Of a stretch of DNA of 64,000 bases, positions 1-64,000 are shown in pieces. Under the pieces are notes generated by a model. It searched no databases and was not told where the DNA came from. It was given only the letters and a program-made list of their open reading frames with translations. The stretch's first letter is position 1. Each line of letters begins with the position of its first letter. The position numbers were made by a program, and so were the translations under genes. This DNA comes from Auriscalpium vulgare (lineage: Eukaryota; Basidiomycota; Agaricomycetes; Russulales; Auriscalpiaceae): assembly GCA_019915015.1 (NCBI GenBank), contig JAHBBC010000004.1:930001-994000 (forward strand). Reading direction: 5' to 3'.

Positions 1-515
1 ACACATTTCCTTGTTACAGTAAGAGAAGCCGGAGGACTCAGTCCTCGGCTCCCGCTTCGAAGCTCAAGCCTCGCCGCTGCTCGCACACTTTATCCGCAAC
101 ACCGCTCGGGAGCTCCCTCACCCGACCAACGCCTCCCAGTCCGACTCTGGAACGCGACGCGCGGCGAGGGCGCGTAGGAACGCGATCCCGACGTCGTTCG
201 GGGTCACCGAACGGCGCCTCGGCCGAGCGCGCAGGAAGAATACCTCGATCGCGAGTCGCTTGGGCGTTCATCGAGGGGCTCATGGTGCTTGAGGGCGGCG
301 TGCTGGTGATGCAGGGACTGCGTCTCGCTCGCTGTGGAGGGTGAGCACCTCGCATGTGACTACGCGCACGTGTCGTCTGCCAGCTGACTTTGTGCCCTCA
401 GAGCGACGACAAGGACGACGGAGGCCGGAACGGCGACGACGAGGAGCCCCAGGGACTCGCCTTTGACGAGCAGTTGCTCGACTTGGACCGGCGGGTTCGC
501 GCCTCTGTAGCGTAA
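1..515 (+). CDS. 3' end of an unrecognised gene with acidic C-terminus (partial)
   Basis: The gene runs in from the left edge. The last exon is clear: acceptor ending at 401, then 402-515 encodes 37 residues rich in Asp/Glu and ends in TAA. A consistent upstream path is an exon to about 172 (reading EDSVLGSRFEAQASPLL), a 26-nt exon 315-340 and the final exon, all joined in phase by GT-AG introns. The exon at the left edge is the least certain, because it needs an acceptor near 23. No domain is recognisable. The acidic tail resembles those of two other predicted proteins in the window (27-32 kb and 38-40 kb), but this is compositional only. Moderate confidence in the last exon, low in the rest. 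Confidence 0.4.
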
Positions 516-884
516 CAGGCGCGCACTTGCATTATCTTGTACCTAGTAGCATGACTATACATTGTGATACCTATGTAAAGCCTCGTACATTAGAATACCT
601 TTGGAAAAACGTGGGGTACATTAGAACAGCATTATAAAGGGTTATAATCTGCCGCGCGTATTACAGCCGCTGAAATCGGCTGTAACCGGCTGTGACATTT
701 CGAGGTTTTGCGCGGCCTGCACTCTACCCCGTTCGTCGAGCCCCGCGCCGGCGTACATGCGTACATGTAGTACTGCTGTGGCGCACTGCCGCACTTGGCC
801 CCTGGGTAGTCGTTTCCCCGGGCCGCTCCCTCCATGTGCTCTACACACTGACCGGCTCCGTCGACGACGACAACGACGACGAGC

Positions 885-1125
885 CCCTCGCCCGTAAGCA
901 CCGTCTGCTCGTCATCGAAAAGTTTACTCACCAATTGTTATCAGGGAGCTCATTTCGCGCGGCAAAAACCAAGCAAACGGGCCGAGGACGCCCCTATCCT
1001 CCTTTCTCCTCCGCGAGTCTCTCGTCACGGTGCGGCTCCCCACCTCTGTGGGCCGTGAGCACCGTCAGCTAGTCATAGAGAACGTTTCTCACCAATTGTT
1101 CTCACAGAGGTCATTCTGCGCGGAG
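885..1125. repeat. Imperfect tandem duplication upstream of the F-box gene
   Basis: Two copies of a roughly 155-bp unit. Both contain a GTAAGC/GTGAGC-ACCGTC block followed about 30 bp later by CTCACCAATTGTT and a TCATT-CGCGCGG-like block. The second copy ends directly before the start codon of the F-box gene, so part of that gene's 5' leader derives from the duplication. Confidence 0.6.
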
Positions 1126-1133
1126 TTGCCTTG

Positions 1134-2675
1134 ATGCGTCTTGCTAGTGCCGTCCCGATTGCACGCCTGCCGCCTGAGATCATCAGCCTCATCTTCTCCA
1201 TCCTCTCCTCAGTCGACCGTCCGAACTCTAATCGATATCTGGACCACAGACGCAGGCGGGTCAGGTACAAGCTGGGCTGGGTGACCGTCACCCACGTCTG
1301 CCAGCGCTGGCGCTCCATCGCCCTACTCAATCCCTCTCTCTGGGCATCCGCCATCGAGGTCCCGTCCGTGCTCGGCGAGCGTTGGGCCGCGCTCTTCGTT
1401 ACCCGCGCCCACAACTTGCCGCTAACAGTTTGGGAAGATTTTCCCGTTGTCAACCATGGTGTGGCGGACCGCGATACCTCGTTCATCGGCGCCAATATCG
1501 GGACCATCATGCACCTGCGCACCTACCTCACTTCCGCACGCGTACTCTGCCAGCTCGCGCCGCTCCTTCACACCCTACATATCCAAGTTCATGACCGCCA
1601 ACCGCTCCCGGATGCCCTGCCAGTGCCATTGTTCTGCGGTGCTGCAAGCGTGCCGGAGTTGCGGCACCTGTCTGTGACCACGTTTCGACCGAAGCACTGG
1701 ACACCACTGCTGTGCGCGCAGCTCGTCTCGGTTGATATGAAATTTACCGATATCCTGGACAACGCAGAAGTTGCCTCCATCTTGGCCCCGATGGCGAGGA
1801 TGCCCACGCTGGAGCGGCTGTCACTGCGAGTGGCACTGGATGACCCTGACGGGGTGCCGCCAACCCTGCTGCCTGCACTGCGACACCTCACCCTGAGGGA
1901 CACTGTTGACGAAGTACTGCCATTCCTCGCCCGTCTCGAACTTCCTGCGGATGTCCGTCTTACTTGCTATGTCACAAACTGTGAGTACGGCTGGGCGGAT
2001 GGACTCCCTGCACTCCTCCCGGCGATGATGACATGCGCCCGCGCCACCGCCATCTCGCGCGTCGATGTCAGGCAGGCGCCGCGGGTCCCTTTCCAGAGGG
2101 GTCAAGTGCCGTGTCTACAAGACGACGGATATCCGGATGTGGAGGTGGGAGCGTGGCGCAGCGGAGATACGGACGGCGCACCCGCTCTGACGGTTCGGTT
2201 CAGCGAGTGGGAGAACGTCCCGGTCGTGTTGGAGTCTCTTTTATCGACGCACCTGGAGGAGCTCGCTGTCGCAGGCGATCAGTTCGACGCTGCGTGGTTC
2301 GATGCCCTTGGGAGTGCACCTTGTCTGCGCCTCGTCACTCTCACAGGTGGCGTGGTGCGTCAATTTTGCGCTGCGCTCGAGAGCACGCCGGGCCTCATAC
2401 CTGTGCTCTCCAAGATCGTGGTCAAAATCCAGGGGCGTTCTCTGGCTCTGAGCATTCTGCAGGACGCACTGACGCAGCTCCTCCCTGCCCACACAGCGCT
2501 GAGGGAGCTCGAGGTGGTAGGGTCTGACGAGGACGAGGCGTATACGCGCATGCTGCGGGAAGCTGTGCCCGAACTGGCGATTTGGTGGCGCAAGCCGGAG
2601 CCCGAGGAGGAGGTGGTGGCAGAGGAAGAGGACTACTCGGACGGGTATTCGGACACGATTACATCAACGCAGTAA
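1134..2675 (+). CDS. F-box-like protein (basidiomycete long form)
   Basis: Uninterrupted frame of 513 residues from ATG 1134 (a TTG lies just before it) to TAA. Residues about 10-68 match the basidiomycete F-box-like domain: LPPEIISLIFSIL, then VTHVCQRWRSIALLNPSLWAS. This family is expected to dock the protein on Skp1 of an SCF ubiquitin ligase. The remaining 440 residues look like the usual degenerate leucine-rich substrate-recognition region, with repeated L-x-x-L and HL-L spacings and no catalytic motif. The C-terminus is acidic (PEEEVVAEEEDYSDGYSD). The gene has no introns, as is common for this expanded family. The substrate cannot be inferred. The F-box call is confident; the biological role is unknown. 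Confidence 0.85.
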   Translation: MRLASAVPIARLPPEIISLIFSILSSVDRPNSNRYLDHRRRRVRYKLGWVTVTHVCQRWRSIALLNPSLWASAIEVPSVLGERWAALFVTRAHNLPLTVWEDFPVVNHGVADRDTSFIGANIGTIMHLRTYLTSARVLCQLAPLLHTLHIQVHDRQPLPDALPVPLFCGAASVPELRHLSVTTFRPKHWTPLLCAQLVSVDMKFTDILDNAEVASILAPMARMPTLERLSLRVALDDPDGVPPTLLPALRHLTLRDTVDEVLPFLARLELPADVRLTCYVTNCEYGWADGLPALLPAMMTCARATAISRVDVRQAPRVPFQRGQVPCLQDDGYPDVEVGAWRSGDTDGAPALTVRFSEWENVPVVLESLLSTHLEELAVAGDQFDAAWFDALGSAPCLRLVTLTGGVVRQFCAALESTPGLIPVLSKIVVKIQGRSLALSILQDALTQLLPAHTALRELEVVGSDEDEAYTRMLREAVPELAIWWRKPEPEEEVVAEEEDYSDGYSDTITSTQ

Positions 2676-4117
2676 TGACCGCGAGTGCCTCCGGTGAGGC
2701 TGTGCTTTTACACTGTGTAATGACCATATCTGAATGTATTTGGTGCAACCAGTTGGGCGCCGATATTTGAGGCTGCGAACCAGCATGAGTTGAAGAAGAT
2801 CGACGTGAAGAAAATTACGTCGAGCGACGCGCGCCAGCTCGAGAAGGAGCACGGCACGGAAAAAGGGTGGCGAGGAGGCGACCGGCGATGGCTCTGAGTA
2901 TTGCGGTTCCCTGCCGTCCCCTGTTGTAGTCATTCCCTTCTGGCACGGGAAGTTACCTTTCATCTTCGATCATCGTATCTGGCCGGCTGGCGTGGGCAGC
3001 TCATCTACGTCGCAACTCAACTAGATACCAAAAAAAAAGCATTCCTTGTTGCTATGTACAGTTTGTGTATAAAATAAGTACAGGGTCAAGTCAAACGTTT
3101 GCAGCATACCAGGCGGCCGCAGCCCTCAGCGTAGCATGTACCGAAAAATGTGCACCCTCGTAGTCAAGAATATAGCTCGAAATGCGGTCGCTACAAAGTA
3201 AGTCAGCTGAAGAGCTGGGTAAATTGGAGAGAGCGCTCACAATGACCCCGTAAATATGCCCCTTTGCCGTCCCTTAACGATAGCATAGACAGACTGTGGT
3301 TCAGGTTCGGGTATGGGCGCGGACCAGATGCTTCTCAACACTGCACTGAGTACTTATACTCCCCAGTCATTCCTCCTCAATACCTCACTGTTGCCATTTG
3401 CATGCTCTCCACTCTCCATACCGCGAGTTCGTCTGGCTGCCACGAGAGAACCGGCCAAGTCGGAGGATATGTGCTCAGCACATGGATGGTGACAGGCGTC
3501 CGACAGATGCAAGACAAGAAGCAAGAAGATTGCATTGAAACATAGGAAGTCTTCTACATGAAGCCCCACCCGGAGATGAAAGGAGCGAGTGGTGGAAAGA
3601 GGAAGGGCGGGGCGGTCACCCAGAAAGGGCGGCGGCGGGATGATCAACGCTGTCAGCCATATCGAAGCACGGACATATCGGCCGGCGGGCCGGCGGGCCG
3701 GCAAGAAATGAATTAAGTAAGCTGTGGGACCGCCTGCTCAGCCAAATTCGGCGTTCCAAACCAAGGGCCACTGCCCGATGCGGATGATTAAGTAGCAAAA
3801 ATGTTTACAAACCAAAAGTGACTGCCCGGGGGCGGCTGATTCATTGCCAAAAACATGCTGATGAAGCAAAAAGAGGCCAGTTTCCACGAAACAGCAACGA
3901 AAAACAGCCAGAAACCAAGAATTTCAAATTCTACAGCCAGCAGATGTATACGTGACCGTCACACTTTCGATTCACACCAAAAATCGCGAAGACCTGGCCT
4001 AACGGACCAGGAATATTCTACTTTCTGGGGCCTGGACAAATACGCAACTCGCCCACAGAGGGGAATTCGATACGGCATTCCGCGTTGAGCTTCCCGTTAA
4101 GTGCCCATCTGTAGCTA
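2676..4117. other. No supported gene
   Basis: Intergenic between two converging genes. On the + strand about 2768-2899 reads as a lysine/glutamate-rich stretch (EAANQHELKKIDVKK) with codon use like a coding relic, but it has no start or flanking exon. A short GCCGGCGG triplication lies near 3681-3703. I see nothing else of note. Confidence 0.4.
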
Positions 4118-4195
4118 CATAACATACCCGGCGCTCACCCAGGATAAGGTAAGGCGGGTGCGTCACTCGAGGGGTATGGATGACCAAGGCCGGAT
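4118..4195. repeat. Short dispersed repeat (copy 1 of 3)
   Basis: About 70 bp sharing the blocks GGATAAGGT and ACTCGAGGGG-ATGGATG with sequences near 16028-16125 and 48110-48208. In this copy the reverse strand supplies the last codons and stop of the transcription-factor gene on the minus strand. Confidence 0.55.
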
Positions 4196-7100
4196 GTGTG
4201 AAGACCAGCGGGTTTGTCGCGAGTAGTCGCGGGGCCGGCACTGAGGACACGGCGTGCTTTCTTCCGTAAATGGCGTTGGTTTTGAAACCTACGCTTCCAG
4301 TGGGTTACAATAAGCAGCTGGGAACATGGGCCCGCACCAGTTGTGAACACTATCCGCCGACATGTCTAATTTCTTCGCCAACGCTTCACGATCCACCGTC
4401 GTCGGCTTCGCGTTACGTTGGAAGGCTTTCATCAGCTTCTCTAGCTGAAACTCATCGGCACGCTTGCGCTTGGCACCCTTGCGCTTCTTCTTGACCTCGT
4501 TGGCAATGGGGTCCCGAGCTCGCGTGCAGGGCAGCTGAGCACCGCTCCCGACGGGCGTCGTTATTTCAACCGACGCATCATGATGGCCTATCTGAGATGT
4601 CGGCCGTGGAGAATCTGGAAAGCATTGGGGGACGTGAGCGGGAATCGCGAAAGCGGAGTCAGAACACGCACAGGGAGTATCCTGGTCAGACATCATCTTC
4701 TCAATTCGGTGACTACCAAGACCCCCAGGTCCTCTCGACTCTTCAAAGCTGGTTGCATGAAATGCATGACAATCAAGGATAAATATCCCTCTCTTGCGAT
4801 GCTCTTCGCGAGTCAGAGAAACCGGGTATTGACACACCCTGTGCTGTTTCAAACACCTGCTGCATTCTGGTCGACCTCCGCTACACTACATTATATATGC
4901 CCACAGTTAGCTCGTAGATCTAGATGTTCACATTATACGAGTACACTCACCCTACGTCTATCCCGAAAACAATTGAGACAAGCCTGACCTGGCGACAGAC
5001 GTTGTGGGAACTCTTCTGCAAACCGAGGTAGATCGTCTTCAGTATAAACGCCGTGCTCTACGACGTCTGGATCTTGCAGCCTCGGCACGTAATCCTCTCC
5101 CAGACAATCCTCTCCCAGACGAACCACTTCACTCGGAGTAAGTGGATTCATCCATGCAAGTATAAGCTTGTCGTCAACTTGATTATGGGAAGTTGGATCA
5201 CAGATAATGGAGTTGTTGAAATCGTTCGCAAGGACTTTCGTGAGGTCAGTGACGTCGATTTCGTTTAATGCCGGTGCGCCGCCTCCGCCGCCTGCTCCCG
5301 CTGCCATCGAAATTGGAAGGAATGGGCGAGTTGCAGCATCTGCAGGGGCATCGGTGAGCTCCATGACGGAGAGCGGCCGAGAGTGATGCGGTGACTCGCT
5401 GCCGTCGCCCCCAGCAGTCCCAAGGCGCTCTGCGGCATCATCGTCTCCTGGGAAGCGGCCTGCGAGATTGGTGACGCGACAGTCCACTTGGTGCGCCCTC
5501 TCTTTCTTCTGTGATTGGCGTTGGTTTTGAGACCTACGGTTCCAGTGAGTTACAATGAAGGTAGATGGGAAGATGGGCCCGCACCAGATCTGAACACTAC
5601 GCGCCGACATGTCTAATTCCTGCGCCAAAGCTACACGCTCCTCCGTCGACGGCATTGCGTTACTTTGGCAGGCTTTGATCAGCACTTCTAGCTGAGACTG
5701 ATTGGCACGCTTGCGCTTCTTCTTGACCTCGTTGGCAATGGGGTCCCGAGATCGCGCGTATTTTGTGAGGTCATTGATGACCGTGCCGTCGATTTCGTTT
5801 GATGCTGGTGCGCCGCCTGCTCCCGCTGCCTCTGGAATTGGTAAAAATGGTCGAGTTGCTGCATCTGCATCGGCGGCATTGCTGGAGAGCGGCCGAGATC
5901 GAGCGGCTGACTCGCTGCCGTCGCCCCCAGCGCCAAGGCGCTCCAGTGCGGCATCATCGTCTCCTGGGAAAGGTCGAGGGACGGATGCAGCGGGTCGGTC
6001 GGCGAGCGCCGGCGCGTGGAAGGAAAAGGGAGAGTCGTATCCGGATGCGCCAAGTTCTCCTGCATCTCCGGGTTGGAAGGCGGGCCCGCCGAGGCCTGCG
6101 TGTGCGGCGGGTGGCTGAAGTGCGGCGGCGGCGGGGTGCGCCGGCTCACGGGCGCGTTCACCATGAGGGTGTTGAGAGGATAAATAATCGCTGAGCCCGC
6201 GAATCCCGCCCAATCCAGGTCTTCCGCCCGGGAAATCGCCGAGAGCAAGGTCGGTGGAGTAGTACGCTGTGGGGGCGGTACCGAGACGTGTAGCGGTGGA
6301 CGGCCGTCCCGGGCCCGGTAGGGGAAGTAGCGGTTGTACATGTGCAGAGGAGACGCCAGGAGTTCCGATAGCTCCTGCATCTAAATTCGGAGGCATGGGT
6401 TCTAGACATTCTAATGACCCTTCATCGTGTTGTGCTCGGACACAAGAGACGGAAGTCGTGAACGCCTTCGAGTTCGAGAGATGGCCATCGACATCGCCCA
6501 ACGGAGGATCGACGGCAAGATGAAGATCCTGGACGCTCGGATAATAACTTGTGTGATGGCTTGCCGACTTGATAAATGAGCCCGCAAAAGGAAAGGTATG
6601 TTCGATCGGTGTGTGCGTTGTGAGAGGGAAAGCGATGTCGTCCGCGGAAGGAATTGCGGCGCTATTCGCTAAGGAGAGCAACATCTCGTTTTCCATCGTT
6701 CTACAGCCATCGGCTGTCGCAATCGAACTCCTGCCGAAATATGTGGTCTGCCCGAGCTGTGGCAGGTCGATAGAATAGCTGGGGATGGGTTTGGGAATGA
6801 TCTCCTGCTCAGAGAGCTGGGGATAGCCGAACAATCCGACGACATCGCGGTCGAACAACCGCAACGCCGCCGTTTGCGACGGCGCGTCTACATGATTAGA
6901 AGTTTTCTCTGGTCAGTCTGCGGGTCTGAACAGCACAGCATGCACGTACCGTAGTCGAGCACAAAGTCGGATTTATGATGAAGCACGTTACCCTCCGCAA
7001 GAGGATGATCGCCGGTCCAAGCGGGGCCTCCAATTTCCCCCTCGTCCTGAGGACATAGAGAATCGTCGGCGGTGTATGTGAGGAAACGGACACAATCATG

Positions 7101-7307
7101 CGCCCCATAGACTATGATGACGGACTCCGTCGGTCAGTCCATCTCCTTCTGTTAAGCACCACCGTACTCACCGCTATGGGAAACTCCTTGACCTATCCAG
7201 CCTGGAAAGTCTCCAGTTGAAACTGCGGCTCCGGCATCGTCCCATACTTGCTCGAACAGAGGGAGATGTTCAGCAAAGGAAGTAAAGTCGAGCGTGCGAT
7301 CTGACAT
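4135..7307 (-). CDS. Transcription factor with homeodomain - Zn(II)2Cys6 - homeodomain architecture
   Basis: Predicted nuclear DNA-binding protein of 961 aa. Six exons join in phase: 7172-7307, 6950-7111, 5585-6887, 4951-5533, 4338-4885, 4135-4288. HD1 (about residues 487-546) has the Hom1-like core MPSTEERVALAQELDMSARS; removal of the 51-nt intron 5534-5584 gives recognition helix WSQNQR (W534). The zinc cluster uses C719, C722, C729, C736, C739 and C746, exact CX2CX6CX6CX2CX6C, and is completed only by splicing 4886-4950. HD2 (about 864-923) has a complete WFQNQR helix after splicing 4289-4337. HD1 lies between two copies of a segment beginning FPGDDDAA, so the domain sits inside an internal duplication. 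HD1 has Ser where Phe49 is usual, so it may bind weakly. A second copy of the gene without homeodomains lies at 54970-56957. Exon structure is confident; function is inferred from domains. Confidence 0.8.
5250..5985. repeat. Direct repeats flanking the first homeodomain exon region
   Basis: About 215-bp direct repeats at roughly 5250-5465 and 5765-5980, inside the coding region. They share GTCGATTTCGTTT-ATGC-GGTGCGCCGCC near one end and GGCATCATCGTCTCCTGGGAA near the other. The sequence between them encodes homeodomain 1 and its intron. The block B gene has only one truncated copy of this segment and no homeodomain. Confidence 0.7.
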
Positions 7308-8640
7308 GATCGTACGAGGTAAAAAGCGCGATCCGGCGGAAGCTGAAACAGCGACGTAGCACAACACATGTGCCGCGCACGGTCACTTACTACTGCCTTT
7401 CGTCTACCTCTTCCTCCATCGCACATAAGGACACCTTTCAGATCTTCTTCAACCTATACTTAATCAGTTTCTATCGGTCTGACGCGCTATCAACCCGGTC
7501 ATCCTCACTGTTGATTTCCTGCTCGTACCTTAGTATCTTCGTAGTTCACGACGCCTTTATTCACGACCGGGATGTCTTGGGGACTTATCAAACAGTTAAC
7601 TCACCTTCCCCATTGTGCATCGCCCACGGTAAGCACCCGTTCGCACCGTAAAGCCGTAAATTCACAAGCTGACGAGCTCGACGGCCCCAACACCCCGGTT
7701 AGTCGGCTCGTATACTTTGATCGGATCCGACTAACCTGCTACCGTCAGACACCCCGCATCGGTCGTCATTCGGAGAAGCCGTCGTCCTATGCATGCGATG
7801 AGCTGTACGCCTAATCATCTCATATGCTTCATCGCACTCGCCTGTAAGTCGCCCTTCCTTCAATACACAGGAATGTTTTTCACCGCATATATCTTCTATA
7901 TTGCCACTTCATCTTCAACTTGAGATAGCCGCAGGCCGCAGCGCGGCTGAAAGAGTGACCGTGAGCGCATTATGCAAACCAAACGGGCGCACTCACCTGA
8001 AAAATCCAATTGATTTTCACCTCACATCTTCCTATACCGCCGTATATCCTTCGCATGGGCAGCGCAGCTGAAAGAGCAATCGTAAGCGCATCATGCATCA
8101 ACCAAGCGGGCACACTCACCTAAAATCTAATTGATTTTCACCCCACAGATCTCCTATGTCGCCACATATTGTTCGCATGAGCAAGCCGCAGGCGGCGTGG
8201 GTTAGATCACCTAGTGATTCCGACCCATCCCATGCGCTCTCCACCGTAGCCGTCAAACACCCAACGTCCAACCATGAGCGTATACAATCGCATACCTTGC
8301 AATATACGTTCGATCTGCATTTATATCGGTCCTGCTGATAACATAAGTTTAACGATATTGCTGTTTCAGATACTCACTTTGCACTCCTTTCCTCAGGAAT
8401 CACGACCGCATGTGCTTTCTAACCAACCAGCAGGCCATCCTACTTACAGATCCTACACATCAGATCCTCATGAGTCGTACAAACACTCACCGATATACGC
8501 GCACAACGTCCATCTATCCTCCGACACATATTGCATAGGCCACACAAATGTTCCAATGACGGTAGTTTTCTAAATGCTACAAACATGTAACCCACTCACC
8601 TGCTACATTTTGACAAAAAATCTGCTTTTTGTTTAGCAGG
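7308..8640. repeat. Intergenic region with intron-like tandem units
   Basis: No gene is supported. Three degenerate units of about 125-135 bp at roughly 7880-8200 share AATTGATTTTCACC, a TATATC-CGCC block, GCAGCGCGGCTGAAAG and CACTCACCTGAAAA. Each carries splice-like motifs on one or both strands. Related units occur in block B at about 57530-57800. The region separates the divergent transcription factor and C2H2 relic and should contain the factor's promoter, but I see no clear promoter motif. Confidence 0.45.
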
Positions 8641-9800
8641 AATGTCCCAGCAGGTCAACGAGAGACGACACACCAGCTGTCTTCAGCAAGGCTGCTTCAC
8701 TCCGGTGACCAGACCGCTCTCGCACCCCGCGCCCTCCTTGCTCCTGTCCAAGCCGTTCCGCTGCACGAAGTCAAACTGCAAAAAAGTCGTACAAGCTGGC
8801 GAGCGGCCTCGAGTACCACAGGACACACGGCTCGGTACGACTTGAAGCCGTCGAAGGACCTCGAGAGTGTCGCGAGCCTGTTCGCAGAGACGGATGTGAA
8901 CGGCGGCGAGGGCACGAGCAACGCTCTCGCACCATGCGCCTGCTCCTGTCCCTCGCTGCCCGAAGCCAAACTGCAAAAAAAAAAGTCGTACAAGCAGGCG
9001 AACGGCTTCAAGTACCACGGTTCACAGTGCACGCGGCTCGTGCTTGAAGCCGTCGAAGGAACTCGATAGGGTCGTGAGCCTGCTCGCAGAGAAGGGTGTG
9101 GACGGCGGTGAGGCCGCGGGCAACATGACGAAAGGAGAGATGCAGCGGCTTGGGCCAAGCCAGGGCCAAGCGGAACCCGCGCAAGCCGGGATCTAGAACT
9201 TGAAGGCCTCCTCTTCCACGTCCACGACGCTCTCGCATCCTACCCTCTCCTTGCTCCTGTCCAACCAAACTGCAACAAGGCCAACAAGCACTGGGCGAAC
9301 GGCTTCAAGTACCACAGTACACACGGCTCGTGCGACTTGAAGCCGTCGAAGGACCTCGAACTTGAAGGCCTCCTCTTCCACGTCCACGACGCTCTCGCAT
9401 CCTACCCTCTCCTTGCTCCTGTCCAACCAAACTGCAACAAGGCCAACAAGCACTGGGCGAACGGCTTCGAGTACCACAGTACACACGGCTCGTGCGACTT
9501 GAAGCCGTCGAAGGACCTCGAGAGAAGGGTGCGAAAGGTGGTTAGGCGCGGGCAACAAGGGGCAACATGGCCTAGGGAGAGATGCGCCAGCGACCGCTGC
9601 GATGCGAATGCCAGGCGCCAGCGGAGGTATAAGAGCATGGACGGTCTCCGTGCGTACTTTTTCCCTACCATGCACTCAGCGACTATGTACATGCGTACTA
9701 TACAGTGCATCACTACGGCATCCGAGCACGGCGAGCAAGGGCTGCAGCTCCTGTCAGAGAGAGATGCATCAACTCAAGTGCGAGTGACTAGTGACTGCGC
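8640..9800 (+). pseudogene. Decayed C2H2 zinc-finger gene with amplified finger unit (block A)
   Basis: Four copies of a C2H2 finger segment can be read at about 8745, 8960, 9260 and 9420. The first gives KPFRCTKSNCKK then, after a one-base shift in an A run, SYKLASGLEYHRTHG. Fungal proteins of this type read SYKQANGLKYH-THG. Further down, RRYKSMDGLRA and SEHGEQGLQLLSE match the second finger and the HSG-HG tail of the same family. A-run expansion (6 A and 10 A in the first two copies), shifts and stops make the frame unusable. The relic is divergent from the transcription-factor gene, and the same pairing occurs in block B. Confident as a relic; which ancestral gene is unknown. Confidence 0.7.
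9197..9522. repeat. Near-perfect tandem repeat, 161-bp unit x 2
   Basis: The unit begins AACTTGAAGGCCTCCTCTTC and includes one finger-derived segment of the C2H2 relic. The two copies are almost identical, so this amplification is recent. Confidence 0.75.
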
Positions 9801-10165
9801 ACGATGCGTGGGCACCTCTGGCGACCAATGGCTCCTACCATGCCCAATCCCTTAACACACGAAGGCCCGCCGCCGGATAAGTACATATCAACCCTGCCCT
9901 CTCACACATCACCGCATCATATCTCAGCGTTATAATAAACGGCGGGGAATCTGACTTTCAGCAGACAAGACGTGTTGGTCTACGTACCTGCTCACCATGA
10001 CACCATCACAGCTTTCAGTTTGGATGATCTCGTCATTGATCCATCGCCGTCTCCATTGCTAGTCGTCTCTGCTCATCGAGGGGGGTGTTGTCAGTGGAGT
10101 GCACGGAAAGGCTGAAGTGACTCCGAGTCATCCTCAGTCTACTTTTATCCACGATTAATGTCATA

Positions 10166-10629
10166 ACCGATTTCATAACAGGATATGATGTACTACTGTA
10201 CTGCAAATCAATTCCACTGTGCCCTTAAGCATCACGTACAATCGGCCGGGGCTGTCCAATTGACGACGAGCTGGCGGGGTCTTGGGCCAGTGAGGACCCC
10301 ATGGCCATTGCATTGCCATATACCCCAGATCCTAGCTTCTGGTGGCAGACGAGGTTATAAAAGCGGTACCATGATTTTGACATGTAAAAAGCCACGCTCG
10401 CAGCAATGCCCTGTCGACTACAAGGCGTCACAGTTAGATGGGACTGCAAGAATGCTATGCTAAGTAATACAACGCACCTTTCGACAGCATCGATCGTGGC
10501 ACCGTCGCTCATGTTTCCAGTGGCGTCGGGGCTTGTTGGTGGTGATGGAGAGCTCAGATGGTGGGACGGATGGCGCGGACGGCAGACGAGATTATATGAA
10601 AGCGGTACAATGATTTAGATGTCTAAAAG
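10166..10629. other. No supported gene; imperfect duplication
   Basis: Two related segments near 10345-10395 and 10585-10636 share GACGAG-TTATA and AAGCGGTAC-ATGATTT. No convincing coding region. Confidence 0.4.
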
Positions 10630-10748
10630 GCCTTTCATTGTCGGCGAAACCCGTGCAGAAATTTGGACATGCAGAAGGCCTTTTATTGTCGGCTAAGCCC
10701 GCGCAGAAATTTGGACCGGGCCGTTCATTGTCGGCAAAGCCTGCACCC
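10630..10748. repeat. Short tandem repeat, about 43-bp unit x 2.7
   Basis: Units share GCC-TT-ATTGTCGGC and GCAGAAATTTGGAC. Each unit ends in an acceptor-like GTGCAG/GCGCAG. Confidence 0.65.
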
Positions 10749-11221
10749 TCCTGCACCCAGAACTACTGCGCCGAGTGCGTTCGGCATCGCAACGTTTTCG
10801 GGAAGCGTGGGAATCACATACAGCGACCATAAGCGAAACCTCGGAACAGCCCCAAGACCGTATCGACCGGGCCAACGCCTTCACCGAACACACGCGGATG
10901 GCGACGCTGTGCGGAGAATATGTTACTTTCGAGGCTGCGGAGCAGCAGGCAGGTCCCGCGCCCCAACGCTCAGAGGCGCCATCCACGCCGAACGTACGTC
11001 CGCCGCCCTCTGCAGCGCAGAGGGGCACGCAAGGGAGCGCAGAAGCGCCCAGCAGCTCTCAGGGCAACCCTACAGCGAGCAGCTCACCGGACAGCCCTGC
11101 GGCGAGCCGCTCTCCGGAGGCGCAGACACGGTACGTCGCCGGTGAATCGGGCAGTCCTGCTTTTGACCGTGGCTTGATGCTAGCGACTGCCCAACCAACC
11201 ACGGCACCCGCGAACGGCTGA
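10748..11221 (+). CDS. Unrecognised gene fragment (3' part)
   Basis: From about 10748 one frame reads LLHPELLRRVRSASQRF and stays open to TGA at 11219-11221, with a helical N-terminal part and a Ser/Pro/Ala/Gln-rich tail. Residue composition is protein-like, but there is no clear start, since upstream lies the short tandem repeat. It could be the last exon of a gene whose front is lost. No family recognised. Confidence 0.3.
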   Translation, partial: LLHPELLRRVRSASQRFREAWESHTATISETSEQPQDRIDRANAFTEHTRMATLCGEYVTFEAAEQQAGPAPQRSEAPSTPNVRPPPSAAQRGTQGSAEAPSSSQGNPTASSSPDSPAASRSPEAQTRYVAGESGSPAFDRGLMLATAQPTTAPANG

Positions 11222-11762
11222 CCGCTCCCTGCCAGCTCAAGCGTAGGTGGGCCAAAGCCGCGTTGGACTCGGATGGCGGAAGGGCGTGGCGGGTTCGACA
11301 GGGAGCGGAGGACCCTGGACGGCGCTGCCCTTCGCATGAATGCTTGCGGGGCGAGGGCACGTCAGAGGAGTGAGCCGTAGAGAGCGCGTATACCTGCCTG
11401 GCGCCCCTAATAAAAAGCGGAGCAACGCGCCTTTGCTCTGCTCTATGCGGACACCCCTCGGCAGCGGCAGGACGGTCAGGCTGAGAGACAGCTTTACATT
11501 TGATTGTAGCACAAGGTATGAAGCACAGGGGCCGACGCAAGCTCGTACGGATCCGTGCGGAAGGGATAATGTACACGGGAAGGAGAAGGGCTGCGTGGAT
11601 TCGCAGTGCGATGGATGGCGTACATAAGACGTAGGCGTGATGGACGGCGTACATAAGACGATGTGGGGGGGCATGGGTGTGTAGCGCATGGTATAATGGA
11701 CATTTTGGGTGGCAGGTGCGAGGATGAGTCTCCGATGGCGCAGGGCATGCCAGCCCTGGCAT

Positions 11763-12142
11763 CTACTCCTCCGCGTCCACTCGCCCCCTGGCAAGGCCAG
11801 CATCCTCGTCCTTTGTGAGGACAGACGCACTGCCTGCGTCAGCCGGCACCTTGAGCTCAAGGGCGACGGTGCGGATGATGGGTGCGCCGCGGATGGGCAC
11901 CTGGGCAAGCCTCTGAGCTAGAGCCGGGGGAGCCAGCAGCGGGCCCGACGAGTGATAGGGCGCATCTTCCGCACCGGCGCGCACCCAGGACACCGCCATT
12001 GTGCCGTAGGGGGAGACGTGAATGTCGATGGTCTGCGGACAGCGCGTCAGCTTGTGCCAGGAAGGAGGTTGCAGCCACGCACGATCACGTCGCCGAGCTC
12101 GAGCTGGACGTCGAGGATAATGTGGTAGAGGGCGTTGGGCAT
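11763..12142 (-). CDS. Small unrecognised two-exon gene, 109 aa
   Basis: ATG at 12142, exon 12083-12142, intron with donor GTGCGT, a CTGAC branch-like site and acceptor CGCAG, exon 11763-12032; the phases agree. The N-terminus reads MPNALYHIILDVQLELGDVI and the second exon begins TIDIHVSPYGTMAVSW. No signal peptide or known domain. Without the splice the frame breaks at once, which supports the intron. It could also be a gene relic. The function is unknown. Confidence 0.4.
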
Positions 12143-13241
12143 GGTAGGTGATGGTTGCGAGGACGAAGGGGCAGCTGAGCGAGAGTAAGTCAGCCCGCTA
12201 CGCGAGCGCGGCTCCCCACGCACTTGTACCCGGGCCGACGGGGTTCGCGAAGCTCGCAGAGGGGCAGCTGGGGCGGCATCGCAACATTTTGAGGGCGGAG
12301 GGCTGGCCAGAGCTGCCGATTGACAGCTCTGAGGGCAGGGCTGCGGGCGCCTCTGCGATAGCGACAGCGAATCCCGTCGCCGGCGCCTGTGACATTGCTG
12401 CTCTTATTAGAGCACCCTCCCGCCACCGACGTGCTCTCCACCCCCGCCCCCAACTCAGCGCAGGCGTACGCGTGATGCAAGAGCCCTTCCTGTCCAGCGC
12501 ACTCTGCTTGCCTCCGCGCTGCCCGCCAGGCCCGGTCGTCCCTCGTCGCTTCGTCTCCCCCTAGTCCTCGACGCGTCTCTTGGCTCCCCGACGCGCCACC
12601 CGCCCTGCCCTGAGCATTTCCTCCCTCATCCGCCCGCCAGCTCCCGTATCGACGCGTCGGACGCGTGCTGACGCGCAACTGCGTGAGCAACGCCCAAGTG
12701 AGTGCTCCTTGGCCCGCGCGCCGTGTACGACGTCGATCCCGGCATCTCCTGGCGCGCGGGCGCCCTGGCCTCTGAAAAACCATTGCTGACCGCACGTGTG
12801 AACGCACAGGGACAGCGTTGCCGCGCAACTGCGACCGCCCGCGCACTCAACGCCTCTGCAGCTTGGTGAGTGCTCCTTGGCCCGTGCTACTACATACCAA
12901 ATGCCATCATTTTGCTAAATCGTCGTTCGACCCTCGTCTAATGAGCTGCGTGAGACCCGGTTGCGTTGCTGCAGGGCGGTGGGAGTGAGATGCTGGTACG
13001 ATGTTAGCAGGCTGAGGGTTGAGCGTTGATGGATGGGCGCTAGAGGGGGATGGTGTACGTACTGAACGACGCTGCAGCGCACCGAGCTGGGATGTCGTCA
13101 CGTGTTGCACAAACTTTATCTCCCGCTCGCCTCTGAGCTCATCGGCCTTGAAACACCCTAAATCATCCAAAGGAAGTACAGTAATCTCTCATGGGCTCGC
13201 AGGGCGGTCTGGTCACAAGTACAGGCTACACGTATGTACAT
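12143..13241. other. No firmly supported gene; duplicated donor-site segment
   Basis: GTGAGTGCTCCTTGGCCCG occurs at about 12699 and 12866, each preceded by a CGCGCAACTGCG block, so a roughly 167-bp segment containing a 5' splice-site motif is duplicated. Overlapping open frames on both strands here are compositional and I do not call them. Confidence 0.4.
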
Positions 13242-13490
13242 TCAACCTACGCTGTTCCGGAACGCCAGGCCATGATTGTTCCGCGAAGTAGCAGCTGCGC
13301 AGGTAAAACAGAGTGCCGCAACTCTCTCTGCTCCCTCGTCCGTCCAGAACACCCTCAGCACCACCGTCCCGTCAGGTAACCGCCACACCGTGATGGCCTT
13401 CCACGCGTTGCCGCTTCGGGCCCCGTCGCGAGGGATACGGCCATCCGCATTCAGCACTTCGTTGTGGGGCTTGCAACCGTGACGCTCGTC
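13242..13490 (-). CDS. Unrecognised coding fragment
   Basis: A minus-strand frame reads CKPHNEVLNADGRIPRDGAR and later AWKAITVWRLPDGTVVLRVF before TAG. Composition is protein-like and unlike the surrounding low-complexity frames. Start and neighbouring exons were not found. It may be an exon of a decayed gene. Confidence 0.25.
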   Translation of the reverse strand, partial: DERHGCKPHNEVLNADGRIPRDGARSGNAWKAITVWRLPDGTVVLRVFWTDEGAERVAALCFTCAAATSRNNHGLAFRNSVG

Positions 13491-14089
13491 CGTCTACGCT
13501 GCTATTTCTGTTGTAAAGGCTGGCGCGTCCATGTCCGCAGTGGCTAGTGGGCCGTGCGCTCGCGCTGGAGGAGGTTGAGTGGGGACAGGTAGTCGGCGGT
13601 GAGCAGCGCGGGCGCGGAAGGGCCTGTACATGCGCTAGTGAGCGGTGAGGACTACTTCTGTACGCGGCACGCACCTTGCTTCATGCCCTTGTTCAGTACG
13701 CGGGCCACCCTTTCAGTTCGTCTAGACCCTTCTTTCCGCTGTTGAGCGTAGCCCTCAGCGTCGTGTTACTCTGCGCAGCTGGTCGAGGAGCCCACGGCAC
13801 TCCTCCCAACGGCAGTTTGCCTCGTCTGTGGACACGCGCAGCGAAAGGCGTGGGCCGCGTGCGGTTGCGTGCATGCACTTTGGGCCTTTATGCGCCTGCA
13901 AGGAACGTGCGACGTGTCGACGGTGCAGAAGATGGGGGTGCGCCCTCGTCTTTGCGCTCGCGGAAGGCGCGCCGGGCGCCTTGCGGTTCTGCTCTGCGCG
14001 CTTGCTCAGATGGTGCGTTTCCCGGCAGCGGCGCTCTGCATGGCCTGGGTGCTCGCGGTGGATGAGCGGGGCAGGTGGGAAGACGGAAG

Positions 14090-14400
14090 CATCTTCCTCT
14101 CGCGTCAGTGTACATACAGTCACAGAATTTGAAGTCCTCTTTGGTCAGACACTGGTACTTCTCGTCCTTGTCGGCCAAGCTCTTATCCGGCATGCCGAGT
14201 GCGACGAGAGCCGGACGCGAGCGCCGGTACGTCGTCGTCTCTCGCGCAATGGCGTCGTCTTTGCGGTGCGCCATGGACTTTGTTCGCGTCTAGACGTAGC
14301 GAAGTAGGCGGCGCCCATGGGCAGAGCAAAGTCGGCGAAATCCATGGGGTTGATTTTCTGACTCAGGTGGAAATTGCCATCTGTGGCGTAGTACAAAGGA
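14090..14400 (-). pseudogene. KDZ-type transposase relic (D1 copy)
   Basis: Two pieces of a KDZ (Kyakuja-Dileera-Zisupton) transposase follow each other on the minus strand. The first reads YYATDGNFHLSQK then ALPMGAAYFA, like the family's core D-GNFHL block. The second, in another frame, reads YRRSRPALVALGMP, KYQCLTKEDFK and MYTDARGR, like the C-terminal part. The intervening 150 or more residues are missing. It is cut at the D1 boundary. The family call rests on remembered motifs. Confidence 0.5.
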
Positions 14401-14589
14401 ACCTGCGCGACGCGTTATGAGCACGCCCACCGAGTCCTCGCGTCTTCCACTGAGGATCCATGTTTGTGCCGAGATTGCGTAGGCAAAGCACGGCGATGGA
14501 ACGCGGTGACATGTTGCAAAGTACGAGGCAGGCGTCTTCCAAAATCGTGGACAGCAGACTGGATGAGGAAAATGATGACGTTCATGAGG

Positions 14590-15420
14590 CGATTCGCTAG
14601 GGCTTGGATACGTCGTTCAATTTCCTAATGACGCCCGGAAAAGTCGACTTGCTGTCAGCCCGTCATTCGGCTGCGATGCCAGGCAGACCTGCGACGACCA
14701 AGCTGCAGAGGTTACTTTGCCGGTCTTCCATTTGTAACGATCGTCCGAGGCTTTGGTTCTGATCAAGGTGATCAGACAACATATTATACGAATACTATGC
14801 GGTTTAGACATACCTGCACACCGAGTATTTGCTCCATCCGGCTAAGACTCTGCATGACGGTGTTGGAGCCCACGGGGAGGACGTCCAATGTGGCCTGCTG
14901 AACCAACGACGTAATTGATTCGTACGGAGATTAGATTCAAGATGCGCGCTGGGCAGAAACAATCAGCAGACAGTCCTGCCACAGCACGTCGTAGACTCAC
15001 GGTGATCTCAAGTGTCGACCTTTTGACCATGAAGTATGGCGACAGCGGACCTGTCTGAAGCTCATCGGGTTCAACACAAGTCGTAGGCCATCTGTCAGGT
15101 TCATGAGCGCCCAGCAGCAGTTCGCGATCATACGCGGGGTGTCTGAAAGCCCATTGCCGAGCACGGAGACGAGCGGGTGCAGGTGCACTTCGGGCTTGAT
15201 TGAGGTGATCAGGTTCTCGCATACGTGGCCGAGCGTCCGGCAATGTCTTTGACGTGCTCAAGCGTATCGTGCATCATGTCGATGAGGATCGGGAGCGCTT
15301 GATTGACGAGCAGCTGCGGGTCCGGCCCGACGAGGATCGATCCAAAGGCCATCAAGCACGCCAGTCGGGCGACTTGATGTTCGCCTCAACTACGGACATG
15401 CCTTCAAGCAGACCCTGGTG
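14590..15420 (-). pseudogene. Importin-beta (Kap95-like) pseudogene, D1 copy
   Basis: Several frames, in the right order for a fungal karyopherin beta-1, read EANIKSPDW, VMAFGSILVGPDPQ, QALPILIDMMHDTLEHVKD, HLHPLVSVLGNGLSDTP, ANCCWALMNLTDGL, TGPLSPYF, ATLDVLPVGSNTVMQSLSRM and TILEDACLV. These HEAT repeats normally bind importin-alpha or cargo at the pore. Reading requires frame changes and contains stops, so the piece is dead. Gaps between blocks that fit introns suggest a genomic DNA origin. It lies directly upstream, on the same strand, of the KDZ relic. An identical relic lies in D2. Confidence 0.8.
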
Positions 15421-16027
15421 ATCACACTTTCAGGGCGACACCCCAGACGTGGCGCCTATCGGGAGGGGGCTGCAAATGCGCGCAGGGTGTCTAGCACGCG
15501 GCCTGGTGGAGGTCGTTGGCTTGTTGACGACGTCCAAGGAGGGGGGCGTTCCGGGGAAGCGTCCAGAGCCAATCCCGCAGTGTGGACGGCGTCCAGGAGG
15601 CGCTACACGGTGTCGACGGCGTCCAGAAGCCCGTCGAGGCAAATACCAGGCGGTGCTGCTCGATGTGATCTATAGGGGTGTCGACGGAAACCGAACCGGG
15701 TCACAGAATGATATGCGGCGTCCGCTCGATAACACGAGGCCAAGGCTCGCGCGCGCGTCGCCAGCGAGTTCATAGGTATTTTCGTGTCCGTTCAGCCAGA
15801 GGTGGAGGGCGATTTGGGCCGCTCGAACCGGTCCACGCTTTGGACAATTTCCACAGTAACTCAGTCGATTAACGACGACGTCAATGTAGATGTAGATGCG
15901 GTGTGCTGGAGAAGTCATCCAATGAAATGTGTCCAGAGCGTCGCGCCGCATGTCTGCGACTTTTTTTTCTTTTTTTTTGGAATCCAGATTATTGCCTACT
16001 CGGGGCGCGCGGCCCCATGCGGGACGT

Positions 16028-16125
16028 GATACATATGAGCCCCCCGCCCCGCGCTCTCCCGGGATAAGGTGAAGCTGGTGCGAGGGCGCCGTAACTCGAG
16101 GGGCATGGATGTCCAACACCGGATG
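16028..16125. repeat. Short dispersed repeat (copy 2 of 3)
   Basis: Shares GGATAAGGTGAAG/GGATAAGGTAAGG and ACTCGAGGGG-ATGGATG blocks with 4118-4195; carried inside D1, with the third copy in D2. Confidence 0.55.
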
Positions 16126-17299
16126 AACGAATCATCGAGGGATGTCTGCGACGTCCATCGATGACGCGGCATGTACCTGGGCATCCAGGTCGTCCTGAGA
16201 GGCGGATGTGGCGTCGAGAATGATGCCGAGGCGTATTGACGGCGTCCTGCAGGGCAGGAACCAACCCACAGTGATGCTGAGGCATCTCGACTGCAGGGCA
16301 GGAACCAACCCACAACCATGTGCTACAAACTGCCGCGCCGCGCATAGCACGGCTTGTAGAAGACGGTGGGACCTAAATGCGGTACGAATACGCGCTGGGA
16401 GGGTGCGCAGGGTGTCCAATAGTGCCGCTTGCCGTTGGAAGGCTGGAATGCGCGACGGAGAACATCCACGAGCTCAGTGGCTTGTCGACGACGTCCATTG
16501 AGGTGTGGCGTGCACGCGCGAATCGTCCGCCGTCCGCACGCTTCGGGCGGCGCAAACACATCCAGAAGGGCGTTGCATGCTGTCAGAGGGCACCAGGACT
16601 ACCGCTTGGATATGAACGGCGTTGTGGGGTGTACGCGGGAGACGAAGATGCTTGCAACAATGTTCAAGGTGATTCCGCAGAGATTAAGGCGCAAGGTTTG
16701 TGAAGAGCCGCTTCATGGGGATGAAAGATCACGGCGCCACTGTCTACCTGCAATTTCAGCGATCTCGCAAAACAGATAAGACAACCACGATGCTTACCTG
16801 GCGCTTGGAACGAACGTTAAGGCCGCTGAGTTCGAAACGCGCGGTAGGCTCGACCTTAGGCTTTGTGCTCGAATGCTCGAAGGGCAACCACTACTAAAAG
16901 TACGGTCACCTCACAGGTCTTCGTAACAGTGAAGTATGACATACCTCAGCGGGAAGTTGAATATGACGTGCCAATCCACTGAAATCACGGGCGTTGACGG
17001 GACACGCTACTATCGGACGTGATTGGTGTATTGGTTGATGTCAGAGCTCTTGCGAGTGACGTCGGCCTTCAGACGCTCGATCTATTCTTTTAGCGGATCG
17101 TTGCGCGGACCAAGAGCTTCCGTCCTTCTGTGTCTGGCTCTGTTACGCGGCGGAGGGATGTAAAGACTTACAGATCCAAGAGTCGTCGCGATGTAGACAT
17201 GCGCAACGTAGCCATCGAGGGAAGACCTCTCGAGGCTGGATCTGCAGAGACTACTCCCTCCTCTCGTTTCGACACACGTCGATGCGTCGAGTACAAGAT

Positions 17300-18060
17300 C
17301 GCGGAGGAGAGCTAATCCATGCGAGCGAAGTCAGGTTGACTGGAACATCAGGACTCGTTCCTCCTGTGCCTAGCTTTGTTACGCCGGCCTCGGTGTGCAT
17401 GCCAGGTGGCTCGGCGTAGCCCGATGACGGCGGGCTGGGGGTGGCGTACGGTGGGTAGGCGGCGAGAGAGGGAATGTGCCGGGGCAAGGAAGATATGGAC
17501 GAGAGCCGGTGAGTCGTCCATCTCGAGCTCCATGTCGTCATCGGGGTCGAAGTAGCCCGGCCGCCCGAGCTGGTACAGCTGGTGGTAGGAGGGAGGGCCT
17601 GGAAGTGGCTGCTGGGAAGAAGGGTCGAGGACGACGTCGTGGTGCTCCTCGGAGTGATCGACGAGGGCGTGGAGGTCAGGCTGTACGCAGCGTGTAGCTG
17701 CAGCACTAGAAAACCGGTTAGCAACGAAGACGGTGGAGAGACGGGTCGCCTTACGAGCTCCTCGAGGATGCTGTCACGATCGCTCTCGATAGGAAACCTG
17801 TCGCCGGGACGCACTCTAGAGGGCCGAGGAGCTCCCCGGAGAACTCGCCTGCGTGGCGCAGGGAGTCAAAAATCCGGCCGGCGTAGCTGAAGGGATTCTC
17901 TGCGAAGCCCTGTACGGGGAGGGCGTGATGGCTGCAGGACGCCATGGGGTTCAATTGCGATGGATAGTTGCATGGCGAAGGCCCACTCTGGCACCGCGTA
18001 AGTTCACTTGGAGTGACTAAACGTGGGACGGTTACGTAAATTACTATGGAGCCGGGCACA
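17300..18060 (-). pseudogene. Unrecognised gene with a frameshift; 3' part duplicated in D2
   Basis: The minus strand reads ATRCVQPDLHALVDHSEEHH, then DPDDDMELEMDDSPA, and in another frame SSISSLPRHIPSLAAY to VTKLGTGGTSPDVPVNL. In D2 (49334-49616) one C is absent near 49590, and the ELEMDDSP and SSISSLPRHI segments are in one frame. D1 therefore carries a one-base insertion that breaks a frame still open in D2, although D2 lacks the 5' half. An upstream piece reads GFAENPFSYAGRIFDSLRHA. No family recognised. Confidence 0.4.
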
Positions 18061-18507
18061 CTGGACTGGGCCGAGTCCCGCATGATCTTGAAGGGAATGA
18101 TCGAGACTCACCGGATGATCACCCAATATTGGTCCATTGCTGCCCGGCACAATGCCAGCGAGCCATCTCCAAGCCATCGTCGGACACCTACTACTACGTC
18201 TGAGAGCGACGCCGGGACTCTCTCTCAAGACCACCACGCCAAAGAAGCGGCAAGTCTGAGCGCAGTGGTCTACCCCTCCTCTCCTCTCCTCTCTTCATCG
18301 CAAACCGCTCTCCCATCCCTCTCCCAGGGCGCGCTCGCTCGTGGAAAAACCGTTAACTGACCTCACCGACACACAGCGCCGGCGCACGCACAACCAACGG
18401 GCCTGGCCTGCTGCGTCGGGCTTGCCACGCCGCTACACTCACACTCTCGCGCCAGGCATGTATTTTGACTCATTACAAGGAGCCAGCTCATTGTTTAATT
18501 TTTATAG

Positions 18508-19527
18508 CTCGTCAGCGTCTCGCTCTCTTGACTCAAGATCTGTTCCCGGTCCTCTCCGCTGCCTTGAGGGATGCACAAGAGGCTCTCTTTGAGGCGTGCT
18601 TGGACTATGAAAACGAGACCCGTCAACGCCTCCTTGAGCCCGGTGTGTATGATTCTTTCCATGCCTATAGCTATGTCCTTACTGACATCATCTGTGCGTG
18701 CAGGTGAAGAAATGCCGATAAGACTCGTGAAGATGGTACGCGGTCTCGTTGTATGTCTGCTTATTCTCCTGACCGGTTGCAGGTCCAATCGGATGCAGCC
18801 ACTTTCCGCAGTGAGCTCAAGCGCCACGTCGCGTTGGCGATTCATGCAAAGGCCATACCTACGCCGGACATGCTGGGCGAGTTCGACAACGACTCTCAGT
18901 CTTACCGAGAGGCACTCAAGGGGTTCATCAAGGAGCTTCTGGCATCAGGGTCGTATTTCCATGAGAGCCAGCCGGATGCAAGTGCTCTTTGCTGTATCCG
19001 TATATCATTAGCTGAGGTCATCGTCCGCAGGGGTCTCAGCTGTTTTTCGGCAACTCGGTCATTCAGCACGGCTGCGTCAAGTTCTTGTTCAAAACCGAGA
19101 AGTCCCTCGGCCGCCTCTTCCCATCCGTCTTCCAAGATGGGATCCCGACCCGAACTATCGCGACGATCGCCACCATGGTCAGTCAGCATAATTTTATCGC
19201 TACAGGTCTCCGCTTTCTAACTGCTTAGTATATGAACGGCCTGCACGAGTATAAGAAGGGCAAGCGCGCGCCTCGCGATTTCTCGGCGAAGGACTACAAG
19301 CCGATATATGTCAGCCTCGTCAACAAACTGGAGGAGCTCTGCAGCGATCCCAAGCATGGTCCGGCATTCGAGAACATGCGGAATTCCTGGGCCAAGCACG
19401 GACGGCAAGTGCTTTCGAGTTACTAAGTGGATCTCAAGCAAACTGACCGGCATCTCATAGCATGGAGACCGTGGCTACTGACGACGAGATGGACGACAAC
19501 CCCAACTTCGGTGTGGATCTCTCGTAG
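18508..19527 (+). CDS. DUF6532-like protein with GC-AG introns (N-terminus unresolved)
   Basis: Six exons join in phase: 18508-18642, 18704-18735, 18783-18977, 19031-19177, 19229-19404, 19461-19527, giving about 250 residues to a TAG stop. The core reads SYREALKGFIKELLASGSYF, SVIQHGCVKFLF, KSLGRLFPSVFQDGIPTRT, and ends FSAKDYKPIYVSLVNKLEEL. This order fits the DUF6532 domain, which is abundant in agaricomycetes, often near mobile elements, and of unknown function. The third and fifth introns begin GCAAGT instead of GT (18978 and 19405). Both keep the frame and remove stops. The final exon is acidic. At least one upstream exon is missing from the model. The domain call is from memory of the family. 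Confidence 0.6.
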
Positions 19528-19788
19528 GCTGCTGGTGCACGCAGCCAACCTCCCCCTACATTCTCGAAGACCCCTTCATTCAGGCCTGTACCGTGTTCTT
19601 GGTACGGGTCTTAATCATTTCTTTTCTCGTGCTCATATCATGTCTTCGTTCACACCCGAGTTTAATGCCTTAATACCTGACCTTTTCCAGTAGTTTACCT
19701 TCATATGCATGCTCCATCCCGGCTCCTTCCTACGTACACTCATGCTTCATATGCGCGCGCGCGGCGTGGTTCCGGTGGTCGTGATCCC

Positions 19789-19820
<32 letters not shown>

Positions 19821-19821
19821 A
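19789..19821. repeat. (TAG)n microsatellite
   Basis: About eleven uninterrupted TAG/AGT triplets, outside any coding region I can support. Confidence 0.95.
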
Positions 19822-19917
19822 TAGTTAGGCCCATGATTGATCTGAATACAAGTGATTTGATGATATCAACACGAGATCTATAACCTCAAGATCTAATCGT
19901 ACTTTTACTATCCTTCT

Positions 19918-20125
19918 CGGGAGAGAGCTGGAGGCCACTGGCAGTGCTTTTCCAGCACTGTCCAGATGCTGGCACTGGAGAGGGAGCGGACAGCACGGCA
20001 CTGGATGCGGCTGGTCCCGTGAGCTCCCGATGACTGGAGCCAACTGGAATACGCTCTCCAGTTGCCGGGCTCCGGGACGGTGCTGGAAGCCTGGAAGCCT
20101 CTCTCCAGCTCTCTCCAGCACCCGG
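19918..20125. repeat. Foldback-like inverted repeat
   Basis: The left arm GAGAGAGCTGGAGG...TTCCAGCACTGTCC pairs imperfectly with the right arm GGTGCTGGAAGCC...CCAGCTCTCTCCAGC. The whole 200-bp stretch is full of CTGGAG/CTCCAG, so it could form a hairpin. It has no coding potential. Confidence 0.5.
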
Positions 20126-21260
20126 GCCTGTCTGTTTTCCTGATGCATCTCCGTATTGTCTCTGCGCGTGTCTCCGCCTCTCCTGCCCCTGCCAAGTGAC
20201 GTCGTTCACAGACCGCATTCTTAGATTAAATATTTGAACGCACTCTGAGCTCAAGAGCCCTCAGGCCACTTTCTGGAAGCAATCCAGTGAATGCGTCCGA
20301 GCTCGAGCACGGCACTGTGTTCTGAAGATGCAGAACCTTTCACATTCAATAATAAAGTGAGCACACCATAGTATTCGTTCTATTCGTCCTACGAGCTGCG
20401 TCCAGGATCCACTCAAGCTCAACAGAGCACATATTGCACATTGACGGAGGTGTGCACATCGTCCAGCCGGGGCACCGGGCACCTGTGGCCATGTTCTGTC
20501 CCACATACACGCGGCTGACGGGTAGACCGAGATGCTGGGCAACGGCTGGATGCGGCCCATTACTTATGTACACTGAGCTACGTGTAAACGACCGTGCCCA
20601 TTCACAAGCAGGACGGCGCGGCCACTGATACCTTTGGAGTCACAGACAGCCTCCCCGCCGCAAAATGGGTGTGCCAGTCTCAAACTCTCCTCCCCAGACT
20701 GACTAAGTAATGATATTCCAGGTCTAGAGGCGAAGTCGTAGACCTCGCAAAGGGCCGAACCTCTGTGCTTGGTCGCATTCGAGTCGCCGCAGTGTCCTCG
20801 CGCCCCAGCAGCGCGCGCTTGCTTTCAACGAAAGTAGGGATCGCTACAGGCATACTCGGCACACGTCGGGCACATTGCGGGGTCGGACCCTCAAGGAAGT
20901 CTGGCAGACTTTCGAGGACGGAGCAATCGCGTGTACGGGACCACGGAGCTGCTCATCTGCCGAGAAGTGGTCGTGCCAGTGATGGCTTTGAAACGATTTG
21001 TATGACAGCGATAGCCCAAACATCTCAGACTCGATTTCATTCACAAAGATATCGTTCTTGGAACCCCTCCGTGCGGGAGCACGGGTTACGACTAGTAATA
21101 TACATAATGAGACGCGTAGGTACAAGTAAGTCTGAATTACCTAACGGCCTACGTAGGTTATACTTATCGGTTCGCGATTGTACATATTACGGAAAGCTAT
21201 ACTGTACGCGTTCATCAGCATGGTGGACACCCCAGCGCGAAGTGTATAGCCTCTAGTTGG
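20126..21260. other. No supported gene
   Basis: No coherent coding exon, repeat or RNA gene seen. The last 150 bp are AT-richer and form the 3' flank of the minus-strand gene that follows. Confidence 0.4.
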
Positions 21261-22709
21261 TCAGGAGGCAGAACGTCCAGCAGTACTGCGGGCGGGGCTG
21301 GGCTGCAGTCGCGCACGCGTCGGAGGGGGCGTGTCGCGCGAGCGCGAACGCGATCGCCGGTCTGGGCTGCCGGCCCGAGCGGGTCGTGCGGGGCTCCAAT
21401 GCCTCGATCGCGAAGAGGATCGGCGGCGCGCTCCGGGCGAGCGGGAACGCGGGCTCCGAGAACGGTAACGGCGCGGCGGCGTAGCTGAGCGACCGGCGCG
21501 ACGGCGCTCGGGCGGCGATGCCAGGCGAGCGGGAGCGCGACGCGGCTCGTGTCGTCGGGGCGTGTGCGTCGGGGGCGGGTAGCGCGCAGGTGGCTGCGGG
21601 GGGTGCCGACTGCCGCTGGCACTCGGAGCGTGGTGATCGAAGTAGGGAATCGGCGGCGGCGGAACGTCCGACACTGCCTGGCTGTACCGACGCGCGTCCT
21701 CCAATTCCTCCCAGTACTGCTCGTCCGAGGCGTCCGGGCGTGGAGGGTGGTGGCCGTCGGCGATCAGAAGAAGATCGTCCGCGAGGAGGTCGTGGCCGCG
21801 AGCTCGTTCCACGTCCGCTTTTGCCAGGGCGCGTTGTTTGCGTTTGCTCATGGTGGAACGGGGCTGCGCGTGGTGCTCTTCTTCGTCCCATACCGCCGTA
21901 GACAGGTCGGGAGGCAGCGGTGATCGGGTGACGAGGTGCGCTCCGGGATAACGGGGAACGCTCGCTACTCTGCGCCAGCAAGGGACGCCAGCGTGCGCGA
22001 GCTCGATCCAGGTCCCTACTGCCGACGCGCTGACCCAGCAGCCGACGACGGGCATGGCTGGCTCGATAGCGGCGATGCGATTCTCGCGCTGCGCGAGGAC
22101 GAAGTCAGCCCAGAGCGCGTAACCACGGCACTCCACGATGCATCTCTGTATGCGAGCGCCGACGCCGACGAGGTGTTCCAGGGTGTGGTTCGACCACTGC
22201 CAATCTTCCGTGTCCTCCCACGTCACGAACGCGCCGTCCGCAAGCTGAACGCGCTGCCAGGTGAGGCGCGTGGCAGCAGCCTTGGCGACGTCAGCCCAAT
22301 GCGTATATTCAGACATAAGGGCCTCCATGAAGGGCCGATGGATGCTACCAACGCGGGTCATCCAGTCGGTGGTGCGGAAATTGGCGGCCGTTAGCGGCGA
22401 ACGGGCTGGGTCGTCCAGCTCGCTCGTCCATGCCCAAGCGCGCCAGGGACGGGCAGGGTCGAATAGTTGCGCTACGCGCGAGAACTCATGATGGGCGAAG
22501 CGGCCGTCAGCGTACGGCAGGGGGGAGAAGTCCACGTCCACCGGGTACAGTGGCACGTAGTCGGCCAGTCGTGACTCGTCCCAGAAGCCATCGCCGGCCT
22601 CGCAGTACGACGCCGTTTCACGAATGTCGAAAGTGGCGCGGGCTTCGCTGAACGCGCTTGGCGACTGAACGGGGCGGGAGCAGAACGTGCGCGGTGGAGA
22701 GAGAGGCAT
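21261..22709 (-). CDS. Uncharacterised protein with RS-rich C-terminus, 482 aa
   Basis: Single exon from ATG 22709. The frame is open for 80 more codons upstream, but that part lies in the tandem repeat, so I chose the first Met outside it. Residues 1-270 have a well-defined composition with many Trp and Asp (FDPARPWRAWAWTSELDDP, CRGYALWADFVLAQRENRI, WIELAHAGVPCWRRV). Residues about 290-350 are charged, and the last 130 residues are Arg/Ser/Pro-rich with many RS and SR pairs. RS-rich tails occur in nuclear RNA-binding proteins, but there is no RNA-binding domain here. A similar basidiomycete-restricted family seems likely from memory; function is unknown. Confidence 0.6.
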   Translation of the reverse strand: MPLSPPRTFCSRPVQSPSAFSEARATFDIRETASYCEAGDGFWDESRLADYVPLYPVDVDFSPLPYADGRFAHHEFSRVAQLFDPARPWRAWAWTSELDDPARSPLTAANFRTTDWMTRVGSIHRPFMEALMSEYTHWADVAKAAATRLTWQRVQLADGAFVTWEDTEDWQWSNHTLEHLVGVGARIQRCIVECRGYALWADFVLAQRENRIAAIEPAMPVVGCWVSASAVGTWIELAHAGVPCWRRVASVPRYPGAHLVTRSPLPPDLSTAVWDEEEHHAQPRSTMSKRKQRALAKADVERARGHDLLADDLLLIADGHHPPRPDASDEQYWEELEDARRYSQAVSDVPPPPIPYFDHHAPSASGSRHPPQPPARYPPPTHTPRRHEPRRAPARLASPPERRRAGRSATPPRRYRSRSPRSRSPGARRRSSSRSRHWSPARPARAGSPDRRSRSRSRDTPPPTRARLQPSPARSTAGRSAS

Positions 22710-22810
22710 AACCGCTGAAGAACGAGAAGGAAATGAAAAAGGGAGAGTATGGGTGAGGGGGCTCGCGAGCTCGGGACGTCCGACGCTCGTAGAGCTTATA
22801 AGAGAACTTG

Positions 22811-23577
22811 GAGCGGGGATGTCGAAGCACACTGTAAGTACGTATTTACAAATAGATGCGGACCCCGGTGACTTCACCTGTGGGCCGCATCCGAGGTTAG
22901 GGCTCACAGCATCCGCGCTCATAGTAGCGAGGTCCATCCTCACTGGCAAGGCCTCATGTCGGTCGCAAGCCTACCGTCCTACGCTGAGACACAATGTCGT
23001 GAGTCAATCTTCTGAAGCTGCGCTCGACCTGACTGATTTTCTTGCAGCTCCAATGCAAGGAGCGGGGATGTCGAAGCACACTGTAAGTACGTATTTACAA
23101 ATAGATGCAGACCCCGGTGACTTCACCTTGTGGCCGCATCCGAGGTTAGGGCTCACAGCATCCGCGCTCATAGTAGCGAGGTCCATCCTCACTGGCAAGG
23201 CCTCATGTCGGTCGCAAGCCTACCGTCCTACGCTGAGACACAATGTCGTGAGTCAATCTTCTGAAGCTGCGCTCGACCTGACTGATTTTCTTGCAGCTCC
23301 AATGCAAGGAGCGGGGATGTCGAAGCACACTGTAAGTACGTATTTACAAATAGATGCAGACCCCGGTGACTTCACCTTGTGGCCGCATCCGAACAGTCTG
23401 CCGACGTGGGGTTAGGGCTCACAGCATCCGCGCTCATAGCGAGGTCCATCCTCAAGGCCTCATGTCGGTCGCAAGCCTACCGTCCTACGCTGAGACACAA
23501 TGTCGTGAGTCAATCTTCTGAAGCTGCGCTCGACCTGACTGATTTTCTTGCAGCTCCAATGCAGCACTATTCCAAGA
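22811..23577. repeat. Tandem repeat, 249-bp unit x 3, carrying splice signals
   Basis: Units start at 22811, 23060 and 23309. The first two copies differ only at single bases and the third has small indels. The unit length is exactly 83 codons, so one frame is open throughout. Each unit contains a strong donor (ACT-GTAAGT) and, at its end, a branch site plus acceptor (CTGACTGATTTTCTTGCAG), leaving a 35-nt exon-like piece between intron copies. Confidence 0.95.
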
Positions 23578-24110
23578 AATCGAGAAGCATCTGAAGATCC
23601 TCGAACGATTGACGCATCCGTCGTCATTCGACAATGCGCACGGATTCGCCGATAATTATCGATATATCACCTACGGGTTCCGTCTGAGAATGCTGGCGGA
23701 TCGCCTGGATGACGCTGTTTCAGGTCACCAGAGGCGCGCTTCGGGGCCGGGGACCACGGTAAGCTCGCGGCTGTTCAGATCGGTGTATTTACTCACGCGT
23801 TCCTTTTTGCTGCGGCAAGGGATAATCGATAACCGTCTAGTTCACGCGTCTACCAACTTTCCGAGCATCCTGCCCACTACTCAGTTTTACTGTACATTCA
23901 TTTCTCCGAGTCCTCGATTTCTGTGCTCGCTATCTAGACAGAATCTCGTCGTCATTGATAATCGTAGCCGTCGCTGATTGTCAGCGAAGCCTCCGAGTCG
24001 CTCTGATAAGCGGCAGAGACCGACGCCTCGGGACCAATTTTATAGCGAAGGGCATCAAGAGCACAGTGCTCACGCATCCGCAGGCGGTTACAGGAGGTAG
24101 GCGCCGTGCA
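23558..24110 (+). CDS. Unrecognised gene downstream of the 249-bp array
   Basis: The exon after the last acceptor reads ALFQEIEKHLKILERL, DNYRYITYGFRLRML and ADRLDDAV, a helical segment ending at a GTAAGC donor near 23760. A second piece after the acceptor near 23982 reads RSDKRQRPTPRDQFYSEG or an alternative basic frame. The 249-bp repeats appear to be triplicated copies of this gene's upstream intron plus a 35-nt exon; 35 is not a multiple of three, so each extra included exon would shift the frame. Start and end are not resolved. No domain recognised. Confidence 0.35.
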
Positions 24111-24213
24111 CCGGCCAGGCTCAATCGGGCGCGTCTTCAGGCGGTGGTGCCTCTTCAGGCCTTCAGGCGCGGCGGCGGCGGCGGGTCGATGAGAGGGGGA
24201 ATTTGAAAGTCTA

Positions 24214-25376
24214 TTGAAAGAGACAGCAGAAGAGGCGCCACGCCGCCACTCCGCTTACGTGAAGGCGCTCCCGCTGATCGTCTCCAATTCCACAGCCATG
24301 CATTCCAGGGCCGTCGCCAAGTCCAGCGGCTCAGGCTTCAGCCCCCTCCCACTCCCGTCAATCGACACCGCCCAGGAGGGATACCCCCTACTATCCTCTC
24401 CGCTGTGTACTGCCCCGCCTTGTGCTACCCCGCCGTGTACTGATTGTCGAGACGGCGACGTGTCACCGGGCGCCGAGCGTGGGCCCGATGCCGCCGGCTC
24501 GCTCGCAGAGAATCCGCCCAGAAACACCAACGACACCCCGCTCTCCTCGAGCGATCTCCCGCGTGCGTCCCGCACCTTGCTGACCAACTGGCTGAGATGA
24601 TTATTCAATATATGATGGCAATATGATGGTACAGATAATGACCCAGTACTGTCGCCGGGCGCCCCGCGTTGGGCCCTCTCCGAATTCGCCGCGACAATCC
24701 CATTCATCGACCACTCCGACTTGCCCCCGGAGGACAACGCCCCGCTTCCCCTTAATTTCCCGCGTGCGTCCCGTTCTCTGCAGGCCGCCCGCGGTGGGCT
24801 GACAGTCACTGACGATCTAGTAGTGGATATCGGTGTGACGTCGGACGCCGCCGCGCACGCGTCCCCCATCAACCCGCGGCGGACGGGCCACGAGCTTTTC
24901 CCGAACTCGTTGAACAATCACCACACGTCCCTCTTCTTCCACCGCCAGGAGCGACAATACTTCGCAAAGCCGGACGCCCGTGTCAGTGCAAGGACGTTGG
25001 TGGAGCAGCAGAAGATGCAGCGCCGTTTGCAGCAGGCCAGCCTAGTGCGCAGAGTCCCCCCAGTGAGTTCCGCGTTCAGCGCCACGTCCAAGCGCTGATG
25101 CCGTCACCGCGTGCTGGTTGCCTCCCCTCCCCAGCAGCAGCCCGTCCCCCAACCCCAGCCCCACCAACAGCTAGCCCTGCGCATCCCGCCCCCAGTGAGT
25201 TTCGCGTTCTCGCGGACGTCCCAGCGCTGATGCCGCCAGCAGCCCGTCCCCCACCCCCCGTTCCCGGTGAGAAGTTCCGCGTTCTCCGCACGTCCAAGCG
25301 GCTGCGCAAGCCACGACGCGACGCGAACGACGATCGCCGGCGTGCTGGCAAGCACACGAAGCGCATGATCGTATGA
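24214..25376 (+). CDS. Unrecognised gene with Pro/Gln-rich repeated 3' exons
   Basis: A plausible coding stretch runs from about 24214 (LPLIVSNSTAMHSRAV) through 24721-25062 (PINPRRTGHELF, LFFHRQERQYFAKPDAR, TLVEQQKMQRRLQQ). After it come two or three short Pro/Gln-rich exons, each followed by GTGAGTT(C/T)CGCG, so the exon-donor unit is itself repeated. A basic end (KRLRKPRRDANDDRR) or an alternative frame closes the gene. An internal duplication is also visible: PRASRTL and PRASRSL contexts about 220 bp apart. Splicing is ambiguous and no family is recognised. Confidence 0.3.
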
Positions 25377-25578
25377 AGTCGTAGCTCGCGAGCGAGCGAC
25401 GTTCAGTCCACAAAAGCAGTTGATCTTGTATCCTATAAAACAGTGCGACGCGACGCGACGACGCACCGGCGCGCACGAAGCGCATGAACTTTCTAGGTCG
25501 CACGATGCCCTTGCTACCTCCACAAAAGCAGTGTACATATATTGTTGATCTTGTATCCTAAAACATAGCGTTGCTACT

Positions 25579-25960
25579 TAGTTGGGATACTCAAATAGAC
25601 TCCAGTCGTCTTGGAAGTAGGCAGACGATGCCAGGATGCCCTGAGCCTGATCGTACCAGCGTGTTCTTCTCCGCGAGGGCGGTTTGCAGCTTGTTATTAT
25701 ACTCTTGCCTTCTCGCGTCCGAAGGGTAAAAGCATGACGTATGCACTCGCGTCCGGTCACTACCAGCCAGATTCGAGACACCATGGATACGCACCGTCGA
25801 ATACGCCCCCTTGCCAAGAACTCCCCCAAAGTCAATGTCCTCCGCAATGATTCGTCCATCCACTAAGGAGCTGCGGTTCTTGGATTGCGTACGGGCGGGC
25901 TGCTTGAAACGGCCGTCTTGCTGCGGGGGCTTCTCGGCGAGCCCGAGCTCCTTGGTGATG
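25579..25960 (-). pseudogene. PDK1-like protein kinase fragment
   Basis: The minus strand reads DIDFGGVLGKGAYSTV (glycine-rich loop), then in shifted frames VTGREC, KLQTALAEKNTLVRSGSGHPGIV and AYFQDDWSLFEYP before a stop. This is the start of an AGC kinase domain closest to PDK1. The VAIK lysine, catalytic loop and DFG are absent, so it is a truncated, frameshifted relic. A donor-like GTGCGT directly after STV fits an intron in the source gene. Upstream, YITKELGLAEKPPQQDGRFK may be its N-terminal extension. Confidence 0.75.
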
Positions 25961-26768
25961 TACGCAGGTGGGCAAGATGCGCGCCAGGTGGTGAGTCCGC
26001 CATGGCTGCGCCTGCGTGGGGACAAGAATGTGCGGATGGGGTGGAGGCGGGTGTGCTGGCGAGGTCAAAGGTGGAGGATATGACGGATGTGTTGCGGCTG
26101 AGGTCTGCGAGCGACGGCTTACGGGCGGGATCCGAAGACGGCGTCGATACCTCGACCTTGATCCTTCAATCTGTTGGTATTGAACGCTGCAGAGTACTAG
26201 TGTAGCGCTCGAGAAGAAGATTGCGATTTGCGCCGCGACGCGAGCGCTGACGCGGAGGGCGGGTTCGGAGAGGTTCGGAGCCACTGCAACTTTCGCACTC
26301 CGTCTAACTATTACTAAGGGCGCCTGGAGGGTATTACTTCTTCTTTAGTGCATATACTATGCGCTGCGTGCACGAGGGGTGGAGTTGCGCCGCAGGCGGG
26401 TACTGGTATGCTCGAGCTCGTTATTCCACCATGTTATAGTATCTTACTGTAGCTTTCAATGAGAATGTGATTTAATCTATCCATCTAGTGATAGCCTGCT
26501 ATGACAATAAGATGACATCCGAGGGCACCAAACTGGTGATGCGACTCTCGCTGGTAAGTAGGTCCTGAGGATCGTGTCGGCTCGTATGGCCTCGAATAGC
26601 CATGCGTGGCTATCCCAGTCTCGCAGCCATGGCGAGGTCCCGAGACTCGGTAACTCAACCAATTGATGTGAGGCTATCCGAGGTGGATCCCAGACCGGCG
26701 ACCTTCAATGCCAGGGCCTGCCCAGGGCCCAGGCTGAAGACCCGTCCAAGGTCCACCTGAGATCAAGT

Positions 26769-27085
26769 GAGCCTATCTGGGACCACGGCCCTTTTGCTGA
26801 TGGAGACGCGCCCTATCGACCGTACCAAGTCAGTTCTCTCTAACCCACCTGGTTGGAAGATAAACACGGCATACGCACCCGCTCACAGTGCGAGCACCAT
26901 GATCTTGAACTTGCCCTCGCGACGTTCTTGGACACGGAGCGTGCCGACAAGAGGTGAACGTCTTGGGGTCGGCCGACGTCTCTCTGACGTTCTTCAGGTT
27001 GAATACCCTCCTTCTCGGTCGAAGCACCGCATCCATACATCCAAGGCTGGCGCTCTTCGTGAAGCAAACAGGAGTATTTCTATGA
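26769..27085 (+). CDS. Three-exon fragment, possibly Plavaka (CACTA) transposase N-terminal region
   Basis: Exons 26769-26828, 26889-26953 and 26998-27085 join in phase by GT-AG introns and read PIWDHGPFADGDAPYRPYQ, EHHDLELALATFLDTERADK and RLNTLLLGRS, ending in TGA. Proteins of Plavaka elements contain a similar P-Y-x-P-F ... E-x-A ... L block. The resemblance is weak and no catalytic part is present. It may instead be another host gene piece. The start is not found. Confidence 0.35.
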
Positions 27086-27253
27086 GTATCACCGAGTACT
27101 AGTACAGTGTTTGGCCCCCGATAACAATGGCTCCAGTAAATGACTGGTCAGCGCGCCTGTTGCTGTCTCCCCTTCTTGCGCGTTGCCCCACCCGCCTTCT
27201 CTCCTGGCCCGGAAGTCTTCTCGGACGCTTCTGGACCTGTTTGCTTGTTACCA

Positions 27254-30200
27254 TTAGGTACGTGCCGACGAGGAAGCGCTGCCTTGCTTCCCACCCTCAG
27301 CGCGATTCGCATCCGCCCTCGTTGATTTCTTCTTCGGTCTGCCGGCGCTCCCAGGGCCATGCTCGGGATCTGTTCTCCCCTTGAACTTCGCGGCCATCCT
27401 AGGGCATGTTAGACGGAAGAGAAGGCGATAGCGGCCGGGACACTCACTCTAGGACGGAGGCCGTGAGTTCGAGGTTAACAGCGGGTTGCATATTCAGAGA
27501 TTTTTTCTCCGCCCGCGCCAAGGCCTCTAGGTATGCCGCATCATAGCAGTTAATGGGCAGGCCCTTGCACACAGGTGCATCCTTGTCCACTCGATCCGAC
27601 TGTACGCGCTCATGAGGGAAATTACCAGATACCGGCTTGCCGTTAGAATTCCAGTGAAGGCTGAGGTGGATGTCGTCGAGAATGTGCAAGAAGTCCTTAA
27701 ACTCTTTAGAGCGCCAGGGAAGTTGTTTCTTCACGTATCGAGGCTTTCCATTCTTCTTGTTGCGGTGGTCAGACTCGTCTCCACTCATAGCGTCGATTAC
27801 GAGGTATTTCGATAGCGATTTCGCCCGGCGCTGGAGGTCAGGATGGACGAACAAGGCCATACCCCGACGATTGGCAAGCTGACGTGCAGGTGAGCATGAG
27901 TTACCGAGAAGGCAGGCATTCATAGCTCACCGCGGATAGACGAGTTCTGCGCGCGTTGACCCTCCCCTTGTCCTGCATCGCTTGGGCCTGTGCCTCGCTC
28001 AGCTGTTCGACATTCGCCTTTCGCCATTGCATTTGAAGCGCGCCCAAGTGTACGATGAATTTCCTCTTCAGCTCATCCTCGTCGATAGACTTGCCCTCAA
28101 TGGTTCCGCCGAATTTCTTCAGGAAGCTCTGGGCGAATAAGTCGGATGCCCGCTCGTTCCATGCGCAAGACAAATTGGATTTCAAGTAGACCCTGAATCG
28201 TTTTTGCTTCGGGCCACCGGTGTGATGCACATTGAAACGTTCAAGCTCCTCTGGCGTGGGCTGATCGGGTAGAGGGTCCTTAGGTGTCTTCCTTCCCATC
28301 ATCGTCTGGGTGTGGCTACGTATCCGCTTCTACAATAATCGGTGAGTATCGCGGAATGACAGAAGAGGGCGACTGACAAACCTTGATAGCGAGATCTGCC
28401 GCATCGTGGGGCTTAGGGAAAGGCCCTTCTCGGGGTCGCCGAGCGCGCCTCTCGATGGGATTCAGGGTTGGCGGCTCCTTGGTAGCGATGACTTCGCCGA
28501 CATGCCGAAGTAGCTGCGCGATGTCGCCTTTAGTAACCGTGGCCTGCTCGGGAGTCAGTAACGAGCATGTAAACATGAAGAGGCACTGACGTTGGCAGCT
28601 TGCTTGAGCTCATCGATGACCAGATTCTGAGGACAGCCAATAAGACTTGGCGTACATATTCCAGATCGCTGCTTACAATGCGCTCCAATTTGGCGTTCTG
28701 TGTTGCCTCATCGTCTTCCTGAGAGCCTGCGTCGTCTGAGCCCATCGCGTTCGCATGCGAACGCGCCCTCTGCTTGCCTTTGCCCTCTCGTGACTGCTTG
28801 TTGGTCGACTGTGGGCGATGGAATCCTCCCTCGTCTTTCGAGCGCCGCTGCCCCTTGGACTTCGACGCTGACGGCTCCGTCGGAGCTTCGGCCCCGTCGC
28901 TCGAGCCATCGGAGATATCGCCCATGTCGAATTCCTCGCCAGAGTCTCCAGAAGTCTCTGCTTTGCGGGAGCCATTGGTATCGGACGTCGACGAATCTGC
29001 CGGACTCCTGAACCCGTCGCTGACGCCGTCGGAGACACCTCCCATGTCGACGTCCTCGTCTTGATGGGGCGGTGCTTTGCGAGGGCGATCTGTCGAACCT
29101 CCAAGCCCGTCACTGACGCCATCATCTCCCATGTCGATGTCCTCGTCTAGGTCTTCAGTGAGCGGTGCTTTGCGGGAGCCGTTTGAGCGCGAGTGTTTCT
29201 TGGTCGGCTTTGCTCCCTTGGAGTTTGGCCGAGAGGCACCACTGTCCGACCTCTCTCTCCTGTTGTCGCGGTCGTCACGCTCGAGTTTCTCTTCGTCGTC
29301 GACGCTGTCCTCTTCCTCATCGTGTTCCTCATCCTCCCCATCCTCACTGTCCTCGTCGTCCCCACTGTCGCCACCATCGTCGCCGCCTTCCTCATCGGCC
29401 ATCTCCACATCATCCTCGACATCCTCACTGCCCTCGTCGTCGCCCTTGTCGCCGCCGTCGCCGCCGCCGTCCTCATCGGCCATCTCCGCATCGTCACTAC
29501 CCTCGTCTTCACCCTTGTCGCCGCCACCGCCGTCGGCGCCGTCCTCATCGGCCATATCCGCATCGTCCTCGACATCCTCACTGTCCTCTTCGTCGTCGGC
29601 ACCGTCCTCTTCGTCGTCGGCACCGTCCTCTTCGTCGTCGGCACCGTCCTCTTCGTCGTCGGCACCGTCCTCTTCGTCGTCGGCACCGTCCTCTTCGTCG
29701 TCGGCACCGTCCTCTTCGTCGTCGTCAGCGCTGTCCTCTTCCTCATCTTGTTCGTCATCCTCGCCATCCTCACCGCCCTCGTCATCGCCCTTGTCGCCGC
29801 CGCCATTGCCGCCGTCCTCATTGGCCATCTCCGCATCATCCTCGACATCCACACTGTCCACTTCGTCGCCGTCCACTTCGTCGCCGTCCACTTCGTCGCC
29901 GTCCACTTCGTCGCCGTCCACTTCGTCCACTTCGTCGTCGTCGTCGTCGTCTTCGTCGTCGCCGTCGTCTTCGTCGTCGTCTTCGTCATCGCCTTCCCCT
30001 TCGTCATCGCCTTCCCCTTCGTCGTCGCCTTCCCCTTCGTCGTCGTCCCCTTCGTCGTCGCCGTCGTCTTCGTCGTCAGCGCTGTCCTCTTCCTCATCTT
30101 GTTCGTCATCCTCACAGCAAGGACCGTCGCCGCGGTCCTCATCGGCCATCCCCGCATCTTCGATGTCTTCGTCACTATCCTCGTCGTCGCCCTTGTCGCT

Positions 30201-32270
30201 GCCTTTGTCGCCGCCGTCCTCGTCGTCGAGCTCGTCTTCTTCAACCTCGCCCTCGTCTTCTTCTTCGCCGCCCCCGCCCCCATCGTCAAGCCCGCCCTTG
30301 TCGTGGATGGTGAAATCCTCATCTAGGGGCGCTGCTATGGGGGCGCCGTCCGAGTCCGGCTGATCGCTGGTCTGCCGCGCATCTTCGTTCCACGCCTCCT
30401 CCGAGCGCTGCCTTGCCTTGGACGTGGGCGTGGACGGCAATGGATCCGTGCTATCACAGCTCCCGTCGCGCATAGTCTGGCTGCCGCCGCCAATGTTATT
30501 GTCAAGCGCCTGCTCGCCCTTGTCGACCTCGGAGTCACTTCGATCGTGTTGAGCATCGTCGCTCCCATCGACGCCCATTGTGTCGACATCTTGACCTTGA
30601 CGACGGTCGCTCGCTCCGTGGAAGCCCATCCAATCATCTTCTCCAAAGCCCGTCCATTCATCCTCGTGGCATGGCGAGCTGTCGCTCTCCTGACCTTGAC
30701 GACGGTCGCTCGCTCCGTGGAAGCCCATCCAATCATCTTCTCCAAAGCCCGTCCATTCATCCTCGTGGCATGGCGAGCTGTCGCTCTCCTGGCCGCCACC
30801 CTCGCCACTGTCGCTCTCCTGTCCGCCACCCTCGCCGCAAGCGGACTCCTTCAGTCCAAAACCGTGCTGAACAGCGTCGCCTGCCGCTCCTTCTGCCTTC
30901 GCAGAATCCTCTGATGTCGAACGGAGGCGCGACTTCCCGGACGAAGGAGAGGAGTCACGTTCATTGCCATCGCCTTGACCCTCCCCGAGGCCCGATTCCT
31001 CCGACGAGGAGGACGAAGATGACGGGGATGAGGGGCGACCATTCTTGCTCCCGACGATGCCGCTTTTGGCGACCCATTCATTCACTTCTTCTTCCCCCAG
31101 ACCGCCACCAGCGCTCCCACCTTCGACAGCAGCGTCGTTCAGAATATCCGAGGCATGGAAAGTGCGGCGGCGCCGCGTGCGACGGATGGCCTTTTCGGCC
31201 CTGCCAGAGGAGACGATCTTGGTCTCGGACTCAACGTCGCCGCCGCTGTTCTCGGCCATGGCGTCACTGTCTTCTTCGTCTCCGCCAAAGTAGCCATCCT
31301 CTCCGAAGTTGTACGCGGACTCAGCGCCGTTCACTTCTCTCACTTCTCCTTTTCCAACTGCAGTGTCTTCGGTTGCTTCCCGTTGGCCGTCCGCAGGGTC
31401 TGACGGGGCAACATTGCCCGGTGTGGGTATATCCTCTGGTCGGCGAGGGTCGAAACTGCTCGGACCGTCGGCCCGCGGTGCTAGCGGCTGCAAGAGAGGT
31501 GTCATCACTCGGTGCGGAGCAGCAAATTTCTTGACCACTCACAGATTGGACTTGCCGAAGGGGTTCGGCCAAGGGGATACTGACGTCGTCATCGGCCGCG
31601 AAGCGAGCTCCGAACTAAGTTGAAGCCACGGATAATTCAGCCTTCGAGGATTGAACATGTGGTTCAGATGAAGACATACGACAGAGCGAAGGAGTCTGGC
31701 GGCCATCTCTCCTAATCGCGTACGCCTCTTTGCGGGCGGGCCAGGCCTCGGGAGCAACACTCGCGCGCGCTTGATGGTGGGTCGCGGAAGGGGATCTTCA
31801 ACATCCGACGAAGATGAAGACGAGCCTCGTTCTCGCTTCGTCAGCACCTGAGAGGGCGGAGAAGAACCCCGGGGAAGAGCAAGCTGGTCACGGGGAAGAG
31901 GATGCTGGCGACGAAGAGCAAGCTGAGGGCCGGGGGCAAGCTGGGGGCTCGGAGTAGGCGGCTGGAGGCCGGGGGGAGAAAACTGGACAGGAAGCTGAGG
32001 ATCGGGAGCAGGATGCTGGGGACCAGGAGCAGGATGCTGCTGTGGGCGGGGACGTTTCTTCGCCGGTCTGGGTAGCGGGGCTGGGGCGTAACGCACCCCG
32101 CCAACAACCGTCGGCTTCCTCGACTTCGACCTGGCGCCCGTGTTGGACTCAGTCGATTCGTCAGAAGACGAATGGTTTCTTTTCTCCCCGAGACGTGGAC
32201 TTGGAGGAGGAGATTTGTATCTGAGATGAGATATGTCCATATCGGAAATTCGGCTAAGTCGTGAAAACAT
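27254..32270 (-). CDS. Very acidic repeat-rich protein, 1547 aa
   Basis: Eight exons join in phase: 31683-32270, 31543-31614, 28677-31487, 28591-28626, 28382-28543, 27931-28329, 27448-27878, 27254-27398. The N-terminus (about 220 aa) is Pro/Gln/Arg-rich. The large third exon encodes an almost continuous Asp/Glu tract with repeats: seven copies of GADDEED, several GDEVD units and two perfect 33-residue units beginning ESDSSPCHEDEWTG. The last 390 residues are a separate region with normal composition (KRFRVYLKSNLSCAWNE, ANRRGMALFVHPDLQRRA, SGDESD) that fits an uncharacterised basidiomycete family. Reading the opposite strand of the acidic exon gives long Ser/Arg frames that are artefacts. A one-base change near 27255-27262 would extend the protein into a second K/G-rich frame (NGNKQTGPEASEK). 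Function unknown. Confidence 0.8.
29575..29728. repeat. 21-bp coding minisatellite
   Basis: Unit GTCCTCTTCGTCGTCGGCACC repeated about seven times, encoding GADDEED on the minus strand. A related 15-bp unit (GTCCACTTCGTCGCC) is repeated at about 29866-29930. Confidence 0.9.
30594..30791. repeat. 99-bp coding tandem repeat x 2
   Basis: Two adjacent, essentially identical 99-bp units encode the 33-residue repeat of the acidic protein. The identity indicates recent duplication. Confidence 0.9.
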
Positions 32271-32834
32271 GAGGGCCAAAGATGATGGTGCGGGAAAAAA
32301 AAACTTGTCAGGCGAGCCTACGAGCCGTATATATGCAAGTTGCATGCCTTTGTTATGCCGTTGAACGCTTTGTTTTTAGCAGACCGCTACTTGCTTTGCC
32401 CGGTGCTTTGTTCAGCTCAGATCCGCGGCAACTTCCATCACGCGTGCCATCCATTGAGGATGGGCGGCGAACCAAATGCGTGGTGGCCAAGCTCAATAGA
32501 CAGCAGGTAAACTCAAAGACGCTGTCATTCTTTGGGTTGAGGTTGCGATGGGAGCGACGATGACGCACCTACCCATACCGACTAACTTGCTATCATGGCT
32601 ACGTCGTCGCAGAATGAGCGTAACGTTGAACGGTACTTCGCCGTCCCTTGAATGACACCGGCAACGCGTCTGCCATCGTCTGCAACAGCTACGCGAAGAA
32701 TGAGAGCTGCACTGGGTGGGATCTCGGATCGGGAAGGGGCCGGTGATAGGACTCGAAACCGACAGTTGCTGCCGGAAGCAGTGAGGAGCCGCGTCACCGG
32801 GAAGCGCTGCGGGCTAGAAATTGAGCAACTCACC
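32271..32834. other. No supported gene
   Basis: Upstream region of the acidic-protein gene. A minus-strand stretch at about 32585-32730 (PPSAALILRVAVADDGRR) looks weakly protein-like but has no frame context. Confidence 0.3.
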
Positions 32835-33952
32835 CGCCAACTGGCTCCGACAACGACATGGACAAAGCTCAAGGGCGGTTGCATCGCTCGATAGGCAAGG
32901 CCACATCCCTGAGATTGCCTTCGTATGGCCAGCCTTCATGCACCCACCACGCCATTCAACCACAAGGGGGCCTGACGAACCACTCCGCGGTGTGCTGCTT
33001 ATATTAGAACAAGGACAGCGCGCTCGCCCGCGCGGGGGATGCCGCGCGGGCCTGACGGTCTGCAGTGATATCATGAGGCATACTCCTGCGGCCGCAAAAT
33101 GTGATGGGAGATAACATACCTGGCACAAGAAAGCGTCGACGGCCACGCCGGAGCATGGGCACGGTGCACGCGGCTACACCACACATCGGGCGGGCGCCAT
33201 GAGGGCTACAGCAGCGAACAAAAGTAGCGCAGGCTGTCAGAATGGAACGCGATGAGCGGGAAAAATGACAGCACACCTTGTCGTCTGCGCAGCCTTCCTG
33301 GATGGCTTCACCACGTCGATCGCGGGTAGTAGCACCGACGGCCAGCCGATTGCGACATAGCCTGCCATCGCTTGCTTTCCTGTGTCACCCCTGTGATGAC
33401 GCACAGGACGAGCCGGACCAAGTGCTCCACATTGAGCTGCTCTTCGGCGGATGCAGACGACGCAAACGGCGGCGCCGGTGGACGCTGTCTTCCTGTGGTG
33501 GACCCGCGTACACGCCGTGATCGCCGCGACTTCAATGGCGAGATTGCGACTGGAGCGCTGCGAGCGGGTATCACTAGCTGTGAGGGCATGATGGATGAGA
33601 GGCGCGCGCGCACGGCGAATGACAACACACCTGGCCAAAAAGCGATGGCGATGCGGCGAGGCACGCGGCCACGACCAGCGATGTCCGCGTGTCGGCGTCA
33701 TTTGAGATAGACGATGATAGACGTGGGTTTCTTGGGACATCTTGCTGGCTGCGTCGTCCATGGGCGCGAAGTCCTGGGCGGGGGATGGGGAGGAGGAGCA
33801 CGGCGGGGCAGACGACACGAACAAGGCTCCCACACCCACACAGCGCTCTCTGCTTGCTTCGCCCGGACAGGCCGGGTTGAGCATGTTCAAGGCTGCGGGG
33901 AGGAGTGCCAGTGCGGGCTGCGGTCGCAAGTCTGGATGGACATTGAGTGCTG
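32835..33952. repeat. Inverted-duplication copy 1
   Basis: The reverse complement of 51876-53030. About 33210-33952 is almost identical to the other copy; the part toward 32835 has diverged and carries deletions. A minus-strand protein-like segment (EEQLNVEHLVRLVLCVITGV, ESKRWQAM) and splice-like sites suggest an uncharacterised gene as source. Confidence 0.9.
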
Positions 33953-34264
33953 GCATGAGAGGACTCAGAGGATGCAACGAGAGCCGCGCGATAGGCCGGA
34001 CGCCGGCGCCGAGCACGGCGGTCACGGTGGCCTGCAAGTTCACTTGCAGTCAGTGCGGCACCGCCCGGCACGGAGGGCCCTAGTCTCCGTGGCTGACCTT
34101 GGCACAGAAGATAGTCGTTGGAGGGCCCCTCTCTTTTATTCAGAAGAGAAAACGTATTGATCACAGCTAAGTACAGAACCCGTGCGAATGCACGGGCATG
34201 AGCTAGTACTAGTGTTTAAATAACTTTGCTGCCTCGCCGACACCGGCACGAAGACGGGTGGCCA

Positions 34265-34590
34265 GTGCTACTCCAGCGCTTCATTGCCTTCCTGGTTGCG
34301 AAGTCCAGCGTGGCGTGGACCTAATCGTCGAAGGGGATGACCGAGTTTAGCAGGTGCGAAGTAACATGGTGATGGATCCAAGAATGGCAGCCGTGCGAGC
34401 GGTCACTACACTGGCAAAGACAACTGGAGTAGAACAGTTACATAGGGCTGTCGACCACAACGCACTCGAAGAGGGCGCCAAGTTTTCCTTCAGCCCGTAG
34501 TGGAGGAAACCGAATGCATAAACGATGAGATGGAGGAGAATCCAGACGAGGAAGAAAAGCCACCAGCCGCGGCCCTTTGATCATCCACTT
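34265..34590 (-). pseudogene. NADPH oxidase (NoxA-like) transmembrane fragment
   Basis: The minus strand reads GWWLFFLVWILLHLIVYAF then FLHYGLKENL, like the first transmembrane helix and loop of fungal Nox proteins. In other frames it reads ARTAAILGSIT and LLNSVIPFDD, like the ATFG-ARA and TPLN-IPFD segments that follow in the family. Frames change and stops intervene. No heme-ligand or FAD/NADPH part is present. Relic of a host gene; moderately sure. Confidence 0.5.
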
Positions 34591-35071
34591 GCGAGGGCGT
34601 GGAGGAGGGAGGCGGGGCAGAGGGAGAGGGGCGCGGGTTCAGGAAATAATGCGAGGGATAGGATAAGGCTGGGATAAGGCGTGCGTGTGCGCAAGTTCTT
34701 TGCGATTGAGCGCAAGCTCGGAGAGCGTACGGTTTGGTAAATCTGCGTCCTCGCTCTGTGTATCATCGGGGAGCATCTTGGCTTATGTATGACTCTTCAT
34801 CTGTGCAGATACTTACTGGGATATTCGTGTCTGCGAATTCCAAATGTTGGAATGGCAAACATCCTCACTCACGAGCTCCTCTCTGTCGTCGTATTCCGCA
34901 ATCATATATTTATGTTGTTTTATACGATACTCTCCACTCTTCGCAGCGCCTTGGGGCAACGACAATAGTTGAATCCATCTCTTCAACGCCTCATTGCTCG
35001 CCACTCGACCCCCGAGCTCAGCGGCAGCTACAAGCCGTGGGCGGCTAAGGCAATGTGGCGCTGGCGCCGCA
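34591..35071. other. No supported gene
   Basis: 3' flank of the JmjC gene; no coherent coding or repeat signal seen. Confidence 0.4.
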
Positions 35072-37934
35072 TCAAATATGGGCCGAGTGCTGGTCGACGC
35101 CCACTGATGGCTTGACGATGGATTGCAACTTCTCATCAAATGCCGCCCCTTGCAATTTGTACAGCGCTTTCTTCATGCCACGGGGAAGAATTAAGTGATG
35201 ACGATCAACGCTAAGACGGTCGTCAGATCTTTTTGATCGACAAGTCTTCCCCATAAAGTACACGCTCACAGATGATTCATCACGTCGGTGTTGTTCAACC
35301 TCCTCTTGGTGGAGCAACCAGGCCACGGGCAAGTGTAAGATTCACCTAGGGGGACATGTTCTTCTCTTTTCTTTTGACGAAGACGGTCTCTCCGCGCACG
35401 CCGTTTATCAGCTGTCGTCGGTGCATCTGTTTTACACATTGAGCCTAGCCATGGAACACGAATGAAAGGCGTACCTGAGGAGGCGCCCGATGCCGTGCGG
35501 GGATTGTGTGGTGAGCTCTCGAGAGGTGAAGAATGGGCGCGTTCGAGTGTAAGAGTAGCCCGATCTGTCAGGAAAGAAGACGGTGCGTATGTATCGACTC
35601 TGTCAAATGTGGATGACGGCGAAGTCTCCTCCATTGGGATCCCAGCTGAGGCCGAAAGGACATTACGTTGCTCCCAAAGGGACAGCCATGCCCACCACAA
35701 AGACGACCCAACCTGTAGTACATCGTCGCCGTACGAAGTTATTGCACGCTGTGTGCAAAGCTCCGTCGCCGTAGTCATCGTGGAAGGAAGATTTTCGGCG
35801 CTGAGAAAGTCACAAGCAATTTTGATGGCGTTGGAACAGTTGCTGACCTGAGACAACTAATTGTTGGATATAGCTGCGGTAACCACATAAGACACACACC
35901 TGATGGGCCCAGCGCGAGGGGATAAAAACAGCCTCTCCGACATACTGATGGACGACATAGGGAATCACACCAACCTCCTTCTGCAGAGATTCCAGCATCG
36001 TAGGGTTAAGGTATGTCTCTTGATTATGAATAGGATCGCCAGGAGTAATGGGAAGGGCTGAGCGTAAGTACGCCCGCAGCGATGGAAGGGCGGCAGGAGG
36101 AAAAAGATGCCATATGGCATGACCTTTGCTACCGTTCGGAAGGTCGGTTGCGTATAGCATTATGTTGACTGCACATGTTATATCCATGTGTAATTTTGTG
36201 GAGCCATGGTGATTATCGTCTTGCAAGGTGCCATTCGCAATGTACAACTTCGGCCCTAGACGCCCCAAACGTCACTCGTCGCACTTTGGGCGAAGCGCTT
36301 ACCGAGGTCCGGGATGACGCCCGAGGGATGAAAACGGGAGATCAGATTACAAACGCCATCCGGACGTGTGTAGTCCTGCACCGGGACTCCCCGGTTGAAG
36401 TGTTCGTAGAGATCGGGGACGGTAGTCTTCAGATGGGCTTGCGGCGGCCAGTCCTTCCTTGAGATTAGTCTCTGAACAACAAGATCGGCGCAGAGCATAC
36501 TTTGACCTTGAGGATTCGGCGGCAGTCGGGTGTTGAAAAAGTCTGGAAGAAGTCCTTGAGCAGGATGTCTTGCTCTTCGTCTGTTTCGCAGTTCACCACG
36601 CGAACTTTTTTCTCCCCGTGAGACGCAGAAAAGGTCTCCGGCGTCCACTTCCCTTGAAACGTTCGGTCCACGCCTGTGACGACTAAGGGCTCGCTACGCG
36701 CCCACAGTTGTTGAAACAGAGGAAGCGTTAACAGGTCATTCGAGATGCGATATACGTCTCCTGGAGCTGAATCATGGAGGGGATCTAGCAGAGAACAGGT
36801 CGTAGCACTAGGACGGGGGATAAAGGGCTGTATTCCATTGATGAGACTGCGAACGCACCGCTCCAAGGCCCTGCTGTCCATTTGCGCCTGCATGCGCTCC
36901 ACAGCGGTATCCAACTCTTCCGGCCGAAACCTTGTCACCGGAACGCTTTGCTCTTGGTGCTCCGCGCACCGAGTTTTCCTCGGCGGCGAAGCCGTTGTCA
37001 GGCCTAGGCGACATTGAAAGCAAAATTCCTTTCCACACTGCAGGCACATGAAAGACCGTGAAAAGAGCGACGTGGCGCAGATATCTGGAGCTCATTACAT
37101 AAATCGGAGACATGAAGTGTATGTAGACACCTCCTACCGCATGTGACTCGGGTGGAGATTTCTAAAGGACGTTGGATTGCATTTGTGAGGAGAGCATGAT
37201 GTTGCTCTCCCATAAGGATGGGCAAAAGAGCCGACGCACACGCATTCTAAAAATCAGAGGTTGTCACGGCATTCAATAATTGCCTCACCAAGAGAAGATC
37301 ACCCGTCGCAGCATCGAGATTCCTCGTGAAGACTGGCTGAAGTCGGGGAGGTAAGCTGTCCCGCTCGAAAACGAAATCGAACGAGATTGCGCCATCTCTT
37401 ACCACCAGCACTCGGCGGTCTGACACAAATCAACATCGGCTATCATATAGGCGCTAAATAAAGGGACAGACGTACGCTGGAATCGACATTGATCTCCAGA
37501 TATTTGTTCGTCACATACAAAGCACTGTCGGATGTTACTCAGATGACCCTTGTAATCTTTGAAGAGACTGCGCAAGCCGCGCCTGCAGGGAAGCTGTTGC
37601 AGATGGCGTGAGCCTGAGATGAGATTCGACTCCTGCATGTCGAGAGTAGATCGTGGTAAGTGGAGGCACTGAGCCCGGAAGCGCGCCAATTTCTCTCGCA
37701 CTCGGAGTCTGCCGTGTTGACTCAACTTCTCGAGAGCGTGCACTGTGCAGTCCTCTGGGACGATCGATCACCTGTCGTTCCCACAATACAGGCTAAAGTA
37801 AGCGTGTCGGCCCGAGAGGCTCTCCGTCGCGCTTAGTATACCACGAAGTTATCAGCGCACCCCAGCAGAATATCGAGCACTTTACTGCCCAGAACCCTAC
37901 GACTGACATCAGGTAAACTGGGCGCCCACGGCAT
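35072..37934 (-). CDS. JmjC-domain protein, KDM3/JHDM2-type histone demethylase
   Basis: Nine exons join in phase to 791 aa: 37886-37934, 37476-37754, 37289-37419, 37138-37246, 36501-37084, 36303-36453, 35900-36255, 35270-35847, 35072-35210. A Cys-rich region (about residues 85-215) has C-x2-C pairs such as TCDICATS and CLQCGKEFCFQC. Then LKVKDWPP and a JmjC domain follow: GPKLYIANG, HMD with H457 and D459 as Fe(II) ligands, and H552 in RWAHQ as third ligand; K455 sits near the 2-oxoglutarate site. This order matches KDM3-type H3K9 demethylases, which act in the nucleus. Unusual for the family, the C-terminus has a C2H2-like finger (C726, C731, H745, H750) completed by splicing the last intron. 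The first exon is the least certain. Confidence 0.85.
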
Positions 37935-38094
37935 GACCAGACGGCGCCGGCAACGGGCTGGAGGGCCGGTGGCTGTTGTTAAGGCTCGTTAAGTGAATAC
38001 CTTGTTCTATCAACTAGCTACGGCTCGTGTACGTGTTGGTCGACCAAGGCCGGCACGGTGACTGGTTTATTACGCCTTATGCCAAATCAGCTTG

Positions 38095-38380
38095 CTGCAA
38101 CTGCGTGCGCCAGACGAACAAACAATTGAGTGGGGTTGGCAATTCATCATCAGCGGCTGCCATTCTGCTGACCTCAGGTAAGCGCCGCTCGGTCAAACTC
38201 TGCGCGGCAACCCGCTGGCCGCCTCTTATCCCAAACTCACTGGCTGCCACCCCATGCGCAAGACGGGCCCGCAATTGGGCGGCTCTGGTCGTGCATTCTG
38301 AACAGGTGGCCTTCTGCTCGACCTCAGGTAAGCGCCGCTCGAGCAAACTCTGCGCGGCAGCTCGCTGACCGCGTCTTATG
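38095..38380. repeat. Imperfect tandem duplication with repeated CAG-GTAAGC
   Basis: Two units of about 153 bp; the best-conserved part of each reads CTCAGGTAAGCGCCGCTCG then CAAACTCTGCGCGGCA. Each unit therefore carries an AG-GT junction, so the stretch between the first GT and the second AG could be spliced as an intron. Confidence 0.75.
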
Positions 38381-38386
38381 CCTATC

Positions 38387-39839
38387 CCCAGCCAGCTTGC
38401 CAGCACCATCACCTCGCCCTCTCCCAGCACCCCGCTTATACCTGGCGCCCTGCTGCTGCCTGAGCTCAAGGTCCGTGTCAGCCCGTACTTTCCGTCACTG
38501 TCTCACCGAGCGAATAGCTTCCTGCACGCCACTTCCATCATCTCCAACTGCACGCCTGGCGTTTTCCCGCCGCCACCGGACTCTGAGAAGGCGCATGAGG
38601 CCGTGGAGAAGTATGTGTACTATACCGCGCCGCCCGCGCCGGTGCTCAAGCACAAAAAGAGTCTCATTGCGGGAGGCGCACGGATCATTGCGCATAGTAA
38701 GTGCACCATTTCTTGTCTCGATGCAGGTGTGCCTAACTGGTATCACTCCTCAGCAGCCGGGCAATGCGAACATACCTCAACGCGGCGTGTGCAACTGATG
38801 GATGATCAGTGTCGACAAACGTGGGACGTTGTCGCTGCACGGCGCGGTGTGTGCCTTCGCTCCCGCTGCACGGTTCCGGTTCTGGCTCCTCGGGTTCGCG
38901 GGTTGCGTGCGCGTGCGCGCCTCCTCCACCTGCTTGCCGTCCTGCGCGCGCACGCTTGTCCCCCTCATTCTTCTTCCGTGCCTCGCGCCGCTTCTGCACC
39001 CACGCCATTTCACTCCCGTCCTCCTCCTCGACGCGACTCGCCCCGGCTCTCGCACCTCCGCGCTCAACATTTCACCCGCGCCCCTCTACGGCACTGCTTG
39101 CGCTCTACACCTTTACCCACGCGCTGCCCCCCGTGCCCACTTGCTTCACAATACCCCCATTCCACCGAACCACTCCACAAACTCGGGCTCCGTGTCCAGC
39201 ACGCTGAAGAAGCGCACGAGGATGAGCGCGTCCGGCTCGCGCAATGCGCGTATGTGGAGCTTGCTCGTCGCATGCCCTGCTTTCCACTTTTCCGCCGTCC
39301 CTCCCGTCCCGGCGCATCACAATACCATCATCCTCGCCATCATCCCCATCGCACCGCGACGCATCAGCCTTCCCGCCGCCGGGCTCCAAGATGGCACGCT
39401 CGGCCTCGGAGAAGCAAGCGCACGGACTACACCGCGCAGCTCGCACCACCGCTCATCCTCGAGAGCGCCCCACCCGGTGACCCGCATGCTCAGCGAGGAA
39501 AGCGAGGCGGCGCGTCTCGGTGACGGCTGTGCATACACGGTGACGCAACGGCAAGAACCGCCGTCTCCAGGTAGTCACTCAGGCGAGAACCTCGATCTCG
39601 GCGCCGACAACGACAACGAAGATGACGCCATTGCCGCCCTTCTCGAAGAACAAGACAACAGGTCGTCGGATGAGGATGGCGACGGCGACGGCGACGGCAG
39701 CGATGATGAAGGTGGCTCGGACTGCAACAGCGAAGGCCGCGAGGTGTGCGGCTCGAACACGATGCCGATGGTGAGTATACAGCGACAGCGAGGACGAGGA
39801 CATCCTCGCCGTCCATGGATTCACTGCTTTGTAGTATAG
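38387..39839 (+). CDS. Unrecognised gene with acidic C-terminal part
   Basis: The 5' part in one frame reads LPELKVRVSPYFPSL and SEKAHEAVEKYVYYTAPPAP. The 3' part in another frame reads MLSEESEAARLGDG, GENLDLGADNDNEDDAIA and an Asp/Glu run before a GTGAGT donor at about 39770. The central 500 bp is Pro/Ser/Arg-rich and open in all frames, so the exon joins cannot be fixed by eye. A 26-bp piece near 39280 also occurs inverted near 51320. No domain recognised. Confidence 0.3.
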
Positions 39840-40169
39840 TGTTTGTAGTATAGTACTGTAGCAAATAGTTGCGTAGGGCCGCTCCGCGGCAGGGCCCGCT
39901 ACCATGCCGCCTTTCTGCATGACAGACAATGTGAATTAATATCGCACAATAAAAATCCTGTTATTGCAGTCCATATATATGTAGCAGTAAAGGAATGTCA
40001 GGCGGCCGGAATAGCGCGGTGATGACGAGAACAGGAGGTCGGAAAGAGTGCAGAACGAGGCAGAACGGGCGTCGACTGGCAAGGCTCGATGGCCAACAGT
40101 GGGGATGATAAAGCCAGCGGAGCCCACTGACCACCATTATACCGTCCGACATGGGAAAGGCGCGTCATA

Positions 40170-40662
40170 CAGATGTTGTAGCTCGGCTCTTGCAAGATGC
40201 GGACGTGCTTGAGCTGCGCAGTGAACGCGTGGGCGCAGGGTCCGGTGCTAGAGAAGATCACGTTCGTCGTAGAGGATTGCTACCTGCGGCGAAATCCAGA
40301 TGAGCATGCATGCTGGAGTACACACCTCGGGGAAGGGACCCTGCCGAGTGCGGGGACTCGTCCTCGCATCCTCCGGTCCATCACTCTAATGATATCATAT
40401 TCAGCGCAATGAGCTAGCGCCACAAAGCTGAGAGCGGGTGAGACTTACCTGGCGGGCTGGCAAGGCTGTCGAGTGGATATTAGTTATGAAGGTAAGTAGC
40501 ACAGATAGTTGCAACGCTCGTTGTTGCGGTGTAGAGGGACCCGTCGGCGAAGTGCACAGGCAAGATATCATTTGTGGAAGAGGCAAGGAAGCCTGCAGAC
40601 AGGGCCATAGTTGGGGGCGAGCTAGTGGCAGCCACGCCATTGACGGTGATGATCATGGTTGA
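40170..40662 (-). CDS. Unrecognised small gene
   Basis: A minus-strand ATG near 40658 begins MIITVNGVAATSSPPTMALS and continues TNDILPVHFADGSLYTATTS. A downstream piece at 40170-40265 reads VIFSSTGPCAHAFTAQLKHV. GT-AG borders exist between them, but no phase-consistent join was found. It may be a small two- or three-exon gene or a relic. Confidence 0.25.
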
Positions 40663-40929
40663 GTGTGTTGAGTGTGTCACGTGTGGACGTGCATTAGGAG
40701 GCGGAGGCGAGGATATAAGGACGCGAAGGCGCGATGGACACAACGAAGAGGAGAGGAACAAAAGACAAAGGTACAGGTGAGCAGCGTGTGAACATTGCGA
40801 GAGCGAAAGACAATAAGGAGCACAGCATTTCCAGAGATTTGCATCGGGCAGCCAAAAAGTGGACGTTAGTGCACTACAAGACCCACTACCTATAGGTAGC
40901 GGGAATTACATGCTGCCTATCAGACTGGT

Positions 40930-41145
40930 GAGCCGATGACAAGCCGCCTATCAGCCTTCCGTCTGGTTGAAAGCCCCGCACCAGACTTGCGGCCTGGCTG
41001 TAAGCCTACTGCAAGACTTGGGACCCGGCTGGAAGCCCATTGCCAGCCTTGCACTCAGGCTGTAACCCGTTCGCTAGGCTGGCAACGTGCTTGTAACCCT
41101 ACGCCAGCGCTTGCAACCGGGCCACGTGGCTGGTGGCCGCTACCA
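40930..41145. repeat. Degenerate tandem array, about 31-bp unit
   Basis: Six or seven units share a CTGG-TG(A/T)AA-CC core and a GC-AG-CTTG end (for example GGCTGTAAGCC, GGCTGGAAGCC). The array borders an AT-richer block. Confidence 0.6.
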
Positions 41146-41199
41146 GCCGCCACAACTTTTCAGTACTTTTGCTGATGCTCACCGCGGGCAACGTCCGCC

Positions 41200-42000
41200 G
41201 AGACTGACGGTTTCAGTATGATTACTGCGTGATCATATAGCCAGAGAATTTCTGGTAAGACTATCTTGTACTAAGCCTTGCAATTACTTAACCACATTGA
41301 ACGTTCGGCTGTGTCTCCACTAAATTCTCATCAGCGTTCAATCACTATGAAATTGCTCTGATATGGGATTGAAATGACAGCAAATAGTGAGATTCCATTG
41401 ATTGTTTGAGTGACCGGTCCCTGCATAATTTCAGTAAGATCTTACTACGAATGAGATTTCAGGGGAATGTATTCCACAAGTGTCTGTAGATCACAAGAAA
41501 TTTAACATTAATATTGAAGATGAATCCTTTCCTGAACGTGGCCTGTGATCGCGACCAAATATTATTACCTTGCCCTGGCAAGGTCTCTCACAACCCGTAA
41601 TTGGCTCAGGCACATCTCACACTTTCCCAGCCTCTCTCTAGGCTTCTTCCGTATTGCTGCGCTGGACTGCTACGATTAAAAATATACCGCCTCCCTTGAA
41701 TAGGGCAAGGTAGCTGCCGCGCGCAGCGGCGCTTTTCGAGTGTGGATCGCACTGATAATGAGCTCTGTCATGTGAACACGATGAAATTGGCCTTCCGTCC
41801 AGTACTTGACAATATGTGCCTCATGCGTACGGACTGAGATGCACCAGAGTCATATAGTTGTTGAGATCGCTGACGACTGCGCAATTACATCATGACCTCA
41901 ATAATAATGAAACTTGCGAACTAAGCAGGGAGCTCATGGAGAAGACTTTTAGCACGACGTCTCGACTGTCGGATGTCGCAAATGTCGCGCCATCGTGACA
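41200..42000. other. AT-richer island without genes
   Basis: About 800 bp clearly richer in A/T than the window average. No coding frame. It holds a 37-bp motif (GGCAAGGTAGCTG...GCTTTTCGAG, about 41704-41740) that recurs near 53699-53734. It may be part of an old mobile element, but no termini are visible. Confidence 0.4.
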
Positions 42001-42545
42001 TCGATACCCGTCCTTCTCGATGTCGAGACATCCCGTGCAAACCCTAAGAACCCACGGAACCTCGTCGTCCTAGTTGTCCGACCACGTCACCTTCCTCATG
42101 TAGGCCGACAGGCGAGTCCGGCGATCACCAGGCGCAACCGAGAGTCTGAACGGGACCGGGCGGCCAGGGAGCTGAGACAGTACGCTGTCCCGGTTACCGG
42201 ACCTGCCCAGAAATCGTCCAAAGCCAGGATCACGGACCACCCGTAGGGCCCCGTCCAAGCTACCAGCACACTTCGTCAAAGCTGAACCACAGCTTGACGC
42301 GAGTGCGCTGGTAAGCGCGACGGTGCATGAGCCGCGCAAGCCACTCGCACCTGAGGTGCAAGTAGGACGCACTCGCGGATACGCGCGTGGAATCGGGGTT
42401 TGCGGGTGAAGGAGGATGATCAGGATCGACGGAGGGCTGAAGGGTTGCGCGACGACGTACTGTCTCCGTGCAATCTACGACGACGGAGCTTGAGGTGCCT
42501 GTGCGCGTGGGAGGAGGGTTGTCGACGCGGTAGGTAGCTTCAGAT

Positions 42546-43538
42546 TCATGTTCGGACGGCGGGTTGCAGTCTTGGCGGTCTTGCGGAAGGCGGCGGCCCA
42601 GCGGTACGATGGAGAGCGGCGACGTGACAGGAAGGGACGGGCGTGGCTATGCGAGGATGGACTTGGGAGTGCCTGAGGTAGCAAAGGGGTGACTGGGTTC
42701 ATCAGCACAGAGCAGCGAGTTGCAGCGATCGCAATCGGGGGCGTACCAGAGGCAAAAGGCACGGTGGCGACACACACACACACTTTTTGACCTGTTCTTT
42801 GGCGGACGGCCTTTGGGCTTTGGCTGGTTCGAAAAAGGAGGGCAGGGGATATTCGCGAGCTGCCGTCGGAGACGCTGCCGTTGTCGAGATATGGCGACGC
42901 GGAGCGCCCTGCCTTGAGCCCAACCTTGGAGTGTCCAGAAGTCAGTGGTTGCAAGTCAAAGTAGATTAGAAGTCTCGCACTTGGGTTTGGACGACGCCGT
43001 CCGTGTAGTGTAGCTGCCCTGCGAGTCCCAGTGCCGAGGTTCATGCAACCGCTCAGATGCGCGGCGTAGCGGTTCGACATGACCTGGATCATTACGGTAC
43101 AGTTCGTTTCCCTACAAAATCACGGCAACAGAAGCTGGAAAGTCTCACCTGGCGGTCACAGTTGACGCAGTCCAGCACCACGTTCCCGTCCTTCGAAGGG
43201 GCGCCTTTCTTGGCGTCTCCGGCGCGGGCGTCGCGGGGTGCGAGCTGCCCGCGCCGTTCTGCACCCCTGCGTATCCCACTGCGCTGGGCACATGCACTGC
43301 GGGAGCAACGAAGATGAGCAACCCGCACCGCCACCGCGAGACGAGACGAGACGCACCTTGGCCGCACCTACGACGTGTATGTACAGCGCGATCAGGAACC
43401 CGTTCCGCGAGACAGAGCCGGCGCGCGCACGCACCTGGTGTGACATATGTCGCAGACAGTGCGGCTCCGTGCCTCCTCCTGGTGTGACTGCAGCGCGGCG
43501 TCCATAACGATGTCGTCCAGCAGGCTCCTGGCCGGCAT
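42546..43538 (-). CDS. SGF11: SAGA-associated factor 11 (SGF11), 195 aa
   Basis: Six exons join in phase: 43435-43538, 43357-43367, 43149-43258, 42981-43083, 42792-42924, 42546-42672. The N-terminal helix reads SLLDDIVMDAALQSHQEEA, the part that in SGF11 holds Ubp8/Sus1 in the SAGA deubiquitinase module. It is followed by CDIC-HTRC. The zinc finger reads LDCVNCDRQVMSNRYAAHL with C69, C72, H84 and C88, the exact C-x2-C-x11-H-x3-C of SGF11, which contacts the nucleosome acidic patch so that histone H2B is deubiquitinated. After the finger comes an Arg-rich stretch and an AT-hook-like PKPKGRPPKN. The 11-nt second exon is the least certain step; skipping it with other acceptors also keeps frame. 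The gene is immediately downstream of a truncated CBS-domain gene on the same strand. Confidence 0.8.
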
Positions 43539-43621
43539 CAGCCCCGGCGACCTCCGCGGTCATGTTGTTAATCTGCAGGTCACTCAGTTGATGCTGCGCG
43601 GTGTGAATGCAGGATACCCAC

Positions 43622-44698
43622 CTGCTCGAGGGTAGCATTAGTCAATTCTAGAACGTCCACGATGGCGACAAGGCGACCGTCAGCCTCCAAGCGAAATCAA
43701 GTAGTGGCCATCTGTAAACCATGAACAGACTGGGCTGGGCCAGACGACAAAGCGTCGTGAACGGTCGTCTTCGGGGCAGCCGTGTCAGGATGTGGGGTCA
43801 TGACGCGCACCACGCTGCACCTGCTCGCGTCCAAGCCAGCGGCAATGACGCGCAGCACGACGTCCTTGCTGGTGAAAATGCCTGCGATTCTGGGCACATT
43901 GATTCCAATGCCGGTCGTGCCCTCCATCACGCACACCGCCGTCGTCCGACGCTCCGCCATAAGTCGCGCGACCTCCTGAACTGTCGCCTTGGGTCCAACG
44001 GTCGCGGGCTGGGTGCGCGAGTCCATGACGGTGATGAGGTCCGGGAGCGCGGTCTTCTCGCGCAGGGCGTCGATGTACGTGAGCATCGCGGCGGCCTGCG
44101 GGTTCGTGCCGAGGCTCGCGCCGAGCTCGCTCTGCACGCCGGCGAGCGCGCTGTACAGCTGCTCGGACGCGGAAGAGCTGCGTTCGACCTTGTCCAGCGC
44201 CTCGTGGAAGACCTTGGTGATGTCGAGCAGGCCGGCGACGTTTCCCTCCTCGTTGCAGACGGGCTGGGGCGCGCGGTTCGGTCAGTGTGACGTGGAGCGG
44301 GAGAGGCGGTCGCGTACCAAGTGTCTGAAGTGCCGCCGCACCATGAGCTGCAGCGCCTCCGTCGCGCTGGCACAGTCGCGGGTGACCATAAGGCTCTGCG
44401 TCATAACATGGCTGGAGGGGGTCGTGTGGGGGTCGAGGCCGTCGGCGGTGACCTGTGCAGATCGTCAGGCCGGCGAGTCTCAGACGGTGCGCGCGCACAT
44501 ACCCGGTATGCCAGATCCTTCGCCGCTCAGTCCCTCCTCTTCGTCGACAACGAGGACGCAGTCGGTGCGCTTGGCGGCACAGAGCTGGCTCGCTTCCGTG
44601 ACGGTGATGGTCTCGGAGGCGGTGAGCGCGGGGCTAGGCTTGAGCGGCGGTATGTGCAGGACAGAGGGACCTTCAGGTGGGTTGGGAGCGTGGGACAT
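43622..44698 (-). pseudogene. CBS-domain protein pseudogene (CBS-PB1 type), truncated
   Basis: ATG 44698 begins MSHAPNPPEG, and the CBS repeats read ASQLCAAKRTDCVLVV, VTADGLDPHTTP, RHFRHL, GLLDITKVFHEALDKVER, AERRTTAVCVMEG and GIFTSKDVVLRVIAAGLD. Intron borders are kept at 44503 and near 44320. A deletion of about 8 nt after GLSG shifts the frame before AKDLAYR, and a second disruption lies after TVHDAL, although GHYLISL and EADGRLVAIVDVLELT can still be read in other frames. Sequence ends at ATLEQINNM where SGF11 starts, so the PB1 half normally found in this family is absent. Dead copy of a regulatory, nucleotide-binding type protein. Confidence 0.75.
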
Positions 44699-44919
44699 GT
44701 TGCTTGGTCGGGAATGAGTTGTGACGAGACGCTGGTGAGGGTGAGAGGGCACGCTCGCCAGGGGACGGGGGCACTTAAACGCGGTGTGGCGTGGCTACGA
44801 GCGCCGACTGCTCCTCTGCACCTCCCACTCTTCGTCGCCTCTCGCTGTTCGCTTTCTGCGTGACCCCTTCGTCGAGCGCACCGACGCCCACTGTTCCATC
44901 CTCGCACTCACGCCCACCC

Positions 44920-45780
44920 GCGCGCCTTTCTCTCGCAGGCATGTGCGTCCTGGTATTCTGCTCCCCGTCGCCTGCGCACTAACGCGATTTCTCCAGTCTG
45001 CGGACCTACCCCCGTCGCAGGCGCTGACGCGCTCCAGCCTCTCCAGTTTCTGGCAGTAAAGGTGCGCCGTTGACTTGCATTGTCCGTCGCGTGCGCGATG
45101 ATACGAACGTCTCCGTTCGCTGCCTCATCACTCTTCGTGCGCCAACCTTCTGTCTCCCGCACGCTGACGCATACCTCTCATTCTTGTCCTTCTCTCGCAG
45201 TGCAGCAGGTGCGTCCGTTCCTTCATCTGTATAGTCCACCGCGAAACTCCCCTTTGAAGCCTCCTACACTCTTCGCCATCCCTCCGCCACGCCCGCCGAC
45301 GCCTACTGTTCTGAATCGCGTCCTCTTTCGCAGGCGCTGACGCAAAGCCCCAGCCTTTCCAGCTTCTCGCAGTGCAGGTATTGACTTGCAATATCCGTCA
45401 CGCGCGCTGACACGAAGTTCCAGTTCACAGCCTCGTCTTTCGTGCGTCCTTCTTCGCCACCCTTCTGTCCCGCATGCTGACGCGCTCCTCCAGTCGTTCG
45501 GTCGCCCGTTACTTGCGCAGTGCAGGCGCGTCGTCGATTTCCAATCTGCACCGCCCGCGCGCTGATACGAACCTCTCCCGTTTGCAGCGCCATCTGTCCT
45601 CCTCCTTTATCAACACGCAGTGACCCGCACCGTTCCACGCGCGTGTTTTTTCGCCTTCGTAGGACCAGGTGCGTTCTCTTCTTCTACTGTCCGTCGCGCG
45701 AGCTGACCTCCCACCTGCAGCTTGTCCATCAACGCGCACGCTGGCCCGCGATACCTCCCTCGCAGCACAGAGAATTGCCA
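44920..45780. repeat. Degenerate array of intron-like segments
   Basis: Eight or so segments of 60-150 bp repeat a theme of GTGCGT(C/T), CGCGC-CTGA(C/T)ACGA and CTCCAGT or TCGCAG. The whole stretch resembles a run of 5' and 3' splice sites with short exon-like pieces, directly upstream of the small gene at 45783. No long coding frame is supported. Confidence 0.45.
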
Positions 45781-45782
45781 GA

Positions 45783-46088
45783 ATGTCGAGAACGGTGCGC
45801 CGCGCTATCGCTGAGTTCCTCGAGGTACGTCACTAGTTTGCTGCCCGGGTTGGCTGAATCGTATCCTTCCAGGACAAGGACGGGTACGACGACTTCGTGC
45901 GGCGCGCCTCCTAGGGTCGCGTCGGCGGGCACGTCTGGCCGCACAAGGGGAGCAAGATGGCGCGCAAGGTGGAATCGGTCATCGGGTCGACCAGCACCGA
46001 GCAGCGCGTGCTCGTCCTCTACGTCCGTGGGCTCGACCAGATCAAGTTGTCCTTCGACACCGCCGCGCCGCCGACCAGGGGGGTCTGA
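45783..46088 (+). pseudogene. Small unrecognised two-exon gene with in-frame stop
   Basis: Exon 1 (45783-45824) reads MSRTVRRAIAEFLE; after a 48-nt GT-AG intron exon 2 reads DKDGYDDFVRRAS, then TAG at 45912-45914, then continues in the same frame GRVGGHVWPHKGSKMARKVE and STSTEQRVLVLYVRGLDQI to TGA 46086. The composition on both sides of the stop is equally protein-like, so a single stop mutation, an error or read-through are all possible. It ends 80 bp before the D2 boundary. No family recognised. Confidence 0.4.
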
Positions 46089-46170
46089 TCTAATTGAGGA
46101 TGTAGTCCGGGCAATGTCAGCAAGCCGGCGAAAGGCGGCGGTCAGAATCGGTAGTGGTAAATGTGCATAG

Positions 46171-46481
46171 CATCTTCCTCTCGCGTCAGTGTACATACAG
46201 TCACAGAATTTGAAGTCCTCTTTGGTCAGACACTGGTACTTCTCGTCCTTGTCGGCCAAGCTCTTATCCGGCATGCCGAGTGCGACGAGAGCCGGACGCG
46301 AGCGCCGGTACGTCGTCGTCTCTCGCGCAATGGCGTCGTCTTTGCGGTGCGCCATGGACTTTGTTCGCGTCTAGACGTAGCGAAGTAGGCGGCGCCCATG
46401 GGCAGAGCAAAGTCGGCGAAATCCATGGGGTTGATTTTCTGACTCAGGTGGAAATTGCCATCTGTGGCGTAGTACAAAGGA
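46171..46481 (-). pseudogene. KDZ-type transposase relic (D2 copy)
   Basis: Same sequence as 14090-14400 in D1, including DGNFHLSQK and YRRSRPALVALG segments in two frames. At the boundary the frame runs on into different flanking sequence, showing the copy was cut at this point. Confidence 0.5.
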
Positions 46482-46670
46482 ACCTGCGCGACGCGTTATG
46501 AGCACGCCCACCAAGTCCTCGCGTCTTCCACTGAGGATCCATGTTTGTGCCGAGATTGCGTAGGCAAAGCACGGCGATGGAACGCGGTGACATGTTGCAA
46601 AGTACGAGGCAGGCGTCTTCCAAAATCGTGGACAGCAGACTGGATGAGGAAAATGATGACGTTCATGAGG

Positions 46671-47501
46671 CGATTCGCTAGGGCTTGGATACGTCGTTCA
46701 ATTTCCTAATGACGCCCGGAAAAGTCGACTTGCTGTCAGCCCGTCATTCGGCTGCGATGCCAGGCAGACCTGCGACGACCAAGCTGCAGAGGTTACTTTG
46801 CCGGTCTTCCATTTGTAACGATCGTCCGAGGCTTTGGTTCTGATCAAGGTGATCAGACAACATATTATACGAATACTATGCGGTTTAGACATACCTGCAC
46901 ACCGAGTATTTGCTCCATCCGGCTAAGACTCTGCATGACGGTGTTGGAGCCCACGGGGAGGACGTCCAATGTGGCCTGCTGAACCAACGACGTAATTGAT
47001 TCGTACGGAGATTAGATTCAAGATGCGCGCTGGGCAGAAACAATCAGCAGACAGTCCTGCCACAGCACGTCGTAGACTCACGGTGATCTCAAGTGTCGAC
47101 CTTTTGACCATGAAGTATGGCGACAGCGGACCTGTCTGAAGCTCATCGGGTTCAACACAAGTCGTAGGCCATCTGTCAGGTTCATGAGCGCCCAGCAGCA
47201 GTTCGCGATCATACGCGGGGTGTCTGAAAGCCCATTGCCGAGCACGGAGACGAGCGGGTGCAGGTGCACTTCGGGCTTGATTGAGGTGATCAGGTTCTCG
47301 CATACGTGGCCGAGCGTCCGGCAATGTCTTTGACGTGCTCAAGCGTATCGTGCATCATGTCGATGAGGATCGGGAGCGCTTGATTGACGAGCAGCTGCGG
47401 GTCCGGCCCGACGAGGATCGATCCAAAGGCCATCAAGCACGCCAGTCGGGCGACTTGATGTTCGCCTCAACTACGGACATGCCTTCAAGCAGACCCTGGT
47501 G
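46671..47501 (-). pseudogene. Importin-beta (Kap95-like) pseudogene, D2 copy
   Basis: Same relic as at 14590-15420, with the same frame breaks, so the decay predates the D1/D2 duplication. Confidence 0.8.
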
Positions 47502-49333
47502 ATCACACTTTCAGGGCGACACCCCAGACGTGGCGCCTATCGGGAGGGGGCTGCAAATGCGCGCAGGGTGTCTAGCACGCGGCCTGGTGGAGGTCGTTGG
47601 CTTGTTGACGACGTCCAAGGAGGGGGGCGTTCCGGGGAAGCGTCCAGAGCCAATCCCGCAGTGTGGACGGCGTCCAGGAGGCGCTACACGGTGTCGACGG
47701 CGTCCAGAAGCCCGTCGAGGCAAATACCAGGCGGTGCTGCTCGATGTGATCTATAGGGGTGTCGACGGAAACCGAACCGGGTCACAGAATGATATGCGGC
47801 GTCCGCTCGATAACACGAGGCCAAGGCTCGCGCGCGCGTCGCCAGCGAGTTCATAGGTATTTTCGTGTCCGTTCAGCCAGAGGTGGAGGGCGATTTGGGC
47901 CGCTCGAACCGGTCCACGCTTTGGACAATTTCCACAGTAACTCAGTCGATTAACGACGACGTCAATGTAGATGTAGATGCGGTGTGCTGGAGAAGTCATC
48001 CAATGAAATGTGTCCAGAGCGTCGCGCCGCATGTCTGCGACTTTTTGTTTCTTTTTTTTTTGGAATCCAGATTATTGCCTACTCGGGGCGCGCGGCCCCA
48101 TGCGGGACGTGATACATATGAGCCCCCCGCCCCGCGCTCTCCCGGGATAAGGTGAAGCTGGTGCGAGGGCGCCGTAACTCGAGGGGCATGGATGTCCAAC
48201 ACCGGATGAACGAATCATCGAGGGATGTCTGCGACGTCCATCGATGACGCGGCATGTACCTGGGCATCCAGGTCGTCCTGAGAGGCGGATGTGGCGTCGA
48301 GAATGATGCCGAGGCGTATTGACGGCGTCCTGCAGGGCAGGAACCAACCCACAGTGATGCTGAGGCATCTCGACTGCAGGGCAGGAACCAACCCACAACC
48401 ATGTGCTACAAACTGCCGCGCCGCGCATAGCACGGCTTGTAGAAGACGGTGGGACCTAAATGCGGTACGAATACGCGCTGGGAGGGTGCGCAGGGTGTCC
48501 AATAGTGCCGCTTGCCGTTGGAAGGCTGGAATGCGCGACGGAGAACATCCACGAGCTCAGTGGCTTGTCGACGACGTCCATTGAGGTGTGGCGTGCACGC
48601 GCGAATCGTCCGCCGTCCGCACGCTTCGGGCGGCGCAAACACATCCAGAAGGGCGTTGCATGCTGTCAGAGGGCACCAGGACTACCGCTTGGATATGAAC
48701 GGCGTTGTGGGGTGTACGCGGGAGACGAAGATGCTTGCAACAATGTTCAAGGTGATTCCGCAGAGATTAAGGCGCAAGGTTTGTGAAGAGCCGCTTCATG
48801 GGGATGAAAGATCACGGCGCCACTGTCTACCTGCAATTTCAGCGATCTCGCAAAACAGATAAGACAACCACGATGCTTACCTGGCGCTTGGAACGAACGT
48901 TAAGGTCGCTGAGTTCGAAACGCGCGGTACGCTCGACCTTAGGCTTTGTGCTCGAATGCTCGAAGGGCAACCACTACTAAAAGTACGGTCACCTCACAGG
49001 TCTTCGTAACAGTGAAGTATGACATACCTCAGCGGGAAGTTGAATATGACGTGCCAATCCACTGAAATCACGGGCGTTGACGGGACACGCTACTATCGGA
49101 CGTGATTGGTGTATTGGTTGATGTCAGAGCTCTTGCGAGTGACGTCGGCCTTCAGACGCTCGATCTATTCTTTTAGCGGATCGTTGCGCGGACCAAGAGC
49201 TTCCGTCCTTCTGTGTCTGGCTCTGTTACGCGGCGGAGGGATGTAAAGACTTACAGATCCAAGAGTCGTCGCGATGTAGACATGCGCAACGTAGCCATCG
49301 AGGGAAGACCTCTCGAGGCTGGATCTGCAGAGA

Positions 49334-49651
49334 CTACTCCCTCCTCTCGTTTCGACACACGTCGATGCGTCGAGTACAAGATCGCGGAGGAGAGCTAATC
49401 CATGCGAGCGAAGTCAGGTTGACTGGAACATCAGGACTCGTTCCTCCTGTGCCTAGCTTTGTTACGCCGGCCTCGGTGTGCATGCCAGGTGGCTCAGCGT
49501 AACCCGATGACGGCGGGCTGGGAGTGGCGTACGGTGGGTAGGCGGCGAGAGAGGCAATGTGCCGGGGCAAGGAAGATATGGACGAGAGCGGTGAGTCGTC
49601 CATCTCGAGCTCCATGGGCGCGCGACCTCCCCGGGCACCGGATGTCGCCAC
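49334..49651 (-). pseudogene. 3' fragment of the unrecognised gene also at 17300-18060
   Basis: The frame through ELEMDDSP, SSISSLPRHI and GVTKLGTGG is open here because the extra base of D1 is missing, but the upstream half of the gene is replaced at the D2 boundary by other sequence. Confidence 0.5.
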
Positions 49652-49735
49652 AACCGGCGAAAATCGCGCTGGACGCCACCCTTCTCCCGTCGTCGCCGCA
49701 GAGCGCCGCTGCGCTCTTTAGCTTCTTAACAATGA

Positions 49736-50017
49736 ATGTCGTACGGCACCCTGCTTGGAAGGTTTCGGCTGTGGAGCGCGCGGGGAGGGATGGTGGATGT
49801 CGCGGATATCGTGGATGCGTTGTTGAAGCGCATGGGCGTCCGTCAGTCGTTCACAGCATGGACTGGCGGACCGGTCATCCAGTGGGTCGATTTGAAGGGG
49901 CGAGCTCTCAACGAGTTGGCTGAGGTGGAAGAGATAGAGTACCGGGAGAGTCTGCCGATGCGCATCGCGCGGGGGCTTTCGTTGTTCCCTGTGCGGGAGG
50001 ACGTTTATACCAAGTAA
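49736..50017 (+). CDS. Unrecognised C-terminal coding segment, copy 1
   Basis: Frame ending GGPVIQWVDLKGRALNELAE then SLPMRIARGLSLFPVRED and YTK-stop. The last 50 residues recur almost unchanged at 51080-51227, where the two copies differ by an in-frame deletion of four codons and a few substitutions. In-frame change between copies suggests selection on the protein or recent duplication. No family recognised. Confidence 0.4.
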   Translation: MSYGTLLGRFRLWSARGGMVDVADIVDALLKRMGVRQSFTAWTGGPVIQWVDLKGRALNELAEVEEIEYRESLPMRIARGLSLFPVREDVYTK

Positions 50018-50303
50018 AATGTGATGTGATGATGCAGACGGAGTGCCGCACCACGCGCAGCACCATGATGGGCAGTCGTACGTTCTTCGGCAATGACAGT
50101 AGCATGAAAGTACTGCGCGAGATCAATCAGCCGCTCGCTAGGGCGATCGAGTGGCTTCGACGTCAGACCACCCTCGGTGTTGAGAAAGAATTGCTGGTCA
50201 TGTTTCCCGGTGGGGTCATGGTCCAGCAGACTGTACGGGATGTAGAGCCAATCGCGGATTGCATTGTCGATGCGTGTGGGAACCGCTGGAATGACACACA
50301 GAG

Positions 50304-50885
50304 TCAGTCTGTGTGCGATAACAGGAATCGAGGGACGAGCATGTGGGCGAACGATGCGATGCAGACTCGGATGCTACCGAACGATGTGACACAACGAAAG
50401 TGCCCGAACGAAGCGATGCTGACTGTCCGAAACGACGCGACAACGACGCGACGACGACGACGCAAATGTGCAGAACATATAAAGAAAAAAGGACTCACTA
50501 TGTGACGCAGTGGTTGCCCGGAAACCATCGCGAATCGGAGGCAGCACGCGAGCAGCGCGCACACCCGCAACCGCGCGTCCCCAACCGCAGCAACGAGCGG
50601 GTTCGGCACGGCAGGGCCGGCGGCCGGCACGGCGGCGGGGCCGGCGGCGGGCAACGGAACCAGATGCGCAGGCGCGGGCTCGGGGACAGGGTTGACATGG
50701 GCAAGGTCGTCCAAACCTGCCTCATGGTCCGGGGGAGCGACAGCGTTGTCCACGGGCGCGTCGGCGGGAAGAGGAACGACGGCAGGAAGGGGGGCATCGA
50801 CGGGAGCGAGCGGCGGGGAAACTGGGGTAGGGGCAACGTCGTTGAGAGGAGCAAGGGAAGGGGGATTAAGGCCGATGTGAGCCAT
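50304..50885 (-). CDS. Unrecognised Ala/Pro-rich protein start
   Basis: From ATG 50885 the frame reads MAHIGLNPPSLAPLNDVAPT and is Pro/Ala/Val-rich for about 110 codons, then loses protein-like composition after about 50530, where a splice donor may lie. The opposite strand is also open because of GC bias. No domain. Confidence 0.25.
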   Translation of the reverse strand: MAHIGLNPPSLAPLNDVAPTPVSPPLAPVDAPLPAVVPLPADAPVDNAVAPPDHEAGLDDLAHVNPVPEPAPAHLVPLPAAGPAAVPAAGPAVPNPLVAAVGDARLRVCALLACCLRFAMVSGQPLRHIVSPFFFICSAHLRRRRRVVVASFRTVSIASFGHFRCVTSFGSIRVCIASFAHMLVPRFLLSHTD

Positions 50886-51079
50886 GATGTATGCAAGTAG
50901 AAGGCGAGTCGAATACAAAACAATTAGGTAGGATGATACGGACTAGGACGCGATGGCGACGGAACGACGGTGTGAGCTGGTCGTCGTCGAGAGCGAAGAG
51001 CGCGCGGAAGCATCCGCACGCCTTCGCTCAGCTGGACAGCCGGGGCCGGCCTCGCAAACTCAGCCGGCCCGGCATACAG

Positions 51080-51227
51080 GACTGGCGGACCGGTCATCCA
51101 GTGGGTCGATTTGAAGGGGCGAGCTCTCAACGAATTGGCTGAGGTGGAGGAGCGGGAGAGTCTGCCGATGCGCATCGCGCGGGGGCTTTCGTTGTTCCCT
51201 GTGCGGGAGGACCTTTATACCAAGTAA
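51080..51227 (+). CDS. Unrecognised C-terminal coding segment, copy 2
   Basis: Second copy of the segment at about 49860-50017, reading GGPVIQWVDLKGRALNELAE to YTK-stop. The upstream sequence differs from copy 1. Confidence 0.4.
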
Positions 51228-51348
51228 AATGGAGACAACTCTATACTCTCTTGATGGGTACATCAAGCGGGGCAAAAGAGCGACGTTATGACGTGCAACT
51301 ACAACGACTGGGCTATGGCAAGGGACGGCGGAAAAGTGGAAAGCAGGG

Positions 51349-51848
51349 CCAATACGAGCAGCCCACGTTGACGAAGTATGGTCTGCGGGTTTAATGGCTG
51401 AAAGCGGTGCCAACGCGGACTACCCCATCCATTGCAAATGCCATCTTGGGGGCCATTACCGACCACCGGACGGCGTCCTTTCGCGCCGCGGCGTTCCGGG
51501 CTCGCGTTCCGCCGCAGGTATCCCACAATGCAGTGGGTCATCATTGGCGTCTCGTGCGTGAACGCGGGGGCACGGCGCCTTCGAGGGATGTGAGCACGTT
51601 CGCGGGGAGGGGGCGGTGGTGTAGTAGGTCGAGCAAGATGTGTAGTACCCCAATGAAACCAAAATGAAATGCACAGGACTGATGCAATGTGTCCAGGACC
51701 AGACCTGGCCCGCATGAGAGTGCTGAGCTGGGGTCTGGCCGGCACGAGCTGGGCTGTTGAGCGGAGAGCGGGAGCACAGGCTGCGCGGCGCAACGGGCCG
51801 AGCGCGCGTGGCCCGCTTTGACACTGTTTGGCCGCCATCAAGCGTCTA
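51349..51848. repeat. 500-bp direct repeat, left copy
   Basis: Matches 53168-53664 with one 3-bp indel and one or two substitutions. The repeats bracket 1319 bp that consists mostly of the inverted copy of 33 kb. Ends are not TG...CA and I saw no target duplication, so an LTR element is possible but unproven; a partial tandem duplication of 1819 bp explains it equally well. Confidence 0.95.
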
Positions 51849-51875
51849 GGGCTCGAGTGCTCACAAACTCAGAGT

Positions 51876-53030
51876 CAGCACTCAATGTCCATCCAGACTT
51901 GCGACCGCAGCCCGCACTGGCACTCCTCCCCGCAGCCTTGAACATGCTCAACCCGGCCTGTCCGGGCGAAGCAAGCAGAGAGCGCTGTGTGGGTGTGGGA
52001 GCCTTGTTCGTGTCGTCTGCCCCGCCGTGCTCCTCCTCCCCATCCCCCGCCCAGGACTTCGCGCCCATGGACGACGCAGCCAGCAAGATGTCCCAAGAAA
52101 CCCACGTCTATCATCGTCTATCTCAAATGACGCCGACACGCGGACATCGCTGGTCGTGGCCGCGTGCCTCGCCGCATCGCCATCGCTTTTTGGCCAGGTG
52201 TGTTGTCATTCGCCGTGCGCGCGCGCCTCTCATCCATCATGCCCTCACAGCTAGTGATACCCGCTCGCAGCGCTCCAGTCGCAATCTCGCCATTGAAGTC
52301 GCGGCGATCACGGCGTGTACGCGGGTCCACCACAGGAAGACAGCGTCCACCGGCGCCGCCGTTTGCGTCGTCTGCATCCGCCGAAGAGCAGCTCAATGTG
52401 GAGCACTTGGTCCGGCTCGTCCTGTGCGTCATCACAGGGGTGACACAGGAAAGCAAGCGATGGCAGGCTATGTCGCAATCGGCTGGCCGTCGGTGCTACT
52501 ACCCGCGATCGACGTGGTGAAGCCATCCAGGAAGGCTGCGCAGACGACAAGGTGTGCTGTCATTTTTCCCGCTCATCGCGTTCCATTCTGACAGCCTGCG
52601 CTACTTTTGTTCGCTGCCGTAGCCCTCACGGCGCCCGCCCGAAGTGTGGTGTAGCCGCGTGCACCGTGCCCATGCTCCGGCGTGGCCGTCGACGCTGTCT
52701 TGTGTTGTGTCAGGTGTGTTATCTCCCATTGTATCTTGCGGCTGCAGGAATATGCCCATGAACTGGCCCGTTCATTTCAGCTCGCACGCACACGTGTCGC
52801 TGCAGACCGTGAGGCCCGCGCGGCATCCCCTGCGCCGCTGGTTGTGCTGTCCGCGTTTAAATACAAACAGCGCACGGCGGAGTGGTTCGTCCGGTTTGTC
52901 TTTCGGTTGAAAGGCGTGGTGGGAAAGGAAGAATAGCCATGCCTAGGCAGTCGCAGGACTGCAGCCTTGCCTATCAAGCGATGTAACCGCGCTCTGTCCA
53001 TGTCGTTCTTGGAGCCAGCTCGCAGGTGAG
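51876..53030. repeat. Inverted-duplication copy 2
   Basis: Reverse complement of 32835-33952 and the less deleted copy. The + strand shows exon-like segments (EEQLNVEHLVRLVLCVITGV; later EYAHELARSFQLARTRVAAD and SAFKYKQRTAEWFVRF) separated by GT-AG borders, so the source was probably a spliced gene of unknown family. Confidence 0.9.
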
Positions 53031-53167
53031 ATGCTCCTTTTCATGCCCGCAGTGCTCCCTGATGACGCGGCTCCTTGCAACTTCCAGCAACTGACGCGAT
53101 CGAGTCCCACCACTCAACTTCTGCCATCACGGCGTCGCCTCGCGCCGCCATGCCAGCCGTCCGCGCG

Positions 53168-53664
53168 CCAATACGAGCAGCCCACGTTGACGAAGTATGG
53201 TCTGCGGGTTTAATGGCTGAAAGCGGTGCCAACGCGGACTACCCCATCCATTGCAAATGCCATCTTGGGGGCCATTACCGACCACCGGACGGCGTCCTTT
53301 CGCGCCGCGGCGTTCCGGGCTCGCGTTCCGCCGCAGGTATCCCACAATGCAGTGGGTCATCATTGGCGTCTCGTGCGTGAACGCGGGGGCACGGCGCCTT
53401 CGAGGGATGTGAGCACGTTCGCGGGGAGGGGGCGGTGGTGTAGTAGGTCGAGCAAGATGTGTAGTACCCCAATGAAACCAAAATGAAACGCACAGGACTG
53501 ATGCAATGTGTCCAGGACCAGACCTGGCCCGCATGAGAGTGCTGAGCTGGGGTCTGGCCGGCACGAGCTGGGCTGTTGAGCGGAGAGCGGGAGCACAGGC
53601 TGCGCGGCGCAACGGGCCGAGCGCGCGTGGCCCGCTTTGACACTGTTTGGCCATCAAGCGTCTA
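53168..53664. repeat. 500-bp direct repeat, right copy
   Basis: See 51349-51848. Just beyond its right end lies the 37-bp motif shared with about 41704-41740. Confidence 0.95.
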
Positions 53665-54839
53665 TATAATTTGCCACCCCGCGCAACGGCTGGACAATGG
53701 CAAGGTAGCTGTCGCCCGCAGCGGTGCTTTTCGAGTTCGCATATAGCAGCCAAAACAGATTCTGCAATATATATATATATGTAGGATGGATTTAACCCAT
53801 GTTGCGGGCGGGGTTTTGGTTGCCCGTGGTCTATGCCGCGGCACGTTTCTCTCGCTTAGTACCTATAGTATCTAATCTCGTTCCCTTTCTTCGTGTTCCC
53901 TTTCTTCTCGTGTACCCATATACCTTGCGAGTGGCCGCACGCACCCTCACGTCGTCTCTTGCGCGCCGCTCGCAGTCTCTCGCAGGTCTCAGTTTTTGCC
54001 CCACCACGCCTCCCTAATTCACGATAAATCTGTTCTTACATTTCTTCATTGCTTCACTCCTTCCGTACTTTTAGTCCTACAGGAGTTGGCCTGAAGCGCC
54101 CATGGCTCTCTCGGACGAGTCGGACCGCAATCGAGACCCTTTGCCCCGCAACCCCGCCCTCGCCAAAATGGCCGAGGACGCGCTACTCTAGTGCCGGCCT
54201 CGGCCCCTTCACTCTCGCTCCCGCCTCGTCAACGGTGAGCAGGCATTGAATGTTGTTTCCGGAAAACATATGGCGGTGTTTCTCGTCACGCGTCACGTGT
54301 CACGCGTAACATGTAACAGGCGGGATCTAGATTGGATCTAGATTCTACGTAGCGCGTAGCGCGTTAAGCAGCTCCCCGTCTCGTCTGCCTCCTTGGACTT
54401 GAAGCCAGAGCCAGCAGATAATTGACGGTAGCGGTTTCTGTCCCCGGTTTTCAAGTCGGCAACCGATGCCCGTCGCTCATTGTCCGTCAGGAACGCTGGC
54501 ACTAAACCTCAAGCTCTTTCATTCCTTATATATGCACTCATAATCGCCAGCAGAACAACGACGGCACGGACGAAGCCCATCCCCATCACACTATATCAAA
54601 CAGCAGTCAGCCCGATTCGACATGACTCTACTGGGACCATAGTTACACTCACAAATACCCTAGACCGAGAACACGGGTCGCAACGTATAACCCGTCTCCG
54701 TCTAACCCGCTTTAAGGTTTTCTTCTGTATTTCAACAGCTTGAAATTCGGAAGTCAACCGAGAGGACACCCTGCGTCGCCTTTTTTGCGTAACCGTCGAC
54801 ACCTTCTGCGATGCAGTGGGACCACCCAGCGACGTGGTA
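53665..54839. other. No firmly supported gene; clustered short repeats
   Basis: A possible first exon at about 54103-54190 reads MALSDESDRNRDPLPRNPAL, but no continuation is found. At 54286-54362 short units are repeated in clusters: GTCACGCGTCACGTGTCACGC, GGATCTAGATTGGATCTAGA and TAGCGCGTAGCGCG. A short AT dinucleotide run lies near 53768-53781. Confidence 0.4.
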
Positions 54840-54969
54840 TGGTTAGACGTCATCTGGAATGTCGGCCCTGGAGTATCTGGACACCGGGGATGACGTGAGC
54901 GGGAATCACGAATGAGGCGGACTCAGGACACACCAATCCGGTGACTACCAAGCTGCCAGTCCAGATGAA

Positions 54970-56957
54970 TTATATATATGATACCTCAGAGCGAAAAAGT
55001 AATAATACCAGGGATTCATCTTCCGCCAAGGCTTTACGGGATGGACAGGCGTGTTCGGGAAACGTCCCTGCCTCTCGGCTACCTTCAGGTCCTCTCCACT
55101 CTTCAAAACTCGGCGCAATTATCGCGGAGGATTCATGACAATCTAGGATAGATGATTCTTCGCGAGTTAGCGGACCAGACGCCAAGAACGAGGAAAGTAT
55201 ATCGTCCGGATCAATCGGATATTGACACGCCATGAGGTGTTTCAAACACCTTTCGCATTCTGGTCGACTTCCGCTACACTACATATATTCCACGATCAGC
55301 TCGGCTCACATCCGCAAGAATACGAGTACACTCACCCTACGTTTAAGCTGACGACAATAAAAACAAGCCCGACCATTCGACAGGCGTAGAAGTGAGAACT
55401 CTTCTGCGAACAGGGGTTGATCGTCTTCAGTATACACTCCCTGCTCGCCTGTCTCTTGCAGCCGCGGCTCGTAATCCTCTCCCAGACAAACCTCTCCCAG
55501 ACGAACCACTTCACTCGGAGTGAGTGGATTCGTCCATGCGACGCCTGTATCTAGCGCCCTCGGCTCATGCTCTAGCAAGCCCTCTCCCAGACGAATCACT
55601 TCACTCGGAGTAAGTGGATTCATCCATGCGAGTAAAACCTTGTCGTCATCTTGTAGACGTGATGAATCATTGATGAGCGTGAAGTCGCCCCCGGCAGTCC
55701 CAAGGCGCTCTCCGGCATCATCGTCTCCTGGGAAAGGTCGCTTGCGGAGGACCGATGCGGTGGGTCGGTCGGCGAGCGCCGGCGGGTGGAAGGAAAAGGG
55801 AGAGTCGCATCCGGATGCGCCAAGTTCTCCTGCATCTCCGGGTTGGAAGGCGGGCGCGCCGAGGCCCGCGTGTGCGACGGGTGGCTGGAGTTCGGCGGCG
55901 GAGGGGTGTGCCAGCGCACGGGGCCCGCGACGCCCCCCCAGTCCAGGTCCTCCGCCGCCGAACTCGCCGAGAGCAAGGTGGGCGGAGGAGTATGCTGCTG
56001 TGCCTGGTAGGGAAAATAGCGGGTCGGCGGGGATCCCCCAGTGGTGGGGTGGGGGGAGTGTCGAGGAAACGCCAGTACGGATGTTGAGGCTGTCCGAAAG
56101 AGACTGGACGATACCTCTTCCATTCGAGAGATAACCATCAACATCGCCCGACGGAGGATCGACGGCAAGAAAAAAGTCCTCGACGCTCTGATGATAACTC
56201 GTTTGATGGCTTGCAACTTGATTGGGCAAGGTATGTGCGTTCGGTGGAGGAATTTTGAGAGGGAAAGCGATGTCGTCCGCGGAAGTAATTGCGGCGCTAT
56301 TCGCGAAGGAGGGCAACATCTCATCTTCCATCGTTCTACCGCCATCGGTCGTCCCAATCGAACTTCTGCCAGAACATGAGGTCTGATAGAGCTGTTGCAA
56401 GTCGATGGAATGGCGGGGAACGGGTTTGGGGATGATCTCCTGATCAGGAAACTGGGGATGACCGCCATGGCAGAAGAATTCGACAACATCGCGCTCGAAT
56501 AACTGCGATGCCGCAAAGTATGAATAACCAGACCCAAGCGCTGCCGTTTGCGATGGCGCGTCTACACAATCAACAAAAAAAATCCGCTCAGTTCCGCGGG
56601 TCTGAATGGAGCACGGCATGCACATACCGTATTCAAGCACAACGTTGCCCTCCGCAGGACGATCATCGATCCAACCGGGGCCTCCAACCTCTCCCTTGTC
56701 CTGAGGAAATGACGAATCATCGTAGGTGGGATCTGGAAGGAGCCTGACACGGTCATTCATCCCATAGACTGTGATGACGGACGCCGTCGGTCAAAGTCTA
56801 TAACCTTTTAATGGGCAGCACCGCACTCACCACCATCGGCAAATAATCCATCGCTGGGCCAGCCTGGAAGGTCTTCGATTAAAACTGCGGCTCCAGCACC
56901 GTCCCATACTTCAGAGTAGTTAGCAAAAGTTTTAAAGTCGAGCGAGCGATCCAACAT
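54970..56957 (-). CDS. Zn(II)2Cys6 transcription factor, paralogue without homeodomains, 600 aa
   Basis: Four exons join in phase: 56831-56957, 56628-56768, 55336-56561, 54970-55278. The first exons match the block A gene closely (MLDRSLDF versus MSDRTLDF; PQDKGEVGGP versus PQDEGEIGGP; DAPSQTAAL). The zinc cluster uses C489, C492, C499, C506, C509 and C516, exact CX2CX6CX6CX2CX6C, and as in block A the third Cys is the first codon after an intron. The FPGDDDAG segment runs directly into the region before the cluster, with no homeodomain, and an NPLTPSEV-RLGE unit is duplicated. The C-terminus is short: the frame stops where block A continues into homeodomain 2, and degenerate matching sequence follows. 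Predicted nuclear regulator; targets unknown. Confidence 0.8.
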
Positions 56958-58289
56958 GGCTGTGCATAGAAAGCGCAATCAAGCGGAAACTGAAACGGCG
57001 ACCTGCACAACAAATGTGCCGCACACGGTCACTTATAATTCGTCTACTTCTTCATCCCACATCGCATACTACACTCTTAAAACAATGACTCACCCTTCTC
57101 GTTCTCTCCGTAAAGGCACAAGCTGACCAGCTCGACGCTCGCGCCGCCTCGGTTAGTCAACTCGTATCCCATCCGACCGACCTACCACCGTCAGGCACCC
57201 CACATCAGTCGTTCGTCGCAGAGGCCTTCGTCCTGTGCATACGATCTAAAAACACCGTATGCTGGGCCTGCCTTGGAAACATATCAGACAGCCGCCTCAC
57301 CTTCTCGCTCTCCCAGTTGATCTCACCCGTTCGCACCGTAAAGTCACAAGCTGACCGGCTCGACGCACTCGTCGACCATGACCCGATCCAACTAACCTGC
57401 TACCGTCAGACGCTCCGCATCGGTCGTACCGTCGGAGAAGCCTTCGTTCTATGCATGCGATGAGCTGTACATCTAGTCATCTCATCGCACTCACCTGACT
57501 TTTACCTTCGACACGCAGGAGTGATTTTCACCACATAGACCTTCTATATTACCGCACCATCTTCACAGCTTGAGATAGCCGCAGGCCGCAACCAACCGGG
57601 CACACTCACTTGAAAAAATCCAATTGATTTTCACCGCACAGATTCCCCATATCGCCGCATATTCTTCGCATCGGCAGCGCAGCTGAAAGGTGACCGTAAT
57701 GACCGTAAGCACATTGTGCATCAACCAACGGTGCACACTCACCTGAAATTCAATTCATTTTCCCCGCATAGATCTCCTATATCGCCGCAAGAGCAAGCCG
57801 CAGGCGGCGTGGGTTAGATCACCTAGTGATTCCAGCTCATTCCTTGCGCTCTCTACCGTAGCCGACAAACAGCTAAGTCCAACATGGGCGCATGCGATCG
57901 CATACCACATCGTATTGCGATAGACGTTCACTCTACACTTGTATCGGTCCTGCTGATGACAAAAGTCAAAAAACATCGCTGTTTCTGATAAAACTCACTT
58001 AGCAATCCTTTCTCCGGAATCACAACCACATGTGCTCCCTAACCACTAGCAAGCCAACCTACTCACAGATGCTACATATCAGATCCTCACGAGTTACACA
58101 ACACTCACCGATATACGCGCACGACGTCCATCCATTCTCCGACACATATTGCAGAGGCCACACGGAACTCCCACTGCCGGTAGTTTTTTCTCCTTCATTC
58201 CGCACAGCGGTCAGCCTTCTCAGTGTTACGGACCACGTAATTACACTCACCTGGTTATATTTTGACAAATCTGTTTTTTTAGCAGGATT
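56958..58289. other. Intergenic, homologous to 7308-8640
   Basis: No gene is supported. It contains the same intron-like units as block A (AATTGATTTTCACC, GCAGCGCAGCTGAAAG) and short blocks such as GACGAGCTCGACG/GACCAGCTCGACG related between the copies. Confidence 0.4.
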
Positions 58290-59250
58290 GTCCCAGCAGG
58301 TCAACGAGGGACTGACAGACCAGCTGCCTTCAGCACGGTTGCTCCACTCCCATGACCACAACGATCTCGCACCCCGCGCCCTCCTTGCTCCTGTCCAAGC
58401 CGTTCCGCCGCCCGAAGCCAAACTACAAAGAGTCGTGCAAGCAGGCGAACGGCCTCAAGTTCCACAGGACACATGGCTCGTGCGACTTGAAGCCGTCGAA
58501 GGACCTCGAGATGTCGCGGGCCTACAGGGTGTGAACGGCGGTGAGGGCAGGCAACATGACCGATGGAGAGATGCGCCAAGTTGCCAAGCGCTACCAGGCC
58601 GAGCGGCGGCTGCCCAAACCCGGCCCACCCGCGCAGTCCAAGGGCTTCGACTTCCACGTCGACAACGCTCTCGCACCTACCCCCCCCCCCCCCCCCCCCC
58701 CCCCCCCAGCTTGCTCCTGCCCAAGGGCCTCGACTTCCGCGTCGACAACGCTCTCGCACCTACCCCCCAGCTTGCTCCTGCCCATCAAGTACCACAGTAC
58801 ACACGACTCGAAGCTGTCGAAGGACCTCGAGATGGTCGCGCTTGCCTGCTCGCACAGAAGGGTGTGAAAGGTGGTGAGGGCACGGGCACATGTACCGAGG
58901 GACCAATTTGAGCGCGAGGCCGGCCGAGTGGTCGGCAAGCTGGGCGATTTCCAGCGGAGGTATAAGAAAATGAACGGTCTCCGTGCGTACTTTTCCCCTG
59001 CCCTGCACCGAGTGACCCCATGTGTACTAGTACTATACAGTGTATCACTATAGGCATTCTGGCGAGCACAGCGAGCAAGGCCTGCAGCTCCTGTCAGCCA
59101 GAGAGATGGACGAACTCAAGGGCGAGCGACTGCAATGCGTGGGCGACTCTGGCGAGCACGGCAAGGACTCCTGGCCAGCACGGCGGCTGTTCACCCACCG
59201 CCTCCTTCTCTCTCTTCACCACAACTCCACCGCGACAGGACTCTGACCCC
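58290..59250 (+). pseudogene. Decayed C2H2 zinc-finger gene (block B)
   Basis: The relic reads SCKQANGLKFHRTHGSCDLK, then GEMRQVAKRYQAERRLPKPG, FQRRYKKMNGLRA, and after an intron-like gap YHYRHSGEHSEQGLQLLS. These match, in order, the finger, linker and second finger of a conserved basidiomycete C2H2 protein. Cysteines of the first finger are partly lost, a C run of 28 interrupts the middle, and the exon join is out of phase. Paired divergently with the zinc-cluster gene as in block A. Confidence 0.7.
58680..58707. repeat. Homopolymer run of 28 C
   Basis: Uninterrupted C run inside the C2H2 relic. The length may be unreliable in the assembly. Confidence 0.9.
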
Positions 59251-59946
59251 GCTGCAAGACGCCAGCGCAGCTGCGGGCAGTTCACTGGCGTACCCTATAC
59301 ATATGTGTGTCGACTGAGCACGACAAGGGCTCCTGGCGAGCACGGCGGACCGCCCGTGGATACTTCACACATCCAGCCCCGACGCTGGAGCAATCCTGCC
59401 CTCTCTCCACATCAACACATCATACCGCCGCCCTCGTTAGCCGGACGTTTGCTTGTGTTTGCAGACCGCAGTCTCAACTGAGCCGACTCCGCCGGGACTG
59501 GACGTGTTGATTCACCTGCTCACCATCACAGCTTTCACGCTATCATTGGCCCATGGCCGTCTGTCGTCTGCTCATCGAGGGTAACTGTGGTCCGTGGAGT
59601 GCGCGGAAAGGTTGAAGCGATTCCCAGTCAGCCTCATGCCTACTTGTTGACGAATTAATGCCACAGACGGTCATAGGTCGGCCATAAGTATCTTGTCCTA
59701 TCATATGCTCACTCGCTCGCAGCTCAGCTCCGATCTGGACAACCTGCACGGACAGGGCCAAGATAGGACCGTGCATCTACTCTATACCGTAAGGTACGTG
59801 CCGACAACGGCGTGCTCGGAGTGATGTGACAGCGATGACACGCTAACAGCGCTCCGACGATTTGCAGGGCTGGAATGTGCCTACCTTCGACGCGACCTGC
59901 TCTTGCCCTGACAGCTTCCCCGCACCATCCACGCATATTACAGTGC

Positions 59947-61077
59947 TTTGCATATGACTTTGCAGTCGCGCGCGCGCGAATTTGCGTGCCTGTCACTCTC
60001 AGTCACACTTCCTTGTATCTCCTGCAAGGTCAGAGAGTTCGCGAATTCATCGTCTCTTGGATTATCAAGCATCGCAAAACAGTCCCATACTTTGCACATC
60101 TTGTAAACTTGCTCCGATGAGACAGTGGACAATTTATTTTGTCGGTGCCGTGACCAGAAATCTGTCTCAGCCTCTCTGCCAGATGCTAAGACTTGCATAT
60201 CACCCCCTCGATGGCGGCAAACTCAACTGCAATTCATCTCTTCTATTTGAAACACTACTACTGTCTACCTAGACGAAGCCCAGACCAATGAAACATCACG
60301 ACATCAATGTCTCCATCCCGATTCCCAACCGGTTAAGAACACGGCACTGGCATTCAGCCACCCGCATGTCTCGAAGGCAGCAGCTGAGTACGCAGCAGTT
60401 GGCGAGGACGTGCATGTGGACAAGGAAGGCGCAGGCGGAGGAGGTGCAGGCGAAGCGGGGGCGCGCCGCAGGAGCTAGAGGCTGCCAGGTGTCCTCGACG
60501 CTGGCCGGAAGTGTCAATGAATACCAGGATGGCACGGGTCCGGTGACGGAGACTATCTCGATAGGTGCGTGGCACTGTGGGATGCGGTATGCGAACTTTC
60601 AGATGAATGTCCGTTGAGACGGGAGAATGACGCACCAAACCCCAGTCCGAGCAGATGATCTGTAAAGTCCGTCCGATGCTCCCATCCACGGTCTAACATC
60701 AGACAATGATCTGCTAAGAAACAGGAAAAACCTCGGTCCACGTTGAAAGATCATCAAAAGAAAGCATACCATAGAACAATGCGAAACGGCGACCTCGAGT
60801 CAAGTACGGTGTTGTCGAGCTAGCAGTGCTGAGTGAGATTCAGCCTTTCAGGGCCGTCTCGTCGCTTCTCGCCCGAAGCCCGTGATGATGAACCCGGGAA
60901 TGTGTCGACAGGACGATCGGGAGGATTCCTGAACATATAGAGTACCCGATAGACAGAGAAAAGAGCTAGATGATTCCGAATGAACGAAGAGGGCGAGAGA
61001 GGGCGGGGTGTGAAAATGTCACGCATCAGGCACATATCTCGCGCGCGCGACGGCGTGACTGCAAACTCATATGCAAA
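59947..61077. mobile_element. Possible 1.13-kb terminal-inverted-repeat element
   Basis: The left end TTTGCATATGACTTTGCAGT then GCGCGCGCGCGA is mirrored at the right end by TCGCGCGCGCGA...GACTGCAAACTCATATGCAAA. The inverted arms are about 35-40 bp with one small indel. No transposase frame lies inside and no clear target-site duplication is visible. It would be a non-autonomous element if real. Confidence 0.4.
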
Positions 61078-61291
61078 TTCCCCTGCTACGCCATCGCACG
61101 GTGGATCTCCGCCACGTCGGCTGCTCGCGGCAACAGATCGGTGGGAGTATAGGGATTGTGAAATGACAGTTTAAATACAGCCCGGTGGGAATCCTTTTTC
61201 ACCTTGCGACCTTTTGTGACCCTTGTAACCCCTTGTACGGGCTTGAAGCTTGACGTTTGCTCCCTATTTCGCTGATGCGGTTCCGAATAAT

Positions 61292-62596
61292 CACTGCGTT
61301 CAGGGCCCGGATACTACACATTAAAGTATCTCCGACCACGTCAGCTACTCGGAGTCCCGGAAGCGGGGAGTGAAACTCGGCAAGTAGACCGAACAAGACG
61401 GGACCACGTCAAACACTAAGAGTTCGAGTAGACAGCCTGCTCGGACCTTAAGTAGGTAGCCTGCTAACAGTCAAATTAGCTGGGACCAGGTCGTAGTAGG
61501 CTCTCGTGCATTTTCACTTTCTACCAGCTAGTGATCCTTATATGACCCAAATGTAACAGCAATCATTTAATTAACTCAAATATAATTAATACATGTACTA
61601 ATAACCCAGTGACCCCGCAGGCCCGCGTCGCATCGTCGCTCTCTCGAAGAAGTCGTCCGAAGGGTGGGAGGGAATTCGGATCTTGACGCGCCTGGGCGTT
61701 CGGCCGTGGGTGCTCGTGCCTAGCCTGGTGAAACAACAAGGTGAGAACAACACTAAGAGCATAGGCATAGGAAATAACTTACCGCGCATATATCTAGCTC
61801 CGATGGCCAAGGATTCCTCGGTTCTCATCGCGACGCAAGCTCCGCAGGAAGACAAGCCAGTAGCAAAGAGCGCAGTAGCGTAGTACAGACCAGGATAGCA
61901 CAGCAGAGAGGTGATATCGTGGCAGTGCAAGACGAGGTCCGAGTGGGCGCGCGTTATGTAGCTCGGACGCATAGATGTTCGACATATTTACGCACCATGT
62001 ATTTCGATCCAAACGTCATTTGCGCATCTTGACTCGTCTCCTCCTGCTGTCTGTGCGCTCCGAGGCTCCCTCCTGCTCGTTGTCGTCGACTGAAGGTCGG
62101 AGCCGTCGTCAGGGGCTATGACCTGGCGCCTGCGTGCCCTACTCCACGGGTGTGCTCGTCCACGGGTCCTTGATGCGGATGCGCGTGTAATGGTCCTCGT
62201 TGCCAGGGAAAGGGGCGGGAAGTTGGTCGTCACCGGAGATGCATGATGGGAGAAGGTAGAAGTCGAGAGTCAAGCAGAGCGCCGGCGCGCGACTTGACGA
62301 AATCTCTTGCCAAATGATTGCGTCACAGCTCCACACCTCCTACAGCCCGTAGTACATCAGCTACTCGGACAAACTCGACGACGAGAATAACCAGGGAGTT
62401 GCCCCAGCTACTTGAACTCCGATCAGCCAGAGTACTTGCCTTTACCGCGTTCATCTACTTTGATTCCGAGTACGTAATCTACTCCAATCTACTACCGAGT
62501 ACTTTGACTCTGATTACACTATCTACTACACACGCCTCGCACACCTCAAGTAGCTTGTCTTCTTTATATTGGTGAATTCGGGCCCTGAACGCAGTG
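61292..62596. mobile_element. Non-autonomous CACTA-type element, 1305 bp
   Basis: Perfect 18-bp terminal inverted repeats CACTGCGTTCAGGGCCCG (61292-61309) and its complement (62579-62596). A 3-bp target duplication AAT lies immediately outside both ends (61289-61291 and 62597-62599). Inside each end are subterminal repeats of the CTACTCGGA/TCCGAGTAC type, dense at about 62340-62560. CACTG termini, 3-bp duplication and subterminal repeats are diagnostic of CACTA elements, which in fungi include the Plavaka group. No transposase is encoded. The middle (about 61600-61980, minus strand) holds a protein-like piece (MRTEESLAIGARY; RVKIRIPSHPSDDFFERAT) that may be captured host sequence. Confidence 0.8.
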
Positions 62597-64000
62597 AATT
62601 CTGGCAGTCCGCTCGCAGGCGATGCGCTTACCTAACAAAAGACAAAAGAGGACGCGCTCTGTATTTACGGCACACTTTTCCGCGGTTCATTGCCTGAATT
62701 TGCCTCCTCCTCATCAGCGCTGATTCCTACCGACGGCTTCCGTTTGCCAGCGTCGATGCGTCCGCTGCTGTGACGCCGTCTGGCACAGCCCGTGGGCCGT
62801 CGACCCCAGTGCCGCGCGCCATCGCTGGCCTTCACTGGCAAAATCCGTGCATCTTTGCCTGTGGCTCATCCTCCCACAGGGCTCAACTGCGGTGTGACCT
62901 GCCTGCGATTCCCTCAATCACGCCCTTTCGAAACATCGCCAAAAGGTGCGCAAGGCGGCAGGGGACAAAGGCCTTGAACTTCCTTTAAATGGTTTTCGCT
63001 TTCTTCTGGACTTTTCTATCCCCCTTTCCCCACTCTCACCCAGCATCCATACCATCGCTATGTTGAACACTCACCATCACACCAACCTGGCAGCGCACAC
63101 CAATCCTGCCGCACGCCTCAACTCGCATGTATGACCGCACCACGTGCACATACTTCTCCGCGTGCCGTCTTGACCGCGATCGTTTTAGGTGAACGATATC
63201 ATACTCACAGTATATCCTCAGATGGCTCCAAGTCTGCGTAGGGTTGTTGTTCGCGAACTGCAGCGAATATGGAATAGGTCAGAGTGCTTTCAGTTCTTCT
63301 TGCCTGGTGGGGACTTCTTACCAGATGGTGCAGGCCGGATGACGAATCCGTGACGCCAATAACTCTGTGGCGATGCCTTATCCCGCCGGCGGTGCGTTCA
63401 CTTGCACTCGCATCGATCATGATGCTCATCTGTCTTGCTTTCCCCAGTTTCACGATAGATTCTACGCAGATGTCACGCTCGCCGCGGCTCGCCATGCCCA
63501 CTATAACGTTAATCTGCGCATGGAAGACAGAGCTCTGGTGCTCGCTCTCGCAGTGGGAGTCCAGTTGCGGGAAGTTGGACGGGACTTCGGGGAGTACGCC
63601 GGGCTCACCATTACTCACGACGATGTCCGCATATTGATGCCGCAGAGGAAGAGATGCGCAGACCTCGCGGTCCTCGCATGGGTCTTCCATGCGCTGGTAG
63701 GGGTTGCGGCGTACCATTTTTATCTTGTCATTCGGTCGCAGGGCTTAGGGGGGGAATGCCTTGCGTTTGGTGGATGACCGGATCCTAGGTGTATCGTTGC
63801 ATCTGCATTGCAGTAGAGGGTAGGCCAACTTAATTGGCAGTGAGGCAGAAACGTACGGCGTGCATGTGCCGAAGAGTACGGCTGTACTTGGCCTGACTCT
63901 GACACTGGCTCAATAGCGGGCGCTTTGGTGCCAGTAAGTATTGTCCGAAACGTGAAACGTATGATTTATACCAACTACGCTACATAAGCAGCTCAGGATA
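62597..64000. other. No firmly supported gene
   Basis: A minus-strand frame at 63205-63717 (FHAQINVIVGMASRGERDIC) and an overlapping + frame are both open. Neither shows splice context, start support or a known motif, so I do not call either. The final 220 bp show nothing. Confidence 0.3.

Follow-up and report, generated by a model that had tools for sequence, protein, structure and literature searches.

A predicted homeodomain–zinc cluster–homeodomain gene in Auriscalpium vulgare, with likely sources of its parts in the same genome

A single predicted gene of Auriscalpium vulgare encodes a homeodomain (HD1), a Zn(II)2Cys6 cluster and a second homeodomain (HD2), in that order. It lies in a stretch of 64,000 nt (JAHBBC010000004.1, positions 930,001–994,000, assembly GCA_019915015.1), which is referred to here as the window. 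That the three domains are read in one frame had been proposed in the first-pass annotation of this DNA, and is supported by the gene model and by Pfam. The predicted protein thereby has two classes of DNA-binding domain, which is what is meant by a dual-specificity factor. On balance, this is probably a real and recently assembled chimeric transcription-factor gene, predicted to give one mRNA and to contact DNA via the Zn cluster and HD2. Relatives were sought in the whole assembly (51.6 Mb, 96 contigs), which contains the window on the contig abbreviated C4. What appears to be new here, as far as sequence can tell, is the HD–Zn–HD order together with a visible history of assembly; the combination of Zn cluster and homeodomain is itself known.

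The gene model consists of six exons (7307–7172, 7111–6950, 6887–5585, 5533–4951, 4885–4338 and 4288–4135). Splicing them and translating to the stop codon at 4137–4135 bore out the earlier description of six in-phase exons and 961 residues. The four introns named in that description were upheld; the fifth (7171–7112), which is needed for six exons, was not named there. All five introns have GT..AG borders. Exons 3 and 4 are contained in a stop-free run of 659 aa, longer than any run (maximum 387) obtained when the window was simulated 40 times with a Markov-1 model, and thus the frame is not due to chance. In Pfam, the protein scored 88.5 bits for Homeodomain over two stretches and 26.9 bits for Zn_clus (residues 717–754; cut-off 21), the two homeodomains being 320 residues apart with the cluster in between. 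A Fungal_trans middle region is common in Zn(II)2Cys6 factors, but is not obligatory; Fungal_trans (PF04082) is absent among the seven Pfam families listed to E 1 for this protein, and the Pfam scan identified no activation or dimerisation domain. Among 7993 candidates scored, from a collection possibly poor in fungal proteins, no relative of the whole protein was found at E 0.001. The features of the gene and of its two sister genes, A and B, are collected in Table 1.

Table 1. Features of the window gene and its sister genes (window positions, unless a contig is named)
Feature	Position	Strand	Description
Whole gene model	4135..7307	-	6 exons, 961 aa; splicing, translation, Pfam
Shared N-terminal part	6338..7307	-	about the first 283 residues; common to sisters A and B
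Linker segment	5811..6337	-	about residues 284–459; 84% DNA identity to C22:781921–782473 (C2H2-like gene)
HD1	5503..5724	-	residues 488–544; contains intron 5584–5534; carries F20C and F49S when compared with sister A
HD1 intron	5534..5584	-	51 nt, without in-frame stop; copy of HD2 intron
Second copy of linker end (PGDDD...NEIDVTDLTK)	5241..5454	-	downstream of HD1; 77% identical to 5775–5970
Zn(II)2Cys6 cluster	4832..4980	-	residues 719–746; split by intron 4950–4886
C1-homeobox-like block	4258..4578	-	matches, in pieces, 3′ half of C1 homeobox gene (C1:1688.5k)
HD2	4258..4477	-	residues 865–921; WFQNQR; contains intron 4337–4289
Sister B	54970..56957	-	N-terminus, linker and Zn cluster (32.6 bits), 600 aa
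Sister A	C4:877.9–879.7k		N-terminus, linker and one homeodomain (59.9 bits); stop soon afterwards

The open frame could, by accident, hold two or three separate genes, with an A-like gene (N-terminus and HD1) followed by one for the Zn cluster and HD2. The two sisters lend this some substance, as A has a homeodomain only, with a stop shortly after it, and B has a Zn cluster only. However, there is no stop between HD1 and the Zn cluster, and exon 4 encodes the end of HD1 as well as the first half of the cluster; both domains therefore share one exon, and we regard separate genes as very unlikely.

The six cysteines of the cluster (PF00172) follow the canonical pattern CX2CX6CX6CX2CX6C, in line with the perfect cluster noted in the first-pass annotation, and all six are intact in the window gene and in sister B. 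It also proved correct that the cluster is completed only by splicing, and sister B has an intron in the same place. Judged by these sequences, the intron in the Zn cluster is better evidence for the gene model than are the introns in the homeodomains. A search of the whole genome for Zn_clus (23 matches) did not list the window gene, whose cluster is split by the intron; for the same reason, such a search cannot count other split clusters. Two further zinc-cluster-like pieces were seen. Immediately downstream of sister B (54760–54519, minus strand), splicing out an intron gives a second Zn cluster, which scores 23.3 bits (cut-off 21). The other piece is at C4:927.7k (minus strand), just outside the window, and its 17.9 bits fall short of that cut-off; it is 44% identical to the cluster of the window gene over 40 residues, and is also present at C63:7356 and C63:70307.

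Scanned alone, HD2 scored 56.7 bits against a cut-off of 22.9 (PF00046; profile positions 3–57 of 57), and it retains R5, L16, F20, W48, F49, N51 and R53 (numbering read off the spliced sequence). HD1 scored 50.2 bits over the full profile, but carries the two substitutions given in Table 1. Positions 20 and 49 of a homeodomain are places of the hydrophobic core. The WFQNQR of HD2 and the serine at position 49 of HD1, both pointed out in the first-pass annotation, were found as described, and the cysteine at position 20 is a second core change in HD1. Thus, HD1 is probably decaying; HD2 and the Zn cluster look intact.

The two homeodomains are related to each other. At the DNA level, 4257–4524 and 5502–5756 are 81% identical, including the introns (DNA repeats, tblastn); BLASTP of the window protein against itself gave the trivial full-length match alone, and the case for duplication thus rests on the DNA repeats and tblastn. 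In a tree of 14 homeodomains, with several rows spliced by hand and the support mark reached by only two of the 11 inner branches, HD1, HD2 and the homeodomain of sister A formed one clade (95/94), and outside it the most alike was that of a homeobox gene on contig C1, which may be Yox1/Yhp1-like. Independent origins of HD1 and HD2 are ruled out by the repeats and the tree, which point to one duplicated segment. Their introns are then one duplicated intron, and so are not independent evidence for the gene model. The intron at the same codon in both homeodomains had been offered as such evidence: it is indeed there, but it was duplicated with its segment. Nor is there support for three independent intron removals, as the two homeodomain introns are copies, and they resemble the intron of the C1 homeobox gene, which lies at the same codon. 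Similarity to the C1 gene enters this intron, and thus its shared place was inherited. When the HD1 intron is retained, the frame stays open, yet the homeodomain match stops at profile position 47. On another contig (C50:71337–72431, minus strand), three homeodomain matches are clustered within 1.1 kb. In each of them an intron seems to follow position 40 or so, and the three possibly form one triple-homeodomain gene.

A gene with two homeodomains in a basidiomycete brings to mind the mating-type (HD1/HD2) locus, for which the usual flanking gene is that for mitochondrial intermediate peptidase (MIP). The MIP gene would be expected among the peptidase M3 matches; all 16 of those listed are on contigs C12 and C3, and none is on C4; on C12, two other homeodomain matches lie about 27 kb from a peptidase M3 match. 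Basidiomycete mating loci are described as having divergently transcribed pairs of homeodomain genes (PMC4915694), whereas the window gene has both of its homeodomains in a single frame, and these two derive from the duplication of one segment. A mating-type gene, which we consider extremely improbable here, was rejected on the kinship of the two homeodomains and the location of the peptidase M3 matches.

By its similarities, the window gene is a patchwork, in which a zinc-cluster gene like sister B (N-terminus, linker, Zn cluster) is joined at the DNA level with pieces of a homeobox gene like that on C1, together with the intron. The B-like gene shares its linker with a C2H2-like gene on contig C22, and sister A is, on the same kind of comparison, one surviving fusion (N-terminus, linker, homeodomain). 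The C22 gene is called C2H2-like on the basis of two C2H2 matches that are below the cut-off (17.4 and 19.1 bits against 25.2) and two finger-like stretches. In the later part of the linker, the frame of the window gene differs from the long frame of the C22 gene, and the change follows an 8-bp gap that is common to sister B. From linker to HD1 (5455–6694), the window gene and sister A have 12 mismatches, at an identity of 95%; the homeodomain of sister A is without F20C and F49S, and its exon 2 has a frame shift unless a different acceptor is used. The blocks of both homeodomains correspond to the 3′ half of the C1 homeobox gene. DNA identity to this gene is 79% at HD1 and 75% at HD2, with flanking matches of 82% over 62 nt upstream of HD2 and 79% over 43 nt downstream of HD1. 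The similarity of the window gene to sister B ends at 4590 and that to the C1 gene begins at 4578. No homeodomain match was found in sister B, and a homeodomain remnant after its Zn cluster is unsupported, the sole local match (44, shuffle maximum 38) being one that precedes the homeodomain block. A stand-alone unit of linker, Zn cluster and homeodomain was not found in the assembly. Another copy of the C1 gene, at C22:491k, has diverged and has its similarity scattered over several frames; it is perhaps a pseudogene.

Presumably, the window gene came about through the placing of an A-like fusion ahead of such a linker–Zn cluster–homeodomain unit. The fusion is apparently young enough for a single genome still to show its junctions, its likely donors and the sisters with one domain each, and the order of the steps and any gain of function are therefore directly testable.

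There are three near-identical full copies of the gene: C4:934100–937400 (in the window), C4:1066923–1070223 (inverted) and C63:13707–17007. A partial copy lies at the end of C63 and has about 85 bases missing just past the stop codon (window about 4046–4130). C63:10001–20000 is identical to window 394–10393; C63 may represent a second haplotype or else an additional copy. The inverted copy has five differences from the window in 4013–7601; four are exonic (4188, 4199, 4674 and 5389), and three of these change the protein. It also has an insertion of about 0.8 kb upstream of the gene, with a 5-bp repeat at 7597–7601. A direct repeat of 3.45 kb (99.7% identical) is found at window 14088–17534 and 46169–49616, and again at C4:915011 and C63:57571; judging by the spacing of this repeat, a tandem duplication of about 61 kb may have arisen through it, and C63 may represent the junction. 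Thus, the copy number of the gene would seem to be changing through segmental duplication.

Could a transposon of the Helitron or Pack type, which captures gene fragments, have built the chimera? Fragments of several genes have been joined here with their introns and there are several copies, and gene-capturing Helitrons are described in Pleurotus ostreatus and other fungi (PMC4289320). However, inspection by eye of both ends of the inverted copy showed no terminal repeat or target duplication, and no transposase domain was found in the 10 of the 35 listed window ORFs scanned with Pfam. We consider a transposon origin, which would be compatible with a functional chimera, improbable. The one Pfam match among these 10 ORFs was to an F-box-like protein (window 1059–2672, 30 bits), with related DNA on several other contigs. 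The window also has an open frame of 1002 aa at 28533–31538, with internal repeats (29289–30287) and without a Pfam match, and it gave no match in Rfam.

Whether selection has acted on the gene can be judged from its indels and substitutions. In comparison with sister B (N-terminus and linker), 11 of the 15 exon indels are multiples of three, against 10 of 44 upstream; in comparison with sister A (N-terminus to HD1), the values are 5 of 6 and 3 of 32. Gaps at alignment ends were dropped from these counts (in exons, 1 of 16 and 2 of 8; upstream, 1 of 45 and 1 of 33). Pooled, 16 of 21 exon indels keep the frame against 13 of 76 upstream (Fisher p 7.5e-7), a p value that overstates independence, because both comparisons share the window gene. 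In the Zn part, which is outside the Fisher test, half of the exon indels (7 of 14, end gaps included) have a length divisible by three. The dN/dS values (NG86) are no more than mildly below 1 against the sisters, at 0.57 and 0.68 for B and 0.73 for A. Between HD1-type homeodomains and HD2, three comparisons gave 1.3, 1.5 and 2.0, one of them using the homeodomain of sister A and two the inverted copy. For the homeodomain regions, values were 0.2–0.4 against C1 and C10, where computable, and about 0.5 against the copy at C22:491k, with synonymous sites saturated in several of these comparisons. Of the 12 mismatches to sister A in 5455–6694, nine alter the protein, two of them being F20C and F49S; together with the three of four in the inverted copy, these make the case for constraint weaker. 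Thus, the frame has been kept in the N-terminal and linker exons, but not upstream, and constraint at the level of residues is weak.

These observations also bear on the idea that the chimeric gene has little or no function and is a decaying by-product of duplication, with a frame that is open since the gene is young. The dN/dS values near or above 1 between copies would fit this, as would the protein-changing mismatches to sister A, which are as frequent as expected without constraint and twice hit the core of HD1, and the three of four exon differences in the inverted copy that change the protein. So would the part of the linker that is out of frame relative to the C22 gene, and the frame shift in exon 2 of sister A. 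Against it are the frame-keeping exon indels, the six intact cysteines in the window gene and B, and the key residues kept by HD2. We give this idea an appreciable chance of being right, though not an even one.

If the gene is, as we favour, a functional chimera, it would be transcribed as one mRNA and, from its domain families, the protein would be nuclear and would contact DNA at a composite site through the Zn cluster and HD2, with HD1, as a decaying copy, contributing little. A further suggestion, which is tentative and somewhat doubtful, is that it could be a working HD–Zn–HD regulator born in this lineage, at a hot spot where a zinc cluster, the linker of a C2H2 gene and a homeobox recombine, the single-domain sisters being intermediates.

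Among known proteins, GAL4, PUT3 and LAC9 have a cysteine pattern in common with the cluster of the window gene. GAL4 is the best solved match to this cluster (E 4.6e-4), but its cluster starts near residue 8, whereas that of the window protein is internal, from residue 719 on, and without a Fungal_trans match. The homeobox gene at C1:1688.5k is similar to the window gene in its homeodomain (70% identity to HD1, 60% to HD2), in its intron at the same codon and in its flanks; however, it has one homeodomain, and no Zn cluster was seen in it. DUX4 has two homeodomains, as does the window gene, and among solved structures it gives the best match to HD2 (E 1.6e-10). The homeodomains of DUX4 are close together, unlike those of the window gene. 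DUX4 is described as a repeated gene, in D4Z4 units.

A close parallel is found in a survey of 191 fungal genomes by Shelest (2017, PMC5415576). The first-pass annotation had held that homeodomain and zinc-cluster families are normally separate in fungi, and at the level of domains this is wrong: the survey gives Zn_cluster+HD factors in 35 of the 191 genomes, where at least five were asked of a type, with up to three per genome, and Zn_cluster+C2H2-like+HD factors in 64, its HD class being named HTH/Homeodomain-like and perhaps broader than the classical homeodomains. Thus, the combination of domains was already known. The HD–Zn–HD order was not found described in the open-licence literature, as represented mostly by titles and the beginnings of abstracts. 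According to the survey, dual-domain factors have spread mostly by duplication rather than by new random fusion, and duplications and domain losses are described in another dual type, the C2H2+Zn cluster factors of A. nidulans. Like the Zn_cluster+HD factors of the survey (PMC5415576), the window gene has a Zn cluster and a homeodomain-class domain in one fungal protein; as these are described there, it is set apart by having a homeodomain on each side of the cluster, and by sharing its genome with likely donors and with sisters that have one domain each.
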